From the NCBI RefSeq assembly GCF_009725235.1, contig NZ_WJFC01000057.1:3004-67003 (forward strand): a stretch of 64,000 nucleotides of DNA, written 5' to 3'. The notes under the pieces were generated by a model. It did no database searches, was not told the origin of the DNA, and saw only the letters and a list, made by a program, of their open reading frames with translations. Every line of letters starts with the position of its first letter. Within the stretch, counting starts at the first letter, position 1. A program made the position numbers and the translations under genes. Below are positions 1-64,000 of this stretch, in pieces. The DNA comes from Scytonema sp. UIC 10036. Lineage in GTDB: Bacteria; Cyanobacteriota; Cyanobacteriia; Cyanobacteriales; Nostocaceae.

Positions 1-3000
1 CTTTGAGGGTATTGGGTTGCTGACCATCCCTATTCCAGAGCTTAACAGTATTGTCAAGACTACCAGAAGCAATGGTATTTCCATCGGGACTCCAAGCTAC
101 ACTCCAAACAGGATCTGTATGTCCTTTGAGGGTTTTGGGTTGCTGACCATCTTTGTTCCAGAGCTTAACAGTATTGTCCACACCACCAGCAGCAAAAGTA
201 TTTCCATCGGGACTCCAAGCTACACTCATGATTGGGAGTAGAGAATTAAGTTCTTTAAACTCTCTTAATAGCTTACCCTTCTTGTTCCAAAGCTTAACGG
301 TACCGTCCGGGGTACCATGAGCAATGGTATTCCCATCGGGACTCCAAGCTAGATTCCAGGCTGGAGGCATATCTCCTTGGAGGGTTTTGAGTCTCTTACC
401 TGACTTGCTCCACACTATGACGGTATTGTCCTCACTAGCAGTGACAATTGTTTTACCGTCAGAACTGAATTTGACGCTTCTGATTAAAGCATCATGACCA
501 CTAAGCGTTTCGAGGAGCTTTCCTTCCTTGTCCCACAGTCTCACAGTGCTGTCATCACTAGCAGAGGCAATAGTCTTCCCGTCAGGACTCCAAGCTAGGC
601 TGTTGACTGATGCTTTATGACCAGTGAACGTCCTGATATGTTTCCCCTCCTTGCTCCAGAGTTTAACGGTACCGTTGTCGTAACCAGAGACAATAGTATT
701 CCCATCAGAACTCCAAGCTACGCTGTTGACACTATCATCAATGCCACTATTGTTCACTTTTATGGTACTTTTTTTCTCACCATTAAGACCCCAAATTTTG
801 ATGCTACCATCATCACTCGCTGTGGCAATTGTCTTACCGTCGGGGCTGAAGCTGACGCTGTTGACCGAATATTTATGACCTTTAAGGGTTTGGAGGCGCT
901 TCTTCTGCTTGTTCCACAGTATGACGGTCTTGTCATCACTGGCAGAGGCAATAGTATTCCCATCAGGACTCCAAACTACGCTGTTGACTGACATTGTATG
1001 GCCAGTGAGCGTATTGATATGTTTCCCCTCCTTGCTCCAAAGTTTAACGGTATTTTTGTCGTCACCAGAGGCAATAGTATTCCCGTCAGGACTCCAAGCT
1101 ACGCTGTTGACATTAGCATCAATGCCGCCATTGTCAACTTTTATGGTACTTTTTTTCTCTCCATGAAGACCCCAAATTTTGATGGTACCATCTTCACTCC
1201 CTGTGACAATTGTCTTATCTTTGGGGTTGAAGCTGACATCCGTGACTGTACTAGTATGTTCTAAAAAATATTGCTTTCTGAACTCCGATCCATAAACAGC
1301 TGCCTGCAATGCTGACAAAATTAGACTTTGAGTTTCAGGCTTTAGCTCCGAACCAAGATTTTGTGCTTGTCTCTCTACCCTAATAGCTTCAAGTAGGGCA
1401 TCAAACTTGAGATTTTGCTGCGAGAGTGCCAATGAAAATTGACTTAAAGAACCAAGTTGAGCTTCCTGAGCAGCTTCAGCTTCTTGCTCCTTCTTCCAAG
1501 CCATCGTACCAAAACCAACAGCGGCTACTAATGCCATAGTAATAGTAACAAGAAATAACTTTTGTCTTTTGGCATTTTTTTTCTGTTCTGCGAGTCGTGC
1601 TAAAGCTTCCTTTGCCCGCTCTGACTCTAGACGCAGCACTTCTGCTTGTCGGCGTTTTTCTAACTCTGCCGCTTCTATAGCTTTTTTACTCGTCTCAATA
1701 AATACCTCCTGTAACAAAGTTGCAACAGGCTTTTTCTTTTGTTGTTGGGTTTCAATTAACCAGGTTTGAGCGATTAAAAATTCATTACCTCGTAACAACA
1801 AGTCATCACTTCTATGTTTCTGCTCCCACTCCAATGCCCTCTGCAACCATTTGCTATGGCTGTGAACGTGTTCGCGATCGGTATCAAGGGTTATGACTAA
1901 TTGATTGAAATTAGCATTAAAATCTCGCTGACTGTGATTAAAATCAATCCACTGTACTTTGGCTAACTCTGGATGTAAGTCGTTGGTATTCACCGCAGTC
2001 AGCAGCACTGTTACAAAGCGTTTATTCAACTTGCTTGCATACTCCACCTCATCCTTACAGTAAGGTGAATTTACCGAGCGGGGTGAGAGAATAAATAGAA
2101 AATTACCGCAGGTTTTTATTCCTCGATAAATCTCCTGCTGAAAGTCACTCCCCGATGCAATACTTTCTTGGTCAAACCATGTCGTTTTTCCCTGTATCTG
2201 TAAGCTATCATTCAGCTTTCTTGCAAAGTCGGAGTCCGCACGGGAATAGGAAATGAACACATCTAGCGATTCTAATGGCGGTTGCTGTAAACTTTCATTA
2301 ATGAATTTTTCCTGTAATGGTATTGGTGGATGCTGTGTCCTTTTGTTTGCCACCTTTAACCAAGCTTCAGCGCTCTGCAAGTTATATCCCCGCAGCAAAA
2401 TGCTCGGATTATAGTGCTGCCGCTCCCAGTTGAGGGCTTTTGTCAACAGGATTTTATGCTCGTTGTAATAATCCGCATCTTCATGCAAAATCTTTAACAA
2501 TTGACTGGAGTCGAGGAGGTAATCTTCTTCTTTTACATTATCAGTAAAGTCAATATACTGCAAAGATTGTAGCACTGGCGGCATCTGCATTTCATCAGTT
2601 TCTCGCACCAGTAGGGGAATAATTCGCTTATTGAACGACAAAGCTAAGTCCAATTCCATCTGGCAGTAACTAGACTTTATTGAGTCAGGGGAAAGCAAAT
2701 ATACTATGTTATCAGCTTGTTCTATCCCTCGCTTAATCGCTAACTCAAATGCTTCTCCAGTTTGAATATCTGTTGTATTTGCCCAAACAGTAATGCTTTC
2801 TTGCCTTAAAGAAGCGCGAATTTTCTCCATCGTCTCCTTATCTTGATGAGCATACGACAGAAACACCTGAGTCATTAAGTTATTAGCATTCTTGATACTT
2901 TCAGTGATATATTCGCAATGTAAATTGCTGGAAACACAAGGCGGTTGCTCGTTTTTAAAGCGTATTTTTAACCAAGCTTCAGCCTGTTGTTTCTCTGACC

Positions 3001-3577
3001 CTGTTAACAAGTATCTCGTTTGCTTTTGGTTCCTCTCCCACTCCAAAGCTTTGACTAAAAACTTGGTATGCTGTTCTACATAATCAGGATGGGAGCGGAG
3101 TAATGTAACTAAAGAAGCCAAGGATTTTTCAAAATCGTTATTATCCTCTTGAAAATACACCCAGTTTAGCTTTTGAATTGTTGGGTGCATATTTTGATAG
3201 CTATCATGTAACCCTTTGAGCTTGTATACCTCCCAATCCTGTGCCGTACCATTCGGGTTTCTTTGCTGCCAGGTTTCCTGGCTAATTTGCATAACGTGTA
3301 ATAACGGAAAGATCCGTTTATTGAGCTTAATTGCTAGCTCTATCTCTTTGCGACAATAAAGCGAATTTACTGAATGAGGACTAATAAGAAACAAAAAGTG
3401 ACAAGCCTTTTCGATCCCATCATCGATTTGATTTTGGAAATCTACCCCCAAAGGAATGTCATTGAAGTCAAACCAAACTCGGAATCCTTGTTCGTTTAAG
3501 CGAGCTTGAAGTTTTGTCGCAAACTCTTTACTGTCAGCTCGTCCGTAGGAGATAAAAGCATCAAAAGTTTTTGTCAT
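1..3577 (-). CDS. Triple-TIR, membrane-anchored WD40 protein (partial, 3' end beyond window)
   Basis: The frame is open from an ATG at 3577 to the window edge (about 1,192 codons). Three TIR domains start near residues 1, 235 and 438, each opening with an F-[IL]-S-Y motif. Each keeps a Tyr-Cys-x-x-Glu motif with Glu78, Glu308 and Glu510 at the position of the TIR NADase glutamate. Each TIR is followed by a similar linker with A-L-x-W-E and L-L-x-G motifs. A charged coiled region precedes a hydrophobic segment at about 672-693. From about residue 772 at least ten WD40 blades with S-P-D-G-x-T-I motifs follow. Prokaryotic TIR proteins commonly act in NAD+ depletion or signalling; WD40 propellers sense or scaffold. 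The role here is inferred, possibly defence or stress signalling. The 3' end is not visible. Confidence 0.9.
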   Translation of the reverse strand, partial: MTKTFDAFISYGRADSKEFATKLQARLNEQGFRVWFDFNDIPLGVDFQNQIDDGIEKACHFLFLISPHSVNSLYCRKEIELAIKLNKRIFPLLHVMQISQETWQQRNPNGTAQDWEVYKLKGLHDSYQNMHPTIQKLNWVYFQEDNNDFEKSLASLVTLLRSHPDYVEQHTKFLVKALEWERNQKQTRYLLTGSEKQQAEAWLKIRFKNEQPPCVSSNLHCEYITESIKNANNLMTQVFLSYAHQDKETMEKIRASLRQESITVWANTTDIQTGEAFELAIKRGIEQADNIVYLLSPDSIKSSYCQMELDLALSFNKRIIPLLVRETDEMQMPPVLQSLQYIDFTDNVKEEDYLLDSSQLLKILHEDADYYNEHKILLTKALNWERQHYNPSILLRGYNLQSAEAWLKVANKRTQHPPIPLQEKFINESLQQPPLESLDVFISYSRADSDFARKLNDSLQIQGKTTWFDQESIASGSDFQQEIYRGIKTCGNFLFILSPRSVNSPYCKDEVEYASKLNKRFVTVLLTAVNTNDLHPELAKVQWIDFNHSQRDFNANFNQLVITLDTDREHVHSHSKWLQRALEWEQKHRSDDLLLRGNEFLIAQTWLIETQQQKKKPVATLLQEVFIETSKKAIEAAELEKRRQAEVLRLESERAKEALARLAEQKKNAKRQKLFLVTITMALVAAVGFGTMAWKKEQEAEAAQEAQLGSLSQFSLALSQQNLKFDALLEAIRVERQAQNLGSELKPETQSLILSALQAAVYGSEFRKQYFLEHTSTVTDVSFNPKDKTIVTGSEDGTIKIWGLHGEKKSTIKVDNGGIDANVNSVAWSPDGNTIASGDDKNTVKLWSKEGKHINTLTGHTMSVNSVVWSPDGNTIASASDDKTVILWNKQKKRLQTLKGHKYSVNSVSFSPDGKTIATASDDGSIKIWGLNGEKKSTIKVNNSGIDDSVNSVAWSSDGNTIVSGYDNGTVKLWSKEGKHIRTFTGHKASVNSLAWSPDGKTIASASDDSTVRLWDKEGKLLETLSGHDALIRSVKFSSDGKTIVTASEDNTVIVWSKSGKRLKTLQGDMPPAWNLAWSPDGNTIAHGTPDGTVKLWNKKGKLLREFKELNSLLPIMSVAWSPDGNTFAAGGVDNTVKLWNKDGQQPKTLKGHTDPVWSVAWSPDGNTIASGSLDNTVKLWNRDGQQPNTLK

Positions 3578-4506
3578 CAGCTACCAGCCATATTTTAAAT
3601 AAAAATACTGGAAAAACGCAAAAGTACGTAATAAAAGTTACTGATGATTCTAGAAAATTCTCAAAGTGCTGCGGTTTCACTTTTTTGGAAGACTGCGGTT
3701 TCACTTTTTTGGAAGAGTAGGGCGGGCACTGCCAACCTTACAGATAAAAGCTTGTATACATTTGATTATGTCTGCTTTCTTTTAATCCAAAAATAACTTT
3801 ATTACCTGAGCTACGCTATCCAAATTTGCCTTGAGGTCAATTGATTGCACTAACCCAGAAGCAGCGTTTGATATGGCAATCCTAAAAGGTTTTTCTATGT
3901 GAGTGTGTTATTTCAAGATTCGGACAGAAAAATCATAGAGAATCTGCTATCTAAAACCATCAGATATGTATTGATAGTCCCATAATTTATTGGGATCGCA
4001 TCATGATTTGGGCTTCCCGTTTTCCATTAGCTATCCATGTTCTTGCTCCAAATAGTGGATCTATAGTTTAAAGACGATTCCAGTAAGCGATTTGTGAATT
4101 TTTCGAGCTTGACATATTTTTCGAGGTTCATGCACTATATGAAACACGCAAGGTAAATTTTATTTTTAGTCAATGTATTGGTTCACAATTCTGCTAGAGA
4201 TTTTCACTCTTTTTAGGGAGTAAATCTATTTTAGTTCTCATCAGGAAATAGTATAAAAAATTTTATAGTCTTTTACTTCAGTAAAAATACTAAAATCATT
4301 CTGATTTTTCTAAGAATAGTTAAATTGTCCATGGGTCAATTTTTACGGAAATTACTTATAAAAAGAACTTTTATGTTGTTTGGATATATACAAAACAAAC
4401 AAAACAAGCATTTTCTTAAAAATTTCATACAGTATAATTAAGGGTGTTATAAATAATCACAAATCGCTTGGGTGATAGCACTTTATCTAAATGGATAATA
4501 TTCAGT
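3578..4506. other. Intergenic region, no convincing gene
   Basis: About 930 AT-rich bases between the TIR-WD40 gene and a phosphofructokinase remnant. Apart from a 24-bp tandem duplication at 3669-3716 I see no reading frame with family resemblance, no tRNA and no clear terminator. It should contain the promoter of the minus-strand TIR-WD40 gene. Confidence 0.6.
3669..3716. repeat. 24-bp direct tandem repeat, two copies
   Basis: Two identical adjacent copies (3669-3692 and 3693-3716) beginning ctgcggtttcac. They lie about 90 bp upstream of the TIR-WD40 start codon, so they may affect its promoter region. No function is known. Confidence 0.9.
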
Positions 4507-4507
4507 A

Positions 4508-4780
4508 GAAAGGGCAAGCGATCGTTTTAGGAATAGCTATAAAATTCCAATTGCCTTACTGTGTTAGGTTGTGGAGAATATTTATACTACCATCACCACC
4601 AATGCCAATAAGTGCATCTAGCTCCAACATCTTATATCCAGCAACGATATTTACTGGCACGTGCCAAGGTGTCCCCTTTGTTGATGATTCCCAAGATAGT
4701 CCCACCCATGTTGAGCAAGGGATCGATACCGCGCAAGTCTAAACCGTGTATCGTTAGAGCGATCGCACTCGCTCCTAGTG
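4508..4780 (-). pseudogene. 6-phosphofructokinase remnant
   Basis: Read on the minus strand, three consecutive pieces match the cyanobacterial phosphofructokinase N-terminal half. The first has G-L-D-L-R-G-I-D-P-L-L-N-M-G-G-T and N-K-G-D-T-L-A. After a frame change comes I-V-A-G-Y and A-L-I-G-I-G-G-D-G-S. An in-frame TAA (CAA in a normal gene, just before G-N-W-N) is followed by A-I-P-K-T-I. The extreme N-terminus and the whole C-terminal half are missing. With at least one indel and one nonsense change it cannot encode an enzyme. It overlaps nothing functional and lies beside a LOTUS-domain fragment, so this stretch looks like a graveyard of deleted genes. Confidence 0.8.
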
Positions 4781-4811
4781 ACAGATTCCGTCCTCCGCGT
4801 CTCTTCCTTGA

Positions 4812-5207
4812 ATGGGTGTGCTTTACTTTATTCGGGAAAATTATGCCGAATCTCATCCAAAAATTGATTTGTTATACAAACAACTCAGGGAAGAAGTTAC
4901 CTCTAAGGTTAAATACATAAATCTGTCCAATCCATCTGAGAAAGCATGGGAGAATACACAAATTGTCAAGTTACTGCGTTTAGCTGAAACAAACACAGAC
5001 AGAATAGGTGATATGACTTTGCTAGCAAGAGCAGGTGAATTTATTAAGAGTCAAGAACCTGAGTGTACACCAAAAAAGTATGGAATTAAAACTCTAAAAG
5101 GTATTTTGAAGGTGTCTGGCTTATTTGAAATTATTGAGAGCCAAGATGTCCAGCAAAATAGTGGATCTGTTCTATACAAGAGCAAAGTTTTGCGTAGGTT
5201 GGGTTGA
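4812..5207 (+). CDS. OST-HTH/LOTUS-domain fragment, probably a truncated NYN-type protein
   Basis: 131 codons. Residues about 50-110 resemble the OST-HTH (LOTUS) domain: I-V-K-L-L followed by a T-L-L-A-R-A-G-E-F helix and Y-G-I-K-T-L-K-G-I-L-K, ending in F-E-I. In bacteria this small winged-helix RNA-binding domain usually follows an NYN ribonuclease domain. No NYN domain is present here; immediately upstream is the phosphofructokinase remnant. The C-terminus (V-L-R-R-L-G) and stop codon are supplied by a dispersed GTAGGTTGGGTT repeat, so the natural end may also be lost. I consider it a likely gene fragment; expression is uncertain. Confidence 0.55.
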   Translation: MGVLYFIRENYAESHPKIDLLYKQLREEVTSKVKYINLSNPSEKAWENTQIVKLLRLAETNTDRIGDMTLLARAGEFIKSQEPECTPKKYGIKTLKGILKVSGLFEIIESQDVQQNSGSVLYKSKVLRRLG

Positions 5208-5226
5208 GGAACGAAACCCAACCTAC
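5194..5226. repeat. Dispersed palindromic repeat, compact copy
   Basis: Inverted repeat with 12-bp arms (GTAGGTTGGGTT / AACCCAACCTAC) around gaggaacga. The same family recurs near 6153, 18703, 22210, 34734, 35150, 55889 and 59785. It contributes the stop codon of the upstream LOTUS fragment. Confidence 0.9.
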
Positions 5227-5395
5227 GGTGTCTTAATGTTTACTTTATAAATCATCTCTGATATGGACGAGAGTACGCAGAGGAGAAAGATGAGGAACCA
5301 GTAACCAGTGACCAGCGATCGAGTGTTAACTTGACCATATCTTGTAAATTGTGGTTACAATGTAATTACTGAAAAGATGTATTCCGACTTAGGAC

Positions 5396-5656
5396 ATGAG
5401 CGCAACAGTTAGAACTCGTATTGTTAAAATTGGTAATTCCCAAGGTATTCGTATTCCCAAACCTCTATTGGAGCAAAGTGGAATTCACACAGAGGTTGAA
5501 ATTGAAGTGGAAGGCGATCGCTTAATTGTGCGTGCAGCACCACAATTGCGTGCTGGGTGGGACGAAGCCTTTGCAATGATGGCAGAGCAAAACGATGATA
5601 TTTTGTTAGATGATGCCACTGCGACAAACTGGGAGCAAGTTGAATGGGAGTGGTAG
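5396..5656 (+). CDS. MazE-type antitoxin (AbrB/SpoVT fold)
   Basis: 86 aa. The N-terminal half has the MazE/AbrB swapped-hairpin pattern: R-I-V-K-I-G-N-S-Q-G-I-R-I-P-K, then a beta strand with V-E-G-D-R-L-I-V. The acidic C-terminal tail (rich in D, E and W) is the typical toxin-wrapping segment. The gene overlaps the following mazF-like gene by 13 bp, as in many antitoxin-toxin operons. It is expected to bind the operon promoter as a dimer and neutralise the endoribonuclease. Length and organisation are normal, with no sign of damage. Family call is sure; the name of the exact partner family is by homology. Confidence 0.88.
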   Translation: MSATVRTRIVKIGNSQGIRIPKPLLEQSGIHTEVEIEVEGDRLIVRAAPQLRAGWDEAFAMMAEQNDDILLDDATATNWEQVEWEW

Positions 5657-5973
5657 TCCAACGTTTTGATGTCTTCTTAGTGAATCTCGATCCTACAGTT
5701 GGTAGTGAAATTCAGAAAACGAGACCCTGCGTGGTGATTTCGCCTGATGAGATGAACCGCCATATTGCCACTGTCATCGTTGCTCCAATGACTACCAAAG
5801 GTCAAGCATATCCTACCCGTGTCGCTTGTCAGTTTCAGGGTAAAGAGGGACAAATTGTTCTCGATCAAATCCGCACAGTTGACAAAACTCGATTAGTCAA
5901 GCAAATTGGTCAAATTAGTGCTGACGAACAGAAAGCAGTTCTCGATACTTTAGCTGAGATGTTTGCTGGTTGA
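5644..5973 (+). CDS. MazF/PemK-family mRNA interferase toxin
   Basis: 109 aa, normal length. It shows the MazF N-terminus D-V-F-L-V-N-L-D-P-T-V-G-S-E-I-Q-K-T-R-P with the catalytic-loop Arg. It continues with V-V-I-S-P-D-E-M-N and I-V-A-P-M-T-T-K, and the L-D-Q-I-R-T-V-D-K-x-R strand. The family cleaves single-stranded RNA at short sequence motifs and arrests translation. It starts inside the 3' end of the antitoxin gene, which implies translational coupling. Both genes look intact, so this is probably a functional type II toxin-antitoxin module. Confidence 0.92.
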   Translation: MGVVVQRFDVFLVNLDPTVGSEIQKTRPCVVISPDEMNRHIATVIVAPMTTKGQAYPTRVACQFQGKEGQIVLDQIRTVDKTRLVKQIGQISADEQKAVLDTLAEMFAG

Positions 5974-6130
5974 CTTTCCCGGTTCACCAGTTTCCTTTAA
6001 GCGGAACCTCCCCCCAAAAAAAATTAGCGAACTGTTTACCTGAGCGACTTTCAACGTTTTTTGAATCGTTGTTACTGGGTACAATTGTCAAAGAGGCGTA
6101 TGCCTTGTGAACTTGAGGCGTTGACCCAAT

Positions 6131-6227
6131 ACTGCAAGGGCTGAGAGAAATTGTAGGTTGGGTTGAGCACAAGCGTTACCCAACAAATGCTGATAAATGT
6201 TGGGTTTCGTTCCTCAACCCAACCTAC
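6131..6227. repeat. Dispersed GTAGGTTGGGTT repeat, long form
   Basis: Begins with actgcaagggctgagagaaatt, then gtaggttgggttgag, a spacer, and the inverse arm tcctcaacccaacctac. The leader recurs at 55867 and 22191, so the mobile or copied unit is larger than the palindrome. Confidence 0.85.
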
Positions 6228-6285
6228 GGTGTCTTAATGTTTACTGATATGGACGACTTTTGTTTATCATGGAGAATGGTAGCAG

Positions 6286-7191
6286 TTATTGGTCACTGGT
6301 CACCGTTACATTGCGATCGAGTGCTAACCGTAAAACAGACAATCCCAAAATAATTAAAAAGAGTACCAACCCAATTGTACAAGCATAGCTAATTTCTAAG
6401 TTCGTAAATGCTTGTTCATATAAATAGTAAACAATCGTTTTCGAGCTATTACGCGGTCCGCCTTGGGTCATGATATATATTTCTTCAAAGACCTTAGTGG
6501 CAGAAATCGCTGATATCACTGCCACTAAACCTAGATAAGGTTGCATTAAGGGGACTGTAATATCCCAGTGCTTGCTAATACCATCTGAACCATCTATGGC
6601 TGCTGCTTCATAGATATCGCTGGGTATGGATTGTAACCCGGCTAGATAAATCACCATGTAGTAACCCAATCCCTTCCAAATCGTCACAGCCATCACGCTG
6701 TATAGTGCAAATTGGGGACTGGTGAGCCAAGGAATTCCTCCTGGAAAAATACCCTTGAGCAATTGGTTCAGCAAACCTGTTTCTGCATACAACCACCTCC
6801 AAGCAATTCCAGCAACTACCATTGAAATGACAACTGGTGTGTAATAAGCTGCCCTAAACCAGTTCATGCCACGCAGTTTTTGGTTGACTAAAATTGCGAG
6901 TACTAGGGGAGCGATGACCAAAATTGGTACGACACCTACAAGGTATAATAAAGTATTACCCAGCGTTTTCCAAAAAACTGGGTCTTTCCACAATCTGTTA
7001 AAGTTGGCTAAACCTACCCATTGCGGCATCTGGGTTAAGTCGTATTCATATCGGGTAAAGCTCAGGTAAAACGCTTGCAATGCGGGCCAAAAAACGGTTA
7101 ATCCTAAAATGACCATTGCTGGTAGCAAAAATAAGTAGGGAGTCAGTCGCTGTGTAATAATAATCCAATCTTTAGATGTCAATCTATTCAT
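6286..7191 (-). CDS. Carbohydrate ABC transporter permease (MalF/UgpA type)
   Basis: 301 aa with six predicted membrane spans, the first at about 15-37 (Y-L-F-L-L-P-A). The EAA loop characteristic of binding-protein-dependent permeases is present as E-A-A-A-I-D-G-S-D, followed by I-T-V-P-L-M. This places it in the CUT1 family (one half of a heterodimeric permease for sugars or glycerol-phosphate). No partner permease, binding protein or ATPase is adjacent, so it must pair with products encoded elsewhere. It lies alone between a repeat and the divergent DUF3891 gene. Substrate cannot be told. Confidence 0.9.
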   Translation of the reverse strand: MNRLTSKDWIIITQRLTPYLFLLPAMVILGLTVFWPALQAFYLSFTRYEYDLTQMPQWVGLANFNRLWKDPVFWKTLGNTLLYLVGVVPILVIAPLVLAILVNQKLRGMNWFRAAYYTPVVISMVVAGIAWRWLYAETGLLNQLLKGIFPGGIPWLTSPQFALYSVMAVTIWKGLGYYMVIYLAGLQSIPSDIYEAAAIDGSDGISKHWDITVPLMQPYLGLVAVISAISATKVFEEIYIMTQGGPRNSSKTIVYYLYEQAFTNLEISYACTIGLVLFLIILGLSVLRLALDRNVTVTSDQ

Positions 7192-7312
7192 AGAATGCTT
7201 TTTTCGTACTTTTCAGTGCTCAATTCCTATCTTAGATAAGATGAATTTTCGTCTTGAATCAGTGCAATATGAAAAAGCAAATCCATATTACACGAGCATC
7301 TAAGTTTAATTC

Positions 7313-8035
7313 ATGATTGCTAATTTACACGAAAAAGGTTGGGAAGTGATTTACCATCGCGCCCATGCTTTGCTTGCTGCTCAGATTGCCGGACATTGGC
7401 ATCCTACGAAACGTCCTCTACGTTGGTTGGAAACAATTGCTGCTATTTCCCATCACGATGATTTAGAGAAGGAATGGGAAGGCAACCACCTGACAGAAGC
7501 AGGCGCACCTTTGGACTTTACTCTCGCAAAAAAAACTGATATAAACAAGTTGCGGCAGCTAACGCAAAATGCTCGATACCGGGGACGGTGGGTGGCAATG
7601 ATGATTTCCATGCACATGAGCTTTCTGAATGAAGGTAAGCGTGGAGAGTCGCCAGAATTGGATAAGTTTTTGGACGAGCAACTCCAGCATCAAGAACAAT
7701 GGCGGCAAGAGTTGAATATTTCAAAAGACGACGCAGCAGAAGCATACGAGTTTTTTCAGTGGTGCGATCGCCTGTCCCTTATCTTGTGCAATCGAGCGTT
7801 ACCTGTTGGCGAACGTGCTTTAGAAATTGCGACTTTGCCCGATGGCAATCGTTATGATGTCATAGAGCGCAGCGATGGGGTGACAGTCAAGCCATGGCCT
7901 TTTTTAGAGGAAAAGTTTACTGTTAATGTAGAAGCCACTTACCTAGAGAAATTAAAATTTGACAGTAATGAAGAACTTACGGAGGCACTGCAAGCCTCAC
8001 CTATCAAAACCTTAGAGTGGACGTTTGTTCGTTAA
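7313..8035 (+). CDS. DUF3891 family protein
   Basis: 240 aa, soluble, mostly helical. It matches the cyanobacterial DUF3891 family from memory: W-E-V-I-Y-H-R-A-H near the N-terminus, I-S-H-H-D-D-L, and the C-terminal P-W-P-F. The H-H-D-D and C-D-R-L segments hint at an HD-like metal site, but no activity is established. It is divergent from the ABC permease and convergent with ppk1. A degraded fragment of the 3' end of a related gene occurs at 10595-10693, on the other side of ppk1, so a paralogue probably existed here. Confidence 0.75.
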   Translation: MIANLHEKGWEVIYHRAHALLAAQIAGHWHPTKRPLRWLETIAAISHHDDLEKEWEGNHLTEAGAPLDFTLAKKTDINKLRQLTQNARYRGRWVAMMISMHMSFLNEGKRGESPELDKFLDEQLQHQEQWRQELNISKDDAAEAYEFFQWCDRLSLILCNRALPVGERALEIATLPDGNRYDVIERSDGVTVKPWPFLEEKFTVNVEATYLEKLKFDSNEELTEALQASPIKTLEWTFVR

Positions 8036-8050
8036 AGGTAGACCCCCACT

Positions 8051-8079
8051 CTCATTCCCAGGTAGAACCTGGGAATGAG
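8051..8079. terminator. Hairpin between convergent genes
   Basis: Perfect 13-bp arms (ctcattcccaggt / acctgggaatgag) with a 3-base loop, in the gap between DUF3891 and ppk1. There is no T-run, so it may be a dispersed TTCCCAGG repeat element rather than a true intrinsic terminator. Related sequences occur at 15831 and 60790. Confidence 0.5.
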
Positions 8080-8109
8080 GTGAAATCATTGTGGCGGACT
8101 ACTAATAGT

Positions 8110-10266
8110 TCACAGAGAGTGTTGTAATGCCATTTCCATAAGAATCTTCTGAGCACTTTGTTCTGTTTCTTCTGCACCAGGACGGCGCTGTAAATATTGC
8201 CCATCAGGCTGAAGTTCCCAAGCTTGACGATTATCAGCCAGCATAATATCTAAAATGTTTTTGAGCTGCTTAACAAGGTTAGCATCTTCTATAGGAACGA
8301 CTGCTTCCACCCGGCGATCGAGGTTACGTGGCATCCAATCCGCACTGCCAATGTAAATTTCCTCCTGTCCGTTGTTGTGAAAATAGAAGATACGCGAATG
8401 TTCTAGGTAACGACCAACAATGCTAATCACGCGAATATTTTCACTAACTCCTTTAACCCCAGGACGCAAACAGCATATACCCCGAATAATTAAGTCAATT
8501 TGCACTCCCGCTTGAGAAGCTTCGTAGAGAGTTGCAATCATTTGCGGATCGACCAGTGAATTCATTTTGGCAATAATCCGACCGGGATGACCGTTCTGAC
8601 AGTGGTCAATTTCTCTACGGATGAAAGAAACCATGCGATCGCGCATATTTACTGGCGACACTAGTAGCTTGCGATAAGAGTGCTGCAAAGAATAACCCGT
8701 TAGGTAATTAAATAAATCTGTCAAATCTGCTCCCAAGTCTTCTCTGCAACTAAATAAACCCAAATCAGTATAAAGCTTTGCTGTCTTGGAGTTATAGTTG
8801 CCCGTACCGATGTGAACATAGCGACGAATATCGTCACCCTCCTTACGCACCACAAGTGTGGTTTTGGTGTGAGTCTTCAATCCCACCAATCCATATACGA
8901 CATGCACGCCTGCATCTTCTAACTGTCGCGCCCAACTGATATTATTTTCCTCATCAAAACGGGCTTTTAGTTCAACTAAAACAGCCACTTGTTTTTTATT
9001 TTCTGCTGCTGCAATCAAAGCTTTGACAATTGGTGAATCACCAGATGTGCGATACAGAGTCATTTTAATAGCTAGCACCTTTGGATCGGTAGCCGCTTTC
9101 GTAATGAAGAGTTCAACTGATTCTGAAAAAGATTCATAGGGATGGTGAACTAACAAATCCCCTTGCTGGATCGCTAAAAATAAATTCTCCCCGTTTGCTA
9201 TCTCAAGTAAGTCTTTGTCTTTACTGAGCTCGTGAACTTGTCTTAAACGAGGGGGAACAACAGGCGTCCAAGGTGAGTCTTTTTGGTCAGGTAACGGTAA
9301 CGACATGAAAAACATCAAGTCTTTTAAGTTTAGCAGACCCTCTATATCATAGACATCACTTTCTGCAAGTTTGAGCCCTTGCATTAACGTTTTCCGTACA
9401 AAAGTACAACCAGATGCTTGAATTTCTAACCTGACTGCAGATCCCTTAAAATAACGTTTGCTAATTTCGTGTTGAATTGCCAACAAAAGGTCTTCTGCTT
9501 CATCTTCCTGTACTGGAAAGTCCGCATCCCGAGTCACGCGGAAGACACAAGATTCCTGGATTTCCATACCTGGAAACAAAGACTGGATATGACAAGCAAT
9601 AACTTGTTCTAGAGGTACACCAGTCCAAACAGTTGGGTGTTCGTTATGACATTGCAGTTCTTGAGGAAAAGTAATAAATCTGGGTACGATATCAGGGACT
9701 TTGACTCTAGCAAAATTTTCCTCTCCTGTTTTGGGGTTTTTAACCACGACTCCCAAATTTAAACTCAAATTAGACATATGAGGAAAAGGATGCCCTGGAT
9801 CGACTGCTAAGGGAGTTAGGATGGGGAATATATGCTTCTCAAAATAGCGTTCGAGGTAAACACGCTGTTCTTGATTCAAATCTGTATCCTTTAAGAGGTA
9901 AACACCCACTGAAGAAAGCTTTGAGCGTAATTCCTGCTCAAAATGGCGGTGTTGCTGAACCACTTGAGGACGAAGAAGGCGTTCAATAGCATCTAGCTGT
10001 TCTTGAGGTGTGCGCCCATCTGGAGTTAATTGGCTAACCTCTGCTTCCACCTGTTCCTTAAGCCCTGACACCCTCACCATAAAAAATTCATCTAAATTGG
10101 AGCTAAAAATTGCTGCAAATTTTAGACGTTCCAACAGTAGTGTTCTAGAGTCTAACGCTTCGTGTAGCACTCGATTATTAAACTCCAACCAACTCAGTTC
10201 CCGATTGAAATAATATTGTGGCTCATTCAATTTAACGGTTGATTTACTTTCTTTCGCTTTAGGCAT
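8110..10266 (-). CDS. ppk1: Polyphosphate kinase 1
   Basis: 718 aa, typical for PPK1. It makes inorganic polyphosphate from the terminal phosphate of ATP, reversibly. The N-terminal domain starts with Y-F-N-R-E-L-S-W-L-E-F-N and S-S-N-L-D-E-F-F-M-V-R. The catalytic part has I-K-M-T-L-Y-R-T-S, V-E-L-K-A-R-F-D-E-E-N and the phospho-histidine motif H-I-G-T-G-N-Y-N. Near the C-terminus is the R-N-L-D-R-R-V-E motif. All key motifs are present. It is a single gene, convergent with DUF3891. No PHO-box search could be done, so regulation is unknown. Confidence 0.97.
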   Translation of the reverse strand: MPKAKESKSTVKLNEPQYYFNRELSWLEFNNRVLHEALDSRTLLLERLKFAAIFSSNLDEFFMVRVSGLKEQVEAEVSQLTPDGRTPQEQLDAIERLLRPQVVQQHRHFEQELRSKLSSVGVYLLKDTDLNQEQRVYLERYFEKHIFPILTPLAVDPGHPFPHMSNLSLNLGVVVKNPKTGEENFARVKVPDIVPRFITFPQELQCHNEHPTVWTGVPLEQVIACHIQSLFPGMEIQESCVFRVTRDADFPVQEDEAEDLLLAIQHEISKRYFKGSAVRLEIQASGCTFVRKTLMQGLKLAESDVYDIEGLLNLKDLMFFMSLPLPDQKDSPWTPVVPPRLRQVHELSKDKDLLEIANGENLFLAIQQGDLLVHHPYESFSESVELFITKAATDPKVLAIKMTLYRTSGDSPIVKALIAAAENKKQVAVLVELKARFDEENNISWARQLEDAGVHVVYGLVGLKTHTKTTLVVRKEGDDIRRYVHIGTGNYNSKTAKLYTDLGLFSCREDLGADLTDLFNYLTGYSLQHSYRKLLVSPVNMRDRMVSFIRREIDHCQNGHPGRIIAKMNSLVDPQMIATLYEASQAGVQIDLIIRGICCLRPGVKGVSENIRVISIVGRYLEHSRIFYFHNNGQEEIYIGSADWMPRNLDRRVEAVVPIEDANLVKQLKNILDIMLADNRQAWELQPDGQYLQRRPGAEETEQSAQKILMEMALQHSL

Positions 10267-10695
10267 GGCTTACACTCTAAATTAGAAAGACCTCAAATAA
10301 CGTCTTTAATTGTAGGGACTTGGGTAAAATAAAGCTAGTCTATAAGAACTTAATAATTTCATTTACTCCAATTGCCATTAAAATTTTATTTTAAATTTAA
10401 GAAATAGTTAATAATTAATTAATTTTAAATTAAATTTGCGGTTGACGCGATGCATAATAATGCTTACAACTTCCTCTACTTTCACCCTTAGTTTTGAAGC
10501 ATGAAATAGATATCTGGTGGAAAAGAATGTAGAGACGCGCCATGGCACGTTTTTACAAAGGTTGTACGCAATGCATATTTAATTTTCACTCCTATGTCTA
10601 TTTTTTAGAAGTTCGGAAAGCCTGAAAACCGCGCTCTTGTGCAAGCACTACATACTTCACCTATTAAAATTTTGAAGTGAAAGTTTGTTCGCTTG
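10267..10695. other. Intergenic region upstream of ppk1
   Basis: About 430 bases holding the ppk1 promoter region, an AT-rich stretch near 10370-10435, and a DUF3891-like gene remnant near its right end. Nothing else is recognisable. Confidence 0.6.
10595..10693 (+). pseudogene. 3' remnant of a DUF3891 paralogue
   Basis: The translation has A-L-x-x-S-P-I-K-I-L-K, a stop, then K-F-V-R. This matches the end of the intact DUF3891 protein at 7313-8035 (A-L-Q-A-S-P-I-K-T-L-E-W-T-F-V-R). Upstream a short F-L-E piece is also recognisable; the rest is gone. The fragment carries a nonsense change and ends next to the histidine kinase stop. Confidence 0.65.
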
Positions 10696-12006
10696 TTAAC
10701 AATCGCTCTCAATTGGAAGAGAGATTGTAAATTGTGTACCTTTACCAGGGACTGATGAGCAAGTGATTTGTCCCTTATGTTTATCGACTATAATTTGACG
10801 GCTGATAGCTAATCCTAGCCCAGTCCCTTTACCTACGGGCTTTGTTGTAAACGATGGCTCAAAGATTCGAGCTTGTATTTCCGGAATTATACCACGACCA
10901 TTGTCTTGGATGCAAATTGTGACAGTTTTTTGCTGAGAATCAACCGATGTTGCGATCGCAATTGTGTTTGGAGCAGCAATCCCTTGAGAAGAATCTTTTC
11001 GCTCGATAGCGTCGAATGCATCAATGGCATTAGCGATGATATTCATAAAGACTTGGTTCAGTTGTCCGGGATAGCAAGCAATTGGTGGCAACTCACCATA
11101 TTGCTTAACAACTTGGATTTTAGCGCAATCGCCATTGCCGTTCAATCTATGTTTCAGCAACATCAAAGTACTGTCGATGCCCTCATGAATCTGAAACTCT
11201 ACTTTACATGACATATCTGCACGAGCAAAGGTTCTGAGCGAGAGGCTGATGTCCCTCAGACGCGTAATTCCTTGATGCATTGATGCTAGGAGTTTTGGTA
11301 AATCTTCAATGAGATACTCCAAATCAATTTCTTCAACAAGCTCTTCAATATCCCGATCGCGATTCGGTAGCTTTTTCTGTTGCAGCCTCAACAAACGCAG
11401 CAGATCCTTAATATATTCCTCAATGTGAGAGATATTTCCGCCAATAAAACCAATCGGATTATTAATCTCATGACCAATACCTGCAACAAGTTGTCCTAGA
11501 GTAGACATTTTTTCACTTTGGATCAGTTGTAGTTGAGTCTCTTGCAATTGTTGTAGAGATTGGGTTAACTGCGTAGTGCGTTCTTGCACTCGTTGCTCTA
11601 AGGTACGGGTGAGATGAGAGATTTTAAGGTGTAACTTTAATCGGGCAATAACTTCTTCTTGCTGAAAGGGTTTGGTAATGTAATCAACTGCACCAATTTC
11701 CAATCCTTTCACCTTGTCTGTAGCATCTGACAAAGCAGTCATAAACACAATTGGAATATTCTGAGTGTTAGGATTGGCTTTTAGCCTGCGACAAGTCTCA
11801 AATCCATCCATACCGGGCATCATAACATCTAGGAGAATGAGATCGGGTTGAGCATATTCGGTTTGTTCGATCGCTGACTCACCATCTGTTGCCATGAGAG
11901 CTTTCCAGCCATATCCTTGTATTGCTTCTGATAAAACCTTAATATTATTTGGATTGTCATCCACTAGCAAAATACGTATTGACTTCAAGAAAGAATCTGC
12001 CATCAT
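10696..12006 (-). CDS. Response regulator-histidine kinase hybrid
   Basis: 436 aa. An N-terminal receiver domain (about 10-128) has the acidic pocket D-D-N, phospho-acceptor D in [12 protein letters not shown] and K in Y-I-T-K-P-F. A coiled linker leads to a kinase core. Its H-box is G-I-G-H-E-I-N-N-P, the N-box I-I-A-N-A-I-D-A-F and the G-boxes D-N-G-R-G-I and G-T-G-L-G-L-A-I. There are no membrane segments, so it is cytoplasmic. It overlaps the preceding CHASE2 kinase gene by 4 bp (ATGA), so the two are translationally coupled and probably form a phosphorelay. Confidence 0.94.
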
Positions 12007-14834
12007 TTATTTGTCTCCTTTGTTATACAGTTTTTTAAGAATGTACGTATTTTTTTAGTTTGGAAATTAGCTGTCAGCTGGCTCAATTCAGCCACAAAAG
12101 GTGCTAATCCCGACTCAGCAGGAACCAACGCTTCTAGTATGCCCTCAATTGCTGGAATATCTCCCATCATTGCTAGATGATAAAGTTGTTGCAAAACATC
12201 CTGGGATGGCAGAACCCATTCACTCTCAGGGACTTCCTGACTCTTGGGAAATAACTGCTGAGGTGTGGGTTGGGCATAAATCCACTCTACTCCCAGTACC
12301 GATTGCAGTGTATTAAATAGTTCGCCAATCTCTAAGGGTTTAGGTAGGAAAGCTACTGCTCCTGCTTCTAAACTCTGCTGACGATTTTCCTCAAATACAT
12401 TGGCACTGGAGACGATAATAGGAATGCCATGGGTTTGCGAATTCGCCTGCAAACAATCCATCAACTCAAAGCCATCCATATGAGGCATGGCTAAATCGAG
12501 CAAAATCGCATCAGGGTTGTGTTCGGTAACCATCTGCAGCCCATGTTTGCCATCAGTCGCTTCCAAGGTTCGACAGCCAATTTCTTGCAACAAACCAATC
12601 AACATGGAACGGTGCTTGTCATCATCATCGATAATCAGAATCTGAGGCGTACTATTCTGAATTCCAATGATTTGCCGATTGGGTGAACTAACCCTTGCAT
12701 CCCAATCATGAGAAAGGGGTACTGTCAAATCCAGCCAAAACACGCTTCCTTCCCCCAGCCGACTCTGTACCTGAATTTGGCTGCCCATCAATGCTACAAT
12801 TCTCTGACTGATGGTTAATCCTAAACCAGTCCCCTCAGATCGCTTTCCACTATCCCCCACTTGCTCAAAAGGCAAAAAGATTTTCTCAAGTTGTTCTGGC
12901 GACATCCCAATACCAGTATCTTCAATTTGAAAGCGAATCTTGCAATTTGTCCTTTGTTCTTTGTCCTTTGTCATTTGTGGCTTGTCCATTGTTGTCGAAT
13001 CACAAATGACTAATGACTCTTGACTGATGACATCTACTTTGAATGTAACGCTACCAGTATCTGTGAATTTCACAGCATTGCCTAGTAAATTAATTAACAC
13101 TTGCCGCAATCGCTTTTCGTCTGTTTGAATGGCAGATGGTAGGCGATCGCTAATGAAAACGTTAAACCCAATCCCTTTCTGTTCGGCTCGGATACTGCAA
13201 ATCTCGGTTACACTCTGTAGAAAGGTAGGTAAATGTACGCCAGTCGTAACCAATTCTAGTTTACTAGCTTCTATTTTCGAGAGATCGAGAATATCATTGA
13301 TTAGCATTAACAAATGCGATCCACATTGGTGGATAATACTGACTCCTTGCCGATTTTTATCTGTGAGATTTGGCGATCGCTCTAACAGTTGTGCATACCC
13401 AAGGATGCCATTTAGCGGTGTGCGGAGTTCGTGGCTCATATTTGCGAGGAACTCACTTTTTGCCCGGTTAGCAGCATCGGCAGATTGCTTTGCCTCCAAG
13501 AGTTCGCAAGTTCGCTCTTCGACTTTTATCTCCAAGGTTTTGGAATAATCAGATAGTTGATTGTTGGCAATTTCCAGTTGGCAATTCGTTTCTTCTAGCT
13601 TCCTTTGTTTATAAGCATTTGTTGTTGCGATCGCACTACCGATAAATGCAGCTAAAACAGGTGATACCGGAACCAACACTCCATTCAGAAACATTCCGTA
13701 GGCACTTCCCATATATGCCCCAGTTATGACTACAGTAGCCCAAAGAATTTTGCCACCTGGAATTCGCCGCCCACCACGCAAGCTCGCTAAGTACCAACTA
13801 CCCGTAGAACCGATGACAGTCCACAAAACAATCCAGAGCGGTAGAAAAATGCCAGAAACACCATGGAGATTTGTGTTTCCGGCTTTTGCCCCTTGCACCA
13901 GTTGGTAAGCAATATTGGCGTGAACAACAACACCGGGGGTGGGTTTTTGGGCAGATATGAAGGAGGAACTAAAGGGTGTGCCAAAGAAATCATTGGTACT
14001 AGCAGCGACTGAACCAATAAATACCATGCGATCGCGCATTAAATTGGCTGGAAGTTTCCCTGCTAATACGTCGCCTAGAGTCACTCTGCGAAACGCTACT
14101 TCCGAACCATGCCAGTTGAGTAGAATTTGATAGCCTCCTAACTCAACATCAGGATAACCTGCTTCTTGATTCTTAAGTGGTGAGTAAATTTCTTTGCCCA
14201 ATCGGAACTTTTGCTGTTGGGGGTCAATACTTTCTAATGCAATCCCTTCGGCTTCAAGGTAATGGAGCGCCACACGAGTCGCCAGCCCTGCTTTAAGAGT
14301 ATCGTGCTCCTGTGCATCTTTTGCTGTCAGGAGAGCACGGCGCACGTGACGATCTCCATCCAACACTAAATCTGCAAAACCAACGCGATCGCGCTTTTTC
14401 AGTTCTGGAGGGGGGTTAACACGTTCACCAGTAATTTTTTCTACCCCGAACAAATTAGGCGTGCTGCGGAAAATTTTTACGAGTTGCTCGTGCCCCTTTC
14501 CTTCCGGTAGATCCCGATAGAGATCCAAACCAATAGCTCTAGGCTGTTGCGCCCGAATCTTTTCAAGTAATTGTGCCAGTGCCCAATCTGGAATTGGCCA
14601 TTTACCTATAGATCGGATATCATGTTCATCAATGGTAACAATAACAATTTCGTCAACAATCTTCTCTTGCGTCAGCGTAGCCCACTGTAGGCGAACCCAT
14701 TCATCACGAAGTTTCCACTCAGGCAAATTGAACAGCCCCAGCGATTGCCCAACAATGACTGTCAGGGCAATACTGGGAGTAATAATCAAAACACTCCGAG
14801 CGCGTTGGATAAAAGCTTGAAATTTGCGCCACAT
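12003..14834 (-). CDS. CHASE2-sensor hybrid histidine kinase
   Basis: 943 aa. An N-terminal membrane segment is followed by an extracytoplasmic CHASE2 domain (about 50-320), with the family pattern [10 protein letters not shown] and R-A-I-G-L-D-L-Y. Three membrane spans follow (about 320-400). A coiled coil leads to a kinase domain with H-box [12 protein letters not shown]-box N-L-L-G-N-A-V-K-F and G-box G-T-G-L-G-L. A receiver with phospho-acceptor [11 protein letters not shown] and a helical C-terminal tail of about 100 residues finish the protein. It is the first gene of a coupled pair with the downstream kinase. CHASE2 proteins recur beside CHAT/DUF928/haemagglutinin genes in cyanobacteria, as here. 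Confidence 0.94.
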
Positions 14835-14910
14835 ATATCAATATTATCAGTTAGCGTTGGTGAAGCTCAGATCCACCAACACCTCTATAGCAATTCTATT
14901 TGAGATCCAA

Positions 14911-14952
14911 ACAAGGGAGACAAGGGAGACAAGGGAGACAAGGGAGACAAGG
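14911..14952. repeat. 9-bp tandem repeat (ACAAGGGAG, about 4.7 copies)
   Basis: Short tandem array between the CHASE2 kinase gene and the DUF928 gene. Such arrays can vary in copy number; no further signal is seen. Confidence 0.9.
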
Positions 14953-14990
14953 AAAAGGTGTTTGTAAATCATTTAGGACTGCTATATAAG

Positions 14991-15773
14991 TCAATTAGCC
15001 AATAATAAGGGCACTGTTGCAATTTCCTTCAAGCTAACTGAGGAGAGAAGTTCTGTCCATTGCTTGGTAAGAATTGCATTAGCAGGTTGGGCAGTGCGTA
15101 GGGTAGCAAGTGTTGCTACACAATCATACCAAACCCCGTTTTTCCCCAAGGCAGCAGCTTGCTTCAGAGCATCTTTCTGTTGCATTACAGTTGCTAACTC
15201 AGCGTTAGGCTGAATACGCTGTACCCAACCATCAACATAAGGTGTACTTGGGCTGAGTTGTCCATTCACTTTCAGTGCCAAGAACCATTGATAGTTTTTC
15301 CCAACGGCTAAAGCTGGTGCATGAACTGGCAATTTGACAGCAATGACGCCAAATTTCCCAGCTACTGGAATCTTCATCTGATATTGCATCTTACCAGCTT
15401 CATCTTTAAGGCTGAACACAGCTTCTTCCGCATTAGAAGGAGGCACATAAACCAAAATCGTAGGGCGTTCGGACACCGTTGTGCCATAAAAAGTTTCAGG
15501 TAAGAGTGCGATGAGCGATGTTGGGCTTTTTACCTTGATAAAAACATTGTCATAATCATTGCCAACACGAGAAGCCCCTCCAGTTGCTTGTCTGGGAGCA
15601 CCTTTTCCAGACACAGGAGTAAAGAGATTACCACGGGAAGCTCCTCCAGTTGCTTGTCTGGGAGCACCTTGGTTAGGGGGTGGTGTAAATGTGATGGCGC
15701 GGGCGCTCGTCCATGCATTGCCAGCGATGAAAACAATAATGCTTAATGCACTAACTAAATACCAAAATTTCAC
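14991..15773 (-). CDS. DUF928 family secreted protein
   Basis: I start it at GTG 15773 (about 260 aa). A GAGG ribosome-binding site lies 8 bases upstream, and the product begins with a signal peptide (L-V-S-A-L-S-I-I-V-F-I-A-G). The same frame runs open to an ATG at 15968, but that extension is the translation of a dispersed repeat and is not believable. The mature protein has two copies of a 12-residue G-A-P-R-Q-A-T-G-G-A-S-R segment, typical of DUF928 N-termini, then the DUF928 core with S-L-I-A-L-L-P-E. It presumably acts in the cell envelope. Its function is unknown; the family is habitually linked to CHAT and haemagglutinin genes. Confidence 0.82.
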   Translation of the reverse strand: MKFWYLVSALSIIVFIAGNAWTSARAITFTPPPNQGAPRQATGGASRGNLFTPVSGKGAPRQATGGASRVGNDYDNVFIKVKSPTSLIALLPETFYGTTVSERPTILVYVPPSNAEEAVFSLKDEAGKMQYQMKIPVAGKFGVIAVKLPVHAPALAVGKNYQWFLALKVNGQLSPSTPYVDGWVQRIQPNAELATVMQQKDALKQAAALGKNGVWYDCVATLATLRTAQPANAILTKQWTELLSSVSLKEIATVPLLLAN

Positions 15774-15830
15774 TGCGTTCACCTCATTTTCCTTTGTAAT
15801 AAAACATACATTACGTCTACCTCGTCCACC

Positions 15831-15880
15831 TCGTTCCCAGGCGGAGCCTGGGAATGCCTTCATGGAGGCTCCGCCTCCTG
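15831..15880. repeat. Dispersed TTCCCAGGCGGAGCCTGGGAA repeat
   Basis: Nested short palindromes (cccaggcggagcctggg and ggaggctccgcctcc). The same elements occur at 60772-60822, in reversed order. It lies just upstream of the DUF928 start and creates a false N-terminal extension. Confidence 0.85.
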
Positions 15881-16068
15881 TATTGCGAAGCAGCATCTCA
15901 GCCAGAGGAACCGGAGCGATAAATGGGTAAGTTTTTTGAGAAAAGTCAGGGATTTTACACCTTACCAAAATTAATGTGACAAACTATTAGCAGTATAAGC
16001 GACCTCTAAATAAAACTCCATAAAAAATTGCCTAAATTATTTCAATGAACCTCAGTAATATTACTGAA

Positions 16069-18642
16069 CTACGACCAATTGCCAACCAAAACAAAAGCAG
16101 ACCAAAAGAACGGATCGTAGAAATCAGTTTGGTGAATCAAATCTATTTGTGCTTGGCGCAATGCCTCAGCTTTAGTGATTCCGGGTTGTTTCAGTCGATT
16201 GTAGAAGCGAGTCATAAGCATGGCAGCAGCTTTATCTTTGACAGACCATAAAGTTGCGATGGTTGAGCGAGCACCAGATTTAACAGCCAAGCCCGCAATT
16301 CCAAGAACAGCGCGATCGTCTCCGGCTGCCGTATCACAAGCACTCAGCACCAACAACTCAATGGTGTTCGATGAATTGCTACCCCGATTTTTCAGAATTT
16401 CTGACAAATCTTTAATGTTGACTTGTCCATCCCAAGTGACTAAGAAAGTATTTTCAAGGCGAGAGCTAAATTTTGCATGAGTTGCTAAGTGGACAACATC
16501 AGCGCTACTAGATTTCATCCGAGCAGCAAGGGCTTGGCTGGTAAACTCTTGGTTCAACAGCGTTGAAGACGTTACAGTCTTTGAGATGTGTTTGACTTCC
16601 ACTTCCACAGCAGGCAAAGCGCTAAAGCCCGTGCGAGATTGGCTGATACCGCCCACGAGAGCTTTTATGTTGTCATGCTGGAGCGATCGCGCCGCCATCA
16701 ATTGCAATCCCGGTGAAAGTGCAACAGCATACTTTTCAATGAGATACTGTTTGCCATCATATAAGGCTGCTATGGGAATATTCCGTAATTTACCATCTAA
16801 AACAAACACTAATGTTTTAGTATCTTGAAGAACTCCATCCACTTCCATGGGACGAATCAACCAATCATATACTTGTTGGGACAAGCGATCGCGCTCTTTG
16901 GAATCTGAGACTGGGTTGAAGGCAATCAATAAATTATCTAGAGTTTGCTCAATTTCTACTTGAGATTTGTGAGTGACATAATAACGGAGTGGTTGTTTGA
17001 CATGAGAGAGAATTAATGCTAAGCGATCGGGTAAAATGATAGGGTAAATGACTGTTGCTGTAGGATCGACTTGGTCGATTTGCTGGGTTTTATCCAAACA
17101 CGCTTCCCGGAGATAGTTATCGAGTTCTGCGATCTGAAGTGACTCAATCAATTCACGGGCTTGCACCAGTGCGGCTTGACTCGGTTGCCCATCTAGGAGT
17201 AAACCAACGAGTTCTCGGTAGACAGGCTCTACACTTTGGCGGAAAGAGAACTGAACATCAGGGTTGACAGCAACCAAATCTCCTCGCAATGCTTTCAGTG
17301 CCTTCACTGCCTCAGTATAAGCGCTAATCGCTTGAGATATTTCGCCTTGTTGCTTGTGTAATTGTCCTACCTGCCAAGCGGATTGAGCAATGATATCTTC
17401 AGCTTGGAGTTGACGAGCAATATTGAGGGATTGTTGAGCTAATTGCTTGGCTTCCAACCACTGCTGCGTGCGACGATAGACTTGTCCCCATTGGTACAGC
17501 GCATAAGCTTCTGCCCGAGCATCCTGAATCTGGCGTGCAGATTGAACTGTGGCAGCCATGAGTTGCGCCCGGTCTTTGGATGGTAAAATTTGGGAATTAT
17601 TTTCGCTTCCATTAAGGATGGCAACAAAATTGATAGCGGCGTAAAGAGAGGTGTGACTGGTAGGAAGCGTTTTCAGTTGTTGTAACAGTTGAGGTGCGAG
17701 TGGGGTTGCAAGTTCAGGTTTGTCATGGTTGAGGAAAAGTTTAAACCGAGCTAGATTTGCTTGCAGGCGATCGCCTGAGTTGGTTGCTACTTGTTCGGCT
17801 TGTTCAAAATAATTCAGTGCTGCGCTAGGATTTTGTAACTCAACAGCATTTTTGCCCAAGCTGAGAAGGATAGAACTTAAGTGAGGCTTGGCTTCTATTT
17901 TGCGAGCGATCGCTAAACTTTCCTCCAAAAACTCTTGAGTTTTGCCATCGCCAATAGTTTGCAGAGTTAAGCCAAGCGATCGCAACCCACTGACTTTGAT
18001 TTCAGAATTTGGCATCGCTTTGAGCTTTTGAGCGATCGCCTCCAACTGCTGTTTAGAGCGACGGTAAAATCCCAAACTTTGTAAAGCTTGTGCTTGATTG
18101 ATCTGACTTCCCAAGCTTCCCATGGTGTCACCTGCTTGCTCATAAAATTTTTGAGCTTGTTGCCAACTTTCAAGAGCAATTTCAGCTTTGCCAGAATGCA
18201 GTTGCAAATTGGCTTGAGTATTGAGTGCTTGCGCCCAGAGAATTGCATCAGCTGGAGGTGTAGCTGTTTGCAACAGTTTTAGACTTTGCTCCATAGACAG
18301 ACGGGCTGCTTCCCACTGATTGAGTTCCTGTTGTGCTAATGAGAGGTAACTCAAACTGAGAGCAACGTTTAGGCGATCGCCTTGGATATTATACTGCTGT
18401 GCAGCTGTTTCCCAAGCTGTCACTGCTTCTGCAAACCGTCCCAAGCGGTAGAGTTTTCTCCCTTGTTCCAACCAGTGAGTGGGTTGAGAAAACGATTGAG
18501 AAATAAATAATGGTGCATTAAAGGTAGACGTTGTTGATACTTGTAACGATGCTTTTACAGGAGCAATGGCGATCGCTAAGCATAAACTTATAACACTAAG
18601 GATGATATATAACCAACGAGATAGTTTTATTTGAAAAAGCAT
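16069..18642 (-). CDS. CHAT-domain TPR protein (caspase-like peptidase family)
   Basis: 857 aa. A signal peptide or anchor (about 8-33) is followed by tetratricopeptide repeats to about residue 430 (recurring A-L-x-Y-F-x-Q-A patterns), then a C-terminal CHAT domain. The presumed catalytic dyad is intact: His in H-L-A-T-H-A-K-F and Cys in L-S-A-C-D-T-A-A-G. The C-terminus has the family ending D-P-F-F-W-S-A-F-V-L-V-G. CHAT proteins are clan CD cysteine peptidases; the TPR part probably binds partner proteins. The gene follows haemagglutinin paralogue 1 in the same orientation, separated by a palindromic repeat. An envelope location and a role in processing the adjacent TPS exoproteins are inference. 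Confidence 0.93.
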   Translation of the reverse strand: MLFQIKLSRWLYIILSVISLCLAIAIAPVKASLQVSTTSTFNAPLFISQSFSQPTHWLEQGRKLYRLGRFAEAVTAWETAAQQYNIQGDRLNVALSLSYLSLAQQELNQWEAARLSMEQSLKLLQTATPPADAILWAQALNTQANLQLHSGKAEIALESWQQAQKFYEQAGDTMGSLGSQINQAQALQSLGFYRRSKQQLEAIAQKLKAMPNSEIKVSGLRSLGLTLQTIGDGKTQEFLEESLAIARKIEAKPHLSSILLSLGKNAVELQNPSAALNYFEQAEQVATNSGDRLQANLARFKLFLNHDKPELATPLAPQLLQQLKTLPTSHTSLYAAINFVAILNGSENNSQILPSKDRAQLMAATVQSARQIQDARAEAYALYQWGQVYRRTQQWLEAKQLAQQSLNIARQLQAEDIIAQSAWQVGQLHKQQGEISQAISAYTEAVKALKALRGDLVAVNPDVQFSFRQSVEPVYRELVGLLLDGQPSQAALVQARELIESLQIAELDNYLREACLDKTQQIDQVDPTATVIYPIILPDRLALILSHVKQPLRYYVTHKSQVEIEQTLDNLLIAFNPVSDSKERDRLSQQVYDWLIRPMEVDGVLQDTKTLVFVLDGKLRNIPIAALYDGKQYLIEKYAVALSPGLQLMAARSLQHDNIKALVGGISQSRTGFSALPAVEVEVKHISKTVTSSTLLNQEFTSQALAARMKSSSADVVHLATHAKFSSRLENTFLVTWDGQVNIKDLSEILKNRGSNSSNTIELLVLSACDTAAGDDRAVLGIAGLAVKSGARSTIATLWSVKDKAAAMLMTRFYNRLKQPGITKAEALRQAQIDLIHQTDFYDPFFWSAFVLVGNWS

Positions 18643-18702
18643 ACTATTTTGGATTTTAGATTTTGGATGCGTGGATTACACTTAAATCACCTAAGGTATT
18701 GC

Positions 18703-18773
18703 GTAGGTTGGGTTGAGGAACGAAACCCAACAATAAGGTTCAATGTTGGGTTTCGTTCCTCAACCCAACCTAC
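18703..18773. repeat. Dispersed GTAGGTTGGGTT repeat abutting a stop codon
   Basis: Two inverse arms (gtaggttgggttgagg ... cctcaacccaacctac). The final cytosine is the first base of the plus-strand cta that encodes the minus-strand TAG stop of the downstream-listed haemagglutinin. The second haemagglutinin gene has the same arrangement at 22246. Confidence 0.9.
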
Positions 18774-21238
18774 TAGTTTGAAGCGCAGCTCGGTAACTGT
18801 TGAGAGCGAGCTAGAAATTGTGGTGCAATTAACTCTATGTCTCCGTTAAGATTGCGATGCCAAGTTGTGGCTTCGACAAGAAGTTCTGGAGATCGGGGCG
18901 TCTGAACGACAACTTCACTCGTTTTTCGGTAAACAGACAAATCTCGCACATCATCCCAAGTGCGATCGCTTATCATTTGTTGATTGGGATTTTCTGGTAT
19001 ACCACCGCGTCCAGTGGCTACAAAGCGACTCCCTTGAGAACCAGCACAGCCTGTAGCAATTTGCTGAGAGGGATCGACTACATTCGCTGGTAGTTCTACT
19101 ATGGCAGTATTTGGAGCGATACCGATGGTATGAATTTGAACCGTACCGCTCACCCCAAATTGGGAACTAGCTGTGATATCATTCTCCGAAGTCAGTTGTG
19201 GACGGAACTTCAGTCCAAAAATTCCTTGTGTGGTGATTTGGATATTGCCTCCTCGACCTTTGATAGCATTAGCAATAATATCGCTATTTTTTAAACCCAC
19301 AACTACGGGAGTGTTAATCGTGATATTACCACCATCCCCAGCCTCCATCGCTTCCACAGAAATTTTGCTATTCCCGCGCATGAGCAACAGTTGTTGAGCA
19401 TTGAGAACTAAGTTTCCTCCGTTCCCAGATTGAGTCGCTGCGGAAATTGCGCCTCCATCACTCAGAACAATCGAATCAACGTAAATCTCAAAATTACCTG
19501 CATTACCCGTACCGTCATTTTTTACCCCGACTTCAGCTCGATCCGTAACGCGCAATTGAGGTGTCATCAGAACTACCCCTCCCGCATTACCATCGGGAAA
19601 TTCAGGTAGCTGATAAGTTGCGCGGGTAACAGGATCGAGGCGTAGTGCATTCGAGCCAATGCTGCTGAGAAAGCTATGCGGTGACGTCCCTTTTACATCA
19701 ATAAAGTCTGAGGCTACGATTTGAACATTGCCAGCATTTCCTGTTGCGCCAGTGGAAGAAGAAACTAAACCCCCATCTCTCACGATTAATCGTGCCGTTG
19801 AAATCTTCAAATTACCAGCATTGCCATCTCCTATTGTTGATGACGCCACAATGCTAGGGAGAAATGTGATGTTATTCATTCCAGAAACATCTATCAAGTC
19901 TGAGACGTCAATCTGGACATCGCCACCATCGCCAGTTCTAGAAGTCGTTGAGCCAATACTAGCGCCGTTAGCAACTATAAGTTTTTGGGTTGAAAGAGTC
20001 ACATTTCCTCCTTTTCCAGAACCAGTTGAGTTTGTCAGAATTAATGTACCTGCTGCAGGATTGACAGGATTAAATCCACTTGCTGAGATAGATTCGGAAG
20101 CACTCACTACAATATTCCCACCCTGTCCCGAACTAAAGTTTTGAGTCGCGATCTGTGCTCCATCCCGCATCAAGATTTGTCTGGTAAAAATAGTAATATC
20201 TCCACCGTGTCCCGATCCAATGGAAATGCTTTTCAATTCGCTACGTTGAGTTCCCAATGGGTTTGTTCCTTGCAGGCTGAACAGCCCAGTGGCATGAATC
20301 GCAATCCGATCCGATGAAAGTGTACCTTGATTGTGAGTCGTCACACCCGAACCTTCCAAAAAGCTAATATTTCTACCCTGCAGATGAATGATACTACTTC
20401 CAAATCCAGAGCCAGATATTTGTGCTTCCTGAGTCAAGTGGATATTGCTGAGTTCCTCTGCGACATTGGAATAATCAAATGCCCACCCTTGAAATGCTTC
20501 CCTCAGTCCAATTTGTCCCGATCGCACGCTCCCAAGTTCAATGGAGCCATCTACAGTTTTTAAAATGCCACCTGCCAAATCAAGTCCATTTCCTACCAAA
20601 GCAAGTGTCTTTCCAGGCATCACCTGCATACCTGGTGAATTTTTCGCGATAGAATTGCTCGAATTTTGGACTGCGATCGCACCTGAGCTTTGACCAAACT
20701 GCAAGCCGACTGGTACACTGAGAGTAAGCAGGGGAGGTACCATGGTGTCGCTAGCCTTCAACTCCACTCCATCAGCAAACTTAATGCCAGTTGCAGTTGT
20801 ACCGATAAATGAGCCTCCAATATTCAGGCTAGCATTTGGGCCAAAAATAATACCCCTCGGATTCATCAGAAACAGACTGACAGGATGATGACTGTTGAGC
20901 GTCTGAATTATGCCATCAATGTTAGAAACACTGCTCCCGGTGACTCGGCTCAAGATGGTAGAGATGTTAGGCATGTTAGCTAAATCAAAAGTTGCTGAAC
21001 CACTTGTGGGAACAGAAAATTGACTAAAGCTGTGAAACAGGTTACTACCTGCGACACTGCCGTTAGTGATGATGAAGTTATTGCCACTTTGGGAAACACT
21101 GGTGTTGAGCGTACCATCAGGAGTGACTTGAGCGTTAGCACAGCCGATGTCAAGGAGCGCTATCCCCAATGGTAATAACACTACACTTGTTATCATTCTC
21201 TTGAGCAAACCTAACCAAACAGAGGTGGCTTTCATCAC
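18773..21238 (-). CDS. Filamentous-haemagglutinin (TPS-domain) exoprotein, paralogue 1
   Basis: 821 aa. A signal peptide (about 1-37) precedes a two-partner-secretion domain (about 40-170) with S-N-I-D-G-I-I and the N-P-R-G-I-I-F-G-P-N-A motif. A long beta-helical region follows with repeated G-N-A-G-N and G-G-N-I-x-I turns. The C-terminus has T-G-C-A-G-S-Q-G-S-R and ends in S-C-A-S-N. TPS proteins are exported through a dedicated Omp85-like TpsB pore, but no tpsB gene is in the window. It is a tandem paralogue of 22246-24711 with the same length and nearly the same C-terminal 250 residues; the middle differs more. Likely a surface adhesin or matrix protein. Confidence 0.9.
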   Translation of the reverse strand: MMKATSVWLGLLKRMITSVVLLPLGIALLDIGCANAQVTPDGTLNTSVSQSGNNFIITNGSVAGSNLFHSFSQFSVPTSGSATFDLANMPNISTILSRVTGSSVSNIDGIIQTLNSHHPVSLFLMNPRGIIFGPNASLNIGGSFIGTTATGIKFADGVELKASDTMVPPLLTLSVPVGLQFGQSSGAIAVQNSSNSIAKNSPGMQVMPGKTLALVGNGLDLAGGILKTVDGSIELGSVRSGQIGLREAFQGWAFDYSNVAEELSNIHLTQEAQISGSGFGSSIIHLQGRNISFLEGSGVTTHNQGTLSSDRIAIHATGLFSLQGTNPLGTQRSELKSISIGSGHGGDITIFTRQILMRDGAQIATQNFSSGQGGNIVVSASESISASGFNPVNPAAGTLILTNSTGSGKGGNVTLSTQKLIVANGASIGSTTSRTGDGGDVQIDVSDLIDVSGMNNITFLPSIVASSTIGDGNAGNLKISTARLIVRDGGLVSSSTGATGNAGNVQIVASDFIDVKGTSPHSFLSSIGSNALRLDPVTRATYQLPEFPDGNAGGVVLMTPQLRVTDRAEVGVKNDGTGNAGNFEIYVDSIVLSDGGAISAATQSGNGGNLVLNAQQLLLMRGNSKISVEAMEAGDGGNITINTPVVVGLKNSDIIANAIKGRGGNIQITTQGIFGLKFRPQLTSENDITASSQFGVSGTVQIHTIGIAPNTAIVELPANVVDPSQQIATGCAGSQGSRFVATGRGGIPENPNQQMISDRTWDDVRDLSVYRKTSEVVVQTPRSPELLVEATTWHRNLNGDIELIAPQFLARSQQLPSCASN

Positions 21239-21445
21239 TCAGTTTCTATCCATATCTGTATATTGTTAGGGTTCCCTAAATAGAATGGCGTTTAACACTT
21301 GAGAGCGTTAATTTGAAAAAACTGCCCGTTCGATTCCGAATCAATAACCAAACTGAGGACAATGTTTCCACAGTACAACCCCCTGCGGAAACGCTAGAAT
21401 TGAGTCGTATAGATATGGTTTATGGCTAATAAATAATTAAAGTTT

Positions 21446-22042
21446 ATGCCGTATAATCAATTTGACCTTCCAACATTGGTGGCTGATTTTAACTTAGAAA
21501 TAGTAGAAAATACCAGCTTATTCCCTAGTATCCAACCTGCTAAACCTAGCGATTTACTAATGACAATATTAGAGGAAAATATCCCTTTAGCTACAGCTAT
21601 TAATACTGAAAAAGCAAGGGGAGAGTTAATTATATTTCCTATTTTGCTAGAAGTCAAACGCAAATTAGATTTTCAAATATCTATATTTTCTGGTAAAGAA
21701 TTTAATGTCGATGCAGAACGAGGTTTAAATGGTAATCCCGATTTTTTGATTAGTCGCAACCGCGAGCAGTTTTTTATTACTGCTCCAGTTATTACGCTAG
21801 TAGAAGCAAAGAATCAGGATATTAATAGTGGCTTAGGTCAGTGTGGTGCGGAAATGATAGCAGCACAGATATATAATGCTAATAAGAAAAATCATATCAA
21901 TTCAATTTTTGGCTGCGTGACAACTGGTGTACTCTGGAGATTTTTACGTTTAGACAATAAAACTTTATACATTAATAAAGTAGAAATTCCACTTGAACCT
22001 ATAGAACGGCTATTGGGAATTTTTTTACAAATTATTCAATAA
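21446..22042 (+). CDS. Putative PD-(D/E)xK nuclease-fold protein
   Basis: 198 aa, plus strand, between two minus-strand haemagglutinin paralogues. I do not recognise a named family. Residues about 95-135 show the spacing expected of a PD-(D/E)xK core: N-P-D-F-L-I-S, a strand, then V-E-A-K-N-Q-D, followed by a Q-containing helix. This hints at a restriction-endonuclease-like fold, perhaps degenerate, as is common in small cyanobacterial proteins of this type. It is alone in its direction. Its insertion between the paralogues suggests it was there before, or arrived after, their duplication. Confidence 0.6.
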   Translation: MPYNQFDLPTLVADFNLEIVENTSLFPSIQPAKPSDLLMTILEENIPLATAINTEKARGELIIFPILLEVKRKLDFQISIFSGKEFNVDAERGLNGNPDFLISRNREQFFITAPVITLVEAKNQDINSGLGQCGAEMIAAQIYNANKKNHINSIFGCVTTGVLWRFLRLDNKTLYINKVEIPLEPIERLLGIFLQIIQ

Positions 22043-22080
22043 TTTTTACAGCAAATTTCAACTTAGTGAGGTACGAAAAT

Positions 22081-22125
22081 TACCCCCCTCTGTCCCCTCT
22101 TACGAAGGGGGGATGAAAGGGGGGT
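22081..22125. repeat. G/C-run palindromic repeat
   Basis: Stretch of C-runs followed by G-runs (tacccccctctg ... gaaggggggatg). It belongs to the same loose family as the G/C-run core of the MITE at 37557 and the 49-bp array at 63681. Confidence 0.6.
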
Positions 22126-22190
22126 GTATCTCATGAGACTGAGAAAGGCTATACATATGCGATCGCACAGGGCAGGAAATAAGGCTTCAA

Positions 22191-22246
22191 TACTGCAAGG
22201 GCTGAGAAGATTGGTTTGTTGGGTTTCGTTCCTCAACCCAACCTAC
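22191..22246. repeat. Dispersed GTAGGTTGGGTT repeat, partial copy
   Basis: Starts with the tactgcaagggctgaga leader and keeps only the right arm (tcctcaacccaacctac). It ends exactly at the haemagglutinin 2 stop codon, like the copy at 18703-18773. Confidence 0.85.
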
Positions 22247-24711
22247 TAGTTTGAAGCACAGCTCGGTAACTGTTGAGAGCGAGCTAGAAATTGCGGTGCA
22301 ATTAACTCTATGTCTCCGTTAGGATTGCGATGCCAAGTTGTGGCTTCGACAAGAAGTTCTGAAGATAGGGGCGTTTGAACGACAACTTCACTCGTTTTTC
22401 GGTAAGCAGACAAATCTCGCACATCATCCCAAGCGCGATCGCTTATCACTTGTTGATTGGGATTTTCTGGTATACCACCGCGTCCAGTTGCCACAAAGCG
22501 ACTCCCTTGAGAACCCGCGCAACCTGTGGCAATTTGCTGAGATGGATCGATAGCATTTGCTGGCAATTCTACTAAACCAATGTTGGGATCGACACGGATG
22601 TTGTTGATTTGAACTGTACCACCGATCCCAAATTCGGAACTAGCAGTGATGTCATTTTCCGAAGTCAGTTGAGGACGGAACTTTAGCCCCAGTAATCCTT
22701 GAGTGGTGACTTGAATGTTGCCACCACGTCCACGTACAGCATTGGCAACAATATCACTATTTTCTTTAGGAACTGCCACAATAAAAGGAGCATTGAGCGT
22801 AATATTGCCTCCGTTACCTCCTTCCCTTGCTTCTGCTGAAAGTTTGCTGTTACCACCCATGAGTAAAGTTTTTTGAACATTGAGAAGTAGATTTCCGCCA
22901 TTGCCGAATTGCGTAGCAGCAGTAATCGTACCTTGATTTGTCAAAATGACCCGATCTGCATTAATCTCAAGATTGCCCGCATCGCCCATACCATCATTTC
23001 TAACTGCTACATTTCCTCGATCTGAAACTCGCAATTCCGGTGTTGTCAGTATAACTCTACCCGCATTTCCACTGAGGGGGGTTGTGATATTCAACAAAGC
23101 CCGAGTCTTTGAATTCAAAACCAGTCCATAAGCCCCAAGGCTACTTGTCACGTTGCCACTTGGTGCTACACCGCGTACCTCAATCCAGTCTGAAGCGATG
23201 ACTTTCAAGTTACCAGCGTTCCCCGCACCAAGAGTCAAAGAGCCAAAAGTACCGCCATTGTCCACAGTCAATTTTGCAGTTGTGACGATCGCGTTACCAG
23301 CATTGCCAGTACCCAACGTTGATGAGCCTACACTACTGAGTATAGATGTCACGATATTGTTCCCAACAACGTCAATTGAATCGGAAACATTAAGGTAAAG
23401 ATTGCCACCGTTTCCCGATCCATATGTATATGTTTGAATACTAGCACTGTTGGTCACGCTCAGTTTTTGAGTTAGTAGATGAATATCTCCAGTTTTACCG
23501 GAACCCAAAGAGCTTGACGAAATTGTTGAAGAACCAAAAGAGTCTGAAGAAAACCCATTGTTGTGGATAAACTCAGATGCACGGATAAAAATATCACCGC
23601 TAGTACCTGATTTTAAAGTACTACTAGTAATTTGTCCGCCATTTTGAAGTTGTAGTTGTCGGGTAAAGACAGATATGTCTGCTCCTTTACCCGTATTCAA
23701 AGTTATACTTGTTAAATAGCTTGTGTCGGCAATTGTCAAAGATTCCGTTGCATTGACCTGAATCCGATCCTGTGGTAAAGAACCTAGGTTTTGAGTCCCC
23801 ACAAATGAGTTACCCAAGATAGCAATATTTTTAGCCTGTAGTTGAATTTTACTGCTGCCGAAACCAGTACCATCTAGCAGCGATCGCTGAGTCAATCGGA
23901 TGTCGTTCAAGTTTTCTACATTAGTATAATCAAATGCCCAACCCTGTGTAGTTTGGTTCAAACCAACACTTCCTGACTCAACACTACCGAGTTCAATAGA
24001 CCCGTTGGTAGCACCGAGAACACCACCAGAAAAGTCAATTTTATTACCCACCAATGCCAGTGTTTTCCCTGAATTTACCCTTAATCCAATCGGATTTTGC
24101 GCTGGATCGTAGGCGAGAACAAAACTACCAACTCTCAGACGATGACCTGAATTTTGCACTGCAATCGGTCCTGAATCTCGTCCAAATTGTAACCCAACAG
24201 GGACGCTAACCGTCAACAAAGGAGCAGCTGAGGGATTAACAGCACTAAACTGTGTACGATCGGCAAACTTAATGCTATTAGCAGTTGTTCCTACAAAAGA
24301 ACCACCAATATTTAATTGAGCATTGGGACCAAAAAAGATACCAGATGGATTCAGCAAGAACAGATTGGTAGCACCATTTACCCGAATTAATCCATCAATA
24401 TTAGAAGCATAACCCCCTGTAACACGACCGAAAATGTTCTGTACATCACTGGTATTGTCAAAAATTGCAGTTCCTCCTGTAGGAACTGAAAACTGAGCGA
24501 AACTATGGAATAAATTATTCCCTACCCTGTTGCCATTGGTGATGGTGAAATGATTGCCACTTTGAGAGACACTGGTGTTGAGAGTGCCATCAGCACTCAC
24601 TTGGGCGTTGGCACAACCCATGTTCAGGAGTGTTATCCATAATGGTAACAACATTCCACCCGTCAAAATTCCATTGATTACACCTAACCAACCAGAGGTA
24701 GCTTTCATCAC
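22246..24711 (-). CDS. Filamentous-haemagglutinin (TPS-domain) exoprotein, paralogue 2
   Basis: 821 aa, signal peptide then TPS domain with S-N-I-D-G-L-I and N-P-S-G-I-F-F-G-P-N-A, then a repetitive beta-helix. The C-terminal quarter is almost identical to that of paralogue 1 (for example E-N-P-N-Q-Q and T-T-W-H-R-N), whereas the middle third has diverged. Upstream non-coding sequence (about 24720-24860) also resembles that of paralogue 1 (about 21245-21400), so the duplicated unit included the promoter. The identical C-terminus suggests recent duplication or gene conversion of that part. Probably exported through a TpsB pore encoded elsewhere. Confidence 0.9.
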   Translation of the reverse strand: MMKATSGWLGVINGILTGGMLLPLWITLLNMGCANAQVSADGTLNTSVSQSGNHFTITNGNRVGNNLFHSFAQFSVPTGGTAIFDNTSDVQNIFGRVTGGYASNIDGLIRVNGATNLFLLNPSGIFFGPNAQLNIGGSFVGTTANSIKFADRTQFSAVNPSAAPLLTVSVPVGLQFGRDSGPIAVQNSGHRLRVGSFVLAYDPAQNPIGLRVNSGKTLALVGNKIDFSGGVLGATNGSIELGSVESGSVGLNQTTQGWAFDYTNVENLNDIRLTQRSLLDGTGFGSSKIQLQAKNIAILGNSFVGTQNLGSLPQDRIQVNATESLTIADTSYLTSITLNTGKGADISVFTRQLQLQNGGQITSSTLKSGTSGDIFIRASEFIHNNGFSSDSFGSSTISSSSLGSGKTGDIHLLTQKLSVTNSASIQTYTYGSGNGGNLYLNVSDSIDVVGNNIVTSILSSVGSSTLGTGNAGNAIVTTAKLTVDNGGTFGSLTLGAGNAGNLKVIASDWIEVRGVAPSGNVTSSLGAYGLVLNSKTRALLNITTPLSGNAGRVILTTPELRVSDRGNVAVRNDGMGDAGNLEINADRVILTNQGTITAATQFGNGGNLLLNVQKTLLMGGNSKLSAEAREGGNGGNITLNAPFIVAVPKENSDIVANAVRGRGGNIQVTTQGLLGLKFRPQLTSENDITASSEFGIGGTVQINNIRVDPNIGLVELPANAIDPSQQIATGCAGSQGSRFVATGRGGIPENPNQQVISDRAWDDVRDLSAYRKTSEVVVQTPLSSELLVEATTWHRNPNGDIELIAPQFLARSQQLPSCASN

Positions 24712-25117
24712 TGAGTTTCCAATTGTACCTACTAGAGTTAGGGTTCCCCAGATAGAATGGCTTTTAACAATTTCAGCGTTTATTTGAAAAACTGCTCCTT
24801 CGCCTCCGAATCAATGACTAAACTGAGGACGCTTCTTCTACAGTACAAACTTCTGTAGAAACGTCACGGGGAAGATGTCAAGTCATTTCTTCTAGCATTG
24901 AAGGCTGGGATGATTTCTCAGTGAGCAATTTGAGCTGCTTCTAGTCTATAGGACTCCTATTTAATTTTTGAAATACACGTAGGTAGGGCTAAAGCCCACC
25001 AGTAGTATTATGTGTGCAGCATAGCCCTACCTACAGTACTGAGATTTTTTCACAAATCACATAGGATTGCTATAGCAATAGGATAAACTTGTAAAGGAAT
25101 ATTAAGGCTTTATTTCC
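24712..25117. other. Intergenic region with inverted repeat
   Basis: About 400 bases. The left part is the duplicated promoter region of haemagglutinin 2. The right part holds the inverted repeat at 24979-25034 and the upstream region of the methyltransferase gene. Confidence 0.6.
24979..25034. repeat. Inverted repeat with 13-bp arms
   Basis: Arms gtaggtagggcta (24979-24991) and tagccctacctac (25022-25034) enclose 30 bases. It looks like a small dispersed hairpin element; no gene lies inside. Confidence 0.85.
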
Positions 25118-26110
25118 ATGAATTGGTTTTTTTCTGCGCTGGGAGTTCTTCTTGCACTACTGACGGTGTTGCTCGCGTTGTATCTCATGACTGCGAGGCG
25201 TTATCAATCATCTAACTCCGTAGCCAATTCCTATGACCAATGGACTGAAGACGGTATTCTAGAGTTCTACTGGGGCGAACATATCCACTTAGGTCATTAT
25301 GGTTCACCTCCGCAAAGGAAAGATTTTCTAGCTGCTAAATCTGACTTTGTACATGAAATGGTGCGTTGGGGTGGTTTCGATAAATTACCCCCTGGTACCA
25401 CTGTCTTAGACGTTGGCTGTGGAATTGGGGGTAGCAGTCGCATTTTGGCACGGGATTACGGATTTGCAGTCACAGGTATTACTATCAGTCCCCAACAAGT
25501 CCAACGCGCCCAGCAGTTAACTTCTCAAGAACTGGATGTAAAGTTTCTTGTGGATGATGCTATGGCACTTTCTTTCCCAGATGCTAGTTTTGATGTAGTT
25601 TGGTCGATTGAAGCTGGACCACATATGCCAGATAAGGCCATTTTTGCCAGAGAGTTGATGCGGGTGGTAAAGCCGGGTGGAGTCATGGTTTTAGCCGACT
25701 GGAATCAAAGAGACGATCGCCAAAATCCGCTCAATTTTTGGGAGAAACCGGTAATGCGACAACTCCTAGATCAGTGGTCTCATCCCGCTTTTTCCAGCAT
25801 TGAAGGCTTTTCCGAGCTTTTGGTAGCGACGGGATTGGTCGAAGGGAAAGTGATGACGGCAGACTGGACTGAACAAACACTTCCTTCTTGGCTAGATTCC
25901 ATTTGGCAAGGAGTGGCTCGACCAGAGGGATTAGTGCGTTTTGGTCTATCTGGTTTCATGAAATCTCTGCGAGAAGTACCTACCCTGCTACTGATGCGGC
26001 TTGCATTCGGCACGGGACTCTGCCGATTCGGGATGTTCCGCACTTTCCGAGCTAACTCGTTGCCAAAATCAACAGAGCAGACAGTTTGCATTGAAACTGC
26101 TCAAATTTGA
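25118..26110 (+). CDS. MPBQ/MSBQ methyltransferase (tocopherol/plastoquinone biosynthesis)
   Basis: 330 aa. An N-terminal membrane segment (about 5-25) is followed by a SAM methyltransferase domain with motif I V-L-D-V-G-C-G-I-G-G-S-S and V-W-S-I-E-A-G-P-H-M-P-D-K. From memory the protein follows Synechocystis Slr0418 closely (Y-D-Q-W-T-E-D-G-I-L-E, L-N-F-W-E-K-P-V-M-R-Q-L-L). That enzyme methylates 2-methyl-6-phytylbenzoquinol and the solanesyl analogue. The membrane anchor fits a lipid-quinone substrate. It stands alone, so is probably monocistronic. The call is strong and supports a photosynthetic host. Confidence 0.9.
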   Translation: MNWFFSALGVLLALLTVLLALYLMTARRYQSSNSVANSYDQWTEDGILEFYWGEHIHLGHYGSPPQRKDFLAAKSDFVHEMVRWGGFDKLPPGTTVLDVGCGIGGSSRILARDYGFAVTGITISPQQVQRAQQLTSQELDVKFLVDDAMALSFPDASFDVVWSIEAGPHMPDKAIFARELMRVVKPGGVMVLADWNQRDDRQNPLNFWEKPVMRQLLDQWSHPAFSSIEGFSELLVATGLVEGKVMTADWTEQTLPSWLDSIWQGVARPEGLVRFGLSGFMKSLREVPTLLLMRLAFGTGLCRFGMFRTFRANSLPKSTEQTVCIETAQI

Positions 26111-26176
26111 AAAAGCAAAAACACTATGGTTCAGACCCTAATTTAGGTTAGCTATTGAACGTAAGTCCTAAGCAAT

Positions 26177-27772
26177 TCAAAAATCAAAGGTTGTGCGAAT
26201 CACCCCCACGTACTGAGTATCATTTCTGCTATTATTTTCTGGGTTAAGAATCACCCAGAAACCAGGAGTTACTGAAATGTTGTCATTTAAACGCCAGCGA
26301 TAGAATGCTTCAATGTGGTAAGAGCGATCGCTATCTTTACGAACATCGCTGCTAGAAACGCGTGGTGGTAACCCAAAGAGGACTCCTGGTAAATTGCCTT
26401 TGCCGCCGACATCTGGAAAAGACAAACCGATAGCCCCATACCAGGCATTGGCATTGTCACCACTTCTGACAAACAGTGAATCCGTGCCACCAGTTCCATT
26501 GGAAATATCGCTGAAACCCGAGTTTTTAGCATTTGCCCAGATATATCCACCCCAAGCATGGATTTGAAAGTTTGGTGAAAAGCGATAGTATCCCTGCGCC
26601 CCTACTATATTATTAGAAGTCGCAATGTTGTTTCCAAAGGGAGAATTTGCCAAGGCACTACCCGTTCCACCGATGACACTGGTTGTTCCACTGGGGTTAT
26701 ACCCGTGGGAGTAAGCAACACCAAGCGCACCTTGTTTGCCATAATACATTAAATGTGCTAGTGCATTGTATCCACCATTGAATAACCCATTTTTATCAGA
26801 TGAAACATTGGGATTATTTGCCAAATAGCCTAATGTCAAAGTTAAATCTTCGGTGAACTTCCAGTTAACAGCCGCACCGCCACCGCCTCGTCGGAAGATG
26901 GGATTGTATTGCCCAAATAATGATGGAACGCCATTACCATCATCTGCGATACTAGGAGGAGTCACTGTTTCTGTAATATCTGTATAGCCTATACCTGTGG
27001 GTCCAACAACAAAAGAAACAGAGTCACTGACCGGAAAGTAATAGCGGACGTGAGGAATACTGACTGTATTATTACTGTTAGTATCAAAATTCAGCCGCGT
27101 CATACCTGTACCCGTGACTGAAGCGATTTGACTTGTACCATTAGAATTTAAGAAATTGCCAAACTCCAGACGAACCCGTAATAAATCTTTACCCGTAAAA
27201 CTGCTTTCAAAGTTCAGACGTCCTCGATCTGCAAAATAAACTTCCGAGCGATCGCCGTTACCACCCACGCTACCGCCAAAAGTATCGCTGATAGCAGTAA
27301 TAATTTGGGCATTTAACTTAGTCGTTGTAGAAAATTGTTGTGCTTCCAGTGTTGCAGTCCGTGCTTCAAGTACATCCACCCGCCCGCGTAAAGTTGTTAA
27401 TTCCGCCGTAAATTCTGTTTGCAACTTTTGCAGCATAGCTAAGTCTTCCTTGCTAACTAGTTCGCCAGTACTGGTTGCAAGTAACTCAGCAATCCTGTTC
27501 ATACAAGTATTTAAACCAGCAGCAAACTCATAACGACTGAGAGCACGGTTACCGCGATAGGTAGAGTCAGGATAACCCGCAATACAGCCGTAGCGTTCCA
27601 CTAACGATTGCAATGCCTGAAATGCCCAATCAGTTGGTTGGACATCAGAAAGTTCAGAAACAGAAGTGACTTGTCCCTGCAAATTTCTAGAATTCTCTTC
27701 TAAAGGTGCTGCCCAGACGGATGGACATATTAACAACATCAAGGGAAAGGTGTATAAAATTTTTTTAAGCAT
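26177..27772 (-). CDS. OprB-type outer-membrane porin with SLH domain
   Basis: 531 aa. A signal peptide (about 1-21) precedes an S-layer-homology segment (about 44-95: D-W-A-F-Q-A-L-Q-S-L-V-E-R-Y-G-C and R-Y-E-F-A-A-G-L-N). A coiled coil spans about 105-150 and a C-terminal beta-barrel ends in aromatic F-D-F. This is the typical cyanobacterial porin of the OprB family, where the SLH and coiled coil bridge to the peptidoglycan. Members take up small solutes, inorganic ions or iron; the substrate here is unknown. Its position before the inositol island is suggestive but not evidence of a link. Confidence 0.92.
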   Translation of the reverse strand: MLKKILYTFPLMLLICPSVWAAPLEENSRNLQGQVTSVSELSDVQPTDWAFQALQSLVERYGCIAGYPDSTYRGNRALSRYEFAAGLNTCMNRIAELLATSTGELVSKEDLAMLQKLQTEFTAELTTLRGRVDVLEARTATLEAQQFSTTTKLNAQIITAISDTFGGSVGGNGDRSEVYFADRGRLNFESSFTGKDLLRVRLEFGNFLNSNGTSQIASVTGTGMTRLNFDTNSNNTVSIPHVRYYFPVSDSVSFVVGPTGIGYTDITETVTPPSIADDGNGVPSLFGQYNPIFRRGGGGAAVNWKFTEDLTLTLGYLANNPNVSSDKNGLFNGGYNALAHLMYYGKQGALGVAYSHGYNPSGTTSVIGGTGSALANSPFGNNIATSNNIVGAQGYYRFSPNFQIHAWGGYIWANAKNSGFSDISNGTGGTDSLFVRSGDNANAWYGAIGLSFPDVGGKGNLPGVLFGLPPRVSSSDVRKDSDRSYHIEAFYRWRLNDNISVTPGFWVILNPENNSRNDTQYVGVIRTTFDF

Positions 27773-28052
27773 AAACAGTTCTAATTTGTATTATGTAAAA
27801 GCCAACTCTATGAAATAGCAAGCCCAATACTTGTCGGTTAAACCTAAAAATGCGAAAACACGTAGGAACGAAACCCAACACTTACAGACATTTGTTGAAT
27901 TTTCTCACTTATCCCGCGCAACCCTCTCATCTCTTACCTCTGCGTCCTCTGCGTCTCTGCGGTTAAATAAATGATTTCTATGAATGTTAAATATATTCGG
28001 TTCATAGTTAAGATACATGCGCTAAAGCGCTACTACGAACCGAACATATTAG

Positions 28053-29453
28053 TTACATATTTTCTAACTCAATGCCCTTGGTTTCTTTGATAAAGAAGAG
28101 AACGAAAAACAATGAGATAGCTGCTGCAGTTGTATACAAACCATACGCAGCACCCAACCCGAAATATTGCAATATGGGAGGAAATGTTGTGGAAACAACA
28201 AAATTGGCAATCCATTGCATTGCCGCAGCAATTGAAAGTGCAGCAGCTCGAATCTTGTTATTAAACATTTCTCCCAACAGTACCCAAGTCACTGGACCCC
28301 AGGAAAAACCGAAGCAAAACACATAAAGGTTGGCTGCTATGAGAGCTATAGTACCTGCAGAGCCAGTGACAGTGGGGTTACCTGCAGCATCAAGTTGAGC
28401 ATTCCCAAAAATGGAAGCCATTGTTCCTAAGGTCAAGATCATCCCAAGTGACCCTAGAATGAGTAAGGGCTTGCGACCAAATTTATCCACAAATGCGATC
28501 GCAATCAGTGTAGTCAGAATATTTACAGCTCCCGTAATCACCGTGATGGTGAGGGAATCTTGTTCGGAAAATCCAACTGCCCGCCACAAAACACTGCTAT
28601 AATAGAAAATTACATTAATTCCAACAAATTGCTGAAATACCGACAAAGCTATTCCTATCCAAACAATAGGGAGCAGATTACCGCTTCTTCCTAAAAGATC
28701 GGAAAACTGAGGCTCGCGCTCTCGCAGCACTGTTTGTCGAATTTCTTCAATTTTCTCGAACACGTTTCCCCCCACAATCTTGGTAAGAACGTTAGCAGCT
28801 TCTGGCTCCCGTCCTTGAGCCACCAAGTACCGAGGAGATTCGGGAATCGTTAAAGCAGCCATTCCATAAAACACGGCAGGCGGAATTTCTGTCCAAAACA
28901 TCCAACGCCAAGCGGCGATTCCAAACAAAAACGGTGATTCAGCTGAACCTGCTGAGACGGCGATAAAGTAATCACATAGCAGAGCAATGAAAATACCAAC
29001 TACAATCGCGAGTTGCTGGAGAGAACCCAGTCTTCCCCGCAAATGGGCAGGAGAACACTCTGCAATGTAAGCTGGTGCAATTACGCTAGCAGCACCGACT
29101 GCTAGCCCACCTAATACTCGCCAAAAAGTAAAATCCCAGATAGTTATGGGAAGCCCAGAGCCAATAGCACTGATAGTAAACAGTACTGAAGCCACCACCA
29201 TAGCCTTGACTCGACCATAGCGATCTGCAATCTTCCCTGCATAAAAGGCTCCTACTGCAGAACCCAACAAGGCTAGTGATACTGCTAAACCAGTTTGTAC
29301 GCTATTAGCGTTAAAGTTTTTAGAGAGAGCTGCTACTGCACCATTAATGACAGCAGTATCAAAACCGAATAAAAAGCCGCCGAGGGCAGCAGCACCAGCA
29401 ATCAGAATGACGTAATACGTGTTAGCTTTACGACGAGTTGTAGTTGTGGGCAT
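28053..29453 (-). CDS. Sugar-porter family MFS transporter
   Basis: 466 aa, twelve predicted membrane helices. Sugar-porter signatures are present: G-F-D-T-A-V-I-N-G in helix 1, D-R-Y-G-R after helix 2, P-E-S-P-R-Y-L before the central loop and K-E-T-K-G at the C-terminus. The family includes H+-coupled uptake of hexoses, xylose and inositol. It lies at the 3' end of the CUT2 transporter genes and the inositol catabolic genes, all on the minus strand. Inositol (or a related polyol) is a plausible substrate, by context only. The start follows a heptamer repeat array that occupies the upstream side. Confidence 0.93.
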   Translation of the reverse strand: MPTTTTRRKANTYYVILIAGAAALGGFLFGFDTAVINGAVAALSKNFNANSVQTGLAVSLALLGSAVGAFYAGKIADRYGRVKAMVVASVLFTISAIGSGLPITIWDFTFWRVLGGLAVGAASVIAPAYIAECSPAHLRGRLGSLQQLAIVVGIFIALLCDYFIAVSAGSAESPFLFGIAAWRWMFWTEIPPAVFYGMAALTIPESPRYLVAQGREPEAANVLTKIVGGNVFEKIEEIRQTVLREREPQFSDLLGRSGNLLPIVWIGIALSVFQQFVGINVIFYYSSVLWRAVGFSEQDSLTITVITGAVNILTTLIAIAFVDKFGRKPLLILGSLGMILTLGTMASIFGNAQLDAAGNPTVTGSAGTIALIAANLYVFCFGFSWGPVTWVLLGEMFNNKIRAAALSIAAAMQWIANFVVSTTFPPILQYFGLGAAYGLYTTAAAISLFFVLFFIKETKGIELENM

Positions 29454-29459
29454 AGTAAT

Positions 29460-29541
29460 TTTGGATTTTGGATTTTGGATTTTGGATTTTGGATTTTAGA
29501 TTTTGGATTTTAGATTTTGGATTTTGGATTTTGGATTGGGG
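29460..29541. repeat. Heptamer tandem repeat (GGATTTT type)
   Basis: More than ten heptamer units of ttttgga with occasional ttttaga. STRR-like, as known in heterocystous cyanobacteria. Copies with the same heptamer occur at 32299-32334 and 33382-33440, flanking the first binding-protein gene. Confidence 0.9.
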
Positions 29542-29596
29542 TCAGAGACCAGGACTTAGAAGTTGGTCACTGGTCACTGGTCACTGGTCACTGTTA

Positions 29597-30592
29597 CTAT
29601 CTTCTCGAACGTCTGCGGAGGCGATCGATCATTACCGCGACAATAATTACCAGTCCTTTGACGACGAGTTGCCAGAAGTAAGACATATTCAACAAGGTCA
29701 AACCATTGTTGAGAACAGCAATGATTAATGCACCTAACAGTGTTCCGCCAATGGTGCCAATACCGCCTGTAAAACTAGTTCCACCTAAAATAACGGCAGC
29801 GATCGCGTCTAACTCGTAGCCTTGACCTAACATACCAGTGGCACTATAAAGACGGCTAGCACTCATAATTCCTGCCAAGCCTGCTAGCAATCCACTGACA
29901 CCGTAAACAAATAACAATACGCGGTTAACTTTAATACCAGTCAGTCGTGCTGCTCGTTCGTTACCACCAACAGCATAAATTTGTACCCCCAAAACAGTTT
30001 GTCGCAGGACAAACCAAGTAACGGCTACAGTGAGTAGGGCAATGATGACTAACCAGGGAAGGGGACCTAAATAGTTATTACCTATCCAAGCAAAATTTAT
30101 GTCGCGGTTAATAACCGTTGTACCGTTAGCAACCAAAAAGGCAGCACCCCGTAAAGCAGTTAGCGAACCTAAGGTGACAATAAACGGTGGTACATCCAAA
30201 AAGGTGATGAGAGCGCCGTTAACTAAGCCTAAAAACAATCCTGTGAGCAACCCAGCAGGTACAGCCGCCCAACCTAAAGCAGGAATTAGCGAGACTAACA
30301 CTGCAACTACAGCCGAAACAGCCAAGATTGACCCAACGGAAAGGTCAATACCTCCTGTGAGAATCACGAAGGTCATTCCCGTTGCCAGCACAATATTAAT
30401 TGATGCCTGACGCAATATGTTAACAACATTCCCGACTGTCAGGAAGTTGGGAGAAACGACCGTAAATAAGATGCAGATAAGTAATAATATTGGCAGAATC
30501 CCTGCAACCTCAAGCAGAGTATTAATCGGTTTGCGCTTGCGTGTTGCATTCTTGCCCACTTTATTATTAACAGGCTTTAAGGTTTGACTCAT
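29597..30592 (-). CDS. CUT2-family (ribose/inositol-type) ABC permease
   Basis: 331 aa, multi-spanning. The RbsC family pattern is clear: [17 protein letters not shown], then [12 protein letters not shown] and [17 protein letters not shown]. It forms a homodimeric membrane channel for a monosaccharide or inositol. The start overlaps the end of the ATPase reading frame by 4 bp. It belongs to a minus-strand group of two binding proteins, ATPase, permease and MFS protein, immediately beside the inositol oxygenase gene. Substrate is inferred. Confidence 0.93.
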
Positions 30593-32141
30593 GATGCTAC
30601 TACCTCCGATGCTCCAGTTGCATAGTGCATAATGTTTTCTTGGGTAATTTCTTTCCCAGAGCTGCCATCAAGTTCGCCCACTAACTTTCCTTCCCGCATC
30701 ACTAGGACGCGATCGCTCATCCCAACAATCTCTGGTAGTTCGCTGGAAACCATCAAAGTAGCCACGCCCTGTGCTGCTAACTCGCTCATAATTCGGTAAA
30801 TTTCGCTTTTGGACCGATATCTACACCCCGTGTCGGTTCATCCAACATGATGACTCTCGGTTTAATGGCTAACCACCTTGCTAGCAGTAGCTTCTGCTGA
30901 TTGCCACCTGAAAGATCCACCGCTCTGATTTCCAAATTAGCGAGCCGGATATTAAAGTTTTCCACTGCTTCTGTAGCCAGCTTATTCACTGAACCCCAGT
31001 TAACAACACCGGCTTTTGCATCCTCCTTAAGTGTGTTGAGGGCAATATTCTTGCGGGAACTCATTTCCAGAAATAAACCCTGGTCTTTGCGGTCTTCCGG
31101 GACGTAACCAATCCCGGCTGCAATGGCATCACTGGGGCTATGAATATCTAATTTGTGACCGTTTAAGAAAACTTCACCACTTGCTTTAGGGTCAGCACCA
31201 AAAATGAGCCGACACACCTCCGTGCGTCCTGCACCCACCAGCCCTGCTAGTCCGAGAATTTCTCCAGCACGAATTTTAAAACTAGCTGGCTCAATCTTGC
31301 GTCCGTCGCTCATATTTCTGACTTCTAGCACTACCGCACCTGGATTGGTTTGCCGTTGATGCTCGTAAAAGTCTTGCATGGAACGACCCACCATCATCTG
31401 CACCAATCGCTGTGGAGATATTTCATCCCGTGTTAAACTACCAATGTATTGACCATCGCGCAGTACGCTAATTCGGTCAGCTAGGGCATATATTTCTTCC
31501 ATGCGGTGGCTGATGTAGATAATTGCAATGCCATCATTCCGCATTTTGCGAACAATTTCAAACAAACGCTCGGTTTCGCGATCGGACAGTGCGGCGGTTG
31601 GCTCATCCATCACTAAAATGCGGCTTTTATCCTTCAACGCCCGCGCAATTTCTACCTGTTGCTGTTCGGCGATAGACAAAGTACCAACCACATCGTTAGC
31701 TCCAAAGCTAGCTCCAAGGCTTTCTAGCACTTGCTCTGCTTCCAGTTGCATACCTTTGCGGTCTAAAAACTGACCCCGTCGCAACTCGCTACCCATAAAA
31801 ATATTTTCGGTAACGGTTAAGTTGGGTGCGACATTCAGTTCTTGATAAATGAGATTAATGCCCGATCTGCGTGCTGTACCCGGATCGGTAATTTTTACGG
31901 GTTCGCCATTGATGCGAATTTCTCCTTCATCAGCGATGTAAGCCCCAGCCAGGATTTTCATCAAGGTGCTTTTACCCGCCCCGTTCTCACCCATCAGGGC
32001 GTGAACTTCTCCTGGATAAATCGTGAGATTCACGTTTTGGAGAGCAGGTACACCATGAAATCGTTTCGTAATCCCTTGCATTTCCAATACAGGGGTAGTG
32101 GTAGATGCGTGAGGAAACAGGGTTTCAGTGTGGTTGGTCAT
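30589..32141 (-). pseudogene. CUT2 ABC ATPase (RbsA-like), frameshifted
   Basis: The normal RbsA-type architecture is a double nucleotide-binding protein of about 500 aa. Here 451 codons run from 32141 and stop at 30786. The first Walker A is G-E-N-G-A-G-K-S-T; signature, Walker B and the second domain ([18 protein letters not shown]) are intact. The last about 66 residues lie in another frame, starting M-S-E-L-A-A-Q-G at 30789. The normal sequence I-Y-R-I-M-S-E-L is restored if one base is added near 30801-30806, so a 1-bp deletion is the likely cause. The two frames overlap as ATGA, so translational coupling could still produce both parts. It may be a true mutation or a sequence error. Confidence 0.82.
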
Positions 32142-32206
32142 TTGTCATTTGTTATTGGTCATTTGTCAGTGGTCATTTGTCATTTGTTGTTGGTCGTTGG
32201 TAAGGG
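32134..32206. repeat. Degenerate heptamer repeat (GTCATTT type)
   Basis: Array of ggtcatttgtcatttgtta-like units just upstream of the ATPase start. STRR-like; it may separate the binding-protein and ATPase transcription segments. Confidence 0.75.
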
Positions 32207-32298
32207 TTTTAAAAACATTTACATTTTGTAATGTGATTGTGTTTATTTCCACCTACCTACTTAGTTGGCTGAAAACAACCTCGTTGAAACTCTTTCAA

Positions 32299-32334
32299 TC
32301 CAAAATCCAAAATCTAAAATCCAAAATCTAAAAT
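32299..32334. repeat. Heptamer tandem repeat (TCCAAAA type)
   Basis: About five units of tccaaaa/tctaaaa directly after the stop codon of the first binding-protein gene; the same heptamer as at 29460 and 33382. Confidence 0.85.
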
Positions 32335-32338
32335 TGTA

Positions 32339-33364
32339 TTACCAGCCTTTGTAAGTACCGACGTTCTCTCTGGTAATTAACTTGACTGGAATTAGAATGT
32401 TAGGATTGCTGGGTTTTTTGCCATGCAGGATGTTGTTGCCAACCTCAACCGCTTTTTGAGTCATCCCTCTTGGATCTTGAGTCGCAGTTGCAGCATAGAG
32501 ACTGTTTTTAGATGCGATCGCTTCGATGGCTTCTGGAGCACCATCAACCCCAACAATGAAAAAGTCTTTGCGTTTTGCTTGACTGGCTGCGAGGTCTACT
32601 CCAACACCGCTCGGATCGTTAATGGCAAAGACTGCATCTATCTTAGGGAAGGTTGTGAGCAAATCGCTCATCACTCTCAGCCCTCCATCTCTGCTTCCTT
32701 CTGCGTTCTGGTCTTTTGAGAGGACTTTTATACCGGGATTCTTAGACAAGACTTTTTCGCAACCACTGACTCGATCGATCACTGAGGCGACTGGGGGACC
32801 GTTGACGATGACCACATTACCTTTGCCTTTGAGGCGATCGACAATGTATTGACAACTTACCTCTCCTGCTTGCACGTTATTGGTAGTTACTGTGGCATCC
32901 ACTTCTCCACTAATGGCTGTATCTACCGCAATGACTATCTTACCTGCTTGTCTTGCTTTCTCAACGGCTGGTGTAATTCCCTTACTATCAGCAGCATTCA
33001 AGATAATGATGTCAGTATCAGCAGCAACGAAATTTTCGATTTGGTTGGTTTGTTGGTTGAGATCGTAGCCACTGGATACCACAGTCACCTTGACATCATC
33101 ACCTCCGATTTTTCTTGCTTCTTTCTCAGCACCTTTCCCCATCAGAACAAAGAAGGGGTTACTTAAATCGCCAAGAGTAACGCCGACAGATTGTAATTTT
33201 TTGGCATCACCACCATCTTGAGTTTGTACGCTAACGTTGGTAGCAGTGTTGGTATCAGTGTTAGTAGCGGTGTTGTCGTTGGGAGCCGTATTTGTGCATC
33301 CTACAATAGCACCACTGATGATACTTAATACACTAGTGACAGTTGCAATCCTTTTCACATTCAT
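32339..33364 (-). CDS. CUT2 periplasmic sugar/polyol-binding lipoprotein, copy 1
   Basis: I start it at ATG 33364 (341 aa), where GAGGAG stands just upstream. The 22-residue extension to 33430 is only the translation of a heptamer repeat. A lipoprotein signal ends in I-V-G-C (lipobox). The mature part is a type I periplasmic-binding fold: S-V-G-V-T-L-G-D-L-S-N-P-F-F, N-Q-I-E-N-F-V-A-A-D-T-D-I-I-I-L and D-A-V-F-A-I-N-D-P-S-G. It resembles ribose/inositol-binding proteins. A paralogue follows at 33446. Two binding proteins sharing one permease may widen the substrate range. Confidence 0.92.
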   Translation of the reverse strand: MNVKRIATVTSVLSIISGAIVGCTNTAPNDNTATNTDTNTATNVSVQTQDGGDAKKLQSVGVTLGDLSNPFFVLMGKGAEKEARKIGGDDVKVTVVSSGYDLNQQTNQIENFVAADTDIIILNAADSKGITPAVEKARQAGKIVIAVDTAISGEVDATVTTNNVQAGEVSCQYIVDRLKGKGNVVIVNGPPVASVIDRVSGCEKVLSKNPGIKVLSKDQNAEGSRDGGLRVMSDLLTTFPKIDAVFAINDPSGVGVDLAASQAKRKDFFIVGVDGAPEAIEAIASKNSLYAATATQDPRGMTQKAVEVGNNILHGKKPSNPNILIPVKLITRENVGTYKGW

Positions 33365-33381
33365 CTTGCTCCTCAACTTTA

Positions 33382-33440
33382 AATCCAAAATCCAAAATCC
33401 AAAATCCAAAATCCAAAATCCAAAATCCAAAATCCAAAAT
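33382..33440. repeat. Heptamer tandem repeat (TCCAAAA type)
   Basis: About eight perfect tccaaaa units between the two binding-protein genes. It extends the reading frame of copy 1 spuriously. Confidence 0.92.
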
Positions 33441-33445
33441 CGGTC

Positions 33446-34465
33446 TTACCAACCTTTGTAGCTACTAAGGTTGTTTCGAGTTACCAACTTAACTGGAATT
33501 AGAATCGTGGGTATTTCCGGTTTGTCCCCGCGCAGAATATCATTGCCTACCCGAACAGCTTTTTGAGCCATTCCTGCTGGATCTTGAGCAGCCGTTGCAA
33601 CAAATAGACTATCTTTGGTAGCCATCGCTTTGACTGCATCTGGTCCTCCATCAACCCCAACAATAAAAAATTCTTTGCGTCTTGCTTGCTGGGCTGCCAA
33701 GTCTGCTCCAATACCACTTTGATCGTTAGTAGCAAAAACAGCATCAATCTTGGGAAAGGTTGTCAGCAAATCGCTCATAACTCTTAGCCCTCCATCCCGA
33801 CTTCCTTCTGCGTTCTGGTCTTTAGAGAGTATTTTGATACTGGGATACTTGGATAATGCCTTCTCGCAACCTTTCACTCGCTGGATAACTGAGTCCATCG
33901 GAATGCTGTTCAGGATAACTACATTGCCTTTACCTTTCAAGCGATCGCCAATATACTGGCAAGCAAGTTCTCCCGCCTGTAGATTATTAGAGCTAACCAT
34001 TGCGTCTACATCTGCATCAACGGCTGCATCCACTGCAATGACAATTTTACCTGCAAGTTTTGCTTTGTCGATCGCTGCTTTAATTCCTCTGTTATCAACG
34101 GCGCTGAGGATAATTATGTCAGTATCGGCAGCAACGAAATTTTCTATTTGGTTGAATTGCTGGTTTAAGTCAAAGCCGCTAGAAACCACACTAATTCTGA
34201 CATCATCACCTCCGATTTTCTTCACTTCTGCCTCAGATCCTCTCCCCATAGCTACAAAGAAGGGATTACCCAAGTCGCCAAGGCTGACGCCAACCGAGCG
34301 CAATTTTACATCCTCATGGCTATCCTTAACTTCTATAACATTGCTACTATTTTGGAAGCCATTTATAGCACTTTCGGTATTTTGAGAGGTTTTTGTACAA
34401 CCTATAACAGTACTGCTAATGAGACCTATTACGCCGACTGCAAGCGAAATTCTTTTCACGTTCAT
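33446..34465 (-). CDS. CUT2 periplasmic sugar/polyol-binding lipoprotein, copy 2
   Basis: 339 aa. Signal with lipobox V-I-G-C, then a type I binding fold parallel to copy 1: V-G-V-S-L-G-D-L-G-N-P-F-F, F-V-A-A-D-T-D-I-I-I-L and N-A-E-G-S-R-D-G-G-L. The two share most conserved segments and arose by tandem duplication. This is the first gene of the minus-strand transporter series, so the promoter should lie in 34466-34700. No convincing copy of the LacI-type operator is seen there. Confidence 0.92.
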   Translation of the reverse strand: MNVKRISLAVGVIGLISSTVIGCTKTSQNTESAINGFQNSSNVIEVKDSHEDVKLRSVGVSLGDLGNPFFVAMGRGSEAEVKKIGGDDVRISVVSSGFDLNQQFNQIENFVAADTDIIILSAVDNRGIKAAIDKAKLAGKIVIAVDAAVDADVDAMVSSNNLQAGELACQYIGDRLKGKGNVVILNSIPMDSVIQRVKGCEKALSKYPSIKILSKDQNAEGSRDGGLRVMSDLLTTFPKIDAVFATNDQSGIGADLAAQQARRKEFFIVGVDGGPDAVKAMATKDSLFVATAAQDPAGMAQKAVRVGNDILRGDKPEIPTILIPVKLVTRNNLSSYKGW

Positions 34466-35398
34466 TTGTATTTAAATAAAGTATGTCAAAAAGCGCCAGT
34501 GGTCACTGGTCACTGTTTTTAACTACAGTTTGTGTTATAAAAGGAGCTAATCTTTCTTTTCTTTGAAGTTACTATTCGTTTATTTTTACAAGTATGCAAA
34601 AATAAACTCCCTTTCTTGAAAGACTTTGACTAAATAAAGAAGGCTATTACTTCTCTATGTCATTCAACTTCTTTCCCTATGGGTATTTAGAGGTGTTTTC
34701 TAAAGTAAATTTTAAATTGCAAAATCTATTATATAGGTTGGGTTGAACCACAGCGAAAACTAACACAATTGTATATTGGTTGGGTTTCGTTCCTCAACCC
34801 AGGTTACAGATTCTGAATTTTTACTTTATCAATCATCTCATAGAGATAATTAACCGATTGTCAGATTAAGTCTAATTTAACAATTTCACAGCTTAACCTT
34901 AAATTGCATTCACAAAATTTAACAGCACGCTAGGTAAATATTCTATTGTCAATTGGAATTTTGGTGGCTGTGAATTTGTAGTACAGTAATCAATCTGAAA
35001 ATCCTTCTACCTTGTTTTCAGACTTAACCCAATTATAGTTGCTAAATGCACTTAATTGTTATACAAAGTCGCTCAAGCTAGTTTTTTAATATATTGTTAC
35101 ATTAAACAAATTTTAGCAAAAACTAACTTTTCTTTTGACTGGTTACGCTGTAGTTGGGTAAACCTGTGGGAAAATCCAACAAATGTCTGTCAATGTTGGG
35201 TTTCGTTCCTCAAACGCCACATCGCTCAACGGGGGAAACCCTCCGCAGTCGCCTCAACGGGGGGAACCCCCGCACGGCGCTGCTCTCCGCACGCGAGTGG
35301 CTCCCCAACCTACGTGTTTTCGGTTTTTTCTGCTTAACTGACAAGTATTGATTTCTGTCCTGTATTTTTTCATCTTCGTTTTCACTATCAACGGATGT
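34466..35398. other. Long intergenic region with repeat copies
   Basis: About 930 bases between binding protein 2 and inositol oxygenase. It holds degenerate GTAGGTTGGGTT repeats (34734-34806 and 35150-35213) and a GC-rich piece with two ggggraac segments near 35235-35285. No credible gene is present. The upstream part should contain the transporter promoter; a very weak operator-like sequence lies at 34583-34602. Confidence 0.65.
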
Positions 35399-36295
35399 TT
35401 AAAACTTTAATGTTGCAGGCAAATACTTAGCCACTAAATCTTCATAATATGGTCTGAGTTCTTGCCAATTGGGAGGGTTGGGATTTTTGGAATACAAATC
35501 GTAGGGATTGAATAGCCTTACCCATTGAAACATTTGGCGATCGCGTTCATCCATCAAATGAGTGTAACCGTTTTCTCGGTGTTGGGGATAAAATGAATGA
35601 TAGCGGAGGATGTACAATGCAGGTTCGGGCAAATAGGGTTTCATCATGTGATAGAAATACTCGTCATGTCCCCATGACATATGTACTTGGCTTAACCCGC
35701 AATTAGGCTCGTAAATACCATATTTAGTGTTATATTTTGGGTTATTGTAATCGGGATTATTCTGGAAAAATTCAGAGAAAACAATTTTATCGGAAAATGC
35801 ACAACCTACAGGATAGGTATCGCCTACAGTAGCCCATTGGGGTTCCCCAAACAGACACAGTACTTTACCCATATCATGTAAGAAGCCTGTTAGTACCATC
35901 CAGTCAGGGTAACCATCAGCCCGAATAGCTTCTGATGTTTGCAACAAATGCTGTAATTGGTCTAAATCTGTATCAGGATCTGAATCATCCACCAATTGAT
36001 TCAAAAATTCAACTGCATCCCAAAAAGCCATTTCTTTCTTGTCAAACTTCAGAAATTCTGCTTTTTTTTGCAATACAAAGTCATATGTTTGGTTAATATG
36101 ATTTAACCGATAGAACTCTTTGACTGTATCTCTAGTTGGAGTTTCGTAATTCCTGTACTCTTGAGTGGTTTTACCCTCTTTAACTATGCTGTGCGGATCG
36201 GGATAGCGATTAAGTAAATCTTCTTCCCATTCTTCTAACGAATGTAAGGGATTGTTTTGAGCGAGTTCGATGGAATTATTGAGAGTTTGAAACAT
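35399..36295 (-). CDS. MIOX: Myo-inositol oxygenase
   Basis: 298 aa, full length. It catalyses O2-dependent ring cleavage of myo-inositol to D-glucuronate with a mixed-valent di-iron centre. All six iron ligands known from the mammalian enzyme have counterparts: His116 (Q-H-L-L-Q-T), His140-Asp141 (L-H-D-M-G-K-V), His210 (W-G-H-D-E-Y), His233 (Y-H-S-F-Y-P) and Asp266 (Y-D-L-Y-S-K). R-L-N-H-I-N-Q-T-Y-D-F-V and S-D-P-D-T-D-L-D are also family hallmarks. The enzyme is mainly eukaryotic and rarer in bacteria. Two palindromic operators stand 56-117 bp upstream. The neighbouring uronate isomerase would use its product. Confidence 0.96.
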   Translation of the reverse strand: MFQTLNNSIELAQNNPLHSLEEWEEDLLNRYPDPHSIVKEGKTTQEYRNYETPTRDTVKEFYRLNHINQTYDFVLQKKAEFLKFDKKEMAFWDAVEFLNQLVDDSDPDTDLDQLQHLLQTSEAIRADGYPDWMVLTGFLHDMGKVLCLFGEPQWATVGDTYPVGCAFSDKIVFSEFFQNNPDYNNPKYNTKYGIYEPNCGLSQVHMSWGHDEYFYHMMKPYLPEPALYILRYHSFYPQHRENGYTHLMDERDRQMFQWVRLFNPYDLYSKNPNPPNWQELRPYYEDLVAKYLPATLKF

Positions 36296-36350
36296 ATCTT
36301 CGCTGCTTTTGTAGTTGATATGAAATCGTAGTTTCAGGTTCTAATCGGTA

Positions 36351-36368
36351 TTGCACAGGTGTGCATAA
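36351..36368. promoter_or_regulatory. LacI-type operator O1
   Basis: Core GCACAGGTGTGC (36353-36364), one mismatch from the palindrome GCACACGTGTGC. It lies about 57 bp upstream of the inositol oxygenase start and 44 bp (centre to centre) from O2, a spacing compatible with cooperative binding. Confidence 0.75.
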
Positions 36369-36392
36369 ACTGTTTTTTCTTCTTATTTTTAT

Positions 36393-36412
36393 TTTTGCAC
36401 ACGTGTGCAAAA
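36393..36412. promoter_or_regulatory. LacI-type operator O2
   Basis: Perfect 20-bp palindrome TTTTGCACACGTGTGCAAAA upstream of the inositol oxygenase gene. The same core stands in front of the LacI-family regulator gene at 38375, which strongly suggests that regulator binds both. Confidence 0.85.
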
Positions 36413-36466
36413 GCGTGTATTAAGTTTTTTAACGAGTGGTTTACGGTAAACTATGGCTAAAATTGC

Positions 36467-37213
36467 TCAAGCTATCTGAAGCCCAATATCAAACGTTGCT
36501 GCGTAACCAAAGCTTGTTTTGGTAAGCGTGAGTAATAATTGCTCGCCACCGTCTCTGAAGATTCCATCTTGCGCGTTCTTTAGCCTGCGCTGTCCCTGAC
36601 TGGCATAGGGTGCCCGTGTATACACGCGCTCCGTAATAGAGTCATCAAAGTAGAGTTGTGAAGTAAACTCATAACTTTGCCTTGATGTTGCATCTGTACG
36701 TACTTTAAAGTGGATATGAACGGTTCTGCCCTGGTACCAACCGGGATAGATAGTCATAAACTGGACGCTGCCATTTGCGTCCGTCACCTGATACCCGCGC
36801 AAGAACTTTTTGCCAATGGTATTAAAACTTGGGTCTGTCACATCAGAATAAATGCCCTGGGCATCACAATGCCAAATATCAACAGTGGCACCTGTGAGTG
36901 GCGTACAGCCAGTACTGGTGACCTGAGAAACACGAAGCGTTAGTTTGAGCGGTACGCCGTCTTTCACCGAACCATCCGAAGGGTCAGATCGGATGTCGGA
37001 ACGTTTAAGCTTTTCCTCTACAAAATAAGGTCCCTCGGTCTGTTCCGGTCTGACAACACACCCAGGCAATGTGGCAGCACTTATTTGAGGAGATGTTTTA
37101 ACGGATACGCTTGATTCTGTCTGTGCGGACACGGACTTTCTAGGTATGCATACAGCAAGCACTGTAGATGCAATTACTTTAAATAGAGCTAGGGTTTTTC
37201 TTCTGCTTAACAT
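36467..37213 (-). CDS. Secreted intradiol ring-cleavage dioxygenase
   Basis: I start at ATG 37213 (248 aa), which gives a twin-arginine-like signal (S-R-R-K-T-L-A-L-F). The same frame is open to 37339, but those 42 codons include a toxin-gene remnant. The core matches protocatechuate 3,4-dioxygenase-like enzymes: G-P-Y-F-V, I-W-H-C-D-A-Q-G-I-Y-S-D and Y-P-G-W-Y-Q-G-R-T-V-H-I-H-F. The two Tyr and two His iron(III) ligands are present. Such single-subunit exported forms act on catechols of unknown origin. It lies between the inositol oxygenase and gluconokinase; a metabolic link with them is not evident. Confidence 0.88.
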   Translation of the reverse strand: MLSRRKTLALFKVIASTVLAVCIPRKSVSAQTESSVSVKTSPQISAATLPGCVVRPEQTEGPYFVEEKLKRSDIRSDPSDGSVKDGVPLKLTLRVSQVTSTGCTPLTGATVDIWHCDAQGIYSDVTDPSFNTIGKKFLRGYQVTDANGSVQFMTIYPGWYQGRTVHIHFKVRTDATSRQSYEFTSQLYFDDSITERVYTRAPYASQGQRRLKNAQDGIFRDGGEQLLLTLTKTSFGYAATFDIGLQIA

Positions 37214-37276
37214 TTTACTGACTTTGCGATCGCTGTTTTTCAAGACTAAATTTCTTATTGTACCCACTACAGAAAG

Positions 37277-37321
37277 CCTGACCAAAAAGCGCACGAGTGT
37301 GTTAGTTTCTAGTTCTTTCAA
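37277..37321 (-). pseudogene. VapC-type PIN toxin remnant (first 15 codons)
   Basis: TTG-initiated L-K-E-L-E-T-N-T-L-V-R-F-L-V-R corresponds to the invariant start of VapC PIN-domain toxins (usually L-D-T-N-x-L-V-R). It overlaps the antitoxin stop codon by one TGA, the normal layout. The catalytic Asp is changed to Glu, and after 15 codons homology ends and the dioxygenase upstream region begins. The rest of the toxin has been deleted. Confidence 0.65.
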
Positions 37322-37739
37322 GCAGAATCTCCTGCACACTGAGAAATCGCTGCTTCCATTTCTTCTAGAGAAATGGCTTTTCTGTCTGCTTCATATAGCA
37401 TCCGAGATAATTCTCTGACATCAATCTTAATAGGTTGTAAATAAACCTTGCCATCTTTGTCAATGACCAAATCAATCGAGTCCCCTGGTTGCAATTTGAG
37501 CCAAGAGCGAATTTCTAAAGGAATTGCAATTTGTCCGGAGTTGGTTAATGTTGTTAGAGGATGTTTGAAAAGTGGTTGGTTGTGATTTTAATCACATTAT
37601 TACCCCCCTTAGTCCCCCCTTGTAAAGGGGGGAAATAAGAAAAATTCGGTTCCCTCCCCTTTCCAAGGGGAGGGTTAGGGTGGGGTAAAAAATATTTAAT
37701 ACATCAATCATGACTTTTCAAACATCCTCTTAGTGCCAT
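37318..37739 (-). pseudogene. AbrB/VapB-type antitoxin interrupted by a MITE
   Basis: If 37557-37729 plus one TTA is removed, an 81-residue reading frame results with exact codon phase. It starts M-A-L-T-T-L-T-N-S-G-Q-I-A-I-P and contains L-Q-P-G-D-S-I-D-L. This is the AbrB-type fold of VapB/MazE antitoxins. The insertion falls after the third codon. The toxin partner is also reduced to a stub (37277-37321), so the pair is dead. Whether toxin loss came first cannot be told. Confidence 0.9.
37557..37729. mobile_element. 173-bp MITE with 17-bp terminal inverted repeats
   Basis: Ends are perfect inverse copies: GAGGATGTTTGAAAAGT (37557-37573) and its complement (37713-37729), flanked by the direct repeat TTA (37554-37556, 37730-37732). 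Its interior has two G/C-run palindromes and no gene. The TNA-type duplication and GAG ends fit the IS1031-like subgroup of the IS5 family, which is inference. It has split an antitoxin gene. Confidence 0.9.
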
Positions 37740-37836
37740 TTTTTGTTTCTAGAGATAAACGCTTTACAAAATTAGCGTTAAGCTGTCGCCTGGTGGTATT
37801 GACTTATTATTAATATACTGATAAAGCTAAAGTCAG

Positions 37837-38346
37837 CTAAATTCCCAAAACCATTCTAATGTTTTGTACAATTACCTGGGGTGGCTCGGCAACATCTATG
37901 TATATAGCATCTGATGGTTCTTCAAGTGTCTCAAATTGGCTGCTGAGCAATTTTTCGCTCATGTAATGATTTTGACGCTCGTGCAATCGCTGTTGAATCA
38001 ACTGGTAAGACCCCTTGAGGTACACTAGTTTGGTGCGATCGCTATCCAATACAAGATATTCGCGGTAGCTGTCTTTTAATGCGGAACAAGCCAATACCAC
38101 ATTCTTATTTTCCTGCAACCAGTGTTTAATAGCTGCCTGCAAATCTTGCAACCAGGGTTTTCGCTCCGCGTCACTGAGGGGGATACCACCTCGCATTTTC
38201 TCTATATTCTCTATCGAGTGGAAGTTATCAGCGTCACTAAATTCCCACTGTAAAGACTCTGCTAGCAGTTTTCCTATGGTAGTTTTGCCGACTCCTGAAA
38301 CACCCATTAAGATAATAATCATTGATTTGTAATTTGTCGATCGCAC
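37837..38346 (-). CDS. gntK: Gluconokinase
   Basis: 169 aa. P-loop kinase with G-V-S-G-V-G-K-T-T (Walker A), then the GntK family segment F-S-D-A-D-N-F-H-S and K-M-R-G-G-I-P-L-S-D-A-E-R-K-P-W-L. It phosphorylates D-gluconate with ATP to 6-phosphogluconate, feeding the oxidative pentose phosphate pathway. An internal ATG at 38322, giving a start right before I-I-I-L-M-G-V-S, is equally plausible. The gene is divergent from the LacI-type regulator with the O3 operator between them. It is the last step of the inferred inositol route. Confidence 0.93.
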   Translation of the reverse strand: MRSTNYKSMIIILMGVSGVGKTTIGKLLAESLQWEFSDADNFHSIENIEKMRGGIPLSDAERKPWLQDLQAAIKHWLQENKNVVLACSALKDSYREYLVLDSDRTKLVYLKGSYQLIQQRLHERQNHYMSEKLLSSQFETLEEPSDAIYIDVAEPPQVIVQNIRMVLGI

Positions 38347-38360
38347 TGTCTAAAATTTAC

Positions 38361-38366
38361 TATAAT
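38361..38366 (+). promoter_or_regulatory. Probable -10 box of the LacI-family gene
   Basis: Consensus TATAAT immediately upstream of operator O3. No matching TTGACA at the ideal spacing was found, so the promoter assignment is tentative. Repressor bound at O3 would block it. Confidence 0.45.
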
Positions 38367-38370
38367 ATAT

Positions 38371-38390
38371 TTATGCACACGTGTGCAAAA
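38371..38390. promoter_or_regulatory. LacI-type operator O3
   Basis: Core GCACACGTGTGC (38375-38386), flanked by TTAT and AAAA. It lies in the 63-bp gap between divergent gluconokinase and the LacI-family gene, next to a TATAAT. Likely autoregulatory and controlling both directions. Confidence 0.85.
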
Positions 38391-38409
38391 GAAAAATTAA
38401 GTATGACAA

Positions 38410-39444
38410 ATGAGCAAACGAAAAATTTCCATAGAAGATATTGCTCGAAGAGCAGGCGTTTCTCATTCCACGGTTTCACGCGCATTGCGAGATAACTCTC
38501 TCATTAGCCCTCAGGTGCGAGAGGAAATTAAGAAAATAGCGCGGGAAATGAACTATGTGCCTAATGCTGTAGCTCAAAGCCTGCAAAATAAACGCACGAA
38601 TACTATCGGAGTCGTCGTCACTTCCATCGCAGATCCCTTTTTTGCTGAGGTGGTAGAAGGAATAGAACAAGTAGCTAGAGCGGCGGGCTTGAGTGTGTTG
38701 TTAAGTACTTCACACCGAGATTTTGAGCAAGAAGTAGCAGCTATTGATAGTTTTCACCGCCGCCGGGTGGACGGTATCTTGGTAGCCGATTCGCGAATTA
38801 GCAAACACCATACACAGCAACTCGCGCAAATTGCCGTACCAATAGTTTTTCTCAATAGCCAGACTCAAGAGCAGCCCGAAATGTTTCACTTTGTTGCCAT
38901 AGACGACTGTTTGGGTGCGCGATTGGCTGTAGAGCATCTTTTGAGTCTAGGACATACCTCTATTGGATACTTGGGTGTAGGCGATCGCAGTAGATCGAAC
39001 CAGCTGCGCTTGGAAGGATATCGCATGACTCTGAGTGAAGCTGGTTTATCACCAAAGACTGATTGGGTGGCAATGAGTGATGAAGAATATGGCAGAACCA
39101 ACGATGTTGCGATCGGTCAACAACTGCTACCTACACTATTTAATAATGGCGTAACTGGCATTTTTTGTTATAACGACATGGTAGCCGTTGGAGCAATGCT
39201 TGCTTGTCAAGAGCTAGGTATTTCAGTACCGCAAGATTTAAGCCTAGTTGGATTTGATGGTATTGCACTGTCGCGTTACGTTACCCCGCCACTGACAACA
39301 GTTTGCCAACCAATGTTAGAACTTGGTCGCTCTGCTATGCAAATGTTACTTGATGTATTACAGGAAAAAAGTGTAGAAAATCTTGTTTTATCTCCTTTTC
39401 TAGTAAAACGAGGTAGCACTACAGAACCAATAATCAATGGCTAA
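38410..39444 (+). CDS. LacI-family transcriptional regulator
   Basis: 344 aa. N-terminal helix-turn-helix and hinge: I-E-D-I-A-R-R-A-G-V-S-H-S-T-V-S-R-A-L, then Y-V-P-N-A-V-A-Q-S-L. The periplasmic-binding-like effector domain has I-G-V-V-V-T-S-I-A-D-P-F-F and D-L-S-L-V-G-F-D-G-I-A. Family members are repressors released by a sugar-like ligand. Palindromes O1-O3 are the obvious targets; the ligand may be inositol, glucuronate or a later intermediate. It heads the plus-strand group lacI-type, uxaC, SDR and LarA-like gene. Confidence 0.95.
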   Translation: MSKRKISIEDIARRAGVSHSTVSRALRDNSLISPQVREEIKKIAREMNYVPNAVAQSLQNKRTNTIGVVVTSIADPFFAEVVEGIEQVARAAGLSVLLSTSHRDFEQEVAAIDSFHRRRVDGILVADSRISKHHTQQLAQIAVPIVFLNSQTQEQPEMFHFVAIDDCLGARLAVEHLLSLGHTSIGYLGVGDRSRSNQLRLEGYRMTLSEAGLSPKTDWVAMSDEEYGRTNDVAIGQQLLPTLFNNGVTGIFCYNDMVAVGAMLACQELGISVPQDLSLVGFDGIALSRYVTPPLTTVCQPMLELGRSAMQMLLDVLQEKSVENLVLSPFLVKRGSTTEPIING

Positions 39445-39525
39445 TTGCTAATGGCTAATTGCTAATGGCTAATTGCTAATGGCTAATTGCTAATGGCTAA
39501 TTGCTAATTGCTAATTGCTAATGAC
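39437..39525. repeat. Heptamer tandem repeat (GCTAATG/GCTAATT)
   Basis: About twelve heptamer units alternating gctaatg and gctaatt. It begins inside the last codons and stop of the LacI-family gene and fills the gap to uxaC. STRR-like. Confidence 0.92.
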
Positions 39526-39527
39526 AA

Positions 39528-40967
39528 ATGACAAATAACCAAAAAAATATGTTGACCAAAAAATGGAGTTTATCTCCTAATCGTTGCTTTGCTCCAGAAC
39601 CCGTTCAAAGACGGCTAGCCCATCAATTTTTTGAAACCATCTCTGCTCTACCGTTAGTCTGTCCTCACGGTCACGTAGATCCAGCCTTGTTAGCTAATCC
39701 AACCGCCCGTTTTGGGTCGCCGACCGAATTATTTATTATCCCCGATCACTACATTTTCCGCATGCTCTACAGTCGGGGTATATCTTTGCAAGCTTTGGGT
39801 ATCCCTACAAGCGATGGTTCGCCTGTAGAAACTGACCACCGCAAAATCTGGCAAATTTTCGCCGAACATTTTTACCTATTTCGGGGTACTCCATCGGGTT
39901 TGTGGTTGAAAGACGAACTTATTAACGTCTTTGGGGTGGATGAGCCTTTAAATGCTCGCAATGCTGGTTATATCTACGATTATTTAGAAAAGCAGTTAGC
40001 GTTACCAGCATTTTCACCTCGTGCTTTATTCAAACGCTTTAACATTGAAGTGCTTTGTACTACTGATGCAGCGAGCGATACTCTTGAGAACCATCAATCT
40101 CTCCACCAAGAAGGTTTTACTCAAATCAAACCTACTTTTCGACCAGATGCAGTGGTTAATCTAGACACTCCAAGTTGGCGCGAAAATCTGACTAAGCTAG
40201 AAAGCACTGTAGGACGAGAAATTAACACTTACGCTATTTTTATACAAATTTTAGAAGAACGTCGGGCTTTCTTTAAAAAAATGGGTGCGACGGCTACTGA
40301 CCAAAGTGCAGCTACACCTTATACTACGCGTCTTTCCGCGCAAGAAGCAGAAACGATTTTTGCAAGAGCATTAACTAACAAGCTAAATCCAGGTGATGCA
40401 GAGCGTTTTACTGGTCATATGTTCGTGGAAATGGCTCGTATGAGTGTGGAGGATGGGTTGGTGATGCAAATGCATTGCGGGATTATGCGTAATCATAATC
40501 CCGATATCTTTGAACGCTTTGGGTCTGACAAAGGTGCTGATATTCCTTTAAAAATAGAGTGGACTGAAAATCTGCGCCCTCTGTTGAACGCTTATGGTAA
40601 CAATTCACACTTTCACTTAATCCTGTTTGGATTGGATGAAAGCACTTATAGCCGCGAACTAGCTCCTCTTGCTGGTCATTATCCCGCAGTCTTGCTCGGT
40701 CCACCCTGGTGGTTTCACGATAGCGTAAATGGTATGGAGCGCTACTTCAATATGGTCATGGAAACGGCTGGGCTTTACAATACGGCAGGATTTAACGATG
40801 ATACACGGGCTTTTGTTTCCATTCCTGCACGTCATGCTGTCTGGCGGCGTGTTGCTTGTAACTGGATAGCTGGATTGGTTATGCGTGGATTGGTTGAGGA
40901 AGAAGAAGGCTATGAGATGGCTCAGGCTTTAGCTTACGACCTCGCTAAAGCTGCTTATAAACTATAG
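39528..40967 (+). CDS. uxaC: Uronate isomerase
   Basis: 479 aa (an alternative ATG at 39549 gives 472). It interconverts D-glucuronate and D-fructuronate. It is an amidohydrolase-superfamily enzyme: metal-site H-G-H (His47, His49) in C-P-H-G-H-V-D-P, followed by the UxaC segments F-I-I-P-D-H-Y, C-T-T-D-A-A-S-D, M-Q-M-H-C-G and the C-terminal V-W-R-R-V-A-C-N-W-I-A-G. It lies downstream of the regulator after a repeat spacer and upstream of the SDR gene. It would use the glucuronate made by the inositol oxygenase. Confidence 0.95.
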   Translation: MTNNQKNMLTKKWSLSPNRCFAPEPVQRRLAHQFFETISALPLVCPHGHVDPALLANPTARFGSPTELFIIPDHYIFRMLYSRGISLQALGIPTSDGSPVETDHRKIWQIFAEHFYLFRGTPSGLWLKDELINVFGVDEPLNARNAGYIYDYLEKQLALPAFSPRALFKRFNIEVLCTTDAASDTLENHQSLHQEGFTQIKPTFRPDAVVNLDTPSWRENLTKLESTVGREINTYAIFIQILEERRAFFKKMGATATDQSAATPYTTRLSAQEAETIFARALTNKLNPGDAERFTGHMFVEMARMSVEDGLVMQMHCGIMRNHNPDIFERFGSDKGADIPLKIEWTENLRPLLNAYGNNSHFHLILFGLDESTYSRELAPLAGHYPAVLLGPPWWFHDSVNGMERYFNMVMETAGLYNTAGFNDDTRAFVSIPARHAVWRRVACNWIAGLVMRGLVEEEEGYEMAQALAYDLAKAAYKL

Positions 40968-41010
40968 CGGTTCTCAGTTGAATCAAGTACAGATCGATCT
41001 GCGTCCATCC

Positions 41011-41047
41011 GCGTTCATCTGCGGTTCCATAACTTTTTTATGTATTG
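41011..41047. repeat. Dispersed repeat, forward copy
   Basis: The segment gcgttcatctgcggttcc, followed by ataacttttttatgtattg, recurs inverted at 44686-44724. It lies just upstream of the SDR start and creates a false 27-codon N-terminal extension. Confidence 0.85.
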
Positions 41048-41058
41048 AGGAATTATTA

Positions 41059-41907
41059 ATGCCAGACTTGATTTTGAATAAACTTTTTAGTCTGAAAGAC
41101 CGGGTAGCTGTGGTCACGGGAGGTTCTGGTGTGCTTGGTGGGGCTATGGCAGAAGGTTTGGCTCTTGCTGGAGCAAAAGTCGTTGTTTTAGGTCGCAATG
41201 AAGCACGGGCGGCTGCGATTGTGGCTGCGATTACTGCTAGCGGTGGAGAAAGCATGGCTGTGCTCGCAGATGTTTGCGATCGCTCTCAATTAGAAATAGC
41301 CAGAGCCTCTATTTTAAGACATTGGGGTCAAATAGACATCTTAGTCAACATGGCTGGTGGCAATATCCCCGCCGCCACCATTAATGCAGATGCTACTATT
41401 TTTGATATGCCACATAAAGCTTTTGAGGAAGTGGTTAGCCTCAACCTGATGGGGACTTTACTACCCAGCCAAGTCTTTGGTCAAGCAATGATCGAAAGAG
41501 ATGGAATGGATAGTCAACCCCACGGTTGTATTGTCAATATTTCTTCTATGTCCGCTACACGTGTTATCAGTCGCGTGGTTGGTTACTCAGCCGCTAAAGC
41601 GGGGATAGATAACTTTACACGATGGCTAGCTGTAGAACTCGCGCAAAAGTATGGAGCTGGGCTGAGAGTGAATGCGATCGCACCTGGTTTCTTTATAGGC
41701 GAGCAAAACCGAGATTTACTACTACATCCAGATGGCAGTTTAACCATTCGCGGGCAAAAAATCATTGAGCATACCCCAGCAGGTCGTTTTGGAGAACCAA
41801 ACGAATTACTCAGCACCTTAATTTGGTTGTGCAGTGCTGGTTCTAGTTTTGTCAACGGGGTAGTCGTGCCAGTAGACGGTGGGTTTAGTATTTATAGTGG
41901 AGTTTAA
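41059..41907 (+). CDS. SDR-type D-mannonate oxidoreductase (fructuronate reductase)
   Basis: Start chosen at ATG 41059, with GAGGA 7 bases upstream (282 aa). The frame opens at 40978, but that part is repeat sequence. The NAD(P)-binding motif is T-G-G-S-G-V-L-G-G, and the catalytic site has N-I-S-S-M-S and Y-S-A-A-K. Segments F-D-M-P, L-L-P-S-Q-V-F-G, P-G-F-F-I-G-E-Q-N-R and P-V-D-G-G-F-S-I-Y-S-G-V match SDR fructuronate reductases such as YjmF of Bacillus as I remember them. The reaction is fructuronate + NAD(P)H to D-mannonate. It is two bases from the LarA-like gene, so the pair is co-translated. Confidence 0.9.
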   Translation: MPDLILNKLFSLKDRVAVVTGGSGVLGGAMAEGLALAGAKVVVLGRNEARAAAIVAAITASGGESMAVLADVCDRSQLEIARASILRHWGQIDILVNMAGGNIPAATINADATIFDMPHKAFEEVVSLNLMGTLLPSQVFGQAMIERDGMDSQPHGCIVNISSMSATRVISRVVGYSAAKAGIDNFTRWLAVELAQKYGAGLRVNAIAPGFFIGEQNRDLLLHPDGSLTIRGQKIIEHTPAGRFGEPNELLSTLIWLCSAGSSFVNGVVVPVDGGFSIYSGV

Positions 41908-41909
41908 AA

Positions 41910-43166
41910 ATGTATTCAGCAGCCATAACTAACGGAATACTTTCCGAAGAAAAAGTTTCTCAGTTGGTTCATGAAGCTTTGGCAGACCCCAAGTTAGATG
42001 GACAGCGCATCCTAGTGTTAATTCCCGATGGAACTCGCTCTGCTCCCATTCCTCAAATGTTTCGATTGCTACACAAAGAATTGAGTGAGAGGGCTGTATC
42101 TCTGGATTTTTTGATTGCTTTGGGTACACATAATCCCATGAGTGAAGAACAAATCAATCGCTTGGTGGGAGTAACCCCCGAAGAGAGAGAAACAACTTTT
42201 AAAAAAGTTCGCATCTTTAACCATCTTTGGAATGAACCGGATACCTTTATTTCTTGTGGAGTTATTTCAGCTTCGGAAATAGGAGAAATCAGCAATGGAA
42301 TGCTGTATCAGCCAGTAGAAGTGAGGATTAACAAACTTGTAACAGAATACGATTTAATTGTTGTTTGCAGTCCAGTCTTTCCTCACGAAGTTGTTGGTTT
42401 TTCCGGTGGAAATAAATATTTTTTTCCTGGTATTAGTGGTCTGGAAGTCATCAATTTATCACACTGGCTGGGGGCATTAATTACCTGTTATGAAATCATT
42501 GGTACACCAGGAATAACACCCGTTCGGCGATTGATTAACCGAGCCGCCAGCCTAATTCCTACTCCAAAGCTTTGTTTGGCAATGGTAGTCGCACCAAAAA
42601 CGAATCAATTAGCTGGGCTTTACATCGAGAAACCAGAGGAAGCGTGGGAAGCGGCTTCACAATTATCAGCCAAACTGCATATCAAATACGTAGACAAGCC
42701 GTTTAAACAAGTGCTTTCTGTCATGCCCAAAATGTATGATGACATTTGGACAGCAGCTAAAGGAATGTACAAGCTAGAGCCTGTAGTGGCTGATGGAGGT
42801 GAATTAATTATATATGCACCTCACATTAGTGAGTTTAGCTATACACACGGTAAAATCTTGGCTGAAGTTGGCTACCACGTGCGAGATTACTTCCTCAAAC
42901 AGTGGGATAAATTCCAAGGTTATCCCGGTGGAGTACTAGCCCACAGTACTCACTTGAAAGGTATGGGTACTTTCGATCCTAAAAAAGGCGAACAAGCACG
43001 GATTCGTGTCACCCTAGCGACTGGTATTTCCCCCGAACGCTGTGCTGCTCATAACTTAAACTATTGCGATCCGGCTACCATTCGACCTACAGAATGGGCT
43101 AATCGGGAGAATGAAGGTATTTTGCTTGTGCCGAAAGCTGGCGAAATACTGTATCGTCTTAAGTAG
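41910..43166 (+). CDS. LarA-family nickel-pincer racemase/epimerase, candidate D-mannonate/D-gluconate 2-epimerase
   Basis: 418 aa, DUF2088/LarA fold. Active-site landmarks are kept: D40-G-T-R43, His74 (L-G-T-H-N-P-M), His159 (F-P-H-E-V-V-G), Lys169 in S-G-G-N-K-Y (the lysine that binds the pincer cofactor in lactate racemase) and His185. The His-Lys-His spacings (10 and 16) equal those of lactate racemase LarA. The family includes racemases of lactate, malate and others, and to my knowledge gluconate 2-epimerases. The gene is two bases downstream of the mannonate oxidoreductase, and no mannonate dehydratase gene is nearby. Substrate is inferred from context. Cofactor-synthesis genes larB, larC and larE are not in the window. 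Confidence 0.85.
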   Translation: MYSAAITNGILSEEKVSQLVHEALADPKLDGQRILVLIPDGTRSAPIPQMFRLLHKELSERAVSLDFLIALGTHNPMSEEQINRLVGVTPEERETTFKKVRIFNHLWNEPDTFISCGVISASEIGEISNGMLYQPVEVRINKLVTEYDLIVVCSPVFPHEVVGFSGGNKYFFPGISGLEVINLSHWLGALITCYEIIGTPGITPVRRLINRAASLIPTPKLCLAMVVAPKTNQLAGLYIEKPEEAWEAASQLSAKLHIKYVDKPFKQVLSVMPKMYDDIWTAAKGMYKLEPVVADGGELIIYAPHISEFSYTHGKILAEVGYHVRDYFLKQWDKFQGYPGGVLAHSTHLKGMGTFDPKKGEQARIRVTLATGISPERCAAHNLNYCDPATIRPTEWANRENEGILLVPKAGEILYRLK

Positions 43167-43232
43167 TTCCTGCTACCAATAACACTTTACGAGCGCTTCC
43201 AACTAGTACTGAGCCAATATATTGATTAATTC

Positions 43233-43463
43233 ATGAATTATAACAACATTATCACGAGCGAGCCTGGAAAACGTAATGGAAAACCCTGTATTAGGGGAAT
43301 GCGAATTACCGTGTACGATATCTTAGAATACCTTGCAGGCGGTATGACAGAAGAAAAAATCTTGGAAGATTTTTCTGAACTAACTTCGGAAGACATAAAA
43401 GCTTGTCTTGCTTTTGCAGCCGAGCGCGAGAAGAAGTTATTTCTGCACCACAAGAAATTGTAG
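43233..43463 (+). CDS. DUF433 antitoxin-like protein, orphan
   Basis: 76 aa. DUF433 pattern: I-I-T-S-E-P-G-K-R-N-G-K-P-C-I-R-G-x-R-I-T-V-Y-D-I-L, then G-G-M-T-E-E-K-I-L-E-D-F and L-T-S-E-D-I-K-A-C-L-A-F-A. DUF433 proteins usually precede a DUF5615 PIN-like toxin, but no such gene follows here; downstream is non-coding sequence. It is therefore a solitary antitoxin or the survivor of a broken pair. Placed 66 bp after the LarA-like gene, same strand. Confidence 0.85.
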   Translation: MNYNNIITSEPGKRNGKPCIRGMRITVYDILEYLAGGMTEEKILEDFSELTSEDIKACLAFAAEREKKLFLHHKKL

Positions 43464-43759
43464 GCTATTTTTAGCATTGCTGATTGATAGTATGAAAATC
43501 GCACGCACTCGTCACAGAAAAACCTTAGCGTCTTTGCGTCTTTGCGTGAGGCTAAAAAATAATTCATATTTTAATTCAGCAACGCCATATTTTTTATTTG
43601 GAAGTCCGTAACGTCGCACAACTAGCTCCTGTAAAAAAAATTATATCTTTGTAGGGAATTTAAGTAGAATTTAGTCCCGTAGAATGATATTATGAGAAAA
43701 ATTTTCAAAGCAAAGTGTGTTTCTGCATCCAAATTAAATAGGATGTTATGTGAGGAGTC

Positions 43760-44668
43760 ATGGTGCAACAATTGCCCGTGTTAACAAGCTGTTATATCGT
43801 AGGAGCGATCGCCCTCCTATCCGCTCAGCCTGTATGGGCTGAAATGAACCAAGTCACTGATGTTACCGTCAATCCTGCTAAAGAAGGAATTGAGGTTATC
43901 TTGCAGACAACAAGCCCCAAGTTGTCAAAAGTTGTTAGCTCTACCTATGAAAAGACTTATATCGCTGAACTGACAAATACCCAACTGCGTTTGGAGTCAG
44001 GAAAACCTTTTAATGTCAGCAATCCTGCTAATGGTATCACTAGTGTTACCGTCACTTCCTTCAATACCAGTAGTGTACGTACTGTAGTGACTGGTATTGA
44101 TAGTCCACCTGCCGTTAAGATAGAACAAAGTGATGGTAACTTGGTGCTGACAGTAGCTGCACCAGCACAGACATCTGCAAGCGCTGAACCACAAGAACTC
44201 ACCGCAAAACAAGAACAAGAGTCAGATATTGAACTGAGTGTTACCGCCAATCGCCCCACGACTCTTCTACGGGAAATACTAGCGACGGTAGACATCAAAA
44301 CAGAAGAGGAACTGGAGAGGGAAGAAGCCCTTCCTCGGACTGTTGGCGAACAACTGCAAGCTTTTCCAGGAATTGTTATTAACCGTTTGGGTGTGTTGAG
44401 TGGTTCTGCTAACGTTCGCGGATTGACAGGAGAACGGATTGGCGTACTGGTGGATGGGGAAAGCTTACCGAATTTAGAATTTGGTCTGGATTTGGGAAGC
44501 GATCCCTTTCGAGTCGAACGATTAGAAGTTCTTAAAGGTTCGGCGTCATCTATTTACGGTGCTGATGCTTTTGGAGGTGTGATTAGTATTATTACTACGA
44601 CTCCCAAACCGGATGCACCTTTTGGCGTCCGTGCTTTTGCATTTGGCGGTGGATTTGTACGTATATAG
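43760..44668 (+). pseudogene. TonB-dependent receptor, truncated after the plug domain
   Basis: 302 aa. A signal peptide ends near P-V-W-A-E, then an AMIN domain (about 30-135) and a linker. The plug domain (about 185-300) has T-V-G-E-Q-L-Q-A-F-P-G-I, the N-V-R-G-L strand and D-P-F-R-V-E-R-L-E-V-L-K-G-S-A-S-S-I-Y-G. Full cyanobacterial siderophore receptors have over 800 residues; here the beta-barrel is missing altogether. The stop is followed within 20 bases by a dispersed repeat (44686-44724), so the remainder was probably lost by recombination. It cannot form a channel. Confidence 0.88.
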
Positions 44669-44685
44669 GGCTTTTCAATTGGGTG

Positions 44686-44724
44686 CAATACATAAAAAAA
44701 AGTTATGGAACCGCAGATGAACGC
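44686..44724. repeat. Dispersed repeat, inverted copy
   Basis: The segment caatacataaaaaaaag, continuing with ttatggaaccgcagatgaacgc, is the inverse complement of 41011-41047. It marks the point where the TonB receptor gene breaks off. Confidence 0.85.
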
Positions 44725-44840
44725 AGCCCGTAGCAGATAAATCTTATCCTCATCTTCAGTAAAAAGAGATAGGTAACCCTTTTAGTACATGGATACTATA
44801 AATTGAGGACAACGAAATGTATGATACATATCTATTAGTC

Positions 44841-44869
44841 GTAGGGGCGCGGCGGCCTTGCGTCCCTAC
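44841..44869. repeat. GTAGGGGCGC hairpin repeat
   Basis: Arms gtaggggcgc and tgcgtccctac. Related copies stand at 46985-47012 (degenerate) and 58816-58853 (perfect). A dispersed hairpin element; no function seen. Confidence 0.75.
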
Positions 44870-44901
44870 AGAGGTATTTGTATCAGCAAACGGTGAAAGG
44901 C

Positions 44902-45900
44902 TCAAGCCTCGTCATCAGCATCGCGATCTGTAAAGTTGAAACGTGTTAGTACTGGTAAGTGGTCGCTAATGGTATCAATCACCTTCTTACGAACTTCCCT
45001 TTCTGTTAATGCTAAAGGGCTATCGTCTAGAATTGTCCACTCTACCACATCTGCTTCTTTGACAACTGCCTTAGCTGCATCGATAGTGACAGCTACGACA
45101 TCGAGTTTTGACCGACGACCCCCTACACTTAGGTGACTGCCTTCCACTTGAGAATTAACAAAGTTAAAACCCTCAAACTTGAGCAAGCCTTGCTTTTCTA
45201 GATCTTGAATAGGTTCCCATTCAGGTCGATTCGGATCGGCATTCCAATCACCTGCAATAATAATATCTTCATCTGCTGCATCATTTTGAATGTATTCTGC
45301 AAGTCGTTGTGCTGCTGCTTTGCGTTGCTCAAAACCGCCACCACGTTGAGACTTAAGATGTACTCCTACTAAGTTAAAGTCGAAGGGATCGTCAGCCGTG
45401 CGAACCACAAAGTTGCTTGCTAATGGCAGACGTGGGAAAACTTGCTTTTTCAAATTTTCTACGTTGACAGTTAAATCCTCGTTACCAAATAGTTCTTTGA
45501 TGTCTTCTGACGCTTTCACCCATTCCGTATCATACATAATAGCTACACGTTGGTCGCCACCTGTAGTTCCGTAAGCGACTTTATAAAGCCCAGCACTGGA
45601 ATCGATGAGATTTTGCGCTACAACGTCAAGGGAATGCTCTTCAATCTCTTGGAATACGAAAATGTCAGCATTCAATTCATGTAAAATGTTTGTGATAATA
45701 GCTACTCGCTTCGGGTCACGGTTGTTGAAGAATTTGATATTCCAAGTTATGAGATCGAAAAACTTATCGCTACCTTGACTTGGATCTGGCACTAAATCTT
45801 CACTTTGTAGTAATTTAGAGATTCGGTCATTAGATGCTACTAAGGGCGGATTAGAATTAGGTTGTCTAGAGCGACGATTTTGCTTTTTTTTTGAGGACAT
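44902..45900 (-). CDS. Endonuclease/exonuclease/phosphatase family protein
   Basis: 332 aa, no signal peptide. The EEP-fold hydrolase motifs are present in order: T-W-N-I-K-F, F-Q-E-I-E-E with the catalytic Glu, V-G-V-H-L-K-S, A-G-D-W-N-A-D and the C-terminal I-S-D-H-L-P-V. The family is Mg2+-dependent and cleaves phosphodiester bonds in nucleic acids, inositol phosphates or other substrates. The basic N-terminus (K-K-K-Q-N-R-R-S-R) suggests contact with nucleic acid or a membrane. The exact substrate cannot be told. It is a single minus-strand gene. Confidence 0.88.
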   Translation of the reverse strand: MSSKKKQNRRSRQPNSNPPLVASNDRISKLLQSEDLVPDPSQGSDKFFDLITWNIKFFNNRDPKRVAIITNILHELNADIFVFQEIEEHSLDVVAQNLIDSSAGLYKVAYGTTGGDQRVAIMYDTEWVKASEDIKELFGNEDLTVNVENLKKQVFPRLPLASNFVVRTADDPFDFNLVGVHLKSQRGGGFEQRKAAAQRLAEYIQNDAADEDIIIAGDWNADPNRPEWEPIQDLEKQGLLKFEGFNFVNSQVEGSHLSVGGRRSKLDVVAVTIDAAKAVVKEADVVEWTILDDSPLALTEREVRKKVIDTISDHLPVLTRFNFTDRDADDEA

Positions 45901-46388
45901 AAGTTTTATGAAAGTTATAAATGGGATAATGTAACGCTCGAAGCAGGTAAATAAGTATGCACTTTTGTTGAAACCTAAAGTGATGTAGGTTCAGCTATGT
46001 TGTTACTCACTCGATTGGAAAAACCAAGTTTACTAATAATTTATTGAGAAATAGTTAGACTGCTAAGAATCTGCAAGTATAGCTGAAGAAAATTCAGCAC
46101 ACCCTTAATGATAACGAATTGATTCTATCATGCTAGATGTGAATTGGTGACAACCCGATAGCAAAGCACCCTCCAGGGTACTATTGCAGTTTGATGACAT
46201 TACTTAGAGTGAAAATATAAACTTGACTAGCGCGGTTAAGACGCTATTTATCAAATGCAGATACATCGGTTGCTTTAAGCAACAATACTGGTGCGAGCGA
46301 TCGAGCACACAAGCTGTACCCAGCTTATCGCCACTGTCTTTACTCTGCAAACAAGTTGAAATGTGAGTTGATTTACGGAGGGCGTGAC
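45901..46388. other. Intergenic region between divergent genes
   Basis: About 490 bases upstream of the phosphoesterase (minus) and the aspartyl protease (plus). It must hold both promoters. No structured RNA or repeat was recognised. Confidence 0.55.
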
Positions 46389-46817
46389 ATGGAATTTGCC
46401 ATAGTTATTCTTTTAGCAGCTTTAATTATTTATTATCCACGTAAGGACGGTCCAGCTCAAATTAAACGAAGAGATGCTGGTTGTCCAATTTTAGATGTGA
46501 CTTTTAATGGCAACGAAGAAGAAGAAATGATGTTGGATACAGGAGCTAGTACAACAGTTATTAATAAGAAGACGGCAGATAATTTAAAGGTTAAGCCAGT
46601 GAGAGAAGAAAAATTTATTATGGCAAGTGGTAAAGTAGAAAAATTTCCCGTTGGTTATGTTAATTCAATAGAAGTTGGTGGTGTAAAGGTTGATAATGTA
46701 GAAGTTGCTATTTTAAATTCTAACAAAGAAACTGGTCTTTTAGGACAAAACTTTTTTGGAAAGTATGACATCACAATTAAACGTGATGCAGTTGAGTTCA
46801 ATAAACCATCAGAATAA
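46389..46817 (+). CDS. Single-domain retropepsin-like aspartyl protease
   Basis: Start at ATG 46389, preceded by GGAGGG (142 aa). An N-terminal hydrophobic segment (F-A-I-V-I-L-L-A-A-L-I-I) anchors it in a membrane. The catalytic motif L-D-T-G-A-S-T-T-V-I is followed by V-G-G-V-K-V-D-N-V-E-V-A-I-L and G-L-L-G-Q-N-F-F, the standard clan AA arrangement (as in PerP or the TIGR02281 group). These small proteases act as dimers, one Asp from each chain. Targets are unknown. Confidence 0.85.
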   Translation: MEFAIVILLAALIIYYPRKDGPAQIKRRDAGCPILDVTFNGNEEEEMMLDTGASTTVINKKTADNLKVKPVREEKFIMASGKVEKFPVGYVNSIEVGGVKVDNVEVAILNSNKETGLLGQNFFGKYDITIKRDAVEFNKPSE

Positions 46818-47352
46818 AATGATGCAAAAAAACGTTGTCCTACGGCTTGTGCTTATCGTTGTTAGCGATAAGCTTCGCTTAATGGCTTAAGCCTTATCGG
46901 TTGTGCGATCGCGCTTCACTGTTCGGTAAGCGCGATCGCTCGTCTATACTTCCCATGGGTATAGATTGCGCTTTTGAACCAAGTGTAGCGGCGTAATGCC
47001 TTGCACCCCTACAAAGGATGTTGTTCATTTGAATGCTCAGCTTATGACTGTGCAAAGTATAACTAGAAGAGTTTATTACAACCGAAAAGCCAACAAAACC
47101 AATGTTTCGGGTATTGGGCATTAATAAAGTCTCTATTTTAAATTGATATCAAAACGTATTGTTTGCAATAGTATCAAGTCGTGTTTACCGAACTAAAATG
47201 TTCGGTTAGAACTATTTAAAAGCTGTATTGTAACACCTACAGATTAACTTCTCTTATGGATGCTATTCATTTTTCTATGTCAAGCACTCTTGAAGTTTTG
47301 TAACAATATCGTTATCTTTATTTACATAAGATAACAAACAAGGAAACGAGCT
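46818..47352. other. Intergenic region with hairpin repeat
   Basis: About 535 bases. It holds a degenerate gtagcggcg ... cacccctac repeat (46985-47012) and HIP1 sites near 46907 and 46931. It contains the promoter region for the PSII small protein. No gene was recognised. Confidence 0.55.
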
Positions 47353-47523
47353 ATGTATACCACTGTTAACGAAGATGGTGTTCTTAACAACTACCCAACT
47401 GAGCCAAAAATGCACTTTGCTGAATACCCCGCTATTTGGGAGCAACGTCAATATGTGAGCCAAGGCGTGTTTGCTACGTTACTTGTCACTACTTTAGTTT
47501 TGGTTGCTTTTGCAGTTGGTTAA
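47353..47523 (+). CDS. Small Hlip-arm single-helix thylakoid protein, Psb34-like
   Basis: 56 aa. The N-terminal arm G-V-L-N-N-Y-P-T-E-P-K-M resembles the stretch before the helix in high-light-inducible proteins. The C-terminus is a single membrane helix (F-A-T-L-L-V-T-T-L-V-L-V-A-F-A-V-G). The length and arm fit the cyanobacterial Psb34 (Ssl1498-type) photosystem II assembly factor. Chlorophyll-binding residues of true Hlips are absent. A good intrinsic terminator follows within 60 bases, which supports a short independent transcript. Name by recall, not by alignment. Confidence 0.7.
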   Translation: MYTTVNEDGVLNNYPTEPKMHFAEYPAIWEQRQYVSQGVFATLLVTTLVLVAFAVG

Positions 47524-47578
47524 GTCTTTTGGATTTTGCTATTTGAAACTCTTATCGACATCTGGGCTTCCCATTCTC

Positions 47579-47604
47579 ACCCTAGCTTGATGGCTAGGGT
47601 TTTT
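47579..47604 (+). terminator. Intrinsic terminator after the PSII small gene
   Basis: Perfect 8-bp stem ACCCTAGC / GCTAGGGT with a six-base loop, followed by TTTT. Located 55 bases after the stop codon. Confidence 0.9.
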
Positions 47605-47974
47605 CCATTGGAAAGAATAAGACTGACATTGACATATTCGCTTCCATCAAAACATGACTGATTCCGAGTTCAACTGCAAGAACTTCGAGTTACCTTCGAC
47701 TTATTACTGACTTTCTGACACTTGGAGAAAGTAAAATCAGCTTTAACTCAAATTACTCAAGGTTCAACTCCAATAGGCTAGTAGGGCTAGCAGTAACTGT
47801 TCGCGCTGTTCTAGGCATACAATATCTTCTAATAGCTTTGGAGTGCGTTGGCGTACTTTTTCTAGATGACAGTGGTAATAGTTTTTATCAAATTTTACTA
47901 TTACGCAGTGTATGCGCTAAAGCGCAACTACGAACGGAACCTAAAAATTTGACGCTTTGTTATTGCTGACCTAT
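47605..47974. other. Intergenic region, nothing recognised
   Basis: About 370 bases between the terminator and the 3' end of the minus-strand hydrolase gene. No open frame or repeat of note. Confidence 0.5.
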
Positions 47975-48871
47975 TTAAAAGGTACCATTTTTTAGAAATT
48001 CTAGAATACATTGGGCTATAATTTTTGGCTGTTCAATTTGGGGAGCGTGACCGCAATTCTTTACCTTTATCAATTGAGAATGCTTAATATCCTTATGAAA
48101 GTTTTCTGCGTCTTCTGGTGCTAGCATATCATCAGCTTCTCCCCATAAAATTAGCGTTTGTTTGTCAACTTGAGGAATTTTATCGGCTAAATCATCGTAT
48201 CCACCAGTCTTGGCATAAGAAATCATAGCTTCATGCCACCCAGGCATTTCTTGATGTAGCATAGCACATTGAATATCTGCAAGCGTTTTCTTGTCTAAAT
48301 TAGCAAAAGAACTACCTAAATTAAATACCATAAGTTTGCGTTGACGCAGATATTCTACAGCTAAAAAATCAAATGGTGGAAATAAGTATTTGCTAAAAGC
48401 TGGAGCGGAAGTATAACCTATGCTATTAATCAGGACTAGAGATTTCACAACTTGAGGATAAGTTAGGGTAAAGTCAATTGCAGTCGCTCCTCCCATTGAT
48501 GTACCCACTAATATCACAGGTTTAGCGATCGCGGTTTCCCAAAAATGGTAAAGGTGAGTTTTGATGGTACTTGGGCTATAGTTTATTTCTTTTTGCTTTT
48601 GCGTAAAGCCAAAGCCTAACAAATCTACTGCCCATGTTTCATTGTAAGGTGCAAGTAACGGTAAAAGAAGACGAAACTCTAAAATGGAACTGTCAAAACC
48701 ATGCAATAGTAAAATTGGTATTCCCTGACTCCCTTGATGGATATATGTTGTAAGAATTGGTTGGCGGCTTAAGGAACTCGTAATGGCAATTCGTTCAATA
48801 TTTTGAAGCAGAGCGATCGCATCTGCATCTTGTATTTGCTCAACTTGAGATGGCAAAAAAGTGGGAAACAT
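47975..48871 (-). CDS. Alpha/beta-fold hydrolase
   Basis: 298 aa, no signal peptide. Oxyanion motif L-L-L-H-G-F-D near residue 55, nucleophile elbow V-G-T-S-M-G-G-A with Ser, acid D in W-G-E-A-D-D and His in N-C-G-H-A-P-Q-I-E. A complete Ser-Asp-His triad is therefore present. The cap region is helical, as in epoxide or haloalkane hydrolase-like and esterase families. The substrate cannot be told. Single gene on the minus strand with a normal start next to a short AT-rich leader. Confidence 0.9.
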   Translation of the reverse strand: MFPTFLPSQVEQIQDADAIALLQNIERIAITSSLSRQPILTTYIHQGSQGIPILLLHGFDSSILEFRLLLPLLAPYNETWAVDLLGFGFTQKQKEINYSPSTIKTHLYHFWETAIAKPVILVGTSMGGATAIDFTLTYPQVVKSLVLINSIGYTSAPAFSKYLFPPFDFLAVEYLRQRKLMVFNLGSSFANLDKKTLADIQCAMLHQEMPGWHEAMISYAKTGGYDDLADKIPQVDKQTLILWGEADDMLAPEDAENFHKDIKHSQLIKVKNCGHAPQIEQPKIIAQCILEFLKNGTF

Positions 48872-49028
48872 TTGAAGAAGGATAAAGTATAAAGTATGAA
48901 AAAATCATACTTTATCCTCGTTCGCTCAAAAAATCCTGCTCTTTATAGAGCGATGATGAATAAGTTAAAATAGTTATGACAGTAGGGTAAGTGGTGAAGC
49001 AGATACAATAAGTAAGGATTGGCACTAT
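48872..49028. other. Short leader region, nothing recognised
   Basis: About 150 bases upstream of the hydrolase gene. A weak inverted repeat (actttatcctc and the reverse, 48883-48917) is visible, otherwise empty. Confidence 0.4.
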
Positions 49029-49240
49029 TTAATACACTTCATCGTGATTACCAATATCAACAAACACAGCTTTACCATCCTCTATGAAGTAGAACAATAC
49101 TCTTTCATCATATTCTCAGCTAAAACTCCATAAGTCTTTAAGCTTGCCTGACAATTTATGAGTTTTCAAGCTTGGCTCGAAAGGGTCAATAGTAAACTGC
49201 TCTACTTTTTGCCAAAACCTTGCTTCTAAGTCTACATTCG
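49029..49240 (-). pseudogene. RelE/ParE-type toxin remnant
   Basis: The minus-strand translation shows F-W-Q-K-V-E-Q-F, L-S-G-K-L-K-D-L-W-S-F-S, a stop (TGA), then E-Y-D-E-R-V-L-F-Y-F and V-F-V-D-I-G-N-H-D-E-V-Y before a normal TAA. This is the RelE-superfamily mRNA interferase core with an internal nonsense codon. No start codon or antitoxin is near. It adjoins a CobN-like fragment. Confidence 0.75.
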
Positions 49241-49259
49241 AATCATCCCACAACCGTTA

Positions 49260-49490
49260 CTAGCCCTCACCATACAAATCCTCCCAACGGGGATCGGCTT
49301 CATCCAGCAAGCAGTCATAATCCAGCCCGTATTTCTCCGCCAGCAGCCTCAACAAAGCAGGCGATTCACTGCGATCGTCACGCCCAACCAACGCCAAATA
49401 ATCAACCAAACCCTCACCCTGCAATCGTTGTCCAAAGGTATGCAACCCCATTGGAATCGCCGCTCGCTGCAGTTCAAACAGATCGAAGTC
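49260..49490 (-). pseudogene. Fragment resembling the CobN/magnesium-chelatase H subunit
   Basis: The minus-strand frame reads L-F-E-L-Q-R-A-A-I-P-M-G-L-H-T-F-G-Q-R-L, then G-L-V-D-Y-L-A-L-V-G-R-D and L-A-E-K-Y-G-L-D-Y-D-C-L-L-D-E-A-D-P-R-W-E-D-L-Y. From memory this is the middle of large CobN-type chelatase subunits. Only about 75 codons exist, without a domain start. It stops next to the RelE remnant. The identification is not certain. Confidence 0.5.
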
Positions 49491-49660
49491 TCAATCCTAC
49501 TGAAGAATGGGTCATTCAAGTGAGATTTTTAGGTAAAATCGAACTGTTAAGTTTGGTATCGTAGTTTTAAGCTCCTGAAACTGCTTAACACAAACCTGTC
49601 ATTTCCATAGCTACCCCGGTGGCTTTAAACTGAAATACGGTAAAGAGAGGATTAGACACA

Positions 49661-50266
49661 ATGGCATTCGTACAGGAACCACTACCATACGACTTTAATG
49701 CTTTAGAGCCATACGGCATGAAAGGTGAGACCTTCGAGTATCACTATGGTAAGCACCACAAAGCGTATGTAGACAACTTGAACAAGCTGACTGACGGTAC
49801 AGAACTTGCCGACAAATCCTTAGAAGAGGTCATTAAAATCTCCTTCAAAGATTCCTCCAAAGCAGGGATTTTCAACAACGCCGCCCAAGTGTGGAACCAC
49901 ACTTTCTTTTGGAACTCCCTAAAACCCGGTGCTGGTAGTCAGCCAAAAGGTGAACTAGCTTCTAAGATTGAGAAAGATTTTGGTAGCTTTGACAAATTCA
50001 AAGAAGAGTTTTCTAACGCTGCTGCAACTCAGTTTGGTAGCGGTTGGGCTTGGCTAATTGATGATGGTGGTACTTTAAAAGTCACTAAAACACCAAATGC
50101 AGAAAATCCCCTAGCTCACGGACAGAAGGCGCTTCTGACCCTAGACGTTTGGGAACATGCCTACTACATTGATTTTAGAAATGCTCGCCCTGCATATATC
50201 AAGAACTTCCTAGAGCAGTTAGTAAACTGGGATTTTGCGGCTGAAAATTATGCCAAAGCCTACTAA
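49661..50266 (+). CDS. sodB: Iron superoxide dismutase
   Basis: 201 aa, cytoplasmic (no signal). It dismutates superoxide to O2 and H2O2. Metal ligands lie in the standard places: His28 (F-E-Y-H-Y-G-K-H-H), His80 (Q-V-W-N-H-T-F-F-W), Asp and His in L-D-V-W-E-H-A-Y-Y. A-A-Q-V-W-N-H and F-G-S-G-W-A-W-L point to the Fe-type enzyme rather than Mn-type. GAGAGG lies upstream of the start, and a good terminator follows at 50351. An independent, highly conserved gene. Confidence 0.97.
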   Translation: MAFVQEPLPYDFNALEPYGMKGETFEYHYGKHHKAYVDNLNKLTDGTELADKSLEEVIKISFKDSSKAGIFNNAAQVWNHTFFWNSLKPGAGSQPKGELASKIEKDFGSFDKFKEEFSNAAATQFGSGWAWLIDDGGTLKVTKTPNAENPLAHGQKALLTLDVWEHAYYIDFRNARPAYIKNFLEQLVNWDFAAENYAKAY

Positions 50267-50350
50267 TTATCTGTCAGTTATGTGCTGGTAACGATAGTAG
50301 GTTATGCGAAATTTGTCAGACAAAAATAATTGATTTACGCTCTTTAGAAG

Positions 50351-50379
50351 CAGTCACGACTTCGCTCGTGGCTGTTTTT
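50351..50379 (+). terminator. Intrinsic terminator of sodB
   Basis: Stem CAGTCACGA / TCGTGGCTG (one G-T pair) with a short loop containing ttcg, followed by TTTTT; about 85 bases after the stop codon. Confidence 0.9.
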
Positions 50380-50444
50380 GCTCAAGCCATACCAATTGGT
50401 ATAGTTTTTTAGTTACGTATGCTGGGCTGTGGTAAAGTGAATGT

Positions 50445-50651
50445 ATGGATAGTATACAATTGGCAAAGTACTTAGAACAAACTAACAGCATAACCAAGCC
50501 TTGGCTGTTAGTACAGTTGCGATTGAAAAAACTTCAAGAGCGTAAAGACGCGATGACGGAAGTTGATTATATTCAAGAGTTAGAGGATATCCGCCAAGAC
50601 TTGATGAATTTGGGGGAATGGTGGATTGGTATTGAAGATGAGGTATTTTAA
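50445..50651 (+). CDS. Small conserved-looking hypothetical protein
   Basis: 68 aa, no membrane segment. Helical and charged (Q-L-R-L-K-K-L-Q-E-R-K-D-A), with an acidic C-terminal E-W-W-I-G-I-E-D-E. I do not recognise a family with certainty, but the codon use and separate position look like a real cyanobacterial gene. It is followed by a tandem repeat tract, then purM on the same strand. It may share a transcript with neither. Confidence 0.6.
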   Translation: MDSIQLAKYLEQTNSITKPWLLVQLRLKKLQERKDAMTEVDYIQELEDIRQDLMNLGEWWIGIEDEVF

Positions 50652-50857
50652 GGGTTAGTGGTTAGTTGATAGTAGTTAGTGGTTAGTTGATAGTAGTTAG
50701 TGGTTAGTTGATAGTAGTTAGTGGTTAGTTGATATTGGGTACGAACCACCAACCACCAACCACCAACCACCAACCACCAACCACCAACCATCAACCACTA
50801 ACCACCAACCACCAACCACTAACCACTAACCACTAACCACTAACTACTAACAATTAT
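50652..50857. repeat. Heptamer repeat tract with inverse halves
   Basis: The left half is built of ggttagt/tgatagt/agttagt-like heptamers. The right half is built of accacca/accacta heptamers, the inverse of the left. About 200 bases that could fold into a long hairpin; located right before purM. Confidence 0.85.
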
Positions 50858-50863
50858 TGACAG

Positions 50864-51892
50864 ATGGACTACAAAGAGGCGGGGGTTGACGTTGAGGCGG
50901 GTCGAGAATTTGTCAATCAAATTCGGAATTTAGTTCATAGTACTTTTAGACCAGAGGTGCTTGGTGGATTGGGCGGTTTTAGCGGCTGTTTTCAACTACC
51001 ATACGGTTATCAGGAACCAGTTCTGGTTTCAGGAACTGATGGAGTGGGAACAAAACTCAAAATTGCTCAGTCTCTCAATCGTCACGACACCATAGGGATT
51101 GATTTGGTGGCAATGTGTGTTAATGATGTGTTGACATCTGGCGCAGAACCTCTGTTTTTTTTAGATTACCTGGCAACGGGTCATTTGGAAAAAGAACAAT
51201 TAACTGAGGTGGTTGCAGGTATAGCCTCTGGGTGCAAGCAGGCGGGGTGCGCCTTACTGGGGGGAGAAACTGCAGAAATGCCCGGTTTTTATCAAGTGGG
51301 TGAGTACGATCTGGCGGGTTTTTGTGTGGGAATTGTGGAGAAAAGCCAGATGCTTGATGGTTCTCAAGTACAGGTGGGAGATGTCGCGATCGCTCTTCCA
51401 AGTGCTGGTGTACATAGCAATGGCTTTAGCTTGGTGAGGAAAATTGTCAGCGACAAAGGATTTTCTTGGAGCGATCGCCCTGACATATTAGGAGGGCAAA
51501 CACTGGGAGAAATTTTCCTCACACCTACCTACATTTATGTTAAACCCGTGCTGGCGGCGCGGAAAGCAGGGTTAGAAATCCACGGGATGGCACATATTAC
51601 GGGTGGAGGACTACCTGAAAATTTGCCACGTTGCTTGGGTAAAGGTCAAGCGATTAAGATCGATCCCAAGAGTTGGTCTATCCCGCCTATATTTCAGTGG
51701 CTAGCCGAAGAGGGATCTGTGAATTCACAAGCGATGTATAACACTTTCAACATGGGGATCGGGTTTGTACTGCTTGTTCCCCCTCATGAAGTAGAGCCGG
51801 CAATGGCACATTTTACTTTACAAAATATTACAGCCCATTCCATTGGCGAGGTTATTACAGGTTCTGGTGAATTGTTGGGATTACCAATTTAA
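50864..51892 (+). CDS. purM: Phosphoribosylformylglycinamidine cyclo-ligase
   Basis: 342 aa, expected length. It closes the imidazole ring in purine synthesis (FGAM + ATP to AIR). PurM hallmarks are [34 protein letters not shown] and [10 protein letters not shown]. No damage is visible. The start follows shortly after a repeat tract (no strong Shine-Dalgarno), which could matter for expression. No other purine gene is adjacent. Confidence 0.97.
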
Positions 51893-52285
51893 ATAGTATA
51901 TTTTATACATATTGTTAAAAACCTCTTTTCGTTTTTATCCCATTTTTTTCTTGTGCATTTGAACATTCGCTCACTTGAGATAGGGCAGGAACTAGAATTT
52001 CCTCCTGTCCTCTGCCTTTCTCGATAAATGATTCCTACTAGTTGTAGCTTGTGAATTGAACGGAGACGGGCTGCAATATTTCTTACTTTTCCTTATAAAA
52101 CCAATCGAATATACGCATGACCGTCAGCCTTTGAATTTGCTAACGTAGTCTTAACATATTGAAAAAATTTGCCAAAGATGCCCAGAAGCTTATTACCAAC
52201 ACACCTATGTAGTGCTGGTGTATTCTGGGCTATTAGCGTCATGCTTTTCTGTGTAAAAAATGACCTATTTGAAAAAGAGGTACGT
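51893..52285. other. Intergenic region, nothing clear
   Basis: About 390 bases. The frame entering the PHP gene is open upstream from 52169, but the ATG at 52286 is better placed. No terminator or repeat was noted. Confidence 0.5.
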
Positions 52286-52972
52286 ATGACTGTAAAGGTT
52301 GCCGAGGTATCCACCTCAAGCGAACAATTGAAGTATATATTTCAAAGCATAAATGCATTGAGTTGTCCGATGAGTTTCAACTTTCACATGCACACCGTCC
52401 ACTCTGATGGTAAATTACAACCAAGTGCATTGATGGAGCAGGCGATTGCCATTGGTTTAAAAGGGCTTGCCATTACTGACCACCATAGTATAGCTGGTTA
52501 TCAAGTAGCGCAAAATTGGTTAGAACAATGGAGATGGAATCATCCAGGTGCAACTGCACCCCAGCTTTGGACTGGTGTAGAAATTAACGCCAATCTTCTC
52601 AATACAGAAGTTCATATTCTGGGTTATGCTTTCGATGTAGAACAAACCAGTATCAGACCTTACATTCAAAGAAAAGTCACCACAGGCGAAGACTATCAAG
52701 CAGCTAACGTGATATCTGCTATTCATGAAGCAGGAGGACTGGCAGTTTTGGCTCATCCGGCTCGTTATCGGCGATCGCACTTTGATTTGATTCCCGCCGC
52801 CGCCGCCGCTGGTATTGATGGCGTAGAATCTTTTTACGCTTACAACAACCCCAACCCGTGGAAACCCAGTGTTAGGGAATCAGAACAGGTGCAACAATTA
52901 GCCAGTGAATACCACCTATTTAACAGTTGTGGGACTGATACTCATGGCTTAAGCTTGCTGCATCGCTTGTAA
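52286..52972 (+). CDS. PHP-domain metal-dependent phosphoesterase
   Basis: I start at ATG 52286 (228 aa), with GAGG upstream. The N-terminal PHP motif is F-H-M-H-T-V-H-S-D-G, then I-T-D-H-H-S-I-A-G-Y, a conserved Glu in T-G-V-E-I-N-A, A-H-P-A-R-Y and the C-terminal G-T-D-T-H-G. These are the ligands of a tri-metal site. The fold is shared by DNA polymerase proofreading parts, histidinol phosphatase and YciV-like RNA or nucleotide phosphoesterases. Its short length and layout resemble the last group. Exact substrate unknown. Confidence 0.88.
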   Translation: MTVKVAEVSTSSEQLKYIFQSINALSCPMSFNFHMHTVHSDGKLQPSALMEQAIAIGLKGLAITDHHSIAGYQVAQNWLEQWRWNHPGATAPQLWTGVEINANLLNTEVHILGYAFDVEQTSIRPYIQRKVTTGEDYQAANVISAIHEAGGLAVLAHPARYRRSHFDLIPAAAAAGIDGVESFYAYNNPNPWKPSVRESEQVQQLASEYHLFNSCGTDTHGLSLLHRL

Positions 52973-52981
52973 TGATGTTAG

Positions 52982-53140
52982 TTAATCACTCTTACCAAAA
53001 AACTCCTGGTTATCTACGCCAGGGAGTTTATATTCCGCATTGCCGTTCCAAATAATTTCCTTGATACTCACTTGTTTTGGTAGCACCTTAATTTTGGAAA
53101 AAGTATCAGCTACCTGTTGCGGTAGCAGCGATCGTTTCAT
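52982..53140 (-). CDS. Small hypothetical protein
   Basis: 52 aa from ATG 53140. The translation (V-A-D-T-F-S-K-I, W-N-G-N-A-E-Y-K-L-P-G-V) has a protein-like composition and no repeat character. I do not recognise it. It is convergent with the PHP gene, ending ten bases after its stop. It could be a real small gene or a remnant of a longer one. A short leader runs to the antitoxin-like gene on the other strand. Confidence 0.4.
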   Translation of the reverse strand: MKRSLLPQQVADTFSKIKVLPKQVSIKEIIWNGNAEYKLPGVDNQEFFGKSD

Positions 53141-53215
53141 TAATCTCACAAAAATAAGTTATGCTTAGAATAATTTGTTGTATATGAATTCATTCAACTA
53201 TATAAGGAGTAAATT

Positions 53216-53512
53216 ATGTACGAAGTTTCTAGTGATAAAAACAAACTTTCTAATCGGATATCACCCATAGTAGAGCAATTATTTCAAGAGAATATTTTAT
53301 TTAGAGAAAGACTAAATAAGGATGAAATGATTCAACTTGTGTCAAATCTATTGCTAGAAAACTTTTCAATAGAGCAATTAAAGGCTATTGATGATGATGA
53401 TTTGAAAGAAAGAATAGATGGTGTGCTAGTCATAGAGGCGGTTTCGGGAACATTAAATGATTTAACACCAGAACAAATAGAAATGTTTGATTCTGCTGTC
53501 GCAGGGAGATAA
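53216..53512 (+). CDS. VapC-associated antitoxin-like protein, copy 1
   Basis: 98 aa, acidic and helical. I know no named family, but the partner gene tells the role. Its C-terminus (T-L-N-D-L-T-P-E-Q) is almost the same as in copy 2 at 54841, which precedes an intact VapC. Both have a good purine-rich leader (ataaggagtaaatt / cacaaggagtaaatt). It lies 7 bases upstream of the broken VapC of this module. Antitoxin function is inferred from position; the paralogue pair supports it. Confidence 0.75.
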   Translation: MYEVSSDKNKLSNRISPIVEQLFQENILFRERLNKDEMIQLVSNLLLENFSIEQLKAIDDDDLKERIDGVLVIEAVSGTLNDLTPEQIEMFDSAVAGR

Positions 53513-53641
53513 TTTAAGAATGGCTTATTTGCTTGATACAAATATAGTGACAGCAATTCTAAAGAATAAACCACCAGCAAGAAAGAAACTACGTGAATTT
53601 GAAATTCGGCGAGAAGAATTGTAATAGGAGCTACTTACTTT

Positions 53642-53854
53642 TTACTTGCTCTTTATTTCCGCCTCTATTGCTGCCATTCTTTCCTCAAGTTCAAGCACCC
53701 GACGTATCAACGGCACATCATCAGCACAACCCAAGTAATACGCCAAAGCATCAACCATGACCTTGGTTTTACTTATGCCACTCTGTTTTGCATAAGCAAC
53801 AAGCCGTTCTTCGAGTTCTGGTGGTATCCGAACACAAAATTGGGGTGAAGCCAT
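53642..53854 (-). CDS. Ribbon-helix-helix (CopG-like) DNA-binding protein
   Basis: 70 aa. R-I-P-P-E-L-E-E-R-L-V-A-Y-A-K-Q-S-G-I-S is a typical RHH start (beta strand, helix, turn), and the second helix is K-T-K-V-M-V-D-A-L. The C-terminus is a short coiled coil (L-E-L-E-E-R-M-A-A-I-E-A-E). It lies inside the insertion that breaks VapC copy 1. Plasmid or mobilisation-accessory regulators often look like this, but no relaxase is near. The presence of this gene and the next suggests a small mobile passenger. Confidence 0.75.
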   Translation of the reverse strand: MASPQFCVRIPPELEERLVAYAKQSGISKTKVMVDALAYYLGCADDVPLIRRVLELEERMAAIEAEIKSK

Positions 53855-54086
53855 ATCAGCAATTTATTGAAGTTTAACCTAATTGTATAGCAGTGCATTT
53901 TTTTAATAGCAGACGGGCGATTGGCTCAGGCAGTTCCTCGGACGCTTGCGCTCACATCACCACCCAGCCTGCGGTCAACTCAACAACCGCCGCAACATAG
54001 ACCCCTTCAATCAACTCAAAGAGCAGCACCAAACCGCACTACAACACCAGCTGACAGGACAATTGGGCTAATCGCCCGTGCTGTCA

Positions 54087-54437
54087 TTATCTCTGCCGTG
54101 GGTCAGTACGCAGCTTCTTCTCAACCCGCTGTAACTTCACATTCGTGTAGCCCGCTTGCTCGCGAGTATACTGTATCTTCTCACTTTCAGCCACTGGCAG
54201 AGGAGCAGGCGACATCTCAAACACAGCTCTCGTCATCACGGCAGTGGCAGTACAAGCGCTCACCAGAATTCCTCCAAACACACCCAACAGCTTATAGTTC
54301 AAGCCCCCCAAGTTGGCGAACAATCCTAGTAGGTTTGGCTTGTTCTGCTCTCGAGATATCTGGGATATCAACTCCAGCTGCTTTTCTTCCATCAAGTCTA
54401 TCCTCTCTTGTATCTTCCGACCCACCCCCGTTATCAT
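54087..54437 (-). CDS. Small membrane protein with coiled coil, in insertion
   Basis: 116 aa. The N-terminal part (I-Q-E-R-I-D-L-M-E-E-K-Q-L-E-L) is a helix and the centre is a membrane segment (L-L-G-V-F-G-G-I-L-V-S-A-C-T-A-T). The C-terminal part is charged with coiled-coil character. I do not recognise a family. It follows the RHH gene's direction and lies in the same passenger. Whether it is expressed is unknown. A start further downstream (M-E-E-K) is also possible. Confidence 0.5.
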   Translation of the reverse strand: MITGVGRKIQERIDLMEEKQLELISQISREQNKPNLLGLFANLGGLNYKLLGVFGGILVSACTATAVMTRAVFEMSPAPLPVAESEKIQYTREQAGYTNVKLQRVEKKLRTDPRQR

Positions 54438-54840
54438 CGTTTGGGTTGTGTGTATTTTTGTCCTTCAAAAGTGCGCTTTAAAAAGCATTCGGGCTGTCGT
54501 TAAATCAAAGTCGGAAAATTTCATATAGTGTGCGAATTGACGCTTGAGGCTAAGACCGTTGTGCTACAATCGATTTCACTTTATGCGCGAATTGCGTCGT
54601 CTCAAACCTGCTTCACTCCGTTGTTAAAATTTTATCTTATGTGCGAACCCACAGCTTAATTCTGGTTTCTCATGATTCCGATATGCAGAAAGTTACAGGA
54701 ATTCTTTTAGAAGATTGGTTGCAAACAGAATCATAAGTTTGAGTAGATTGACGAGCGCACCCCTAAATCTCACAAAAGATAAGTTATGCTGAGGATAATG
54801 GATTTTCTCTGAATTCATGAAATTACACAAGGAGTAAATT

Positions 54841-55134
54841 ATGCACGAAGTTTATAGTGAAAGAAAGGAAGCCATTGTACGGATATCAAAGATTATTGAG
54901 AAATTGATAGAAGATAATAGCCTGTACAGGGAAAAGTTAGATAAAGAGGGAATGATTCAACATTTAGCAAAATTTGTAGATAAATTTTCTCCGAAATATG
55001 TAAAAAGTATTCCAGATGATGAATTAATAAGTATAATTGATAGTATTTTAGTAATAGAAGCAGTTGCTGGAACATTAAATGATTTAACTCCGGAGCAAGT
55101 AAAAATGTATGATGAGGCAGTAAAAGGGAGATAG
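54841..55134 (+). CDS. VapC-associated antitoxin-like protein, copy 2
   Basis: 97 aa, charged and helical, preceded by aaggagtaaatt. Shares A-G-T-L-N-D-L-T-P-E-Q-V with copy 1; the remainder is roughly half identical by eye. It ends 9 bases before an intact VapC start. An antitoxin role is likely by position. Note the absence of a recognisable DNA-binding fold in its sequence. Confidence 0.78.
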   Translation: MHEVYSERKEAIVRISKIIEKLIEDNSLYREKLDKEGMIQHLAKFVDKFSPKYVKSIPDDELISIIDSILVIEAVAGTLNDLTPEQVKMYDEAVKGR

Positions 55135-55143
55135 TGAGTCATA

Positions 55144-55554
55144 ATGGGTTATCTCTTGGATACAAATATATTAACGGCTATTTTGAAAAAAAATGAAAAA
55201 ATAATTAATAAACTAGAAGAAGTAAGGTTTTTAAGACAAGAAGTTTTTATAAGTTGTATAGCATACTACGAATCTAAAAGAGGTCTGATTTACGCAAATG
55301 CTACTAGGCAATTATCTGAACTTAATGAAGTTTGCACAAATTACAGAGTTTTATTTTTAGACAAGTTAGAAATTTTTGAGAAAGCGTGTGAAATTCATTT
55401 GGATTTAAAGCGGAGAGGTAACCGTCTGGAAGATGCAGATATTCTGATAGCTGCAACAGCGATCGCACATGGCTTAATTCTGGTTTCTCATGATTCTGAT
55501 ATGCAGAAAGTTACAGGAATTCTTTTAGAAGATTGGTTGCAAACAGAATCATAA
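55144..55554 (+). CDS. vapC: VapC PIN-domain ribonuclease toxin
   Basis: 136 aa, full length. The PIN acidic residues are present: Asp6 (L-L-D-T-N-I), Glu44 (Y-Y-E-S-K-R-G), Asp in L-E-D-A-D-I-L-I-A-A-T-A and Asp in V-S-H-D-S-D. The C-terminal L-L-E-D-W-L is typical of this subgroup. It would cleave tRNA or rRNA in the absence of its antitoxin. It is the intact member of a tandemly duplicated module. Confidence 0.94.
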   Translation: MGYLLDTNILTAILKKNEKIINKLEEVRFLRQEVFISCIAYYESKRGLIYANATRQLSELNEVCTNYRVLFLDKLEIFEKACEIHLDLKRRGNRLEDADILIAATAIAHGLILVSHDSDMQKVTGILLEDWLQTES

Positions 55555-56024
55555 GTTTGAGTAGATTGACGAGCGCAGGGTACGTTCGGATCGTGCGTTC
55601 AGTATGAAAGACAAAAAATTAAATACGGTTTATTTATCAAGTTAAGTAATTTGAAGACAACAAAAGTTTTTTGTAAATTACGGTAAAATCACAATTGACA
55701 CCATTAGTAGTAGACTTTTAAGCTCAAAAGATTAGGCAGTCCCGATGAAAAAATTTTATTTCGACAATCGTGAAAATTCCTCTTAGATCGCTCCTAACCC
55801 CTGTCTCCTATTTTCAAGACAGTAGCGATCGCAATTGCTTATTTAAGAAGTACTCCCATTCTCAATATTGCAAGGGCTGAGAGAAATTGTAGGTTGGGTA
55901 GAGCGATAGCGAAACCCAACAAATGCTGATAAATGTTGGGTTTCGTTCCTCAACCCAACCTACCTTGAATTTGTGTTTTTAGCAAAACCTACGTAGTATT
56001 GCTCCCACTCTTGATTTTGAAATA
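55555..56024. other. Intergenic region with dispersed repeat
   Basis: About 470 bases. It contains the long-form GTAGGTTGGGTT repeat (leader at 55867, arms 55889-55963), which ends about 60 bases before the methyltransferase start. No other feature is recognised. Confidence 0.6.
55889..55963. repeat. Dispersed GTAGGTTGGGTT repeat, long form
   Basis: Same layout as at 6153-6227, including the cagcaagggctgagagaaatt-like leader and the spacer aaatgctgataaatg. Confidence 0.9.
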
Positions 56025-56723
56025 ATGACAGATAGTATTATTCAGGAACAAATTGCTTACTACAGTGCAAGAGCCAACGAATACGACGAATGGTTCTACA
56101 GAATTGGACGTTACGATCGCGGAGAAGAAATCAACCAGCATTGGTTTAACGAAGCTGCTGTCATCAGAAATGCTTTGTACCAAATTGGTCATGTGGAACA
56201 CGTTCTAGAGCTAGCATGTGGTACAGGAATTTGGACTCAGGAACTTTTAAAGATTGGTAAGAAAATTACTGCCATTGATGCTTCTAGTGAAGTGATTGAG
56301 ATTAATCGCAGCAAATTAGGTGCGGCGAAGGTTGAATATCAGCAAATCGATTTATTTAATTGGGAATCCGATACTGAGTACGAGCTAGTATTTTTCTCCT
56401 TTTGGCTTTCTCATGTACCACCAAATTTGGTTGACTCATTTTTGAAAAAAGTCTATAAAGCGGTGCGTACTGGCGGACAAGTCTTTATGATTGACTCTCG
56501 CTTCGAGCCAACATCAACAGCCAAAAATCATATTTTAGAAAATGACAGAAATATTTACGTCACCAGAAAATTAAATGATAACCAAGAATTTAAGATTGTT
56601 AAAATTTTTTATTCTCCCGAACAGCTTCATGACAAGTTAATACAAGCGGGATTTCAAGCAGATGTTAAAGTCACAGATAACTATTTTATTTATGCAAGTG
56701 GGAGCAAAAGCGATATTCACTGA
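56025..56723 (+). CDS. Class I SAM-dependent methyltransferase
   Basis: 232 aa. Motif I is V-L-E-L-A-C-G-T-G-I-W-T, motif II has I-D-A-S-S-E-V-I, and F-F-S-F-W-L-S-H-V-P follows. The N-terminus (Q-I-A-Y-Y-S-A-R-A-N-E-Y-D-E-W-F) fits a family of small soluble methyltransferases. Substrate is unknown. It is followed 27 bases later by the NUDIX-like ORF and then an amine oxidase, all on the plus strand. A common pathway is possible but not shown. Confidence 0.88.
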   Translation: MTDSIIQEQIAYYSARANEYDEWFYRIGRYDRGEEINQHWFNEAAVIRNALYQIGHVEHVLELACGTGIWTQELLKIGKKITAIDASSEVIEINRSKLGAAKVEYQQIDLFNWESDTEYELVFFSFWLSHVPPNLVDSFLKKVYKAVRTGGQVFMIDSRFEPTSTAKNHILENDRNIYVTRKLNDNQEFKIVKIFYSPEQLHDKLIQAGFQADVKVTDNYFIYASGSKSDIH

Positions 56724-56750
56724 TATCCTAACTTTACTGAGGTGAGGTTA

Positions 56751-57188
56751 ATGTTAGAACCCTGGCAAGTTATTGGAAGTACAATCAGTTATGAAGATCG
56801 ATGGTTAAAGATTCAAAGCGATCGATGTTTAACAAAAACTGGTAAATTCATAGAACCCTATCATGTCCTTCACTATCCCACATGGGTAAATGTCGTTGCA
56901 CTGACTGCTAATGCAGAAATTATACTTTTATCTCAATATCGTCACGGAGTCAAGTTAATCAATCCCGCAAGTATTGCTTTACATGAAGCAGTAGGTTTTA
57001 CGTTAGTAGGTGTTTACCAGGCAGTTGGTTATGAGCTGGGACAGTGGTACGATGTTGCTTGGTGGCAATTATCTCTACAACAAGAACAATCGGAAATTGT
57101 GAACCCACCTCTTTCTTGGCAAGAAGTTGAGAAATCGCTTCTATGGTATGAGGCACTCAAAAGTGGTCTTAACTTCCTGCGGGTTTAG
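56751..57188 (+). CDS. Chimeric ORF: NUDIX N-terminus fused to a GNAT C-terminus
   Basis: Start at ATG 56751 after GAGGTGAGG (145 aa). Residues 1-65 match ADP-ribose pyrophosphatase-like NUDIX proteins before the NUDIX box (P-W-Q-V-I-G-S, then L-L-S-Q-Y-R-H-G). From about residue 67 the sequence is instead the end of a phosphinothricin-type GNAT acetyltransferase: N-P-A-S-I-A-L-H-E-A-V-G-F, V-G-Y-E-L-G-Q-W-Y-D-V-A-W-W-Q. The NUDIX box is absent, as is the first half of GNAT. Probably the product of a deletion joining two genes; likely inactive. Confidence 0.75.
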   Translation: MLEPWQVIGSTISYEDRWLKIQSDRCLTKTGKFIEPYHVLHYPTWVNVVALTANAEIILLSQYRHGVKLINPASIALHEAVGFTLVGVYQAVGYELGQWYDVAWWQLSLQQEQSEIVNPPLSWQEVEKSLLWYEALKSGLNFLRV

Positions 57189-57243
57189 GGCTGCTTTTAA
57201 GGTATATTACTTAATTAAGAGGCAATACATAAAGGCATACCTA

Positions 57244-58824
57244 ATGTCAAGATCGGCGTTGATGGCATCATTACGGCGAGCTTATAAAATCACTAGGGCA
57301 TCGCTAAAAACAGGGATTCCAGCAGACGAAATAGCTGATATTGTCCGGCAAAAGATAACCCGCCGACGTCTTCTATATGGCGGTTTGGGATTGGCAAGTG
57401 CTATGAGTGCAATGATGTGGCATGGGGAACCAACTTCTGCTGCATTTGCCAAAAATCCTAAAGTTTTAGTCGTAGGTGCGGGAATTGCAGGGCTTGTTGC
57501 TGCTTACCGCCTTTCTCAAGCTGGCGTCCCTGTAGATATTATTGAAGCTAGAAATCGTGTTGGCGGGCGGATACATACAGTACATAATGTTGCTGGTACT
57601 TCTATACCTGTAGACTTGGGCGGAGAATTTATTGATAGTCATCATACAAGCTTACGCAATTTGGCAAAGGAATTAGGTCTAGAAATTGTAGATTTGTATA
57701 CTATAGATAGCAATTTGATAGAAGGAATATCGTATTTTGATGGACGGATAATTTTAGAGAAAGAAATATTACAGTGGTTACCACCATTGGTACAAAAAAT
57801 AGAGCGAGATTTGGCAGGAATTGGTAAAGCACCTGTAAATTATCGAACCAAGAATCAATTGGCTATTAAGTTAGATAATATTTCTATTACTCAGTACTTA
57901 GAGGAAGCACAAATTCATCCAATTCTAAAAGCAATCATTGAAAAAACTTACACGGGTTTATACGGTCAAGAAACTAGAATTCAATCTAGTTTAAATATGT
58001 TGTTATTTATTGGTACGGATACTAACAGCTTCGCTCCACTGAAAGAAAGTGATGAACGGTATCAGATTGTTGGTGGGAACAATCGCATCATTCGTTCATT
58101 GGCACAATTGCTGAAAAATTCTATTGAACTAGAGACGGAATTAGAAGAGATCGCCACTCAAAGCGATGGTAGATACCGGGTGAGTTTACGTTCTGGTAAC
58201 CGCTCTGTTGAGAGAATTTACGAGCGAATTTTGTTTGCCCTACCGTTTAGTACTTTGCGTGATGTCTCCTTAAATGTAGATTTGCCAATCTTGAAAAAGA
58301 AAGCGATCGCAGAATTAGGTTATGGTAACAATGCTAAATTAATTACTGCCTATCAAGAACGAATTTGGCGCACGCGGCATAACTCAACTGGATTTGTCAC
58401 GACTGACTTAAACTTTCAAACCATCTGGGAGCCATCCCATTATCAAAAAGGCTCAAGTGGTTTACTCACCAACTTTTCTGGGGGTCAAAAAAGTTTACCA
58501 CTAGGGCTAAATTCACCTGAAATTCAGGCTCAAAAACTGCTATCCCAATTAGAAAATATTTTTCCAGGGATTGGTAGTGTGTATCGGGGTCAACCTATTT
58601 GTGCTTATTGGCGTCGGGAACCCTATACGAAAGGCTCCTATGCTTGTTACCTTGTGGGACAGTGGACAACAATTGCAGGAGTTGAACAACAACGGGTGGG
58701 GAATTTATTTTTTGCAGGCGAACACTGCTCCCAATTGTTTCAAGGTTACATGGAAGGCGGTTGTAGAACGGGGGAAATGTCTGCTGCGGATATTCTGCGT
58801 TCTTTGGGGTTGAAAAAGATGTAG
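57244..58824 (+). CDS. Flavin amine oxidase (L-amino acid/monoamine oxidase family)
   Basis: I start at ATG 57244 (526 aa); the frame is open further upstream, where it overlaps the previous gene. An R-R-R-L-L motif with a hydrophobic stretch (Y-G-G-L-G-L-A-S-A-M-S) suggests a Tat signal. The FAD dinucleotide-binding motif is V-V-G-A-G-I-A-G-L-V-A-A-Y-R-L, then R-N-R-V-G-G-R-I and the C-terminal F-A-G-E-H-C-S and Y-M-E-G-G. It oxidises amino acids or amines with H2O2 release. Location outside the cytoplasm is inferred. The stop is part of a perfect hairpin. Confidence 0.9.
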   Translation: MSRSALMASLRRAYKITRASLKTGIPADEIADIVRQKITRRRLLYGGLGLASAMSAMMWHGEPTSAAFAKNPKVLVVGAGIAGLVAAYRLSQAGVPVDIIEARNRVGGRIHTVHNVAGTSIPVDLGGEFIDSHHTSLRNLAKELGLEIVDLYTIDSNLIEGISYFDGRIILEKEILQWLPPLVQKIERDLAGIGKAPVNYRTKNQLAIKLDNISITQYLEEAQIHPILKAIIEKTYTGLYGQETRIQSSLNMLLFIGTDTNSFAPLKESDERYQIVGGNNRIIRSLAQLLKNSIELETELEEIATQSDGRYRVSLRSGNRSVERIYERILFALPFSTLRDVSLNVDLPILKKKAIAELGYGNNAKLITAYQERIWRTRHNSTGFVTTDLNFQTIWEPSHYQKGSSGLLTNFSGGQKSLPLGLNSPEIQAQKLLSQLENIFPGIGSVYRGQPICAYWRREPYTKGSYACYLVGQWTTIAGVEQQRVGNLFFAGEHCSQLFQGYMEGGCRTGEMSAADILRSLGLKKM

Positions 58825-58853
58825 GGGCGCAATGCCTTGCGCCCCTACATCTT
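58816..58853. terminator. Perfect 17-bp hairpin overlapping the amine oxidase stop codon
   Basis: Arms AAGATGTAGGGGCGCAA (58816-58832) and inverse (58837-58853), loop tgcc, T-run after it. It is also a member of the GTAGGGGCGC repeat family (44841, 46985). The stop codon TAG lies in the left arm. Likely terminates on both strands. Confidence 0.85.
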
Positions 58854-58871
58854 TTCCACGCCTGTGTCTAT

Positions 58872-59285
58872 TTAATTGCGCTCAATAATAGGACAAATAG
58901 TTTCTTCGCTTTGTTCGGTGATTTTTTCCCAACTAGAAAGTAGCCCCTCCAACTCTGACTTTAGGATAAATAATTGCTGAATTTGTTCATCAATAGCTGA
59001 GAGCTTGTTTTTCAACTGCACTTTTATGCGATCGCAAGGCATAAACCCATTATCATGAACATCTAAAAACTCTTTGATTTCCAATAAAGTTAATCCCAGA
59101 TTTTGAGCACGTTTAATAAATTTTAACCGTGCAAAAACCTCAGAATTAAACAATCTAAATCCACCTTCAGTTCTCCCCGAAGCTTGAAGCAATCCTAGTT
59201 CTTCATAATAGCGGATAGTTTTAATAGGAACGCCACTTTCTTTAGCGACTTCGCCTATTTGTTTTAGCGGTTCTTGAACTAACAT
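58872..59285 (-). CDS. MerR-family transcriptional regulator
   Basis: 137 aa. Winged helix: I-G-E-V-A-K-E-S-G-V-P-I-K-T-I-R-Y-Y-E-E-L-G-L-L. A long dimerisation helix follows, and cysteines lie near residues 83 (M-P-C-D-R-I) and 132 (T-I-C-P-I-I), so a metal- or redox-sensing role is possible. The typical MerR mechanism twists a promoter with a 19-20 bp spacer, and just such a promoter stands upstream of its own start (59336-59367). It is convergent with the amine oxidase. Confidence 0.92.
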   Translation of the reverse strand: MLVQEPLKQIGEVAKESGVPIKTIRYYEELGLLQASGRTEGGFRLFNSEVFARLKFIKRAQNLGLTLLEIKEFLDVHDNGFMPCDRIKVQLKNKLSAIDEQIQQLFILKSELEGLLSSWEKITEQSEETICPIIERN

Positions 59286-59335
59286 ACCTACTTTACCCTG
59301 TCTTTACCCTCTCAGGAGAGAGAATTACCATTGTC

Positions 59336-59367
59336 ATTTTAAACTCTCCAGTGAACTAGAGAGTCAA
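59336..59367 (-). promoter_or_regulatory. Stretched MerR-type promoter with dyad
   Basis: On the minus strand, -35 TTGACT (59367-59362), 20-bp spacer, -10 TAAAAT (59341-59336). The spacer contains an inverted repeat, ACTCTC/GAGAGT (59343-59348 and 59359-59364). This is the hallmark of MerR-activated promoters, so the regulator is likely autoregulated. Confidence 0.8.
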
Positions 59368-59457
59368 GAGATTTCCGAACAATGCCCCCTGTTAATTTTG
59401 CAAAATTTTAGGGAAAGCTAAAACAGTAGCTTCTCCAACAGGTGGGGTTCACCAAAT

Positions 59458-59817
59458 ATGATGAACGATAAAAATGATAATAATGAAGACACTCACTCAG
59501 AATTAGCTAATACAGAAGTTTACTCTTCGGAGTATAAAGATATATATCAACTTCTTGATATTCCAGCTATACAGACCGAGAACCTGCCCATATGGGATTT
59601 AGAACAGTTAGACTCAAAGGAGTTAGACAGAGGCTCCTGCAAGTACCAGAGACTCAAACCGGAGTCTTCAAGAATAGCTCATTGGCTGGAATATGAAGAC
59701 ACTGTAAGGCTAGAACGATTTAAGCTACCTACAGATAGCGATACCAACTTTAATCTTGATTTATACCTTAGAGATGATTATAAAGTAGGTTGGGTTGAGG
59801 AACGAAACCCAACTTGA
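59458..59817 (+). CDS. Hypothetical protein with repeat-derived C-terminus
   Basis: 119 aa. The first about 107 residues are acidic (D-K-N-D-N-N-E-D-T-H-S-E-L) and not related to any family I know. The last residues (V-G-W-V-E-E-R-N-P-T) are the translation of the GTAGGTTGGGTT repeat. The original end of the gene was thus replaced by the repeat. A weak leader (aacaggtggggtt) precedes the start. Whether it is real and expressed is doubtful. Confidence 0.4.
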   Translation: MMNDKNDNNEDTHSELANTEVYSSEYKDIYQLLDIPAIQTENLPIWDLEQLDSKELDRGSCKYQRLKPESSRIAHWLEYEDTVRLERFKLPTDSDTNFNLDLYLRDDYKVGWVEERNPT

Positions 59818-59854
59818 ACCCTTATTGTTGGGTTTCGTTCCTCAACCAACCTAC
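59785..59854. repeat. Dispersed GTAGGTTGGGTT repeat
   Basis: Two inverse arms; the left lies inside the 3' end of the preceding ORF and supplies its stop codon region. Confidence 0.9.
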
Positions 59855-60899
59855 CATTTTTGACATTTGAGGTGTCATTTTTTTGAGAAGCAATATTACT
59901 CAGATCCAGATGAGATGTCCCATCTGGCAGTATCTAAAGTATTGATTAGCATTACAAATTTTTAAAAGCTAAATCTGCCACTGCCACGTTCATCACTAAT
60001 GTTCACACGATGCTCCCTGAAAATCTAAATTTTCTAATTCCATTTACAAGCTTCACAAAGAAAAACAGGAAAGCAAATTGTTAAAAATAATTATGACTTG
60101 TAGCTTCAGCAAATTCACTACAATACTGTAGTTAAAATTAAATCTCAATTTATACTAATTAGAAAAAAGACTGCTATATATACTGAGATATACCGAGGTA
60201 AAATTTCCTCAATCAAAAACCAATGAGCTATTTAAGAGAAAAATTGATACCAAAGGAAAAAAATCTCTCTTCCCTAAACCCTGATTCCTGACTCCCGTGA
60301 TACATACATTAAAACGGTATCACGTCTGGCAGTTCTCGATCGCTGCTAAATACAAAACTTGGTAGCTAATCGGGAAGAGGAGGCTTTAGTCTTGCAATAA
60401 GCTTTTTTGAGCAAGAACATATTTACATTACTCCAAAACGCAGTTAACGTAATTGCCAAAATGCCAAATTCGACAGTGTAAAGCATTTTTGGAATTGCTA
60501 GAGCGTCGGTCAAGTCATAACGGTTGACAAAAACAGAATTATGTGCGTAAGTTAAAATGACGATTTCAGGCTAAATTTTTGGGTCTAGTTTTTAGCGATT
60601 CTCCTTCGGAGACGGTACGCGATCGCCAATGTAAAGAGTCTTTACTGGATTGCACACCTCGACCATTCTGAGATTTGTCTTATCAGAGTAGTATTGCGTC
60701 TCGTGGGGTGGGCGTCCTCGCTGGCTCAATTTACAAGAGACTAGTGGGCTGCCTCGTGGCTGTAGGTTACAGGAGGCGGAGCCTCGAGTAAGGCATTTCC
60801 AGGCGGAGCCTGGGAACGAGGAGATAATTTAGTCCTTGCCTTGCGGACTTTGTTTGTATAGCCGCGATTTCCAATCGTTGGGCTAAATAAAAGGGGTTA
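59855..60899. other. Long intergenic region
   Basis: About 1,045 bases. It contains the TTCCCAGG-type repeat (60772-60822). The rest is AT-rich with no open frame showing protein character, no tRNA and no clear terminator. It may hold decayed sequence. Confidence 0.55.
60772..60822. repeat. Dispersed TTCCCAGGCGGAGCCTGGGAA repeat
   Basis: Same nested palindromes as at 15831-15880, in the order ggaggcggagcctc then ccaggcggagcctgg. Located 78 bases after the stop side of the aldolase gene. Confidence 0.85.
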
Positions 60900-61661
60900 C
60901 TACTCCAACAAATCAGGTTCTTCGCGTACCGCCTTTTGATAGATTGGCTGAAAACTGAACCACCCAGCTACTGGGGTTCCAATTTGACCGCGTGTGAGGC
61001 GTGCGGTTTCAGGTTTTATCAGACGGGGTTGACCCGCTGCTTCAGCCAATAGTTGAGCTTGGGACGATCGCTCTAAGCTAATGTACCACCACGCTGCTTC
61101 GTCAACAGTTTGACCGACTGTCAAATGACCGTGATTGCTTAAAATAACTGCTTTTTTGTTGCCTAATGCTTCAGCAATGCGCTTGCCTTCTTTAGGGTCT
61201 AGCACAACGCCAGTATAGTCGTCAAATACTGCGTGGTCTTCGTAAAAAGCGCAAGAATCTTGAGTGAGGGGATCGAGTAAACGATGAAAACTTGACCACG
61301 TTTTACCGTAAATTGAATGAGCGTGTGCGGCGGCGACAATATCCGGTCGCGCTTCATGCACTTGGGAATGGATGGCAAAAGCAGCTCGATTCACTCCACC
61401 TTCGCCTTTAACAACCTCTCCTTTTGCATCAACTAGAAGAAGGTTTGAAACCCGGATTTCAGCAAAGTTGAATCCATGGGCATTGACCCAAAAATGGTCT
61501 GTGAATTCCGGATCGCGGGCTGTAATATGACCTGCTGTACCCTCACTAAAACCAAAACGTGCAAATACACGAAAGGCTGCAGCTAGGTGTTGCTTGCGGT
61601 AAAGGCGTTCATCTTCTAGGCGATTGAAAACGGGGATTTGCGGTCTCTCATACTTTGCCAT
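60900..61661 (-). CDS. Class II aldolase/adducin family protein
   Basis: 253 aa. The N-terminal G-T-A-G-H-I-T-A-R-D motif, Zn-binding A-A-H-A-H-S and the second H-x-H in S-N-H-G-H-L-T-V-G are intact, so a metal site is expected. The family includes fuculose-phosphate aldolase, ribulose-phosphate epimerase and many of unknown role. The N-terminal E-R-L-Y-R-K-Q-H-L-A-A-A-F-R-V matches the large subgroup of cyanobacterial/fungal-type members. Substrate unknown. Single minus-strand gene. Confidence 0.88.
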   Translation of the reverse strand: MAKYERPQIPVFNRLEDERLYRKQHLAAAFRVFARFGFSEGTAGHITARDPEFTDHFWVNAHGFNFAEIRVSNLLLVDAKGEVVKGEGGVNRAAFAIHSQVHEARPDIVAAAHAHSIYGKTWSSFHRLLDPLTQDSCAFYEDHAVFDDYTGVVLDPKEGKRIAEALGNKKAVILSNHGHLTVGQTVDEAAWWYISLERSSQAQLLAEAAGQPRLIKPETARLTRGQIGTPVAGWFSFQPIYQKAVREEPDLLE

Positions 61662-62311
61662 GGTTTTTCCGTTCCTTTTTGCAGGGGGCGTTTGTGCATC
61701 TACTTACAACGTTTTTCAAGTGAGCGCAACTTCACCTGCAAACCATCTTTCGGATGAGGAGTAGGTACCATCACAAGGTGATTGTACTTGTAATGCACGA
61801 GGCATCAAACGCCTCCTTATTCTAGCTTTACACGGTCTTCCTTGCTTGAGCCTGCGAGCGCAAAAATTCCTATTCTCAACCCTAATCCACAAGGGATCAA
61901 GGCAAATTGTAACGAAATTTACAAAAATGATATTTTTTTAGAAAAATAAGGATACGCTAAGCATAGTTCCCTCAAATGTGGTCGAATCTTGACAAAGTCA
62001 TTTCTTCCAGTATAAACCAACACGACTTGTTGCACAGCCGCACTTGAAAAGTCATGTTGCGTGCTGGAGGATAGACTACCAAATACTCTCCCAACACTGT
62101 CACAATCGCCAAGGGTTGAAAGCAGTTGGAGCTACATGTGTGCTGATATCGGTTTGATTGGGATATCTATCCCAATTCAACAATTGCTATGGCAAATAAT
62201 CGATAAAACTATGAAAAAAGCATAGATTTGACCCCATATAAGAGTCATTTCAGGAACTAACAATCGTACACGTCTAAAAGAGCGAAAATACCGCTATAAG
62301 GAGAAAATTTT
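61662..62311. other. Divergent intergenic region
   Basis: About 650 bases between the aldolase and the glutamate dehydrogenase. It must carry both promoters. A clear ribosome-binding site (aaggag) stands before gdhA. No other gene is recognised; the stretch near 61700-61790 has a short minus-strand frame without family resemblance. Confidence 0.55.
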
Positions 62312-63601
62312 ATGGTTTCCTCTTGCGAGATCCCGTTGGTGGCTCCAACCCCCGCGCATATTTGTCCGTTCGATCAAGCCTGTAGCTATCTAGAACAGGC
62401 TGCAAAAGAATTGAATTTGGATCGGGGTTTGTTGGAACTTCTGAGACACCCACGCAAAGTCATCACAGTTTCTATTCCCGTCAAGAGGGATAATGGAGAG
62501 ATTGAAGTTCTTGCTGGACATAGGGTACAACACTGCGATATTTTAGGTCCTTACAAAGGCGGTACGCGTTACCATCCGGCTGTTACATTACAAGAAGTGT
62601 CAGCACTTGCGATGCTCATGACTTGGAAATGTGCGCTCGTTGGTTTGCCTTATGGAGGTGCAAAAGGAGGTATTGCGATCGATCCAAAACTCTATAGTGT
62701 TGGAGAACTTGAAAGAATTACCCGACGTTACACAACGGAGTTAATTAAAGATATCGGTCCATCAGAAGACATTCCCGCACCAGATATGGGAACCTCTGCT
62801 CGTGAGATGGCATGGATGATGGACACTTACTCAATGAATGTAGGTCATGCCGTACCGGGAGTTGTCACTGGGAAACCTATTTCCATAGGTGGTTCGAGAG
62901 GAAGGGAAATGGCAACCGGACGCGGTACGACGATTGTTGTACGTGAAGCGCTAGCAGATATGGGTAAGTCGTTAGCAGGAGCGCGAATAGCAATTCAAGG
63001 TTTTGGAAATGTAGGTGCTGCGGCAGCTTTATTGATGCACCAAGCAGGAGCAAAGATTATTGCTGTTTCTAATGCTTCTGGAGGAGTTTATTCAGATATC
63101 GGGCTGGATATCCCTGCTTTAAAAGACTATGCAACACAAAACCACAAGAGCCTTGTTGGGTACCCAGATGCAGTGCCAATTAGTAATGCTGAGCTATTGA
63201 CTTTGCCCTGTGATGTGTTGGTTCCGGCGGCGTTAGAGAATCAAATCACAGGGAAAAACGCTCATCAGGTAGAAGCAAAGATTGTGGCAGAAGCAGCTAA
63301 TGGTCCTGTGACTCTTGAAGGAAATGAAATTTTGGAAGCAAAGGGGATCGTGGTGCTACCAGATATTTTGGCAAACGCTGGTGGTGTTGTGGTGAGTTAT
63401 CTGGAGTGGGTGCAAGGTCTTTCTTATGTATTTTGGGATGAAGAGCGTGTCAATAAGGAACTGGAATTGCTGATGGTGCAGGCATACCGTCAAGTCATGC
63501 AACAATCTCAACAACGTCACATACCTCTGCGGTTGGCAGCATATACTTTGGGTGTTGGTCGCGTTGCTCAAGCACTTCACGACCGGGGTCTTTATCCTTA
63601 G
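62312..63601 (+). CDS. gdhA: NAD(P)-dependent glutamate dehydrogenase
   Basis: 429 aa. It interconverts glutamate and 2-oxoglutarate plus ammonium. The catalytic lysine motif is L-P-Y-G-G-A-K-G-G-I, preceded by K-G-G-T-R-Y-H-P. The region D-I-P-A-P-D-M-G-T and the Rossmann motif I-Q-G-F-G-N-V-G-A-A are in place. N-A-G-G-V-V-V-S-Y-L-E-W-V-Q and the C-terminal R-V-A-Q-A-L are family marks too. The start has AAGGAG at good spacing. In cyanobacteria this gene is secondary to the GS-GOGAT route. Confidence 0.95.
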   Translation: MVSSCEIPLVAPTPAHICPFDQACSYLEQAAKELNLDRGLLELLRHPRKVITVSIPVKRDNGEIEVLAGHRVQHCDILGPYKGGTRYHPAVTLQEVSALAMLMTWKCALVGLPYGGAKGGIAIDPKLYSVGELERITRRYTTELIKDIGPSEDIPAPDMGTSAREMAWMMDTYSMNVGHAVPGVVTGKPISIGGSRGREMATGRGTTIVVREALADMGKSLAGARIAIQGFGNVGAAAALLMHQAGAKIIAVSNASGGVYSDIGLDIPALKDYATQNHKSLVGYPDAVPISNAELLTLPCDVLVPAALENQITGKNAHQVEAKIVAEAANGPVTLEGNEILEAKGIVVLPDILANAGGVVVSYLEWVQGLSYVFWDEERVNKELELLMVQAYRQVMQQSQQRHIPLRLAAYTLGVGRVAQALHDRGLYP

Positions 63602-63680
63602 AAATTTCCAAGAAGTAAATTCTGCATCTTGTGGTGCGGAGAGCAGTGCTGTACGGTGAGTCTAGTCACAAGTTAGAATT

Positions 63681-64000
63681 ACCCCCCTTAATCCCCCCTT
63701 ATAAAGGGGGGAAATTGATTGGCTTATTTACCCCCCTTAATCCCCCCTTATAAAGGGGGGAAATTGATTGGCTTATTTACCCCCCTTAATCCCCCCTTAT
63801 AAAGGGGGGAAATTGATTGGCTTATTTACCCCCCTTAATCCCCCCTTATAAAGGGGGGAAATTGATTGGCTTATTTACCCCCCTTAATCCCCCCTTATAA
63901 AGGGGGGAAATTGATTGGCTTATTTACCCCCCTTAATCCCCCCTTATAAAGGGGGGAAATTGATTGGCTTATTTACCCCCCTTAATCCCCCCTTATAAAG
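63681..64000. repeat. 49-bp tandem array, at least 6.5 copies (continues beyond window)
   Basis: Identical units start at 63681, 63730, 63779, 63828, 63877, 63926 and 63975. Each has a palindrome, cccccc ... gggggg, around ttat and a linker aaattgattggcttatt. The window ends inside copy seven. There is no unique spacer, so it is not a CRISPR array. Confidence 0.95.

Follow-up and report, generated by a model that had tools for sequence, protein, structure and literature searches.

Which metabolic route do the five enzyme genes clustered at positions 35399..43166 of the window (the whole stretch of DNA analysed, 64 kb long) specify, and what could it serve in a cyanobacterium? The sequence-only reading had proposed that an inositol oxygenase, a uronate isomerase, an SDR reductase, a LarA-family epimerase and a gluconokinase form a chain from inositol to 6-phosphogluconate that avoids KDG. 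All five enzymes were located within this span, four of them (MIOX, GntK, the UxaC-type isomerase and the SDR) scoring over curated cut-offs. The features of the locus and of the adjoining region are the following:

26177..34465, minus strand: sugar-uptake genes adjoining the locus (profile searches), namely the next five lines
26177-27772, minus strand: OprB porin
28053-29453, minus strand: MFS sugar porter
29597-30592, minus strand: ABC permease
30786-32141, minus strand: ABC ATPase, interrupted
32339-33430 and 33446-34465, minus strand: two sugar-binding proteins
35399..36295, minus strand: hrmE, myo-inositol oxygenase (inositol + O2 to D-glucuronate); PF05153, E 8.6e-110, profile positions 2-249 of 249
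36352..36365, no strand: copy, with 1 mismatch, of the palindrome that precedes hrmE (motif search)
36396..36409, no strand: palindrome TGCACACGTGTGCA ahead of hrmE, a probable operator for HrmR (motif search)
36467..37339, minus strand: intradiol-dioxygenase-like gene between hrmE and hrmK; PF00775
37837..38346, minus strand: hrmK, GntK/IdnK-type gluconokinase (gluconate to 6-phosphogluconate); TIGR01313, 155.4 bits, cut-off 113.75
38374..38387, no strand: palindrome TGCACACGTGTGCA between the divergent genes hrmK and hrmR, a probable operator for HrmR (motif search)
38410..39444, plus strand: hrmR, LacI-family regulator; PF00356 and PF13377
39528..40967, plus strand: hrmI, uronate (glucuronate) isomerase; NF002794, 488.9 bits, cut-off 387
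41059..41907, plus strand: hrmU, SDR D-mannonate oxidoreductase (fructuronate to mannonate); NF006132, 380.9 bits, cut-off 281
41910..43166, plus strand: hrmA (by position), LarA superfamily, predicted NPN D-mannonate/D-gluconate 2-epimerase; PF09861, similarity to 4NAR, residues and predicted fold

In the profile search the hrmE product scores 366.6 bits with MIOX PF05153, against a cut-off of 25. The likely start of hrmU is the ATG at 41059, in frame with the TTG at 40978 that begins the long ORF; the match to NF006132 begins at residue 33 of this long ORF. As the sequence-only reading had stated, no uxuA, kdgK or aldolase gene was found by profile searches among the scanned genes of the cluster. 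The span also holds the LacI regulator and the intradiol-dioxygenase-like gene, both of which that reading left unmentioned. The latter gave no match longer than half its length in 31 Nostocales loci and is probably a local insertion outside the pathway.

Its genes identify the cluster as the hormogonium-regulating (hrm) locus of Nostoc, here in another Nostocales genome. By its position in the locus, the LarA homologue would be hrmA, a gene reportedly named in 1997. The genes hrmE, hrmK, hrmR, hrmI, hrmU and hrmA are co-located, and their families and order agree with those given in the Fig. 6 legend of PMC5987646, a paper in which hrmA is labelled 'unknown'. Both families and order are common to this locus and to that of Nostoc punctiforme, from which the window differs by the inserted intradiol-dioxygenase-like gene; the sugar-uptake genes resemble the porin, permease and frtA1A2BC that the same legend places beside hrm. 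Symbiotic Nostoc uses the hrm cluster for the control of motile filaments, and hrmA induction is described as a readout of the plant signal in Nostoc symbioses. The identity with this known locus had been overlooked when the cluster was first read.

Among 31 Nostocales loci fetched via the LarA homologue, the SDR is present in 30, UxaC in 29, LacI in 29, GntK in 28 and MIOX in 21. Genes absent from a locus are accounted for by contig ends or by a MIOX elsewhere in the genome (L001, L012, L018), the absence of MIOX in L019 and L025 referring to the locus alone. Chance clustering was ruled out, as the SDR precedes the LarA homologue in 30 of the 31 loci.

HrmA passes the Lar_N model PF09861 with 78.7 bits (cut-off 23.3), which bears out the family assigned to it from the letters of the sequence. 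Its best NCBIfam model is NF052594, 'nickel-dependent putative hexonate epimerase', and HrmA falls outside this curated group 18 because it reaches 187.5 bits against a cut-off of 500, a point against the epimerase assignment. The nearest relative of solved structure is GntE2 (4NAR; E 3.2e-66, 227 bits versus 38.5 for the next one), with 139 of 387 aligned residues identical (36%). The predicted HrmA fold gives a TM of 0.88 to 4NAR and of 0.56-0.76 to lactate and malate racemases, the query-normalised values for the lactate racemases being 0.68-0.76. With a Lar_N domain and a predicted LarA fold at full length, HrmA is a member of the LarA superfamily. Score, loop residues and fold ruled out a lactate or malate racemase.

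The alignment shows that HrmA keeps the NPN and catalytic residues that the text of PMC7583248 names for GntE2. Residues D40, R43, H74, H159, E160, V161, K169, H185, W280 and K284 are invariant across 52 sequences; D40, R43, H74, H159, K169, H185 and K284 are the counterparts of LarA D72, R75, H108, H174, K184, H200 and K298, and 81 sequences keep these counterparts except for a single Y in place of H74 and a single gap at each of D40 and R43. The hallmarks given for GntE in that text, E-V/S after the catalytic histidine and a tryptophan in alpha-11, are found as E160 V161 and W280 in 81 of 81 sequences. For the alpha-14 A/V, V342 and A344 would fit in all 81, but the alpha-14 residue that the text names, GntE2 N348, is G341 in HrmA; the other substrate-region difference at a residue that the paper names is GntE2 G286, which is A283 in HrmA. 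The GntE proteins (GntE2 of Thermotoga maritima, GntE1 of Corynebacterium glutamicum and LarAH15), whose activity was demonstrated in 2020 (PMC7583248), share with HrmA the predicted fold, the catalytic, cofactor and loop residues, and neighbours such as fructuronate reductase, gluconokinase and 6-phosphogluconate dehydrogenase, whereas HrmA stands apart by its 36% identity to GntE2, its place outside the group-18 model, the two changed residues and an activity that is predicted. In a tree including 10 of the 32 Nostocales LarA sequences (that of the window among them), with GntE1 absent, GntE2 lies on a saturated branch of length 10 and is therefore left unplaced.

Taking these data together, we consider it quite probable that the hrm locus encodes a complete five-step route from inositol to 6-phosphogluconate with HrmA as the predicted epimerase. 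HrmE would convert myo-inositol to D-glucuronate, HrmI would isomerise this to D-fructuronate, HrmU would reduce it to D-mannonate with a reduced nicotinamide cofactor, HrmA would turn D-mannonate into D-gluconate, and HrmK would spend ATP to give 6-phosphogluconate, which Gnd would bring into the oxidative pentose phosphate pathway. As in GntE, the nickel-pincer nucleotide of HrmA would accept the C2 hydride of mannonate and give it back on the opposite face, H74 and H159 being the putative acid/base pair. The route is built on gene families, residues, predicted fold, co-occurrence, recurring neighbours and a shared operator-like site; from these we infer the substrate of HrmA and the direction of flux.

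The last two steps could also run in the reverse order, with HrmK phosphorylating mannonate and HrmA acting as 6-phosphomannonate 2-epimerase; the end product would be the same. Extracts of Lactobacillus suebicus are described as following this kinase-first order, with a kinase activity that prefers mannonate (PMC6978723). On the other hand, HrmA has a glutamate (E160) beside its catalytic histidine, in agreement with GntE2, which uses free mannonate according to PMC7583248, and the negative charge of this residue would make a phosphate site there unlikely; GntE1, GntE2 and LarAH15 were moreover assayed on unphosphorylated D-mannonate. We regard phosphorylation before epimerisation as very unlikely.

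Avoidance of KDG in the preferred route, in which HrmA acts on free mannonate, was to be checked by searching for uxuA, kdgK and kdgA and for larB, larC and larE. The sample of relatives comprised 17 genomes bearing the locus, which correspond to 17 of the 31 Nostocales loci. The genome search found UxuA in none of the 17; LarB, LarC and LarE were over cut-off in all 17, Gnd was present in all 17, and HrmA was the only Lar_N match in each. In the one genome that was classified, none of the five PfkB proteins reached the KDG-kinase cut-off (three of the five pass no cut-off), and one Nostoc PfkB protein (L114) scored weakly on KDG-kinase models, with 99 of 400 bits. None of the three MR_MLE matches of the classified genome reached the ManD cut-off: two pass as MenC and enolase, and the third is DgcA-like, below cut-off, and scores 51.7 of 550 bits with ManD. 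The expectation thus held for the dehydratase and the lar genes and, in that genome, for the kinase; KDPG aldolase occurs in 17 of 17 relatives, although alone it yields no KDG. For a KDG route that uses a mannonate dehydratase of unrecognised type encoded elsewhere, one could cite this aldolase and the classification of PfkB and MR_MLE proteins being limited to a single genome, but given the absence of UxuA from the 17 relatives and the families of the MR_MLE proteins we hold it to be highly improbable.

The Synechococcus elongatus control genome has LarC over cut-off and a LarB match, yet no Lar_N match, and the NPN genes are therefore permissive, not specific. PMC11796402 reports that NPN genes are widespread in cyanobacteria, most of which have no LarA-like protein; HrmA would supply a client for this cofactor in cyanobacteria.

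We searched for TGCACACGTGTGCA and obtained 3 matches when allowing up to 2 mismatches, against 0.19 expected by shuffling. Upstream of hrmE the palindrome is exact in 20 of 21 Nostocales loci, the remaining one having a copy with 1 mismatch; in the hrmK/hrmR intergenic region it is exact in 21 of 29 loci and has 1 mismatch in the other 8. It also precedes all 14 MIOX genes fetched for being away from hrmA or without hrmA. Of nine hrmE genes away from hrmA, four share the contig of hrmA at a distance of 28-58 kb and five lie on another contig. The latter arrangement may be a mere contig break in a draft assembly; in one such genome (G148) GntK is found beside MIOX near a contig end. Retention of MIOX through linkage alone is weakened, because distant hrmE genes still bear the palindrome. 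The palindrome is probably the HrmR operator: HrmR would repress hrmE and hrmRIUA through it, and a uronate-like inducer would free them. PMC5987646 reports binding of HrmR to the hrmR and hrmE promoters and a response of HrmR to a galacturonate-like compound.

Across 192 genomes, an hrmA match occurs in 29, all of them with MIOX, and a MIOX match in 40. A full MIOX without an hrmA match was found in five of the 192, three of these five having GntK. Eight genomes that were opened keep hrmE, with hrmIUA missing or broken in the fetched stretch. Some genomes retain hrmE, and a few hrmK, while lacking the intermediate steps of the route, which counts against the pathway reading. This would fit better with MIOX not being the physiological entry, the substrate being a uronate (glucuronate or galacturonate) supplied by the host or by Nostoc polysaccharide, and inositol being incidental; the inducer reported for HrmR and the neighbourhoods in other phyla described below, where no MIOX was found, point the same way. 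Taking into account that MIOX accompanies hrmA in all 29 sampled genomes, that hrmE bears the palindrome even at least 28 kb from hrmA or on another contig, and that inositol-degrading enzymes, by family name, adjoin distant homologues (IolO in nine loci, IolN in six), we find uronate entry rather unlikely.

Neighbours of HrmA homologues were counted in 49 loci from other phyla by tblastn (the best stretch being counted if it covered more than 35% of the query and lay no further than 10 kb away), which was used because greedy ORF picking let antisense ORFs displace LarA in some loci. A mannonate-oxidoreductase-type SDR is found in 33 loci, Gnd in 20, UxaE in 17 (including L079 at only 30% identity), IolO in 10 (including L078 at 27%), an FGGY kinase in 7, IolN in 6 and UxaC in 5, each name being based on one or two representatives and that of FGGY passing no NCBIfam cut-off. 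IolO is at least 73% identical to the L042 protein in nine loci, L042 included, and IolN occurs in six of these nine. An NCBIfam scan of two neighbours (L065, L058) returned no family. In none of the 49 loci was MIOX or, with two UxuA queries, UxuA found within 10 kb of the homologue. UxuA matches do occur in 10 of the 49 genomes (9 over cut-off), including two with LarA by Gnd (L046/G215, L052/G221); six of the UxuA-like stretches in these 10 genomes were fetched and none overlaps the LarA locus, so that UxuA near the homologue was rejected. A KDG-kinase-like kinase adjoins Gnd in L061 and L077, which, like the UxuA matches in distant genomes, speaks against the proposed route.

The Gnd neighbours, together with GntE2 as the closest solved homologue, lend support to the mannonate/gluconate epimerase proposed for HrmA at first reading. 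They also bear on the view reported in the hrm literature, that the locus yields a signalling metabolite and not a carbon feed, with HrmA epimerising a uronic, aldaric or other 2-hydroxy acid into a hormogonium inhibitor. The two substrate-region residues unlike those of GntE2 would agree with this, as would the doubt expressed in PMC7583248 that mannonate is what GntE1 acts on natively, the group of GntE1 having a uronic-acid context. HrmK, which completes the route to 6-phosphogluconate, and the frequency of Gnd near the homologue, as a catabolic role predicts, argue otherwise, and we judge a purely signalling function unlikely. Both views can be reconciled if an intermediate is the signal; hormogonium repression may act through hrm flux or through one intermediate.

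With belief and doubt in equal measure, we propose a broader reading: HrmA is an NPN D-mannonate/D-gluconate 2-epimerase and a natural client of the NPN pathway; hrm is an inositol- or uronate-fed shunt to the oxidative pentose phosphate pathway that controls the plant-induced hormogonia exit, nickel being required for the switch; and Anaerolineae and relatives combine the same lower half with another inositol-degrading upper half. If true, nickel shortage or loss of larB, larC or larE should mimic an hrmA mutant, and a reaction assigned to hrmA makes the role of the locus directly testable.

Inositol use that depends on MIOX in general leads from inositol to glucuronate; the predicted hrm route differs in that it would end in 6-phosphogluconate and not in KDG. 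The mannonate-gluconate-6-phosphogluconate idea dates from 2012, when Rodionova et al. put it forward for Thermotoga (as cited in PMC6978723). The hexuronate network described for Thermotoga maritima (aldH-pelB-gnd-uxaRED-gntEK) leads from mannonate through gluconate to 6-phosphogluconate, and its operon includes gnd, but, unlike hrm, Thermotoga also has the uxuA/KDG branch (kdgAK-uxuBA; PMC3750489); in our control genome of Thermotoga a UxuA match was found and no MIOX match. The galacturonate pathway of Lactobacillus suebicus, as described in PMC6978723, resembles the predicted hrm route in going from hexuronate through mannonate to 6-phosphogluconate without KDG, and differs from it in that mannonate is phosphorylated first and in that the epimerase gene was not identified. 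The novelty suggested by the sequence-only reading is therefore partial: the lower half had been proposed for Thermotoga, and what is new is the reaction proposed for hrmA, the entry from inositol and the connection with symbiosis.

The sequence-only reading had placed five enzymes of an inositol-to-6-phosphogluconate route at 35399-43166, and ORF listing together with profile scans recovered all of them there, in the families named: an inositol oxygenase (MIOX, hrmE), a gluconokinase (GntK, hrmK), a uronate isomerase (UxaC, hrmI), an SDR reductase (hrmU) and a LarA homologue. Two further genes were recorded:

38410-39444, LacI regulator (hrmR), inside the same span
36467-37339, minus strand, intradiol-dioxygenase-like gene between hrmE and hrmK

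The latter has a signal-like N-terminus by eye, and the 31 Nostocales loci contained no match over half its length. The genes hrmI, hrmU and that of the LarA homologue are co-directional, with 91 bases from the hrmI stop to the likely hrmU start and a gap of 2 bases thereafter; MIOX and GntK are opposite in orientation. In gene families and order, the locus agrees with the hormogonium-regulating (hrm) locus of Nostoc as given in the legend of Fig. 6 of PMC5987646. The LarA homologue directly follows hrmU, the position expected of hrmA, and it is by position that we name it hrmA. Nostoc punctiforme NIES-2108 shows the same gene arrangement, its LarA homologue being 88% identical. The locus is flanked by genes for a porin, a sugar porter and an ABC transporter, similar to the set beside hrm described in the same legend. 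Within the window, a sugar ABC ATPase (30594-32141, minus strand) ends early at 451 aa, and a stretch resembling the missing C-terminal end lies in another frame just downstream; this corresponds to a frameshift or a sequencing error. Soon after hrmA, the protein encoded at 43760-44668 (plus strand) combines an AMIN domain and a TonB-receptor plug, with no barrel domain found, and is perhaps the product of a truncated receptor gene.

Protein databases label HrmA as "lactate racemase domain-containing" or "nickel-dependent lactate racemase", and the searched passages of the hrm and hormogonium literature give no biochemical function for hrmA. A full-text search, beyond whose reach most subscription papers lie, returned no paper for Nostoc with "lactate racemase", and PMC5987646 only for hormogonia with "mannonate". 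The top solved-structure match to HrmA was GntE2, the D-gluconate/D-mannonate 2-epimerase of Thermotoga maritima (PDB 4NAR; E 3.2e-66, residues 11-418), the runner-up reaching E 5.2e-9; 139 of 387 aligned residues are identical. PMC7583248 showed GntE2 to convert D-mannonate to D-gluconate with the nickel-pincer nucleotide (NPN), and it names the residues. Those for NPN and catalysis are retained in HrmA (D40, R43, H74, H159, K169, H185, K284), and these seven, together with the gluconate-epimerase signature E160, V161 and W280, are invariant across 52 sequences. In a wider alignment of 81 sequences the sole departures were a single Y in place of H74 and a single gap at each of D40 and R43. 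Two substrate-region residues named for GntE2 in the same paper do differ in HrmA (G286 to A283, N348 to G341). The AlphaFold2 model of HrmA (mean pLDDT 88.6) superimposes on 4NAR with a TM of 0.88 at 2.6 A; with lactate and malate racemases its TM is 0.56-0.76. As HrmA scored no more than 187.5 bits on the group-18 hexonate epimerase profile, whose cut-off is 500, it stands beside the GntE groups and not within a curated one.

Cofactor supply and the fate of the intermediates were analyzed in 17 Nostocales genomes, from 17 of the 31 loci. LarB, LarC and LarE, the partners for which a search had been proposed, exceeded the cut-off in all 17, and no Lar_N match other than HrmA turned up in any of them, so that HrmA is a likely NPN client. 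In the Synechococcus elongatus control LarC was over the cut-off, LarB matched and Lar_N was absent. A LarA-like protein is reported to be missing from most cyanobacteria, yet NPN genes are widespread among them (PMC11796402); this line of evidence for HrmA function is permissive, not specific. UxuA was found in none of the 17 genomes, the same search being positive in five controls, including E. coli, B. subtilis and Thermotoga. Scored as KDG kinases, the five PfkB proteins encoded by NIES-2108 reached at most 99 of 400 bits (one ribokinase and one ThiD were over the cut-off; three passed none). KDPG aldolase is present in 17/17. Of three MR_MLE matches in NIES-2108, MenC and enolase exceeded the cut-off and a DgcA-like protein fell under it. 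Gnd is encoded in all 17 genomes. Taking the UxuA, NIES-2108 and Gnd results together, mannonate has no visible path to KDG, and 6-phosphogluconate has a sink.

The palindrome TGCACACGTGTGCA occurs in two exact copies in the window, one 5' of hrmE and the other in the hrmK-hrmR intergenic region; hrmE has an additional near copy. The expectation for the window, allowing up to two mismatches, was 0.19 matches. Exact copies precede hrmE in 20/21 and hrmR in 21/29 Nostocales loci, the rest carrying one mismatch. We fetched 14 further MIOX genes: nine came from genomes with hrmA apart (four 28-58 kb off, five on another contig) and the other five from genomes lacking hrmA. Every one of the 14 is preceded by an exact copy at a distance of no more than 600 bases, or no more than 324 where a contig end cut the upstream stretch short. 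The palindrome would thus tie inositol oxygenase and the other hrm genes into one regulon. Its operator-like character fits the HrmR binding to the hrmR and hrmE promoters reported in PMC5987646. According to the same source, HrmR represses both genes, a plant factor lifts the repression, the likely ligand is a galacturonate-like compound, and the hrm genes were thought to serve in making a metabolite inhibitor, not in catabolising carbon. One exact copy each was also seen in two non-cyanobacterial loci, L033 and L039.

Among 192 genomes of the family, hrmA matched in 29 (25 at full length, one split in two, three as remnants) and MIOX in 40 (39 over cut-off, 34 full length), including all 29 with an hrmA match. 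Stretches of 18-20 kb were opened in eight genomes with full MIOX and no intact hrmA (that of G107 starts at a contig edge; that of G074 surrounds the hrmA remnant, not MIOX). None held intact hrmI or hrmU, these being absent, fragmentary or truncated; such joint loss or decay (stretches L156-L163) fits one functional block. In a ninth stretch, L164 from G189, only hrmA is broken, into two pieces, while hrmI and hrmU remain intact. The eight genomes all keep hrmE, and hrmK was seen in four (G105, G163, G035, G174), a persistence that counts against a strict all-or-none pathway.

Homologues with 56-74% identity to HrmA were located at 49 loci of Chloroflexota, Thermomicrobiota, Acidobacteriota, Latescibacterota, Planctomycetota and Rhodothermota, many of which stop at contig edges, so that neighbour counts are lower bounds. 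Within 10 kb lay a mannonate-oxidoreductase-type SDR (33/49), 6-phosphogluconate dehydrogenase (20), UxaE (17), IolO (10), PPi-dependent phosphofructokinase (9), FGGY kinase (7), IolN (6) and UxaC (5); UxuA and MIOX were found within that distance at none of these often truncated loci. The dehydrogenase is directly downstream in 12 (midpoint +1.3 to +1.5 kb), as expected if the product of the LarA-homologue gene becomes 6-phosphogluconate. Genome-wide, UxuA matched in 10 of the 49 genomes, nine over cut-off (447 bits in G201; 209-211 bits plus a second piece in G215 and G221; the rest weaker), so UxuA-like proteins and the LarA homologue can co-occur; G215 and G221 also have Gnd beside the LarA homologue. 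As IolN and IolO by name belong to another inositol route, those loci seem to hold a version that inositol feeds through a different upper half, perhaps a second one in Anaerolineae and relatives; six loci (L033, L042, L043, L044, L050, L051) unite IolN, IolO, SDR and LarA homologue. In a tree of 60 proteins, the ten Nostocales sequences form one clade (100/100) that joins one Thermomicrobiales and one Anaerolinea sequence (100/99); the root being a midpoint, lateral transfer is only a suggestion. The Thermomicrobiales locus L029 shares the UxaC-SDR-LarA order. Other neighbours include a gene whose product of roughly 300 aa gave no more than a weak HAD match (L038, L052, L054, L056, L057, L058, L070, L073, L079), one scanned member of which matched no NCBIfam family; a molybdopterin oxidoreductase downstream of the LarA homologue in four Acidobacteriota loci (L035, L036, L037, L041); and a KDG-kinase-like PfkB kinase directly 3' of 6-phosphogluconate dehydrogenase (L061, 3043-4122; L077, 12750-13829), which may represent a different gluconokinase family.

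The best reading, which we hold to be quite probable, is that inositol or glucuronate is converted through fructuronate, mannonate and gluconate to 6-phosphogluconate; confidence is slightly lowered because substrate-region residues differ and because two genomes with Gnd beside the LarA homologue have UxuA matches. Judging from the enzyme families, the route would cost one reduced nicotinamide, one ATP and O2, with Gnd returning NADPH. A live rival is the order reported in PMC6978723 for L. suebicus, in which the kinase step comes first and the end product is likewise 6-phosphogluconate. For the order with epimerisation first, the new elements are the proposed HrmA reaction and an entry from inositol that shares an operator-like site with the rest. 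What this would mean for the hormogonium switch is new as well, a link that we only infer. Its lower half is not new, since mannonate-gluconate-6-phosphogluconate was proposed for Thermotoga by Rodionova et al. 2012, as cited in PMC6978723; in that organism gntE, gntK and gnd share a common operon, according to PMC3750489.
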